Origin: a virus
Reading direction: 5' to 3' (one strand)
Virus record (IMG/VR): IMGVR_UViG_3300028462_000032
Location: 1 to 26,847 of that record
Length of the DNA stretch: 26,847 nucleotides
Part shown: positions 1-26,847 of the stretch, piece by piece
Layout: the number at the start of each line of letters is the position of its first letter
Numbering within the stretch: the stretch's first letter is position 1
Program-made: the position numbers and the translations under genes
Notes under the pieces: generated by a model
The model's input: only the letters and a program-made list of their open reading frames with translations
Database searches by the model: none
Told to the model about the DNA's origin: nothing

Positions 1-138
1 CAATCACTTCCCGGCAGGTCTGCGCGACCGCAACGTCATCATCAGGCGTGTCCTCGTGTCTTATCGTTGCTGTCAGACGGAACGCACCGGATGAAATTGT
101 CCAGCAATCCCGATCCTGGCCGTGGAAGTCTACTGTCA
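1..138. repeat. Left arm of a 138-bp perfect inverted repeat
   Basis: The reverse complement of this stretch is identical to 935-1072 as far as I can compare by eye, without a mismatch. Identity stops at 138/139 on one side. On the other side it reaches base 1 of the window, so the true arm may be longer. Both arms encode the same part of the HNH protein (from about T104 of the reconstructed gene). The 796 bases between them hold the HNH N-terminal region and an ATPase C-terminus. Confidence 0.95.
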
Positions 139-445
139 CCGCACTGTCAATTGAAGCAACCAGCGCCCTCGCCAACTGGACGTCTTCTTGGGAAGCGACT
201 GCAATCTGTCGGATGACACTGCCGGAAAATGTCCCAAGAGTTATGGTAACCCGATGAGCCTTCAAACCATAAGGACGGAGTTCCGCTACCGGACCATGCC
301 GCTCATCCAGATCATCGAACCAAATTCGCATGGCGGAGCGAAGGCCAGATTGATCGACGGCAACTCCTATTGCCGCGCCCGTCCCGTCCTCCAGTTCCTT
401 GCGGATGAGGTCCCTTTTTCCGGCAATCATCTCATTCTTCGTCAT
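1..445 (-). CDS. N-terminal part of an HNH-associated protein, running off the left edge (partial)
   Basis: An open frame on the minus strand begins at an ATG (445-443) and stays open for 148 codons to base 1. It begins MTKNEMIAGK and later enters the repeat arm (VTVDFHGQDRDC...), where it is identical to the start of the plus-strand HNH frame at 934-1467. I infer that it is the missing N-terminal half of that gene; joined in frame at V103/T104 they would give a 279-residue protein. The ATG overlaps the stop of the ATPase fragment by 14 bases (432-445), as expected for translational coupling in one operon. I recognise no domain in the N-terminal 103 residues; it may be a recognition or partner-binding region. 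No stop is visible, so what follows beyond the window is unknown. Confidence 0.75.
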   Translation of the reverse strand, partial: MTKNEMIAGKRDLIRKELEDGTGAAIGVAVDQSGLRSAMRIWFDDLDERHGPVAELRPYGLKAHRVTITLGTFSGSVIRQIAVASQEDVQLARALVASIDSAVTVDFHGQDRDCWTISSGAFRLTATIRHEDTPDDDVAVAQTCREVI

Positions 446-935
446 TTTCCGGGTTCAGTTCAGAAGGCTCAGGATCCGGCAGGTTTCGGAGCAGCTTTCG
501 CAGGTTGTTGGATATCTCGGACCGAATGTCCTCGAAAATTGGCTCTAGTTCTGCATTGGTATTGTTTTGCTCAGCCATTGCGAAGGCCCACAAGAGGAGA
601 TCCATACCCTCGACGGCGTAGCCGTTGGCCGCAGCACGTTGATAAATTTTCTGGTAGAAGTCATGGTGCTTGTTCAACAACACTGACGGAACATGGCCGG
701 AATCCCCGATGCTTCGAAGTGCTGGCTGCCATAGGTCGCCAGACGTGATGGTCTCGACAGCAGCGACGTGTATGGTATCGGGACTGACATTGTTCTCTAT
801 CGGGGCCTTGATCTTGATCTTTGGCCCCATGTTGTTGGAAATTTCCCCGGTCTGGGTGTTTGGATCGACCGAGTTCACTTGGGGCTTGGCGGCATTCGGA
901 GTACCCGCGATATTTTTGTTCGCACTGGTGTGATT
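432..935 (-). CDS. C-terminal fragment of a probable GHKL (Hsp90/MORC-like) ATPase
   Basis: The minus-strand frame from the repeat junction to the TGA at 434-432 encodes about 167 residues that look like a genuine protein end. It has a low-complexity linker, then a helical segment with HHDFYQKIYQ and GMDLLLWAFAMAEQ, and an acidic tail ending PENDEE. A phrase of the type 'N-x-x-H-x-F-Y-x-x-x-Y' followed by a Leu-rich helix is what I associate with the C-termini of bacterial GHKL ATP-binding proteins in restriction-like operons. That family call rests on pattern memory only. The ATPase core is absent because the frame is cut at 935 by the inverted-repeat arm. An apparent start inside the arm (ATG at 1025) lies antisense to HNH coding sequence and is judged false. 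The next gene starts inside its 3' end. Confidence 0.5.
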   Translation of the reverse strand, partial: NHTSANKNIAGTPNAAKPQVNSVDPNTQTGEISNNMGPKIKIKAPIENNVSPDTIHVAAVETITSGDLWQPALRSIGDSGHVPSVLLNKHHDFYQKIYQRAAANGYAVEGMDLLLWAFAMAEQNNTNAELEPIFEDIRSEISNNLRKLLRNLPDPEPSELNPENDEE

Positions 936-1467
936 GACAGTAGACTTCCACGGCCAGGATCGGGATTGCTGGACAATTTCATCCGGTGCGTTCCGTCTGA
1001 CAGCAACGATAAGACACGAGGACACGCCTGATGATGACGTTGCGGTCGCGCAGACCTGCCGGGAAGTGATTGTGCCGCTAATGGCAGCAATGGCTGAACT
1101 TATCGGCTACAATGAGGTCCAAGAAGAAGATGCTGCGGAGATTGCGGCTTTTGAAGGCGCAGTCCTCGAGTCCGTGGTGAAGCGGCGGGAACGCAATCCG
1201 CGAAATAGGGTCCTCTGTATTCGCCTGAAAGGCGAGCGTTGCGCAGCTTGTGGTCTAGAACCACGGAAATCCTACGGAATCGCAGGCGGTATCATTGAAG
1301 TCCATCACCTTGAACCACTATCCTTGCTTGCTGCACCAAGACCCTATGATCCCGTTTTCGACTTGGTGCCACTGTGCCCAAACTGTCACCGAGCCGTACA
1401 CACTCGGCGACCTGTCCCGTTGAGCTTGGCAGAACTTACGGCGACGAAGGATGCAGCCCGTGAATGA
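934..1467 (+). CDS. HNH endonuclease, N-terminally truncated at the repeat junction
   Basis: This frame encodes a classical zinc-stabilised HNH (McrA-like) nuclease domain near its C-terminus. Numbering from the TTG at 934, I see a C103-x2-C106 pair, the catalytic-type H124-H125 in the phrase EVHHLEPLS, and C148-x2-C151-H152 in DLVPLCPNCHRAVH. The expected activity is metal-dependent DNA nicking or cleavage in the cytoplasm. The N-terminal 30 residues come from the inverted-repeat arm. An in-frame TGA sits directly before the TTG, and no good ribosome binding site precedes it, so this start is forced by the rearrangement. The complete gene probably began with the 103 codons now on the minus strand at 445-139. 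The 3' end overlaps the helicase start by 17 bases, placing both in one transcription unit. Confidence 0.85.
   Translation: MTVDFHGQDRDCWTISSGAFRLTATIRHEDTPDDDVAVAQTCREVIVPLMAAMAELIGYNEVQEEDAAEIAAFEGAVLESVVKRRERNPRNRVLCIRLKGERCAACGLEPRKSYGIAGGIIEVHHLEPLSLLAAPRPYDPVFDLVPLCPNCHRAVHTRRPVPLSLAELTATKDAARE
935..1072. repeat. Right arm of the 138-bp inverted repeat
   Basis: This is the mirror copy of 1-138. It lies at the 5' end of the HNH coding frame on the plus strand. The base pairs just upstream (931-933) form an in-frame TGA, and there is no counterpart there of the HNH N-terminal codons that precede the same sequence in the left copy. The junction at 934/935 is therefore a rearrangement or chimera breakpoint, not a natural gene start. 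Confidence 0.95.
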
Positions 1468-3283
1468 ACCCCTTTCACATTTGCCCGAGACCTTTGATGA
1501 ACTTCGCAGAAAGGTCCCCGACGGGTTCAGCCTCTCGGAACGGATCGTTGACCCGATCGTTGAGGTGGAACGCGTAGGTGCAAGGATCGTTATTCGACTT
1601 GCAGGCCGCAGGATGGTCCGTGGTGAGCCCGTATTGATGCCCGCCCCGTCGATCCGCCACATGTGGGTCGTAGACGGTACAGTATTGCGTCCGCTGCCAG
1701 GGGATACTTCGAAGGCCGTCACCAAGGCGCTGGGCGATGCTGACCCTTCAGATATCCCCTACAGCCTCGCCATCAAGCTTATCCGCTCCACAGGTGGGGA
1801 GATCAGCACGGAACCTGGAGACAGTTTCCTGATTGCAGGCAAAGTCGTAGCTGAATCTCTCCCGTCAGAGATCGCAGTACCCGGCTTGGTCGCAAGCCTT
1901 TTTCCCTATCAGGCCCGTGGTGTTCAGTGGATGTGGGAAACGATCAACCTGACGGGTGGGCTCATTCTAGCCGACGAGATGGGCTTGGGAAAAACCCTCC
2001 AGATCATTGCATTACTGATGATCGACCCACCTGCCTCCTCGTCACCGGCTTTGATCGTCTGCCCAACCAGTCTCATTGCCAACTGGGTGCGCGAAATCCA
2101 GAAATTCGCTCCAGGGCTTTCCATGATGGTTCACCGGGGTCCCCACCGTGCTGGGATCTACCGGGACCTCCAACTCACCAGCGTTGTGATCACGACCTAC
2201 GACACGATTGTAAATGACATCGCCATTTTTTCCGCCTTCGAATGGGCATGGGTCATCTGCGACGAGGCTCAATCTATCAAGAATCCACATTCCAACCGGA
2301 GGAAAGCTATCGTAACGATCCCACGTCGCCGTGCGATACCAATGACTGGAACTCCGGTCGAGAATACCTTGTTGGACCTTTGGTCGCTTACTGACTTCGC
2401 CATCCCTGGTATGCTGGGGGAACGCAGCATCTTCGAGGTTGAATTCCCTGATACAAGAGAAGCTGGACAAGCTTTGGGGCGCATAACCGATCCAGTAATC
2501 CTCAAACGGCGTGTTAAGGACGTCGCCGGGGACCTGCCGGAACGGATCGACATCGACCTTCCCCTCGAACTTGATGATCGCCTGATTGACCATTACCGCG
2601 ATGTGCGCGAAACGACGATGGCCAAGTACCCCGTCGCCGGAGCTTTGGTTGCCACACTTCAACTTCAGTTGGTTTGCGCCCATCCTTGGTTACGACAGGA
2701 TGGCGTGGTTGATATTGATGCGGAGAACGCCACCGTTGAGCGGGCAGACTCATTGCCACTAATCACGCCCAAAATGGAACGAACGGTTGCCCTCCTTCGT
2801 GAGGCCTTCCAGAACGGTCGCAAGGTCATAGTTTTTGCGCTGTTCAACCGGATTGGCGACCTCATCCGCGAGGCATGTCGGGATTTTCCAGCTACATATT
2901 GGGGCGCGATCAATGGGTCCACCGCGCAAGAAATTCGCCAGCCGACCATCGACGAGTTCTCTGAGCACGATGGCCCGGCCTGCCTGATACTCAACCCGAA
3001 AGCAGCGGGTGCTGGCTTGAACATTACTGCGGCAACTGTGGTTATTCATTACACCCCGGTGTGGAATCCGGCCGTCGAGGCTCAAGCGAGTGCGAGGGCG
3101 CACAGACGAGGCCAGACCGAGCCCGTGACCGTTTACCGACTTTTTTACAAGGATACTGTCGAAGAGGTCATGATCGATCGATCTCTTTGGAAAAGCGAAC
3201 TGGCGAATGAAACTGTCCCTGTTTCCATCCGCGATGGGGACGACCTGAAACGTGCACTCGAGATCATGCCGGTGAAACAATGA
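1451..3283 (+). CDS. SNF2-family helicase/ATPase (superfamily 2)
   Basis: This 610-residue protein has the SNF2 motifs in order: motif I ADEMGLGKT (174-182), motif II DEAQ (271-274), motif III MTGTPVEN (about 298-305), and motif VI QASARAHRRGQ (545-555). Family members translocate on double-stranded DNA using ATP; in defence operons they usually feed or remodel DNA for a nuclease. About 170 residues precede motif I and are unassigned; they may bind a partner or DNA. The ATG at 1451 sits directly against GAAGG. An in-frame GTG at 1460 has a better-spaced AAGGA, so the true start could be nine bases later. The gene overlaps the HNH gene upstream and joins the EcoRII-N gene downstream by an ATGA overlap, so I infer co-translation and a shared function. 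Confidence 0.93.
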   Translation: MQPVNEPLSHLPETFDELRRKVPDGFSLSERIVDPIVEVERVGARIVIRLAGRRMVRGEPVLMPAPSIRHMWVVDGTVLRPLPGDTSKAVTKALGDADPSDIPYSLAIKLIRSTGGEISTEPGDSFLIAGKVVAESLPSEIAVPGLVASLFPYQARGVQWMWETINLTGGLILADEMGLGKTLQIIALLMIDPPASSSPALIVCPTSLIANWVREIQKFAPGLSMMVHRGPHRAGIYRDLQLTSVVITTYDTIVNDIAIFSAFEWAWVICDEAQSIKNPHSNRRKAIVTIPRRRAIPMTGTPVENTLLDLWSLTDFAIPGMLGERSIFEVEFPDTREAGQALGRITDPVILKRRVKDVAGDLPERIDIDLPLELDDRLIDHYRDVRETTMAKYPVAGALVATLQLQLVCAHPWLRQDGVVDIDAENATVERADSLPLITPKMERTVALLREAFQNGRKVIVFALFNRIGDLIREACRDFPATYWGAINGSTAQEIRQPTIDEFSEHDGPACLILNPKAAGAGLNITAATVVIHYTPVWNPAVEAQASARAHRRGQTEPVTVYRLFYKDTVEEVMIDRSLWKSELANETVPVSIRDGDDLKRALEIMPVKQ

Positions 3284-3717
3284 CTTCGCAAACCTTCCGA
3301 AAAACACTTAGCGCAAATGACGTTGGCACGACGGGCGGCCATATGGGTGGCATTCTAATACCAAAGGGGGAAAAGGAACTACTGGCATTCCTGCCCTCAC
3401 TCGATGCCAAAACCCTGAATCCATCAGCATGGATCGATTGCGTGACCGAACAAGGTGAAAGCCTTCGTTTGCGTTATGTTTACTACAACAATCGGATGCA
3501 CGCACCCAACGGCACCCGAAATGAGTATCGAATTACCTACATGACCGGATACCTTCGGCAAGCTGGGGCCAAGGAAGGCGACACTTTTGAGATCAGCCGC
3601 ACTGAGGGAAACGCAAGCTACAACATCCGCGTGGCCGCTAAACAAACAGAAGCGCCTGTTGAGGCCGATGACGGTCCAGTGCGCATCAAGCTTTCAGGAT
3701 GGCGCCGGGTCCATTGA
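3280..3717 (+). CDS. Stand-alone EcoRII-N-like (B3-type) DNA-binding protein
   Basis: The 145-residue product contains LSANDVGTTGGHMGGILIPK (about residues 10-29), followed by a beta-rich stretch with RYVYYNNRMH and EYRITYMTGYLRQAG. This matches my memory of the effector-binding N-terminal domain of EcoRII-like restriction enzymes, a B3-like DNA-recognition barrel. No nuclease domain is attached, so it probably gives sequence recognition to the helicase and nuclease encoded beside it (inference). Its ATG overlaps the helicase stop (ATGA), indicating coupling. The last residues, VRIKLSGWRRVH, closely match the end of the convergent AIPR protein, RVRLSGRSRVH, although the two proteins are otherwise unrelated. 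Confidence 0.75.
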   Translation: MTSQTFRKTLSANDVGTTGGHMGGILIPKGEKELLAFLPSLDAKTLNPSAWIDCVTEQGESLRLRYVYYNNRMHAPNGTRNEYRITYMTGYLRQAGAKEGDTFEISRTEGNASYNIRVAAKQTEAPVEADDGPVRIKLSGWRRVH

Positions 3718-3762
3718 AGCCCGCGTGCGTAATACTTCAATGAACCCGCGATCGCCCTGACA
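3694..3762. terminator. Imperfect inverted repeat between convergent genes, possible bidirectional terminator
   Basis: The convergent stop codons are 19 bases apart. The sequence CGGGTCCATTGA at the end of the plus gene pairs, with one mismatch, with TCAATGAACCCG at the end of the minus gene, around a 19-base loop. A longer, weaker pairing extends outward; by hand, 17 of 24 positions match. There is no long T-run, so termination is only a possibility. The symmetry is also explained by both genes encoding the same C-terminal peptide. Confidence 0.4.
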
Positions 3763-5851
3763 ATCGGACTCTGGGCGCCTCATCCTCATCGACATATCCG
3801 GAAGCACGGGCCCGCCCCAGAACCTCCATTGCGATAAGACACTGTTTTTCTGACGGAATCTTCGTAGGAAGGGCTGCGCAGGCTTTCAGAATGCCATCTT
3901 CCTTGGGAGTGAACAGCTTGTTCGGTGCCGTCCATGTCCTAAGCCGTACCCAAAACGGGCCGCCCAGTTCGACAGCCTTTGTCTGTGCCTCGATCCCGGA
4001 CACAAGTGCGGCGTCACGCCTTCCATCCCGTTCAATGATCTTGGCGTCCAGCGGTTCGACAAGACAATTGGCGAGCCCCGGGCCATAGTCGATCTCGCGC
4101 CGTCGAAGCGCTGCCCAGCATCCCTGCTTTTTCGCCCATTCCGTGATATTCTTAATGCCACTCTCTGGAGCCGTTATCACGTCTGCCGCGACCTCGGCCG
4201 CGTCAAGCAATGCGTTCAACAGTTCCTTCGGTACATGTTGGCGAGCCCAGACCTGATCCATGTCGATCAACATATCCCGTTGGTCCACGTCATCCACAAG
4301 CTTGGCAATGGCATATGTGATGATGTTCGCACGATATCCGCCGGGGTACCATTCCTGGCGAGGCACCGCCTTTTCCAAGGTTCTGAAAACAATGACCTTG
4401 GCCACGAGACGACGATACCAAGTCTCATCATACTTCTTGTCGCTTGCGGACCAAGCCTCGCCGATTTCTGACGCAAAAGCCGCGAAATTCTTCTGCGCGC
4501 CCTTGCTTACGGTGTCAGGTTTCAGCCGGAAAGACAGTTCGATCTTCGCAAGATCCGTCTTGGTGAAAAACTGCCCTCTGGGATTTTCCATGTCGAAGCG
4601 GCGTTTTTCGGCCTGGGACCTTTTGGCCCTTTCGACCAGGTATTGACCGCGCGCGCGCTCGTAAAACCATCTTGTTTCTCGGTTGGTCCCTTCGGCAGCA
4701 GGGGCGAAAACCCGTCGTGAATAGTCCTCCATCCTCATATGGAACGGGTGGTTTGAGAAGAAATCGGCAGCACTGATCTTGTTCTGGCTGTTGGCATATT
4801 TTGAGATGTTCGGCACCACGCGTTCGGAATCGTCCGCAGGCACTACGGTGAGTTTCATTTGGACGTGAACCTTGCCAAGGTTGTCGGAGGCGGCTCGCAG
4901 GGCGGCGTGGAGAGATGCCGTTGTTTGGCCGCCGTTCACGATCTGGAGGTTGTGGGCAGACAGGATGCGAAGGCCCTCCGACGTCGCTTCAGTCACCACA
5001 GCATCTGCAGTTGCGGACAAACCATTGTTATAGCTGAAGAACATCTCTGGTTCAGTCTTGATCGTATCGCGGATACCTTCATTCACAGATTTCCGCCGGG
5101 CTTGGATGAAGCTCCGGATGTTGGACTCAAGTAGCCTGGCGCCCCATTTTTCGTAGATTTCGGCCAGTTGAGTCCCCCGGATCACCGCCAAGTAGGCAGG
5201 CAACTCGGCGTCGTCCCCTGATGCCGCAAGCGCAGGCAGCGCACCGCCGAAGTCGTTTGCGAAATCAACGACGATCTTCTCCTTGGACGCGGACCTCTCA
5301 ATTCGGTGCAGGCGGTTCAGATCCCAGATGTTGTAGGTGACGGGTATCTCGGCAATCTTACCGGCGACGACCGCGTCAGTCCGCGCGCTGTACAACGCGT
5401 TGGTGACGAGGATCAACTTGACCTTACTCACCGAAGGCCACGCTTCGTAAATCATGTTGGCAAGGCCTGCCTCTGGCGTTTCGGGATGTAAAGCATCCCT
5501 AAACTCCGTGCGCCTGGCGGCAGCAACAAAATTGATCAAGTGCCCGAAGGTCTTCTTGGCATCCGCTGCATTGATCGTGGCGGGTTCTCCATCAGGAAAT
5601 GGCTCGCAGATAATGACACTCAGGACGCCCTCCGCGTCACGGGGATCACCACCCACGCCGTCCACCCTAAGCGTCTTGCCGGACGCTCCACCTTCAAATA
5701 GCACGCGATCTGCCGTTTCGATTTCACCCTCGGCTTCAAGACTCCCGCTGAGCCGTTCAAAGAAGATATCCTCGAAGGGAAGGCCCGTCGCCGTCATTTC
5801 CTCTTTGATTTCTGCGATCAGGATGCGGTTGAATTCGGCAGGGTCTTCCAA
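3737..5851 (-). CDS. AIPR-family (abortive infection phage resistance) protein
   Basis: The 704-residue protein carries the family hallmarks: FFSYNNGLSATAD (Y274-N275-N276-G277) and LQIVNGGQTTASLH (Q303 onward), followed by ISKYANSQNKISAADFF. AIPR proteins occur in abortive-infection and restriction-like operons. Their biochemical activity is not well defined, and I assign none beyond a defence effector role. The start is probably TTG at 5851: an in-frame TAG lies 33 bases upstream, and GGAGAG precedes the TTG by seven bases, so no ATG is needed. The next in-frame Met is residue 19 (EEMTATGLP). The gene converges on the HNH-SNF2-EcoRII-N operon and shares a C-terminal peptide with the EcoRII-N-like protein. 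Base composition resembles that of its defence neighbours more than that of the GC-rich phage genes. Confidence 0.9.
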   Translation of the reverse strand: MEDPAEFNRILIAEIKEEMTATGLPFEDIFFERLSGSLEAEGEIETADRVLFEGGASGKTLRVDGVGGDPRDAEGVLSVIICEPFPDGEPATINAADAKKTFGHLINFVAAARRTEFRDALHPETPEAGLANMIYEAWPSVSKVKLILVTNALYSARTDAVVAGKIAEIPVTYNIWDLNRLHRIERSASKEKIVVDFANDFGGALPALAASGDDAELPAYLAVIRGTQLAEIYEKWGARLLESNIRSFIQARRKSVNEGIRDTIKTEPEMFFSYNNGLSATADAVVTEATSEGLRILSAHNLQIVNGGQTTASLHAALRAASDNLGKVHVQMKLTVVPADDSERVVPNISKYANSQNKISAADFFSNHPFHMRMEDYSRRVFAPAAEGTNRETRWFYERARGQYLVERAKRSQAEKRRFDMENPRGQFFTKTDLAKIELSFRLKPDTVSKGAQKNFAAFASEIGEAWSASDKKYDETWYRRLVAKVIVFRTLEKAVPRQEWYPGGYRANIITYAIAKLVDDVDQRDMLIDMDQVWARQHVPKELLNALLDAAEVAADVITAPESGIKNITEWAKKQGCWAALRRREIDYGPGLANCLVEPLDAKIIERDGRRDAALVSGIEAQTKAVELGGPFWVRLRTWTAPNKLFTPKEDGILKACAALPTKIPSEKQCLIAMEVLGRARASGYVDEDEAPRVRLSGRSRVH

Positions 5852-5881
5852 CGCAACACTCTCCGAAATTTCTGCTTCGAT

Positions 5882-6070
5882 CTAGACGGGCAACCGAACA
5901 GACATCCTGTAGCCACCCCATTGCTGAAAACCGTAGCCGCCCCAAAGACTTGATGCAACTTTTCCCTTCAATTCTGAGAAGATCGATGGGGTACCAAGGG
6001 GCGACAAATTTGAGAGATTGGAGTTGCGCTTGTGTCGTTTGAACTCGCCGCCAAACTTCGCGACGCCCAA
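5882..6070 (-). CDS. Small unrecognised ORF upstream of AIPR, possibly a gene remnant
   Basis: This 62-codon frame on the minus strand starts at a TTG (6070) and ends 30 bases before the AIPR start. Its end, LWGGYGFQQWGGYRMSVRLPV, contains a short internal repeat (WGGYGFQQ / WGGYR) mirrored in the DNA. An in-frame TGA lies just upstream of the TTG and no clear ribosome binding site is visible. It could be a real small gene co-transcribed with AIPR, the broken 3' end of a lost gene, or chance. Confidence 0.25.
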   Translation of the reverse strand: MGVAKFGGEFKRHKRNSNLSNLSPLGTPSIFSELKGKVASSLWGGYGFQQWGGYRMSVRLPV

Positions 6071-6194
6071 TAGTAGCCCCCATCAGTTGGTCGGGCCGCG
6101 GCACCACGTCCCCCTGGCATGGTTCCTCCCCGGCCCCATTTGTATGCGGGGGGGCGCAGCGCGGCATTTCGCTAGCGACAGGCACTTTCACCGG

Positions 6195-6375
6195 GGAATC
6201 CAGGCGGAAGCCACCTGCCGCACGATTTTGGAAAAAGCGACTCATTATCAAAGGCTTGCGGAATCACGACTTTGGCGCGCTGGATTCTTTTGCGGAATCC
6301 AGGGAATCCAGTTTGTGGAAGCCACCACGCCGGAAGCCAGCCAGCGGAAGCCACCTGCTGAGAAGCCATTGAATC
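6195..6375. repeat. Tract of short interspersed repeats (GGAATCCAG and GGAAGCCACC)
   Basis: GGAATCCAG occurs at 6195, 6294 and 6303. GCGGAAGCCACCTG occurs exactly at 6204 and 6344, with related GGAAGCCA copies near 6317 and 6332. CTGGATTC (6280-6287) faces GAATCCAG (6295-6302) as an eight-base hairpin stem with a seven-base loop. The spacing is irregular, so this is not a CRISPR array. Read leftward it gives a Trp-Leu-Pro-rich frame of 68 codons that I do not trust as a gene. Confidence 0.65.
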
Positions 6376-6437
6376 CACGTATATTTTTCATTTGACAAAG
6401 CTGCCCCTATTGACCTACCCCTTGATCATCGAAGAAT

Positions 6438-6475
6438 AGCGCCCGGAGGATAGCCCTCGCGGGCGCTTTCGTTTT
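6438..6475 (+). terminator. Rho-independent terminator
   Basis: AGCGCCCG (6438-6445) pairs perfectly with CGGGCGCT (6460-6467), with an inner GAGG/CCTC extension, and is followed by TTCGTTTT on the plus strand. It lies about 90 bases before the first phage methyltransferase. It may insulate the phage operon from upstream transcription or act as an attenuator for a promoter just upstream. Confidence 0.8.
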
Positions 6476-6561
6476 CCCCCACATCGCGGATCCCGATTTT
6501 GCTGCTGCCCCTTCCGGCGGCGCGTCTCGGCTTGCCCGCCCTGTCCGAATGAGAATCGCCC

Positions 6562-7821
6562 ATGGACCTCGTCTTTGCGCCGAGCCAGATAGAGACTTGG
6601 CCGATTGACCGGCTGCGGCCCTATGCCCGCAATGCCAAGATCCACGGCACCGATCAGGTGGCCAAGATCGCGGCCAGCATGGCGAAGTTCGGCTGGACCG
6701 TCCCCTGCATGGTGGCCGACGATGGTGAGCTGATCGCCGGGCATGGCCGGGTGCTGGCGGCGGCGATGCTGGGTCTGAAGGACGTGCCGGTGATCCGGCT
6801 CAGCCATTTGGACGAGGCCGAGCGCCGCGCCTACCGCATCGCGGACAATAAGCTGACCGAGTTGGGCGAGTGGGACGAGGCGATGCTGCGCGACGAGATC
6901 GCGGGGCTGCTGGCCGAAGATTTCGACCTGTCGCTGCTCGGGATCACCGACGAAGATCTGGACGCCCTGCTGCGCGATCCGGATCAGGTGGAGAGTGGCG
7001 CTGTCGAGGGCGAGGATGATATTCCCGAACCTCCGGTCACGCCGGTGTCGATTGCGGGCGATCTCTGGCAGCTCGGATCACACCGGCTGATCTGCGGCGA
7101 CAGCACGTCTGCCGATGTGGTCGGTCGATTGCTCGGCGATGTGAAGCCACTGCTGATGGTCACCGATCCGCCCTATGGCGTCGAGTATGATCCGTCTTGG
7201 CGCAACCACGCGGGCGCGGCCAAAACCAAACGTACCGGCAAGGTCCTGAACGATGACCGTGCCGATTGGCGCGAAGCGTGGGCGCTGTTCCCCGGCGATG
7301 TGGCGTATGTCTGGCATGGCGCGCTGCATGCCACGACCGTGGCCGAGAGCCTAGTGGCGGCAGGTTTTGCCGTTCGGTCGCAGATCATCTGGGCCAAGGA
7401 CCGCCTCGTCCTCAGCCGGGGCGATTACCACTGGCAGCATGAGCCCTGCTGGTATGCCGTGAAAAAGACCGGCAAGGGCAACTGGGCGGGTGACCGGAAA
7501 CAGACCACGCTCTGGCACATCTCGGGCAACGACCAGGATGCCGCCACCGTGCATGGCACGCAGAAGCCGGTCGAATGCATGCGCCGCCCGATGCTGAACA
7601 ATTCCAGCCCGGGCCAGGCGGTGTTTGAACCCTTCATGGGATCGGGCACCACCCTGATCGCGGCGGAAACCACCGGACGGGTGTGCTTCGGGATCGAATT
7701 GAACCCGGCCTATGTCGACGTGGCCATCGAGCGCTGGCAGCAATTCACCGGCGCCAACGCCGTGCTTGCCGACACCGGCGAGACCTTCGCCGACCTGAAG
7801 GCGAAGAGGCTGGCGGCATGA
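6562..7821 (+). CDS. ParB-like domain fused to a DNA methyltransferase (DPPY type, probably N6-adenine)
   Basis: The 419-residue protein begins with a ParB/sulfiredoxin-like domain (about 1-100, with GELIAGHGRVLAA and RAYRIADNKLTELG). A beta-class methyltransferase domain follows, with the catalytic motif DPPY at 202-205 and the AdoMet-binding motif FMGSGT at 358-363 near the C-terminus. DPPY usually marks adenine-N6 methylation; the target base is inferred from this. Such fusions are common in prophages, where they may protect phage DNA from host restriction or mark it for packaging or regulation. The gene ends in an ATGA overlap with a paralogue, so the two are translated together. No partner nuclease is encoded beside it, so it is treated as an orphan phage methylase and not part of the defence island. 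Confidence 0.92.
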   Translation: MDLVFAPSQIETWPIDRLRPYARNAKIHGTDQVAKIAASMAKFGWTVPCMVADDGELIAGHGRVLAAAMLGLKDVPVIRLSHLDEAERRAYRIADNKLTELGEWDEAMLRDEIAGLLAEDFDLSLLGITDEDLDALLRDPDQVESGAVEGEDDIPEPPVTPVSIAGDLWQLGSHRLICGDSTSADVVGRLLGDVKPLLMVTDPPYGVEYDPSWRNHAGAAKTKRTGKVLNDDRADWREAWALFPGDVAYVWHGALHATTVAESLVAAGFAVRSQIIWAKDRLVLSRGDYHWQHEPCWYAVKKTGKGNWAGDRKQTTLWHISGNDQDAATVHGTQKPVECMRRPMLNNSSPGQAVFEPFMGSGTTLIAAETTGRVCFGIELNPAYVDVAIERWQQFTGANAVLADTGETFADLKAKRLAA

Positions 7822-9161
7822 ATGCGCCCTTGCTGCCGGGCCGGATCGAGCATTGGCCCCTCGCCCGCCTCAAACCCTACGCCCGCAACGCCAAGACCCA
7901 TGACGCCGATCAGGTCGCCAAGATCGCCGCCAGCATGGCGGAGTTCGGCTGGACCGTGCCGGTGCTGGTGGCGGCTGATGGGGAGCTGATCGCGGGCCAT
8001 GGTCGTATACTGGCAGCCGCCCTCCTGGGGCTGACCGAGGCCCCGGTGATCGTGCTGGGCCACCTGACCGAAGCGCAGCGCCGGGCTTACCGCATCGCTG
8101 ACAATAAACTCACCGAACTGGGCGGCTGGGACGAGGCGCTGCTGTTGCAGGAATTACAGGCGCTGCTGGCCGACGATTTCGACCTCGGGCTGATCGGCAT
8201 CCCCGACGATGAACTGGATGCGCTGCTGGCGGATGCCGACGACTGCCCGGCGATTTCCGACGATGCGGCTGATGCGATCCCCGAACCACCAACCGAACCG
8301 ATAACCCGCCCGGGCGACATCTGGACGCTGGGCAAGCATCGGCTGTGCTGCGGCGATGCCACCGATCCCGCCGCCGTTGCCAGACTGATGCAGGGCGAAC
8401 AGGCCACGCTGATGTTCACCTCACCGCCCTACGCCCAGCAGCGCGATTACGGCGCGGCGAAGGAAAAGGTCGGTGATTGGGATGCGCTGATGCAGGGCGT
8501 CTTCACCGCAGCGCCGGTCACGACCGACGCCCAGCTTCTGGTCAACCTCGGCCTCGTGCACCGCGACAGCGAATGGCAGCCTTATTGGCAAGGATGGGTG
8601 GAATGGATGCGCAAATCTGGCTGGCGGCGCTTTGGCTGGTATGTGTGGGATCAGGGCCCCGGCCTGCCGGGCGACTGGAACGGACGTCTGGCCCCGTCGC
8701 ACGAGTTCATTTTCCATTTCAACCGCACCCCCCGCAAACCGCACAAGACCGTGCCGTCCAAGCATGCGGGCGAAACCCTTGGCGGCGGTGGACTGCGCGG
8801 CGCCGACGGCACCATCCACGCCAAGACCGGAACCGGCAACGCGATCCAAAGCCACCGCATCCCCGACAGCGTGTTCCGCATCATGCGCCACAAGGGCGGG
8901 CTGGGCGCAGCCGGATCGCACCCGGCAGTTTTTCCGGTGGCGCTGGTCGAGGCGGTGCTGACGGCATTCTCGGATTCGGGCAATCTGATATATGAACCGT
9001 TCTGCGGGTCTGGCACGCAGCTTGTTGCCGCAGAACGCGCTGGGCGGCGCTGTTTTGCGATGGAGCTGGACCTGGTCTATTGCGACGTGGCCGTGCGGCG
9101 ATGGGAAATGGCGACGGGAAAGACGGCGCAACGATCATCCCTTGACGAGGCAGCAGCATGA
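7818..9161 (+). CDS. Second ParB-like/DNA methyltransferase fusion (SPPY type, probably N4-cytosine)
   Basis: The 447-residue paralogue of the preceding gene has the same layout: a ParB-like N-terminus (GELIAGHGRILAA, RAYRIADNKLTELGG), the catalytic tetrapeptide SPPY at 202-205, and FCGSGT from residue 395. The N-terminal halves are alike even at DNA level, indicating a tandem duplication. The methyltransferase halves have diverged: this one is longer between the motifs and has SPPY in place of DPPY. SPPY is typical of cytosine-N4 methylases, so the pair may modify two different targets (inference). The start is the ATG at 7818 in the ATGA overlap with the upstream stop; an apparent longer frame begins inside the previous gene. 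The next small gene also follows by ATGA overlap. Confidence 0.92.
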   Translation: MNAPLLPGRIEHWPLARLKPYARNAKTHDADQVAKIAASMAEFGWTVPVLVAADGELIAGHGRILAAALLGLTEAPVIVLGHLTEAQRRAYRIADNKLTELGGWDEALLLQELQALLADDFDLGLIGIPDDELDALLADADDCPAISDDAADAIPEPPTEPITRPGDIWTLGKHRLCCGDATDPAAVARLMQGEQATLMFTSPPYAQQRDYGAAKEKVGDWDALMQGVFTAAPVTTDAQLLVNLGLVHRDSEWQPYWQGWVEWMRKSGWRRFGWYVWDQGPGLPGDWNGRLAPSHEFIFHFNRTPRKPHKTVPSKHAGETLGGGGLRGADGTIHAKTGTGNAIQSHRIPDSVFRIMRHKGGLGAAGSHPAVFPVALVEAVLTAFSDSGNLIYEPFCGSGTQLVAAERAGRRCFAMELDLVYCDVAVRRWEMATGKTAQRSSLDEAAA

Positions 9162-9382
9162 AACAGTCGCGCGCCATGTCGCTGGTCGAGTCCATCGTCA
9201 ATGTGATCGTGGGCTATTGCGTCGCCGTCGCCACTCAGGTCCTGATCTTCCCGTCCTTCGGTGTGCACGTCACGCTGGCGCAGAACCTGAAGATCAGCGC
9301 GGCCTTCACGATGATATCGATCTGCCGCTCCTTCGCATTGCGGCGCATGTTCGAGGCGATCCGGATGCGAGGTACCAAATGA
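9158..9382 (+). CDS. Small phage membrane protein (DUF7220-like)
   Basis: The 74-residue product has two hydrophobic stretches (VNVIVGYCVAVATQVLIF and ISAAFTMISICRS) followed by a basic end (LRRMFEAIRMRGTK), suggesting two membrane segments with a positive cytoplasmic tail. I recall similar small proteins in Rhodobacterales prophages under DUF7220; the function is unknown. It overlaps the methyltransferase stop by ATGA, so it belongs to the same operon, and it is the last rightward gene before the leftward cluster. A gap of about 50 bases separates it from the convergent DUF3489 gene. Confidence 0.75.
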   Translation: MKQSRAMSLVESIVNVIVGYCVAVATQVLIFPSFGVHVTLAQNLKISAAFTMISICRSFALRRMFEAIRMRGTK

Positions 9383-9434
9383 GAAACGCCGCCCTATGTA
9401 GAAGGTGTTCATCTTGGCATCGGCAAATGGCGGT

Positions 9435-9974
9435 TCACACTGCGGGGAGCCGATAAACCCTTCCGCGTGTGGCATCCTTTTCAGAGGCCACAACCAGCCC
9501 CAACTTCTTGCCCAACGCCCCGGACATGGCCCCCCTCGCAGTGTGTGCCAACCACCCCGTTGCGGCGACGATCTCGTCCATCGTGGTGCCCTCAGGCGCG
9601 CGAAGCAGTTCAATCAGCATCGCCTGCTTCGTGCCAGCGCGCAACATTGGCACTTTGGGCGCTGGCGCTTCGGCGGCGTCTTCATGGATCTCGACCTCTG
9701 TCTTGGCCACCACGGGCTCGATCCCGATGGCCAGCAGGCCCGCGTCGGTGACCACCAGCGTTGTGCCATGGCCATCACCGGTCTCGCGCCAGAGCGGTTC
9801 GCCGCGCCGCAAGTTGGCGTCAACCTCCTGCAGCCAGCCGCGCTCAATCATCTTGGTCACGGCCATCTTCGCCGCCGCACCTGCCAGCCCTTTCGGAAGC
9901 GGCAGGGCAATGTTGTCCGGGCGCTGGGATCCGGCGGTCAGGATGGTGGTCTGCGTTTCGGTAAGTTTCGTCAT
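9435..9974 (-). CDS. DUF3489-domain protein
   Basis: The 179-residue protein has an N-terminal segment (MTKLTETQTTIL, LPLPKGLAGAAAKMA) of a small winged-helix-like kind. Its C-terminal DUF3489 region, about residues 110-179, has TKQAMLIELLRAPEGTTMDE and ATGWLAHTARGAMSGALGKK. This family is common in alphaproteobacterial phages and gene-transfer regions. The helix-turn-helix-like pattern suggests DNA binding, but no regulatory role has been shown that I know of. It is the last gene of the leftward cluster and has a gap of nine bases from the preceding small gene, so it is probably co-transcribed with it. Confidence 0.85.
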   Translation of the reverse strand: MTKLTETQTTILTAGSQRPDNIALPLPKGLAGAAAKMAVTKMIERGWLQEVDANLRRGEPLWRETGDGHGTTLVVTDAGLLAIGIEPVVAKTEVEIHEDAAEAPAPKVPMLRAGTKQAMLIELLRAPEGTTMDEIVAATGWLAHTARGAMSGALGKKLGLVVASEKDATRGRVYRLPAV

Positions 9975-9983
9975 GGCTTTCCC

Positions 9984-10208
9984 CTATTGGTCGTGGGTGG
10001 CAAGGAAGGTGGCGATGCGCAACAGCAGATCGTTGTGGCCGTTGGCATCCGCGCCAAGGATCACGTCGCCATCATCGTCCCGCTCCAGACCGACGATCTC
10101 ACGCAGCAGGGCGATGGCGTCGTCGCATGCGGCCAGGCGTTCGGCCTCCCAAGCTGCGGTGATCGCGTCCTGTTCGATCTGATGGCGCTGGGCGGGATCA
10201 AGCGGCAT
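9984..10208 (-). CDS. Small hypothetical phage protein
   Basis: I do not recognise this 74-residue acidic protein (MPLDPAQRHQIEQDAITAAW..., ending IATFLATHDQ). It is predicted to be mostly helical. The ATG at 10208 was chosen because it overlaps the end of the upstream gene by 11 bases, a normal coupling arrangement. A longer frame starting at 10322 would run deep into that gene and has a Pro/Arg-rich, non-protein-like N-terminus. Function unknown; the context is a cluster of accessory phage genes. Confidence 0.7.
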   Translation of the reverse strand: MPLDPAQRHQIEQDAITAAWEAERLAACDDAIALLREIVGLERDDDGDVILGADANGHNDLLLRIATFLATHDQ

Positions 10209-10434
10209 GATTGGCCTCCCACTTGGCGAAGTCGTCGGCCATGCCAATGCTGTCGGCGATCTTGCGCAGGATGCCGGGCGACAGGCCCTCCAGATCGGCA
10301 GCGAGTTTGGCTTCGGCCACAAAGGTTTCGCGCGGGAGGTGGTTCAGGGTGCAGTAGTGCAGGCGCATCGAGGCTTCGACCCCGGCGGGGTTCAGGTCGG
10401 GCGCCAGTTCGTGTAGCAGCGTCTGGTAGGACAT
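10198..10434 (-). CDS. Small hypothetical phage protein
   Basis: The 78-residue product (MSYQTLLHELAPDLNPAGVE..., ending FAKWEANHAA) appears helical and soluble, and I assign no family. It starts soon after a leftward terminator-like hairpin (10488-10513), and TGGAGTC lies about ten bases before the ATG. It shares 11 bases with the next gene. It may therefore begin a sub-operon of three genes (this one, 9984-10208 and DUF3489). Confidence 0.7.
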   Translation of the reverse strand: MSYQTLLHELAPDLNPAGVEASMRLHYCTLNHLPRETFVAEAKLAADLEGLSPGILRKIADSIGMADDFAKWEANHAA

Positions 10435-10475
10435 TGGTGACTCCAGTGATCGGGAGGCGCGACATGCGGCCCTTT

Positions 10476-10513
10476 TACGAAAACACGCCCCGCCACCGCG
10501 GGGCTTGGCGGGG
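10476..10513 (-). terminator. Terminator-like hairpin in the leftward cluster
   Basis: Read on the minus strand, CCCCGCCA (10513-10506) pairs with TGGCGGGG (10495-10488) around a ten-base GC-rich loop and is followed by CGTGTTTTCGT. It lies between the 75-residue gene and the 78-residue gene. The T-run is short, so termination may be partial. Confidence 0.5.
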
Positions 10514-10522
10514 TGGCGGCGT

Positions 10523-10750
10523 TCACTTGGCGTGTTCGCCCTCCTTGAAAGCGCTATCAGTGATCTGGCGCAGCAGGCTGGCGTAGTGGTTCAGGGTGCC
10601 GACGTCGCCCCAGTTGATCTCATCTGGGTGGGTCTCGAAATGGTCGTCGCTCAGGGCCTTCAGGCGATCCAACATCGCGTCGATCTGGAACTTGGTGGTC
10701 ATGAATGCGTCGAGGGCCTTGGTATTGTCGGTCGCGCGGCGGGTGGTCAT
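10523..10750 (-). CDS. Small hypothetical phage protein with a duplicated leader
   Basis: The product is 75 residues from the ATG at 10750 (MTTRRATDNTKALDAFMTTK...). GGAGACC precedes that ATG at good distance. An upstream in-frame Met at 10780 would add MMQLTPGDHA, but those codons coincide with the ribosome-binding part of a leader repeated before another gene, so I take them as untranslated. The protein is helical and acidic (DDHFETHPDEINWGDVGTLN), and no family is recognised. It ends just before the hairpin at 10488-10513. Confidence 0.7.
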   Translation of the reverse strand: MTTRRATDNTKALDAFMTTKFQIDAMLDRLKALSDDHFETHPDEINWGDVGTLNHYASLLRQITDSAFKEGEHAK

Positions 10751-10852
10751 GGCGTGGTCTCCGGGGGTGAGTTGCATCATTTTCGTGTAATCACCATCGC
10801 TCTAGCGGGGCGCGTAGTGTAGGCAAATACAAGCAATATCAGTGCTTTCTGA
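10746..10852 (-). promoter_or_regulatory. Leader copy 1: duplicated 5' region with an operator-like dyad
   Basis: This 107-base stretch is clearly related to 11444-11550. Both contain the start codon, GGAGACCA/GGAGACCAA ribosome binding site, TGCAACTCACC on the coding strand, and at the far end the plus-strand word GCAATATCAGTGC (10833-10845). The other copy has GCAATATCATTGC, a perfect dyad. TTGCTT on the minus strand might be a -35 element, but no firm -10 box was found. Confidence 0.55.
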
Positions 10853-11220
10853 TTAAACTCCCGTCGCTGCTCGGCCCGCATCGGCTTGTGGCACCACGTG
10901 CACCCACTGGCAGCCAATCCACATGTAGAGATGGGCAAACTCTCGCGTCGGGCGCGGCAGGATGCGCGGGGCACGGGGCGGGGCGAAGCAATCCAGCACC
11001 TCGGGCATGACCTGCCGAATTTCCCGGGCAACGAGGATATCCTCGGGCTTCCAGCGCGCCAGAGCGGGCAGCATGTGGGCCGGGTAGCCGTCGAAATGGA
11101 CGTAGACATGGGCCCATTCGTCGGGGGTGATCTGGATGGCGATCGCGCGCGGGTGCTCATCTGCGTACCTCAGATCTGCTGCATGCCGGGCAGCGTGGCA
11201 ACATCGTTGCGGATGGTCAT
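10853..11220 (-). CDS. Small phage protein, probably frameshifted near 11170
   Basis: The ATG at 11220 is preceded by AAAGGATC at good distance and encodes MTIRNDVATLPGMQQI before a TGA at 11172-11170. The next frame then continues without a break as RYADEHPRAIAIQITPDEWAHVY... to a TAA at 10853 and looks like the genuine body (Trp/His-rich, ending DAGRAATGV). One missing base near 11172 would join both parts as QQI-x-RYADEH. Without a shift, the second frame can start only at a TTG at 11236, overlapping the upstream stop and lacking a ribosome site. I see no slippery heptamer, so a one-base deletion or sequencing error is more likely than programmed frameshifting. The function is unknown. Confidence 0.6.
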
Positions 11221-11232
11221 GGCTTGATCCTT

Positions 11233-11448
11233 TCAACGGGCGGCAGTGGCGGCGGCCAGCATGGCCTTGGCACCGGCGATGCGTCCGGCCTCGTAGGCGT
11301 CCTCGAGGGCGGCACGTATCGCCCAGATGGCGACATCGTGAAAATTGAGGCTATCGCTGCTCCGGGTTTCCAGCGTTTCAAGGAAGAAATGCTTGGCGGC
11401 GATCTCCAGCAGCAGGGCTTCGCTGGGTCCTGCAGTCTTGGCGGTCAT
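11233..11448 (-). CDS. Small hypothetical phage protein, first gene of the leftward cluster
   Basis: The 71-residue product from the ATG at 11448 (MTAKTAGPSEALLLEIAAKH...) ends in an Ala-rich helix (AGRIAGAKAMLAAATAAR). GGAGACCAA lies just upstream. An in-frame Met at 11475 (MQLTLGDQA) falls in the duplicated leader and is judged untranslated. It is divergent from the small terminase gene; the 117-base gap holds leader copy 2. No family is recognised. Confidence 0.7.
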   Translation of the reverse strand: MTAKTAGPSEALLLEIAAKHFFLETLETRSSDSLNFHDVAIWAIRAALEDAYEAGRIAGAKAMLAAATAAR

Positions 11449-11550
11449 GGCTTGGTCTCCGAGGGTGAGTTGCATCGTTCTGGTACAATCAGAGTCGCTC
11501 TTTCCCGGAGTGTAATCAACTGAATAACATGCAATATCATTGCTTTAGGA
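11444..11550 (-). promoter_or_regulatory. Leader copy 2 and divergent control region with operator-like dyad
   Basis: This is the second copy of the 107-base leader, lying between the leftward cluster and the rightward late operon. It holds the perfect dyad GCAAT-ATC-ATTGC (11531-11543). On the minus strand, TTGCAT followed 17 bases later by ACACTC-like sequence may be a weak promoter for the cluster. Its right end runs into AGGAAAGG, the probable ribosome site of the small terminase gene, so a factor bound here could affect both directions (inference). Confidence 0.55.
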
Positions 11551-11565
11551 AAGGCGGTCGGCACC

Positions 11566-12105
11566 ATGGACGGTATGAGCGAGCGGGAATATTCCGGCCA
11601 TTCCGGCCTGTCGCGCGGGGCGATCCAGAAGGCCCGCAAGGCCGGGCGGCTGGTGGTTTACGGTGATGGGTCGATCAATGCGGCAGCATCGGACGCCCGT
11701 CGGTCGGAGATGACCGATCCGGATCAGCAGAGGCGCAGCACGGGTGGCGGCGACAGTGGCTTCTCCGGCCCGGCCGACAGTTCATCCTATCTGAAGGCGC
11801 GCACCGCGCTGACAGTTTACCAAGCGCAGGAACGCCAGCTGGCAATTCAAAAGAAGAAGGGCACGCTGGTTGATCGGGCGCGGGCTGAAGCGTTGGTATT
11901 CCGCCTGGCGCGGCAAGAACGCGATGTCTGGGTGACATGGCCCGCGCGGGTGGCGGCGCTGATGGCCGCGCAAATTGCAGCGGAGGTGGAAAAGCAATCC
12001 GGAAAACCGGTGATGATCGAGGCCGCGATCCTGCAGAGGGTGCTGGAAACCCATGTCAGAGAGCAACTCGCAGCCCTCGCCGATCTCCGGGTCTCGCTTG
12101 CATGA
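11566..12105 (+). CDS. terS: Small terminase subunit (Nu1-like)
   Basis: The 179-residue protein begins with a helix-turn-helix-type DNA-binding segment (SGLSRGAIQKARKAGRLVVY, about residues 13-32). A linker and a long charged helix with YQAQERQLAIQKKKGTLVDR follow. This layout matches lambda Nu1-like small terminases, which recognise the packaging site and recruit the large subunit. The start may be the ATG at 11566 or the one at 11575; AGGAAAGG lies 11 bases before the former. It heads the rightward late operon, and its 3' end overlaps the large terminase frame by 53 bases, the usual sign of coupled subunits. Confidence 0.9.
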   Translation: MDGMSEREYSGHSGLSRGAIQKARKAGRLVVYGDGSINAAASDARRSEMTDPDQQRRSTGGGDSGFSGPADSSSYLKARTALTVYQAQERQLAIQKKKGTLVDRARAEALVFRLARQERDVWVTWPARVAALMAAQIAAEVEKQSGKPVMIEAAILQRVLETHVREQLAALADLRVSLA

Positions 12106-14113
12106 GAGTGAAGAGCAGCTTGGCACAAACGGAGACCAGGATGACCTGACCGCCGACCTCGACCTCGGGTTTGACGGGGCCGAGGACATCTTGCGCACCT
12201 GGCGCCGGGGCATGCGCCCGGACCCGGATCTGACGGTGTCGGAATGGGCGGACCAGCACCGTTTTCTGTCATCGCGGGCGTCTGCCGAACCCGGGCGCTA
12301 TCGCACGGCGCGGACGCCCTACCTGCGCGAAATCATGGACGCTTTGTCGCCCCGCCATCCGGCGCAGCGGATCTCGTTCATGAAAGCGGCGCAGGTCGGG
12401 GCGACCGAGGCGGGCAACAACTGGATTGGTTTTGTGATCCACCATGCGCCGGGGCCGATGCTGGCGGTACTGCCGACGGTGGAAATGGCCAAGCGCACCT
12501 CGCGGGGGCGGCTCGATCCGCTGATCGAGGACAGCCCGGCGCTACGAGAACGGGTCAAACCGGCGCGGTCGCGCGACGCTGGTAACTCGATGCTGTCGAA
12601 GGAATTCCCCGGCGGTATCTTGGTGCTGACCGGCGCTAACAGCGCCACTGGCCTGCGCTCGATGCCTGCGCGCTACATCTTCCTCGACGAGGTTGACGCC
12701 TATCCGGCGTCCGCCGACGAGGAAGGCGATCCGGTCACCTTGGCCGAAGCGCGGACCACGACCTTCTCGCACCGCCGCAAGGTGTTCATGGTCTCGACCC
12801 CGACAATCCGGGGCCTGAGCCGGATCGAGCGCGAGTTCGAGGCGTCAGACCAGCGCCGGTATTTCGTGCCTTGCCCGCACTGCGGAGCGATGCAGTGGTT
12901 GCAGTTTGAACGCCTGCGCTGGGCGAAGTGCCAACCCGAAACGGCGGCCTACGCCTGCGAGGGGTGTGAAAAGCCCATCGCCGAGCATCACAAGACGCAG
13001 ATGCTGGAGCGGGGCGAATGGCGGCCGACGGCGGTGTCGGTCGATCCGCATTCCATCGGCTTTCACATCTCGGCGCTCTACTCGCCGCTGGGCTGGAAAA
13101 GCTGGGTGCAAATCGCGCGGGACTGGTTGGCGGCTCAGGGCTCCGACGAGATGCTGCGCGCCGCACGCAATACCCTGCTCGGCGAGACATGGGTCGAGTC
13201 TGGCGATGCGCCGGAATGGCAGCGTCTGGCCGACCGCCGCGAGGTTTTCGCCGCCACCGTGCCGCATCTCGGGTTGTTCCTGACCGCCGGGGCGGATGTG
13301 CAGAAGGACCGGATCGAAGTCGACATCTGGGCCTGGGGCCGGGGATTGGAAAGCTGGCTCGTCGAACACATCGTCATTCCGGGTGGGCCAGAAGATACCG
13401 CTGCATGGGATAAGCTGACAGCCCTTCTCGGGCGGTCATGGGCGCATGAAAGCGGCGCGGTGATGCAGCTGTCCAAGCTGGCCATCGACACCGGCTACGA
13501 GGCCCCGGCAGTTTACGCCTGGTCGCGGGCCGCCGGTTACGCGCAGGTCACCCCGATCAAAGGCGTGGAAAGCTTCAACCGTTCCACCCCGGTGTCGGGA
13601 CCGACTTTTGTCGATGCCACGATCGGCGGCAAGCGCCTGCGGCGCGGGGCGCGGCTCTGGACCATCGCGGTGTCGACCTTCAAGGCCGAGACGTATCGGT
13701 TCCTGCGGCTGGAACGCCCCTCGGACGAGGATCGCGCTGTTGGTGTCTGCGATCCCGCGGGCACCATGCACCTGCCCAGTTGGGCCGACACCGAATGGCT
13801 GAAGCAGTTGGTGGCGGAACAGATGGTGACGGTGCGCAACAAGCGCGGCTTCGGCCACCAGGAATGGCAGAAAATGCGCGAGCGAAACGAGGCGCTGGAC
13901 TGCCGGGTCTATGCCCGTGCTGCAGCATGGATCCTCGGCGCCGACCGCTGGGACGAGGCGACGTGGCGTTCGCTGGAAGTCCAGGCGGGCGTGGAAACCA
14001 AAGAACAAGTTGTGGCCGTGGTGGTGGAGCAAACCGCCCCAACCGCCGGAACCGTGCTGACACCGCGCCGCCGCCGTTCCGGCGCGGTGACCCCGACCTA
14101 TTTGAGGAAATGA
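12053..14113 (+). CDS. terL: Large terminase subunit (GpA family)
   Basis: The 686-residue ATPase-nuclease packages phage DNA into proheads. Visible signatures are a Walker A-like KAAQVGATEAGNN (from K111), Walker B YIFLDEVDAYP (D212-E213), a motor coupling region VSTPTIRGLSRIE, and a zinc-binding pair C274-x2-C277 and C302-x2-C305. The C-terminal nuclease region includes AGADVQKDRIEVDIWAWGRG. Length and order match lambda GpA-type enzymes, which cut at cos sites; a cos site is therefore expected nearby but was not identified. The start at 12053 lies inside the small-subunit gene. The C-terminal tail is Ala/Val/Thr-rich and then Arg-rich (TPRRRRSGA), and may contact the portal. Confidence 0.96.
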   Translation: MSESNSQPSPISGSRLHESEEQLGTNGDQDDLTADLDLGFDGAEDILRTWRRGMRPDPDLTVSEWADQHRFLSSRASAEPGRYRTARTPYLREIMDALSPRHPAQRISFMKAAQVGATEAGNNWIGFVIHHAPGPMLAVLPTVEMAKRTSRGRLDPLIEDSPALRERVKPARSRDAGNSMLSKEFPGGILVLTGANSATGLRSMPARYIFLDEVDAYPASADEEGDPVTLAEARTTTFSHRRKVFMVSTPTIRGLSRIEREFEASDQRRYFVPCPHCGAMQWLQFERLRWAKCQPETAAYACEGCEKPIAEHHKTQMLERGEWRPTAVSVDPHSIGFHISALYSPLGWKSWVQIARDWLAAQGSDEMLRAARNTLLGETWVESGDAPEWQRLADRREVFAATVPHLGLFLTAGADVQKDRIEVDIWAWGRGLESWLVEHIVIPGGPEDTAAWDKLTALLGRSWAHESGAVMQLSKLAIDTGYEAPAVYAWSRAAGYAQVTPIKGVESFNRSTPVSGPTFVDATIGGKRLRRGARLWTIAVSTFKAETYRFLRLERPSDEDRAVGVCDPAGTMHLPSWADTEWLKQLVAEQMVTVRNKRGFGHQEWQKMRERNEALDCRVYARAAAWILGADRWDEATWRSLEVQAGVETKEQVVAVVVEQTAPTAGTVLTPRRRRSGAVTPTYLRK

Positions 14114-14115
14114 CG

Positions 14116-14331
14116 ATGACTCTGGCTGAGATGCAGGCGCTGCTCGCGGCCCTTCTGGGCATGCGCTTCGGCGGGGTGCGGTCGATCACCTATGACGGGC
14201 GGCAGATCACCTACGGCTCGGACGCGGAACTTGCCGCCGCGATCTTCGATCTGGAACGGAGGATCGCAGCCGCCGACACCACCGTCACGCGGTCGCGGGT
14301 GTCCCGGCCCTTTGCCAGCAAGGATCTGTGA
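14116..14331 (+). CDS. gpW-like head-tail joining protein
   Basis: The 71-residue protein (MTLAEMQALLAALLGMRFGG..., ending SRPFASKDL) has the length and helix-beta-helix pattern of lambda gpW (68 residues), which sits under the portal and stabilises the filled head. GAGGAAATGACG places a good ribosome site before the ATG at 14116. An in-frame ATG at 14110 overlaps the terminase stop as ATGA and is the alternative start, adding two residues. It lies between the terminase and portal genes, as in lambda. Confidence 0.85.
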   Translation: MTLAEMQALLAALLGMRFGGVRSITYDGRQITYGSDAELAAAIFDLERRIAAADTTVTRSRVSRPFASKDL

Positions 14332-14333
14332 TC

Positions 14334-15848
14334 ATGGCAACGACGAACTGGCGTGCCCGTGTTGGCGCTTGGGTCGGCGGCTTTGGCATGCCAGGGGGCT
14401 TTGACGCCACCTCTGGCCAGCGCCGATTGAAGGGCTTCACCACCTCGCGCGCCCATGTCAACGCGCTGATCGCGGCGTCCGGGCCGGAGATGAACGCCCG
14501 CGCCCGCTGGCTTGTGCGCAACAATGGCTATGCCGCCAACGCCGTTGAGTCATGGGCCGCCAATACCGTCGGTGATGGCATCAGCCCGAATTCCAGCATC
14601 GCCCAAGCCTCGCGCAAGGACTCGGTGCAGCGGCTCTGGCTGGCCTGGACCGATGATGCCGATGCTGAGGGGCTGACCGACTTCTACGGATTGCAGCGCC
14701 GAGCAGCCCGCGAGGTATTCATGACCGGTGAAGTGTTCCTGCGGTTCCGGCCCCGCCGCCCGGAGGATGGGCTGGTCGTGCCCTTGCAAGTGCAGATGCT
14801 GCCATCGGAAATGCTGCCGCTTCAGCACAACGCGGTGGACGGCAATGGCAACATCATCCGCCAAGGGATCGAGTTTGATCGGGTCGGCCGCCGCGTGGCC
14901 TTCCATTTCCTGCGCCGCCACCCCGGCGACAGCACCGATCCCGGTCTATCCGGCGAAACCGTCCGGGTTCCGGCCACCGAAGTGCTGCATGTCATCGACC
15001 CGGTCGAGGCCGGGCAGTTGCGGGGCGTATCGCGCTTTGCCCCCGCCATCGTGAAGCTATTCCTGCTCGATCAATATGACGACGCCGAATTGGACCGTAA
15101 AAAGGTGGCGGCGATGTATGCGATGTTCGTGACCTCGCCCGCGCCGGATAACCCATTGGCTCCGCCTGACGAGGAATATGAAGTGGCACCCGGCCAGGTG
15201 GTCCGTCTTGATCCCGGCGAAGACGTGACCGTCAGTGCCCCGGCCGATTCAGGGTCCACCTACGAGCCGTTTCAGTATCGCACCCTCCTCCAGATTTCCG
15301 CCGCGCTGGGCATTCCCTATGGCTACCTCAGCAATGACGGCGCCAAGGGCAACTTCTCGAACTCGCGGCTGTCATTGATCGAGTTTCGCCGCCGCGTCTC
15401 GGCTTGGCAGCATTCGGTGATGGTGTTCCAGATGTGCCGCCCGGTCTGGGCACGCTTCATGGACACGGCGATGCTGTCGGGCGCGCTCCGGTTGCCGGGC
15501 TACGACCGCCGCCGCGCGGAATACCTCGCCTGCAACTGGCTGCCGACCAAATGGGATTGGGTCGATCCCTTGAAGGACGCCAACGCCGAAATCGCCCAGA
15601 TCGAAGCCGGGTTGAAGTCGAGGACGCAGGCCATCGCCGAGCGCGGCTATGACGCCGAACAGGTCGACGCCGAAATCGCCCGCGAACGCGACCGGGAGAA
15701 GCGGCTGGGTCTCGACTTCCGTCGTCCGGGATCGCCTGCGCAAGCACCGGGCGGCGGGGATCCGAATGCAGACGACGAGAACGCGCCCAAACAGGATGCG
15801 CCGGATACCGACCAACAACCGACCCAAGATGCCGCCCCGAAGGAGTGA
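14334..15848 (+). CDS. Portal protein (lambda gpB-like)
   Basis: The 504-residue product matches lambda-type portals. It has an N-terminal region with RARWLVRNNGYAANAVESWA, a beta-rich middle with LPSEMLPLQ and IRQGIEFDRVGRRVAFHFLR, the conserved ALGIPYGYLSNDGAKGNFSN, and an acidic, Pro/Gln-rich C-terminal tail. Portals form the dodecameric ring through which DNA enters and leaves the head and to which the tail attaches. AAGGATC precedes the ATG at 14334 at correct spacing. A GTG six bases upstream (14328) is too close to that site. Confidence 0.95.
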   Translation: MATTNWRARVGAWVGGFGMPGGFDATSGQRRLKGFTTSRAHVNALIAASGPEMNARARWLVRNNGYAANAVESWAANTVGDGISPNSSIAQASRKDSVQRLWLAWTDDADAEGLTDFYGLQRRAAREVFMTGEVFLRFRPRRPEDGLVVPLQVQMLPSEMLPLQHNAVDGNGNIIRQGIEFDRVGRRVAFHFLRRHPGDSTDPGLSGETVRVPATEVLHVIDPVEAGQLRGVSRFAPAIVKLFLLDQYDDAELDRKKVAAMYAMFVTSPAPDNPLAPPDEEYEVAPGQVVRLDPGEDVTVSAPADSGSTYEPFQYRTLLQISAALGIPYGYLSNDGAKGNFSNSRLSLIEFRRRVSAWQHSVMVFQMCRPVWARFMDTAMLSGALRLPGYDRRRAEYLACNWLPTKWDWVDPLKDANAEIAQIEAGLKSRTQAIAERGYDAEQVDAEIARERDREKRLGLDFRRPGSPAQAPGGGDPNADDENAPKQDAPDTDQQPTQDAAPKE

Positions 15849-15853
15849 TCCAG

Positions 15854-17227
15854 ATGTTTCACGCGCAGATTGCCCAGCGCGCCTTCAACACGCCGCTGTT
15901 GGTGGAACCGTCAAAGGCCATGGCATTCCTGTCCGGTCTTGGGCCACGCATCACCGGGCGGCAATTGCGGCTGGCTGGTCTTGAGGTCGCACCCGAGGAT
16001 ATGGCCCACGCGGCGCTGCCCGCTCGGGCGGGGATCCTGACCAATGGTCTGGCCGAACAATACCGCGGCAATAGCCAGACGCCTTTTGCGACGGTCGATG
16101 GCGTCGCCGTGATCGAAATATCTGGTGTGTTGGTGCATCGCGGGGCCTGGATCGGGCAATCGTCCGGGCAGACGTCCTACGAGGGCATCGCGGCACAGAT
16201 TACCGCTGCCGCCTCGGATCCGGCGGTGCTTGGCATCGCGCTGGAAATCGACAGCTTCGGTGGCGAGGTCGCAGGGGTGTTTGATCTTGCTGATGCGATC
16301 CGCGCCGCGCGGGCGGCAAAGCCGGTCTGGGCCTTCGTCGCCGAACACGCCTTCTCGGCGGGCTATGCGCTGGGCTCACAGGCCGACCGCATCATCCTGC
16401 CCCGCACCGGCGCGGTCGGCAGCATCGGCGTCGTTGTGATGCATGCTGATCTGAGTGGGCAACTGTCGGACGCGGGCGTCGCCGTCACGCTGATGCATTC
16501 CGGCGCGCACAAGGTCGACGGCAATCCATACGCCCCGCTGCCCGAACCGGTGCGCGCCCGCATCCAAGGAGAAATCGACGGCATCCGCACCCTCTTTGCC
16601 CAGACCGTCGCTGCCGGTCGTGGTCGCAGCCTGACCGCAGCGGCAGCGCTGGCCACCGAAGCGGAATGCTATCGCGGTGCGGAGGCTGTAACGGCCGGGC
16701 TGGCAGACGAAGTCTCTGACCCGGTATCGGCATTTGCTGCTTTCGCCGATGCCGTGAACCGGCGTGGCGGCATCCGCAGCGCTAGGCCCGGAAGCGTCCA
16801 ACAATCCCAACAGTACAAGGAGTCGATCATGAAACCCAACGCATCCACCACGACCGAAGACCCCAACCCCGAAGAAACCGAAGGACTGGCCCCGCCAGCG
16901 CCCGCCGCGCCGTCTCCCGTCCCGCCTGCTCCGCCCGCAGCTGTTCCGAGCGAAGCCGCGACTGCCGTGGCCCTCGTGCGCGCAGAGGCGGCGGAACTGG
17001 CCACCGTGGGCGCGCAGGCGGCGCGGTTGGGTGTGACCATTGATGTGGCCGAGGCCGTGCAAAAGGGCATCCGACCGGACGCGTTGCGCGCCTCCATCCT
17101 GAACCAGCTGGCTGCGCGCAGCGATGCCGCAGCCATCGCCGTGATGCCGCCGCCCAAATCCGCCGCTCCGGAAAGCCCGCTTTTGGCCGCTGTCAAGCGC
17201 GCCGCCAGCGCGGGCAAACCTGCGTAA
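15854..17227 (+). CDS. Head maturation protease (S49, gpC-like) with a C-terminal scaffold domain
   Basis: The 457-residue protein has an S49 (SppA/ClpP-fold) serine protease domain at about residues 60-310. The nucleophile is likely S168 in EHAFSAGYALGSQADRI, and the general base K220 in SGAHKVDGNPY. The C-terminal third, after about 325, is Pro/Ala-rich and then helical, as expected for a scaffolding region. The enzyme would process scaffold and itself in the prohead. AAGGAG (15839-15844) lies eight bases before the ATG at 15854, favouring this over the GTG at 15845. The scaffold part has its own internal start, as in the lambda C/Nu3 pair. Confidence 0.94.
   Translation: MFHAQIAQRAFNTPLLVEPSKAMAFLSGLGPRITGRQLRLAGLEVAPEDMAHAALPARAGILTNGLAEQYRGNSQTPFATVDGVAVIEISGVLVHRGAWIGQSSGQTSYEGIAAQITAAASDPAVLGIALEIDSFGGEVAGVFDLADAIRAARAAKPVWAFVAEHAFSAGYALGSQADRIILPRTGAVGSIGVVVMHADLSGQLSDAGVAVTLMHSGAHKVDGNPYAPLPEPVRARIQGEIDGIRTLFAQTVAAGRGRSLTAAAALATEAECYRGAEAVTAGLADEVSDPVSAFAAFADAVNRRGGIRSARPGSVQQSQQYKESIMKPNASTTTEDPNPEETEGLAPPAPAAPSPVPPAPPAAVPSEAATAVALVRAEAAELATVGAQAARLGVTIDVAEAVQKGIRPDALRASILNQLAARSDAAAIAVMPPPKSAAPESPLLAAVKRAASAGKPA
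16829..17227 (+). CDS. Nested in-frame scaffolding protein (Nu3-like)
   Basis: Inside the protease gene and in the same frame, an AAGGAG (16817-16822) sits six bases before an ATG (16829). The encoded 132 residues begin MKPNASTTTEDPNPEETEG. They have an acidic Pro-rich start and then Ala-rich helices, ending AVKRAASAGKPA, the composition expected of a capsid scaffold. In lambda, Nu3 is made from an internal start of gene C in this way. The strong internal ribosome site in a coding sequence is the main evidence. Confidence 0.8.
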   Translation: MKPNASTTTEDPNPEETEGLAPPAPAAPSPVPPAPPAAVPSEAATAVALVRAEAAELATVGAQAARLGVTIDVAEAVQKGIRPDALRASILNQLAARSDAAAIAVMPPPKSAAPESPLLAAVKRAASAGKPA

Positions 17228-17254
17228 ACCTCTGACATACAAAGGATCTGAACC

Positions 17255-17635
17255 ATGCCCACGCTGACCCAAGCGCCGTCGCAAGGCGATGTCGTCAAAT
17301 TCCAGATTGACCCGAACTACACCAACGAAGCGATCACCCTGCTTCTCGGCACGAACTACAAGTCCGGATCGGTACTGGGCAAGATCACCGCCAGCGGCAA
17401 ATACAAGCTGGCCGTTGTCGGCGCGGTGGATGGCTCGGCCGTGGCACTGGCGGTGCTGCTGAACCCGGCAGATGCCACGGCGGCGGATGCCACCGGCGTC
17501 ATTCTGGCGCGCGGGCCCGCCATCGTCTCGAAAGCTGCACTGGTGTTTGACGTGTCGGTCAACACCGTGCCTCTGACCGCCACCAAATGGACCGAACTGG
17601 TCGCCGTCGGCATCGTGCCGCGCACCAGCGCTTGA
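17255..17635 (+). CDS. Head decoration protein (gpD-like)
   Basis: The 126-residue protein (MPTLTQAPSQGDVVKFQIDP..., then GKYKLAVVGAVDGSAVALAV) matches the lambda gpD/HDPD family: small beta-rich trimers that clamp the expanded capsid. GGATC precedes the ATG by six bases. It lies between the protease and the major capsid gene, as in lambda. Membership is judged by sequence feel and position. Confidence 0.87.
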   Translation: MPTLTQAPSQGDVVKFQIDPNYTNEAITLLLGTNYKSGSVLGKITASGKYKLAVVGAVDGSAVALAVLLNPADATAADATGVILARGPAIVSKAALVFDVSVNTVPLTATKWTELVAVGIVPRTSA

Positions 17636-17693
17636 TTCGCAGCGTCATAATCGCCACCCCTGATCCCACCCCAAAACCTCCTGGAGACACCCA

Positions 17694-18716
17694 ATGAACG
17701 CCATCATTCGCAACCCGTTTGACGCGGGCGGCTATTCGCTTGCCGAAATGACCCAAGCCATCAACATCCTGCCCAACCTCTACACCCGTCTGGGCGAGAT
17801 CGGCCTGTTCAGCTTCGAAGGCATCACCCAAAGGTCGGTCATCATCGAGCAGTTCGATGGTGCCCTGAACGTCCTGCCTTCGGTGCCACTCGGTGCGCCC
17901 GCCACGGTTGCCACCCGGCAAGGCCGCTCGATGCGCTCGTTCGGGCTGCCGTGGATACCGCATGATGATGTGATCCTCGCCTCCGACATTCAGGGCGTGC
18001 CTGCCTTTGGTGGCAGCGAAAACGAGCAGCTGGCCGCCGTGATGATGCGCAAGCTGACCCTGATGCGGAGGAAGCACGCCCAGACCCGCGAATATATGGA
18101 GATGAACGCGCTCCGTGGCATCGTGAAGGATGGTGCTGGCACCACGCTCTACAACTATTTCACCGAATTCGGCCTTGCACAGATCTCGGTGGATTTCCTC
18201 TTGGGCACCGCCACCACCCTCGTGCAGGCCAAGGTCCGCGACGCGATCCGGGCTGTTGAAGACAACCTCTTGGGCGAGTCGATGATCAGCGTCTATGCGC
18301 TGGTCAGCCCGGAATTCTTCGACAAGCTGATCGGCCATGCTCTGACGCAGGACGCCTACAAGTTCTACTCGGCCATGGGCGCGCAGCCGCTCCGCCAGGA
18401 TGTGCGGCGGTCGTTTCCCTTCGCGGGCATCCTGTTCGAGGAATATCGCGGCACGGTGACGCTTTCTACCGGCGTGGCGGAACGGCTGATCCCGGCAGGC
18501 GAAGGCATCGCCTTTCCGATCGGCACCATCGACACTTTCACCACCTATGGCGGCCCGGCCAACCAGATCAGCCTCGCCAACACAATCGGTCTGCCGCTCT
18601 ACGCCCGCCAACTGATGGACGAGAAGGACCGCTGGATCAACATCCTGACAGAAGCCTCGATCTTGCCGGTGAACAAGCGACCGCGCACGGCGATCCGCCT
18701 GTTCACGTCCAACTGA
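17694..18716 (+). CDS. Major capsid protein (gpE-like, HK97 fold)
   Basis: The 340-residue protein has features of the lambda gpE family: an N-terminal region with LAEMTQAINILPNLYTRLGE, a central TLMRRKHAQTREYMEMNALR helix, the segment YNYFTEFGLAQISVDFLLGT, and a C-terminal part with GGPANQISLANTIGLPLYAR. It builds the icosahedral shell. CTGGAGACACCC gives a good ribosome site. The 58-base gap before it shows no hairpin of note. Confidence 0.94.
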   Translation: MNAIIRNPFDAGGYSLAEMTQAINILPNLYTRLGEIGLFSFEGITQRSVIIEQFDGALNVLPSVPLGAPATVATRQGRSMRSFGLPWIPHDDVILASDIQGVPAFGGSENEQLAAVMMRKLTLMRRKHAQTREYMEMNALRGIVKDGAGTTLYNYFTEFGLAQISVDFLLGTATTLVQAKVRDAIRAVEDNLLGESMISVYALVSPEFFDKLIGHALTQDAYKFYSAMGAQPLRQDVRRSFPFAGILFEEYRGTVTLSTGVAERLIPAGEGIAFPIGTIDTFTTYGGPANQISLANTIGLPLYARQLMDEKDRWINILTEASILPVNKRPRTAIRLFTSN

Positions 18717-18733
18717 TCTGAAGGGACGGAAGA

Positions 18734-19048
18734 ATGAACGCCTTCGCCACCGCCATGAACGTGATCTTTGCCGATGCCAACATGGCGGTGGACGCCCTCT
18801 GGTTTGCGGGCGGAACCGGCCCCGGCGCTGCCGTCCGGCTCATCCGCAAATCACCGGATGAGGTCACACCCTTCGGCGCTGGGCGCATCCTGTCGGAAAC
18901 CACCATGCTGGATGCGCGCGTGGCCGACATGCCGACGCCCGCCCCCGGCGATCTGGTTAGGATCGGGCTGGAGGACTTCATCTTGCAAGGCGAGCCGAAG
19001 CTGGATCGCGAACGGCTGATCTGGACGCTTAACACGAGGCAAGCATGA
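18734..19048 (+). CDS. Head-tail joining protein (FII-like)
   Basis: The 104-residue protein (MNAFATAMNVIFADANMAVD..., with RLIRKSPDEVTPFGAGRILS and GDLVRIGLEDFILQGEPKLD) is beta-rich and of the size of lambda gpFII, which connects the head completion ring to the tail. It lies directly after the major capsid gene. GGACGGAAG precedes the ATG. It overlaps the next gene by ATGA, so joining and tail genes are coupled. The family call is moderate. Confidence 0.75.
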   Translation: MNAFATAMNVIFADANMAVDALWFAGGTGPGAAVRLIRKSPDEVTPFGAGRILSETTMLDARVADMPTPAPGDLVRIGLEDFILQGEPKLDRERLIWTLNTRQA

Positions 19049-19677
19049 AACTGGACGTCAGCTTCACCCCCGATCTCGTGGCCCTGATGCGCGCCGAAAT
19101 CGCGGCAGGACAGAAAGCCGTCTCGGTGACAATGACCCAAGCCGGGACTAGCCTCAAATCTGCGTGGCGGGTGCAGATCACCGGCGCAGGTTTGGGTCAG
19201 CGGCTGGCTAATACCATTCGCTCGCAAATCTATCCCAAGGGTCGCAACAGTCTGGATGCCGCAGCACTGGTCTGGTCCAACGCCCCGGTGATCATCGGCG
19301 CACATGACACCGGGCCGCTTATCCGCTCGGGCAGTGGCTTCTGGCTCGCCATTCCGCTGCCCGCCGCTGGCAAGGCGCAGGGAGGCAAACGCATCACGCC
19401 GGGCATGTGGGAACAAAAGACCGGCTTGCGCCTGCGTTTCGTCTATCGCAGCCGTGGGCCAAGCCTACTGGTCGCGGATGCGGTGCGGCTGAACACGCGC
19501 GACCAAGCGGCAGTCTCCAAGTCGAAAACCGGGAAAGGTCAGGTGACCGCACCAATCTTCCTGCTGGTCCGGCAGGTTAAACTGCCGAAGCGACTTGATC
19601 TGGCACGGGATGCCGAGCGGGCGCTGGCGGGCATTCCGGGCAGCATCGTGCGCAATTGGGTGGAGGATCACCTCTGA
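19045..19677 (+). CDS. DUF6441-like phage protein, probable minor tail/joining component
   Basis: The 210-residue basic protein begins MKLDVSFTPDLVALMRAEIA and contains a segment with AGLGQRLANTIRSQIYPKG. I recall this pattern under DUF6441, in Rhodobacterales prophages between head-joining and tail-terminator genes. In lambda this position is held by gpZ-like proteins, so a role in head-tail connection is likely but inferred. It starts in an ATGA overlap and ends in a TGATG overlap with the next gene. Confidence 0.75.
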   Translation: MKLDVSFTPDLVALMRAEIAAGQKAVSVTMTQAGTSLKSAWRVQITGAGLGQRLANTIRSQIYPKGRNSLDAAALVWSNAPVIIGAHDTGPLIRSGSGFWLAIPLPAAGKAQGGKRITPGMWEQKTGLRLRFVYRSRGPSLLVADAVRLNTRDQAAVSKSKTGKGQVTAPIFLLVRQVKLPKRLDLARDAERALAGIPGSIVRNWVEDHL

Positions 19678-20099
19678 TGCCCAGCAAACGCGAAACTGTC
19701 CTCACCGCCCTGCACGCGCGGCTGCAAACCCTCGCCGCCCCGGTGCTGCGCGGTGATGTGCTGCCCGAGCGCATTCCCGCCACAGGCCTGATCATCCTGC
19801 GCGACGGCAAGCCAGGTGAACCGGAGGTGGCGCTGTCGCCGCTGACCTATTTCTATGAGCACCGGGCGGAGTTGGAGGTGGTAATCCAGGCGGGCGCTGG
19901 GCGCGATGCGCTGTTCGATGCGCTGACCGTGTCCATCGGCGCGGCGCTGGCCGCAGATCGTACCTTGGGCGGGCTTTGCGATTGGGTCGAGGCGGAAGCA
20001 CCGGAGCCGGTCGACCTGCCCATCGAAGGGGCAGCAGCCCTGAAGGCGGCGGTGATCATCCTCGTGCTGCATTACGCCACCCAAGACCCCCTAACCTGA
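19677..20099 (+). CDS. Tail terminator-like protein (gpU-like)
   Basis: The 140-residue protein has a helix (RETVLTALHARLQTLA) followed by alternating strands (GLIILRDGKPGEPEVALSPL and AELEVVIQAGAG) and an acidic C-terminal half. This alpha/beta pattern, the size and the position before the tail tube gene fit gpU-type tail terminators, which cap the tail tube. Similar phage proteins are sometimes labelled acyl-CoA transferase, for which I see no support. The ATG at 19677 shares its A with the preceding TGA. Confidence 0.65.
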   Translation: MPSKRETVLTALHARLQTLAAPVLRGDVLPERIPATGLIILRDGKPGEPEVALSPLTYFYEHRAELEVVIQAGAGRDALFDALTVSIGAALAADRTLGGLCDWVEAEAPEPVDLPIEGAAALKAAVIILVLHYATQDPLT

Positions 20100-20123
20100 T
20101 TTCCCTTACAGAAGGACAATGAC

Positions 20124-21395
20124 ATGGCACGCGCACAAGGAGCGCGGGCGCAGATGGCGCTTGCGTTCGAGACAGTTTACGGCACCCCGCCGGGGTCTGG
20201 TTTTACCCAGATGCCCTTCATCACCAGTTCGCTGGCCGCCGAGCAGCCACTGCTGCCATCCGAGCTTCTGGGCTATGGCCGCGATCCCCGCGCCCCCTTG
20301 CTGGATGCGATCACCACAGACGGCGACGTCGAGGTGCCCATCGATGCAGTGGGGTTCGGCTTCTGGCTGAAGGCGGCCTTCGGGGCACCCACTACGGCAG
20401 GCACCATTGCAGCGACCGGCGCGATCAACTTCTCGGCCCAGCCCGCCGTCAACAGCACCCTGACGATCAACGGCACGGTATTCACCTTTGTGGCCTCGGG
20501 CGCTGTCGGCAACCAGGTCAATATCGGGGCCAACCTGGCGGCCACTATGACAGCGCTCGCCGTGGCGCTGAACGCAAGTGTCGTCACCGGCGTGGCGCTG
20601 GCGACTTACACCGGCACCGCCACGGCGCTGACCATGATCTATGACACGCTCGGCAGCGCGGGGAACACCTTCACGTTGGCGGCGTCGATCTCGCCGTTAT
20701 CCAACGGAACGGTATCAGCGGCGACCCTGACCGGCGGTCTGAATTCGCATACATTCCTTTCCGGCAGTTGGACCCTGCCCAGCATGTCGATCGAGGTCGG
20801 CATGCCCGAAGTGCCGCGCTTTGCGATGTATTCCGGCTGTGTGCTGGATTCGCTTTCCTGGCAGATGGAGCGCTCCGGTCTTCTCGGTGCCAAAGCCACG
20901 CTGGTGGCACAGGGCGAGACCATTGCGGCGGCCACCGGCGCGGGCACGCCAACAGCAATTGCCCTGAAGCGGTTCGGCCATTTCAACGGCGCGATCAAGC
21001 GCGACGGGGTGGCGTTGGGCAATATTGTCTCAGCAGACGTCACCTATGCCAACAATCTGGACCGGATCGAGACCATCCGCTCCGATGCCCGGATCGACGG
21101 CGCTGACCCGACCATCTCGGCCCTGACCGGCAAGATCGACGTGCGCTTTGCCGACACGACCCTCTTGACCCAAGCCATCAACGGCACGGCGGCGGCGCTG
21201 GAGTTCAGCTACGCGCTGGGCAGCGGCGAGAGCCTGACCCTCACCGCCCATGCGGTCTATCTGCCGCGTCCGCGCATCGAGATTAAAGGCCCGAAAGGCG
21301 TGCAGGCGTCCTTCGATTGGCAAGCCGCTCTGGCCACCAGCCCGGCGCGGATGTGCACCGTGGTGCTGGTCAACACGATGGCAGGGTACCCATGA
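20124..21395 (+). CDS. Tail tube protein with an inserted beta domain
   Basis: The 423-residue protein looks like a phage tail tube subunit of the Phage_tube_2 kind. The first ~90 residues (FETVYGTPPGSGFTQMPF, LLGYGRDPRAPLLDAIT) and the last ~210 (MYSGCVLDSLSWQMERSGLL, RIETIRSDARIDGADP, SGESLTLTAHAVY) belong together. Between them, about residues 94-206, lies a Thr/Ala-rich segment with NSTLTINGTVFTFVASGAVG and a later TLGSAGNTFTLAASIS. I recognise this as a domain found inserted in various phage structural proteins; it probably projects from the tail surface. AAGGACAATGAC precedes the ATG. The gene ends in an ATGA overlap with the tail chaperone gene. Confidence 0.85.
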   Translation: MARAQGARAQMALAFETVYGTPPGSGFTQMPFITSSLAAEQPLLPSELLGYGRDPRAPLLDAITTDGDVEVPIDAVGFGFWLKAAFGAPTTAGTIAATGAINFSAQPAVNSTLTINGTVFTFVASGAVGNQVNIGANLAATMTALAVALNASVVTGVALATYTGTATALTMIYDTLGSAGNTFTLAASISPLSNGTVSAATLTGGLNSHTFLSGSWTLPSMSIEVGMPEVPRFAMYSGCVLDSLSWQMERSGLLGAKATLVAQGETIAAATGAGTPTAIALKRFGHFNGAIKRDGVALGNIVSADVTYANNLDRIETIRSDARIDGADPTISALTGKIDVRFADTTLLTQAINGTAAALEFSYALGSGESLTLTAHAVYLPRPRIEIKGPKGVQASFDWQAALATSPARMCTVVLVNTMAGYP

Positions 21396-21829
21396 TCCGG
21401 ATCAATCTTTCGCCCGAGCCGCAATGGCTCGACCTTGGCCACGGCGTGCGCCTGCACCTCATGCCGCTGACCACGGCCTTGATGGTCGCCACCCGCTCCG
21501 ATCCTGCGGTTCAGGCGCTGGAGGTCGATGCCAGCAATGACAGCCGAGCGGCGGTGTTCGCCGCAGCCCTTGCACGGCGCGCAATTGTCGATTGGGAGGG
21601 CGTCGGCGATGAGATCGGCAACGTGCTGCCCATGACGCCGGATGGCATCGACGCGCTGTTGTCGCTCTGGCCGATCTTCGAGGCGTTCAACCTCCACTAT
21701 GTCAGCCGAGGCATGCTGCTGGACGCAGAAAAAAACGGCTCTGCGCTCTCGCCGACTGGCACTTCAGCGGGGGCGACAGCTACTGCCAAGTCTGTGAAAC
21801 GCAATGCCCGGACTGCCCAACCCGGCTGA
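21392..21829 (+). CDS. Tail assembly chaperone, short form (gpG-like)
   Basis: The 145-residue zero-frame product (MIRINLSPEPQWLDLGHGVR..., with PIFEAFNLHYVSRGMLLDAE) sits between the tail tube and tape-measure genes, where lambda encodes gpG. It coats the tape measure before tube polymerisation. After residue 113 the frame crosses A AAA AAC (21730-21736). Past that site the zero-frame end (SALSPTGTSAGATATAKSVK) is low-complexity, while the -1 frame is rich in conserved-looking residues. Most ribosomes would make this short form and some the fusion. Confidence 0.85.
   Translation: MIRINLSPEPQWLDLGHGVRLHLMPLTTALMVATRSDPAVQALEVDASNDSRAAVFAAALARRAIVDWEGVGDEIGNVLPMTPDGIDALLSLWPIFEAFNLHYVSRGMLLDAEKNGSALSPTGTSAGATATAKSVKRNARTAQPG
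21730..21736 (+). promoter_or_regulatory. Programmed -1 ribosomal frameshift site (A AAA AAC)
   Basis: The zero frame reads GAA AAA AAC, so the heptamer is A AAA AAC in the canonical X XXY YYZ register. Slipping back one base leads to CGG CTC TGC and an open frame to a TGA at 22054-22056. The position in a tail chaperone gene just before the tape measure gene is where lambda and many other phages use such a site. I did not find a strong downstream pseudoknot by eye. Confidence 0.85.
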
Positions 21830-22056
21830 ACCAGCCGCTGAGCCATGACGGCTGGCAAGTCTGGGATCTGGTCGGGCGTCTTGGCGGACAGATGCGCGTG
21901 GCGGGCAAGGCGGTGCTCGGCTGGGACATGGGCGCGGCCTTGGCACTCGGCCATGCGCTGGGCCTTAATCCGATGGTCATGGCGGAACTGTTGCCAGAAC
22001 TGGAGGCGGTAATGGTCTGCCGCATTAATGAGAAAATCGGGGACCCTGATGGCTGA
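21736..22056 (+). CDS. Tail chaperone frameshift extension (T part of a G-T fusion)
   Basis: This 106-codon frame lacks its own start and ribosome site and continues the chaperone after the -1 shift; the fusion would have 221 residues. It begins RLCALADWHFSGGDSYCQVC and contains a compact CxxC-x3-CxxC cluster (C-QV-C-ETQ-C-PD-C) that may bind zinc. A helical domain follows, with GWQVWDLVGRLGGQMRVAGK and ALGLNPMVMAELLPELEAVM. In lambda the T domain recruits tail tube subunits to the tape measure. It overlaps the tape-measure start by eight bases. A gene finder that needs a start codon will miss it. Confidence 0.82.
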   Translation, partial: RLCALADWHFSGGDSYCQVCETQCPDCPTRLNQPLSHDGWQVWDLVGRLGGQMRVAGKAVLGWDMGAALALGHALGLNPMVMAELLPELEAVMVCRINEKIGDPDG

Positions 22057-24505
22057 AAAACGCGTTTCTGTCCGTCTGGCCGCCGTCGGCGGCAAACAGG
22101 TGCGTGCCGAGCTGGAAGGTGTGGGCGATGCCGGGGTCAAGGGCTTTGGCCGAATGTCCAAGGAAGCGGAGATCGCCAACGCCAGGCTGGCTGCGTTTTC
22201 CACCCGGGTGAAGATTGCGGCAGCGGTGGCCGTCGCGGCTGCGGCTGCCGCAGGCATCGCGATGATCCGGTCGGGGATGGAAACCATCGACGCGCAGGCC
22301 AATCTGGCGCAGTCGCTCGGCACCACGACCCGCAGCATCCAGGTGCTGACTTTCGCGGGCGATCTGGCCGGGGTCTCGATGGAGGAGATCGCGGCCGCCA
22401 CCAAGAAACTGACCCTGAAGCTGTCCGATGCCGCAGGCGGCACCGGCACGGCGGTGGCAGCTTTGCAGCGCCTGCACCTGACGGCCACGGATTTGCAGGC
22501 GCTGCCGCTCGACGAGCGCATTGTCGCCATTCAGGACGCACTGGCAAAGTTCGTGCCACCTGCGGAACGTGCAGCGGTGGCCTCGGCACTCTTCGGTGAC
22601 AAGGCCGCCCTCGCCTTCAGCCGGATCGACAGTGCGACGCTGCGCCAAGCCTCCCAGGATGTGACCGATTTTGGCGTGGCGGTGTCAGATCAGGATGCCG
22701 ATCAGATCCGGACCGCAGGCGACGCCATCGACCGCCTCGGTCTGGTCTGGCTCGGCCTGACCAACCAGTTGACGGTCGCCGTCGCCCCGGCGCTGGAAAC
22801 GGTGGCCAATGCGCTGGCAGACGCTACCCGCGCGGGCGGGGTGTTTCAGACCAGCATCAGCTTTCTCGGGGCGCATATCGGCGAGATTGCCAGCATCGCC
22901 GGGGCCTTCGCGACCTTCTTTGCCGGGCGCTTCATCATCGCTTTGGGCGCTTCAGCACTTGGCGTCAGCGGCTTCTCGCTGTCTCTCACGGTTTTGAAAG
23001 GGGCCCTGATCCGCACTGGCATTGGTGCCCTGATCGTCGGCGCTGGCGAACTGGCCTATCAGTTTTCCAAGCTGGTCGAGGGCGCTGGCGGCTTCGGCGC
23101 AGCCCTTGGCCTCTTGTCCGATCTTGCCAGCGAAGTCTGGGACCTGATCGGCCTTGGCGTCGATGCGGTCGTTGCCAGCCTGACCACCAGCTGGTCTGGC
23201 ATAACCGCCACCGTGGCCGATGCGATGCAAGGCGCGCTGGTGGCTGTCGTGGGCTTTGGCAATTCGGCGACCGGAGTGTTCCAGGGAGCGTTTGATGCCA
23301 TGAAGGCGATCTGGTCCGCCTTGCCATCCGCCATCGGCGACTTCGCCTTCCAGGCAGCGAACGGCCTGATTGGCGGCGTCGAGGCGATGCTGAACGGCGT
23401 CGTCACCCGGATTAACACCTTCATCTCGGGCCTGAACGCAGCGCTGGCCCTGCTGCCCGACTGGGCCACCGGCGAGGGTGGCATTCAGATTGGCACTCTC
23501 GACCCGGTCACTCTGGGCAGGGTTGGCAATCCGTTTGAAGGTGCGGCAACTGCCGCTGGGGCCGCCGCAGCCGATGCATTCCAATCGGCGATGAGCAAAA
23601 CCTATCTTGAAGAGCCGGACCTCGGGCTTGGCACAATGGCCAGTGATGCCCGCGACCGGGCCGCCGCCTATACCGAAGCCTCCGGCATGCTGACCGACGC
23701 AGCCACCCGACCGCTCGCCAGTTGGCAAGCGCTGCAGGCGGCGATGACCGCAGCAAGAACGGATGGGGCTGCCGCCCTTGAAGCCGCGACAATTGCTGCC
23801 GATGGCACGGAAGCAGCCCTCGACGGCGTAGCCCGCGCCGCAGGTAGTGCGGGCGCGGCGGGCAAAGCGGCCGGTGATGCCGCAGCCTCGGGGGCGGATG
23901 CGGCGGCAACCGGCTGGGCTGCGGTCACTGCGGCTCTGGGCGATTACGCAGCCAAAGCCCGCGATATTGGTGCCGACGTTGGCCAGACGCTGGTCGGGGC
24001 GTTCCAGAGCGCCGAGGACGCCGTGGGCAATTTCGTCAAAACCGGCAAGCTGAGCTTCGGCGACCTCGTGACATCAATCTTGGCCGATCTGGCGAAACTC
24101 GCCGCGCGGAAGTTCATCCTCGGTCCGATTGCCTCTGCGCTGGATGGCGTGCTGGGTTCGTTCGGTGGTGGAGGGTTGTTTGCCGGTATGACCGGGGCGG
24201 CGGTCCATCATGCCGGTGGTCTGGTCGGTGGCACTGCCCCGCTGCGGGCGGTGCCGGTCATGGCCTTCGCCGGGGCACCTAGGATGCATTCGGGTGGTTT
24301 TGCCGGGCTGCGCCCCGATGAAGTGCCCGCCATCCTGCAAAAAGGAGAGCGCGTGCTCTCGCGCAAGGAAACCGCAGGCTACGGCGCGGGCGGTAACGTC
24401 AGCATCACCATCCAGACCCGCGACGCCGAAAGCTTCCGGCAATCACGCACGCAAGTGGCATCGGACATCGCTCGGGCGGTGTCGTTGGGTCGGAGGGGCA
24501 TGTGA
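22049..24505 (+). CDS. Tail tape measure protein
   Basis: The 818-residue protein sets tail length and is probably ejected with the DNA. It has an N-terminal segment (VSVRLAAVGGKQVRAELEGV), a short Ala-rich hydrophobic stretch (about 57-74), and helical repeats. A long hydrophobic region (about 276-338, with FATFFAGRFIIALGASALGV) may insert into the host membrane. Ala-rich coiled segments follow around 540-620. The Gly-rich C-terminus, with HHAGGLVGG, MHSGGFAGL and AILQKGERVLSRKE, is typical of lambda-like tape measures. The ATG at 22049 (GGGGA five bases upstream) is preferred over one at 22028. Confidence 0.93.
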   Translation: MAEKRVSVRLAAVGGKQVRAELEGVGDAGVKGFGRMSKEAEIANARLAAFSTRVKIAAAVAVAAAAAAGIAMIRSGMETIDAQANLAQSLGTTTRSIQVLTFAGDLAGVSMEEIAAATKKLTLKLSDAAGGTGTAVAALQRLHLTATDLQALPLDERIVAIQDALAKFVPPAERAAVASALFGDKAALAFSRIDSATLRQASQDVTDFGVAVSDQDADQIRTAGDAIDRLGLVWLGLTNQLTVAVAPALETVANALADATRAGGVFQTSISFLGAHIGEIASIAGAFATFFAGRFIIALGASALGVSGFSLSLTVLKGALIRTGIGALIVGAGELAYQFSKLVEGAGGFGAALGLLSDLASEVWDLIGLGVDAVVASLTTSWSGITATVADAMQGALVAVVGFGNSATGVFQGAFDAMKAIWSALPSAIGDFAFQAANGLIGGVEAMLNGVVTRINTFISGLNAALALLPDWATGEGGIQIGTLDPVTLGRVGNPFEGAATAAGAAAADAFQSAMSKTYLEEPDLGLGTMASDARDRAAAYTEASGMLTDAATRPLASWQALQAAMTAARTDGAAALEAATIAADGTEAALDGVARAAGSAGAAGKAAGDAAASGADAAATGWAAVTAALGDYAAKARDIGADVGQTLVGAFQSAEDAVGNFVKTGKLSFGDLVTSILADLAKLAARKFILGPIASALDGVLGSFGGGGLFAGMTGAAVHHAGGLVGGTAPLRAVPVMAFAGAPRMHSGGFAGLRPDEVPAILQKGERVLSRKETAGYGAGGNVSITIQTRDAESFRQSRTQVASDIARAVSLGRRGM

Positions 24506-24566
24506 GTGCGACCCCGCAAGTGGGAACCGGTTGCGGGGACCAGAGCACGAACGATGGAGAAAACAT

Positions 24567-25193
24567 ATGGCGTTTCACGAGATCAGGTTTCCGGACAACA
24601 TCAGCCGAGGGGCGCGCGGCGGGCCGGAACGCCGCACGCAAGTTGTTGAACTCGCAAGCGGTGATGAAGAACGCAATGCCAGCTGGGCGAATTCCCGGCG
24701 GCGGTATGATGTGGCTTACGGGATCCGCCGCGCTGATGATCTGGCAGCCGTGGTGGCTTTCTTCGAGGCGCGCAACGGGCGGCTCTTTGGCTTCCGATAC
24801 AAGGATTGGGCGGACTACAAGTCCAACCTGCCGTCGCAAGCAATCACGCCGACTGATCAGCAGATCGGCACAGGCACAGGCAGCCTGAAGGTCTTCCAAC
24901 TGGCAAAACGCTACACTTCGGGGGCACAGACTTGGGTCAGGACCATCGCCAAACCTTTCGCGGGCACCGTCCGCCTCGCCCTGAACGGGGTGGAGCAGAT
25001 GTCGGGCTGGACGATGGACGCCACCACCGGCGTGGTTACTTTTACCACCGCCCCCGGCGCAGGCGTCGCGATCACCGCAGGCTTCGAATTCGATGTGCCA
25101 GTGCGCTTTGACACCGACATGCTCGACGTCACCCTCGACATTGAGCGGTTGGGCTCGATCACTTCAATCCCCCTGCTGGAGATCCGGCGATGA
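24567..25193 (+). CDS. DUF2460 tail-tip protein (distal tail, GTA-like)
   Basis: The 208-residue protein begins MAFHEIRFPDNISRGARGGP and contains RRRYDVAYGIRRADDLAAVV with GRLFGFRYKDWADYKSN, all hallmarks of DUF2460. In the Rhodobacter gene transfer agent this family forms the distal tail ring that links tube and baseplate. GGAGA precedes the ATG at 24567. The 61-base gap after the tape measure shows nothing notable. It overlaps the next gene by ATGA. Confidence 0.92.
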   Translation: MAFHEIRFPDNISRGARGGPERRTQVVELASGDEERNASWANSRRRYDVAYGIRRADDLAAVVAFFEARNGRLFGFRYKDWADYKSNLPSQAITPTDQQIGTGTGSLKVFQLAKRYTSGAQTWVRTIAKPFAGTVRLALNGVEQMSGWTMDATTGVVTFTTAPGAGVAITAGFEFDVPVRFDTDMLDVTLDIERLGSITSIPLLEIRR

Positions 25194-26074
25194 AGTCGCT
25201 TACCCCTGCGCTGCAAGCCCATCTCGACGATGGCACCACCACCCTGTCCTCGTGCTGGCGGATTTCTCGCGCCGATGGGGTGACGCTCGGCTTTACCGAC
25301 CACGACCGGGTGCTGACGTTTGACGGCACGGATTTCGAACCCGAAAGCGGGTTTGCCGCGTCCGAAGTCAGGTCGGGATCCGACTTGTCTGTCGATGCGC
25401 AGGACGCCGAGGGCGTTCTGACGTCGGATCGCATCACTGAAACCGATATCATCGACGGGCGCTGGGATGCGGCTGAGGTCGAGTTATGGCGCGTGAATTG
25501 GGCTGATCCTAGCCAGCGCGTGTTGCTGCGCCGTGGTGCTGTCGGTCAAATCCGGCGCGGCCGCATGGCCTTCGTGGCCGAAGTGCGCAGCCTTGCCCAT
25601 GTGCTGGGTCAGACCGTGGGGAGGACGTTTCAGGCGAGTTGTGATGCGGCGCTGGGCGACGCACGATGCGGGATCAGCATCGAAAGCGCCACCTACAAGG
25701 GCAGTGGTGTGGTCACTGACCTGCTGCGCGACCGGGCGTTCATGGCCTCGGGCCTAGCTGGGTTCGCCGCGGGCTGGTTCACGTATGGTACCCTCACCTG
25801 GACCAGCGGGGCGAATGCCGGGCGCATCACCGAAGTGCTGGCCCATGATCTCGCGGGCAGCATCGCGAACCTGACGCTGCTGGAAGCGCCGGTGCGCGCC
25901 ATTGCAGAGGGCGACAGTTTCATCGCGCGGGCGGGCTGCGACAAGCGCATAGCGACCTGCGGGGCGAAGTTTACCAATGTCGCCAATTTCAGGGGCTTCC
26001 CGAACATTCCGGGGCAAGACAGCGTCCTTCGGTATGCAAGCAGAGATGGCAGCAATACTGGAGGTGTCCTGTGA
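25190..26074 (+). CDS. DUF2163 baseplate hub protein (GTA-like)
   Basis: The 294-residue protein has the DUF2163 / BR0599-type features: an N-terminal beta region (WRISRADGVTLGFTDHDRVL), a cysteine pair in FQASCDAALGDARCG, and the C-terminal cluster AGCDKRIATCGAKFTNVANF followed by RGFPNIPGQDS. In GTA-like tails this is a hub component that, in some relatives, binds an iron-sulfur cluster through these cysteines; I see the cysteines only. The end, SVLRYASRDGSNTGGVL, is echoed by degenerate coding sequence just downstream (26138-26190), suggesting the 3' end was replaced by recombination. Confidence 0.92.
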   Translation: MKSLTPALQAHLDDGTTTLSSCWRISRADGVTLGFTDHDRVLTFDGTDFEPESGFAASEVRSGSDLSVDAQDAEGVLTSDRITETDIIDGRWDAAEVELWRVNWADPSQRVLLRRGAVGQIRRGRMAFVAEVRSLAHVLGQTVGRTFQASCDAALGDARCGISIESATYKGSGVVTDLLRDRAFMASGLAGFAAGWFTYGTLTWTSGANAGRITEVLAHDLAGSIANLTLLEAPVRAIAEGDSFIARAGCDKRIATCGAKFTNVANFRGFPNIPGQDSVLRYASRDGSNTGGVL

Positions 26075-26190
26075 CGCATTTCCCCGGTCAGGGTGAGGCG
26101 GACAAGCTGACGGTCCGGGGGGACCGTCAGCCCGCAGAACGTGCTGCGCTATGCCAGCCGGGACGGGGCAATGAGGGGAATGTGCTGTGA
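26075..26190 (+). pseudogene. Remnant 3' end of a second DUF2163-type gene
   Basis: The 53 bases at 26138-26190 align with the end of the DUF2163 gene (26021-26074); by hand, about 37 of 54 positions match with one single-base gap. Many differences fall at third codon positions, and both copies end in CTG TGA. The encoded phrase NVLRYASRDG echoes SVLRYASRDG. The stretch before it contains a perfect hairpin. I read this as the leftover of an older gene end after a recombination that brought in the present DUF2163 gene. A 39-codon GTG frame across it (26071) is not convincing as a gene. Confidence 0.55.
26107..26130. repeat. Perfect 10-bp hairpin between tail-tip genes
   Basis: CTGACGGTCC (26107-26116) is exactly complementary to GGACCGTCAG (26121-26130) around a GGGG loop. 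No T-run follows, so it is unlikely to be a terminator. It sits between the DUF2163 gene and the remnant of its old 3' end and could mark the recombination join or act on the mRNA. Confidence 0.8.
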
Positions 26191-26621
26191 CCGCAGCTGA
26201 TTCCGATCTCGTCGTCACCGTTGCCCGCGCCTGGCTCGGTACGCCTTATCATGATCAGGCCAGTCTTCGCGGTGTCGGCTGCGATTGTCTTGGGCTAGCC
26301 CGCGGCGTCTGGCGTGAGGTGGTCGGCGCAGAGTCATTTCCAATCCCACCCTACAGCCGGGACTGGGGCGAGACTGGCCCACGCGAGGTTCTGGCGGAGG
26401 GCGCGCGCCGGATGATGCGCGAAATCGCGATAGTCGACGCCGTGCCTGGCGCACTGATCCTGTTCCGCATGGCCCCACGCGCGATTGCCAAACATGTCGG
26501 GATTCTGACGACCCCCGACAGCTTCATCCATTCCTACGAGCGCCTTGGGGTGATCGAGGAAGTCCTCACCCCGATCTGGCGGCGGCGCATCGCCTTCGCC
26601 TTTCTGTTCCCCGAAAGCTGA
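26187..26621 (+). CDS. NlpC/P60-family tail-tip peptidase (GTA-like)
   Basis: The 144-residue protein has the NlpC/P60 core: the nucleophile C34 in GCDCLGLARG and a histidine, H103, in AKHVGILTT, with a later FIHSYERLG. Such tail-associated enzymes cut peptide stems of murein during DNA entry, and the family sits at this place in the Rhodobacter GTA cluster. The start is GTG at 26187, with AGGGGA about seven bases upstream; the GTG overlaps the stop of the DUF2163 remnant. It is followed by the large tip protein gene. Confidence 0.92.
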   Translation: MTAADSDLVVTVARAWLGTPYHDQASLRGVGCDCLGLARGVWREVVGAESFPIPPYSRDWGETGPREVLAEGARRMMREIAIVDAVPGALILFRMAPRAIAKHVGILTTPDSFIHSYERLGVIEEVLTPIWRRRIAFAFLFPES

Positions 26622-26631
26622 GACCCCACAC

Positions 26632-26847
26632 ATGGCAACCCTTGTTCTCGGTGCTGTCGGCTCCGCGATTGGCGGCGCTTTCGGCGGCGCAATCCTCGGC
26701 TTTTCCGGTGCGGCCATCGGTGGTTTCATCGGATCCACCATCGGCTCGGTGGTCGACAACTGGATAGTGTCTTCGCTGGCACCCGCCCAGCGCATCGAAG
26801 GCGCTCGGCTCGACAGTCTGCGCATCACCTCCTCGACCGAGGGCGCG
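26632..26847 (+). CDS. Large tail-tip / host-specificity protein, N-terminus only (partial)
   Basis: The first 72 codons of a gene cut by the window end begin MATLVLGAVGSAIGGAFGGA, with Gly/Ala-rich hydrophobic repeats, and continue into DNWIVSSLAPAQRIEGARLD and then SLRITSSTEGA. This start is typical of the large GTA-type tail protein (TIM-barrel / receptor-binding hub, roughly 1300 residues in relatives). It follows the NlpC/P60 peptidase as in GTA and related phages. The function rests on this N-terminus and on order. Confidence 0.85.
   Translation, partial: MATLVLGAVGSAIGGAFGGAILGFSGAAIGGFIGSTIGSVVDNWIVSSLAPAQRIEGARLDSLRITSSTEGA

Follow-up and report, generated by a model that had tools for sequence, protein, structure and literature searches.

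A probable fold-back chimera in a restriction-type operon at the end of an assembled phage contig

Inverted chimeras, MORC/GHKL operons and the window

Two described systems come closest to the locus reported here, namely the inverted chimeras that form during multiple displacement amplification (MDA), whose description is reportedly the work of Lasken and Stockwell, and the MORC/GHKL operons, which are said to have been described by Iyer and colleagues. Of the 475 chimeras mapped in the MDA paper, 406 were inverted; in 337 of these the two segments came from within 10 kb of each other, and 93.5% of such near inversions had complementary bases where the segments met (PMC1855051). The paper argues that neither hairpin self-priming nor a switch onto the displaced strand is a major route, so that the route proposed below for our locus is tentative (PMC1855051). 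The operon paper, from 2008, describes MORC/GHKL operons with a SWI2/SNF2 helicase, HNH/EcoRII-like nucleases, cytosine methylases and Vsr (PMC2292703).

The stretch of DNA analyzed here, hereafter the window, is a complete IMG/VR record of 26,847 bases, and base 1 is the end of that record. As the preliminary description had claimed, bases 1-138 are the exact reverse complement of bases 935-1072; the arms are 100% complementary, with zero base differences, and 796 nt lie between them. The left arm starts at the very first base of the record. Because the next-longest exact inverted match in the window is only 17 bp, the 138-bp repeat is not there by chance. The features at this end of the window are as follows.

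1..138, minus strand: left arm, a stretch internal to the HNH gene, in the HNH sense
139..934, minus strand: inner segment, in which the end of the ATPase gene leads into the start of the HNH gene, inverted with respect to the remaining operon genes (16 relatives are collinear on one strand)
435..934, minus strand: C-terminal fragment of a presumably GHKL/MORC-like ATPase (tblastn in 16 relatives, the relatives' open frames, and the MzaB match of a full-length relative)
934..935, no strand: probable chimeric junction, where ATPase codons meet the HNH arm in its second copy; short microhomology is possible at 935-942 (15 distinct relatives compared)
935..1072, plus strand: right arm, the HNH stretch where it normally lies, ahead of the rest of the gene
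1073..1467, plus strand: rest of the HNH endonuclease gene up to its 3′ end, including the HNH domain (Pfam HNH, PF01844)
1451..3283, plus strand: SWI2/SNF2-type helicase gene (Pfam SNF2-rel_dom and Helicase_C; best PADLOC models ZorD and DpdE)
3280..3717, plus strand: protein with an EcoRII N-terminal (effector-binding) domain (Pfam EcoRII-N)
3737..5851, minus strand: AIPR abortive-infection protein (Pfam AIPR and AIPR_N; PADLOC MzaE)

The preliminary description also held that the HNH gene is split across the two strands and that its parts join into one uninterrupted frame of 279 aa, and both points stand. The 5′ codons run on the minus strand from 445 down to 1, and the gene resumes on the plus strand at 1073, after the second copy of the 138 bases; the HNH domain lies on the plus strand, where Pfam finds it on the translation of 934-1464. 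The first 445 bases and the 392 bases of 1073-1464 add up to 837 bases, or 279 codons, followed by a TGA stop at 1465-1467. The ATPase fragment itself gave no match in either Pfam or PADLOC. In the relatives, the C-terminal region of a protein annotated as "ATP-binding protein" is 56-81% identical to it, and the full-length relative in one viral contig (L006), where PADLOC also assigns MzaE to the AIPR protein, matches MzaB over residues 7-354. The GHKL/MORC-like label, which we take to hold for the fragment of the window as well, comes in part from this match. Searches of the window against Rfam (gathering thresholds) and for tRNA and tmRNA genes came back empty.

The relatives of the operon resemble the MORC/GHKL-SNF2 operons (PMC2292703) in that they have dcm, vsr, an MzaB-like ATPase, HNH, SNF2, EcoRII-N and often AIPR. 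Genes for vsr and dcm lie upstream of the ATPase in both annotated plasmids and in six of seven stretches compared, and the AIPR gene is on the strand opposite to the helicase in the window and in eight relatives (L006, L007, L008, L010, L011, L013, L015 and L017). The combination of a GHKL ATPase with an SNF2 helicase and an HNH/EcoRII-like nuclease was thus found, its GHKL part in the relatives only, through the MzaB match. Unlike those operons, the copy in the window is on a phage contig, is shortened by the contig end, so that the record is without dcm, vsr and the N-terminus of the ATPase, and is apparently scrambled by a fold-back. The inverted chimeras of the MDA paper (PMC1855051) are similar in that they, too, join segments from within 10 kb of each other in opposite orientations, and a few complementary bases are often present at the join. 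They differ from our case in that the structure in the window is found in an assembled contig and not in single reads, matches at its junction are only hinted at, and the switch would lead back onto sequence that had already been copied.

Gene order in the relatives and the point of breakage

The operon occurs in plasmids, viral contigs and genome contigs, and 16 of 23 relative loci (L004-L026) carry ATPase, HNH, SNF2 and EcoRII-N in this order on one strand. Two of these, L007 and L015, are identical in the stretches compared, so that the 16 intact relatives amount to 15 distinct ones. The fold-back structure was seen in none of the 23 loci, the seven non-intact ones being shortened, reordered or distant: L019 has only the helicase from residue 275 on plus EcoRII-N, the distant L020 and L021 have helicase and EcoRII-N ahead of ATPase and HNH on the same strand, and L023-L026 are similar to the helicase only. 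In a sample of 292 Rhodobacterales genomes, the helicase was found at E ≤ 1e-100 in eight, seven of which have the normal order (four of the seven are the same as, or nearly the same as, loci already counted). The eighth genome (G269, locus L198) has an HNH match that ends at about residue 110 and is followed by other sequence up to the contig end.

The strands of the matches agree with this order. The 60-kb viral contig G001, which carries L006, has 13 stretches that match the window. Twelve of them, spanning window 1030-19,895, are collinear on one strand with gaps between, and the thirteenth, window 267-941, is on the other strand. Parts within 1-941 likewise match the strand opposite to the helicase in G002-G005 (G005 being the Pseudotabrizicola MAG of L010); the inner segment is therefore opposite to the helicase in five of the six records searched, the sixth, G006, having no match there. 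Taken with the collinear order of the 16 loci, these strands place two nearby segments of the window in an inverted join. At the DNA level, window 1-6500 matched eight plasmid records and none of the phage records with which it was compared. When viral contigs, evidently with the record of the window excluded, were scanned for exact patterns from the uninterrupted HNH stretch (133-160) and from the ATPase side of the junction, there were no matches.

The tblastn match of the ATPase fragment starts at its residue 1 (base 932) in all 16 intact relatives, whose frames extend 312-386 residues further upstream. The ATPase gene is thus broken at 934/935, and the N-terminal 312-386 aa are missing from the window. 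We compared the bases around this point position by position with the ATPase codons of the relatives, dropping L015 as the same as L007. All 15 distinct relatives agree with the window at 934 and one of them at 935, followed by 11, 15 and 9 at positions 936-938, 2 at 939, and 10, 8 and 7 at 940-942; agreement drops past 942, with 0 at 943. When scored against these ATPase codons, stretches of 4-10 bases taken from 935 onward rank in the top 1-7% of window stretches of equal length (top 1.8% for the 7-mer). This pattern, a post hoc and not strong one, suggests that a few bases may have matched where the switch occurred. The 7-mer GTGATTG is found at the junction (930-936) and again at the outer end of the right arm (1066-1072), and from the latter copy it follows that the first seven bases of the record are its complement; the recurrence may be due to chance.

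A probable fold-back at a contig end and its alternatives

The order in the relatives and the break at the junction indicate that in bases 1-934 the ordinary upstream portion of the operon is written backwards and joined to a second copy of the HNH stretch. We read the structure as a fold-back (inverted) chimera located where the assembled contig ends, with a probability of roughly 0.9, and the 138-bp repeat that it leaves is most likely an artefact of amplification or assembly. The preliminary description had leaned toward an inverted duplication or a fold-back artefact, and the uninterrupted ATPase-HNH-SNF2 order of the relatives supports that choice. The true order would be dcm, vsr, ATPase, HNH, SNF2 and EcoRII-N on a single strand. 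A strand would have been copied leftward through HNH into the ATPase gene and would have halted at window base 934. Its 3′ end would then have primed anew on the opposite strand, where the 138-bp HNH stretch starts, possibly with the help of a few matching bases. Copying would have continued rightward through HNH into the helicase, and the assembled contig would follow this chimeric path, re-enter the HNH arm at its left end and end there. We infer that the event took place in the test tube (for example in MDA or library making) or in assembly, and not in the phage; an error of the library or of the assembly would look alike.

We also looked at how common such an end is. The fold-back anatomy, scored as an exact 20-mer that lies in the terminal 60 bases of a contig and recurs inverted in the available stretch, was found at 0 of 119 and 0 of 102 comparable contig ends (221 end examinations). 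The 102-end set includes ends on eight loci whose contigs are also in the 119-end set, and the control leaves out the non-viral contigs (L004, L005 and L009-L026) and four loci already covered. The structure is therefore uncommon, which lowers the case for a routine product of the assembler and leaves that for a one-off chimera as it was. A length of 138 bp is not known to be the word length of any assembler. In one 6,661-base viral contig (L143), a 41-bp inverted repeat links the two ends, in a different layout.

The alternative that fares best is an inverted duplication that truly exists in the genome of the phage or the host, in some or all of the population, in which the reversed ATPase-HNH copy inactivates the operon. 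The sequence itself would fit such an event, and living cells too are known to produce microhomology-primed fold-backs. Damage to the operon is seen elsewhere, in L019, where the helicase begins at residue 275, and in G269, where HNH reaches only to about residue 110, and the rarity of the anatomy among comparable contig ends is not what a routine artefact predicts. However, the repeat ends exactly at the end of the record and its arms are free of any base difference, a paired inverted repeat is present at this place in none of the 16 intact relatives, and a real duplication would have to be accompanied either by the remainder of the palindrome or by the left flank as it originally was, neither of which the record contains. 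On balance we favor an artefact over a true inverted duplication in the organism, which we regard as unlikely. Its narrower form, in which a microhomology-primed fold-back in a cargo defence operon is real in part of the phage population and switches the operon off, is a little less probable still.

The preliminary description had also raised a phase-variable switch, in which segment 139-934 flips between the 138-bp arms and turns the HNH gene on and off. As it stated, flipping would restore the HNH frame by frame arithmetic. It had also pointed out that the ATPase lacks its N-terminus in both orientations, and this is borne out, since the arm outside the segment is always HNH sequence; neither orientation gives a whole ATPase gene. 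Moreover, 14 of the 16 intact relatives have no exact inverted 16-mers within 2.5 kb of the ATPase fragment, and the other two (L007 and L015) have one 16-mer each, which is its own palindrome and not a paired repeat. Pfam searches covered 26 window translations, from part of the frames, several of which drew no match; the families identified were those of nucleases, helicases, AIPR, methylases, phage structural proteins and proteins of unknown function, with no recombinase among them. With the repeat missing from intact relatives, we rejected the switch as very improbable. If a linear phage genome ended in a natural hairpin (telomere) and the assembler had read through it, inverted sequence at a contig end would be accounted for, but we rejected this as the least probable reading of all, because the loop would be 796 nt of coding sequence and the turn would fall within an ATPase gene that all 16 intact relatives have in full, a related viral contig runs on through the place in question, and protelomerase families are absent from the same partial set of 26 translations.

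The fold-back chimera that we prefer has consequences for annotation. It keeps out two misleading frames, the chimeric 432-1025 on the minus strand and the shortened HNH frame 934-1467, as well as a false invertible switch. Contig ends of this kind can be told apart by comparing gene order and the point where homology stops with those of intact relatives.

The operon as cargo and its phage neighbors

Judged from its parts, the operon is of a known restriction-type kind, carried as cargo by a phage whose relatives are in Rhodobacterales. In the contigs of L007 and L008 (G002 and G003), the whole operon is flipped relative to the phage methylase and terminase genes, unlike in the window and G001, so that the cargo occurs in both orientations at that place. 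Directly upstream of the first phage methylase gene, window 6103-6500 holds a conserved non-coding stretch of about 390 bp. It has matches in 42 of the 292 Rhodobacterales genomes, many of them partial, and the longer ones start at window 6103-6120; the same methylase follows the stretch in 18 of 20 loci examined. When the left neighbors of this stretch were compared (window 4609-6108 with L199-L218, L006 and L183), the 23 sequences fell into 18 mutually non-matching groups (tblastx, E ≤ 1e-10), and they include a type ISP restriction enzyme and an exonuclease on a Roseicitreum plasmid. Rhodobacterales prophages thus appear to have a cargo (defence) hotspot whose border is at the left edge of window 6103-6500. 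Further along, two adjoining N6/N4 methylase genes at window 6562-9158 have in common a 300-nt stretch at 77% identity, which suggests that the pair arose by tandem duplication.
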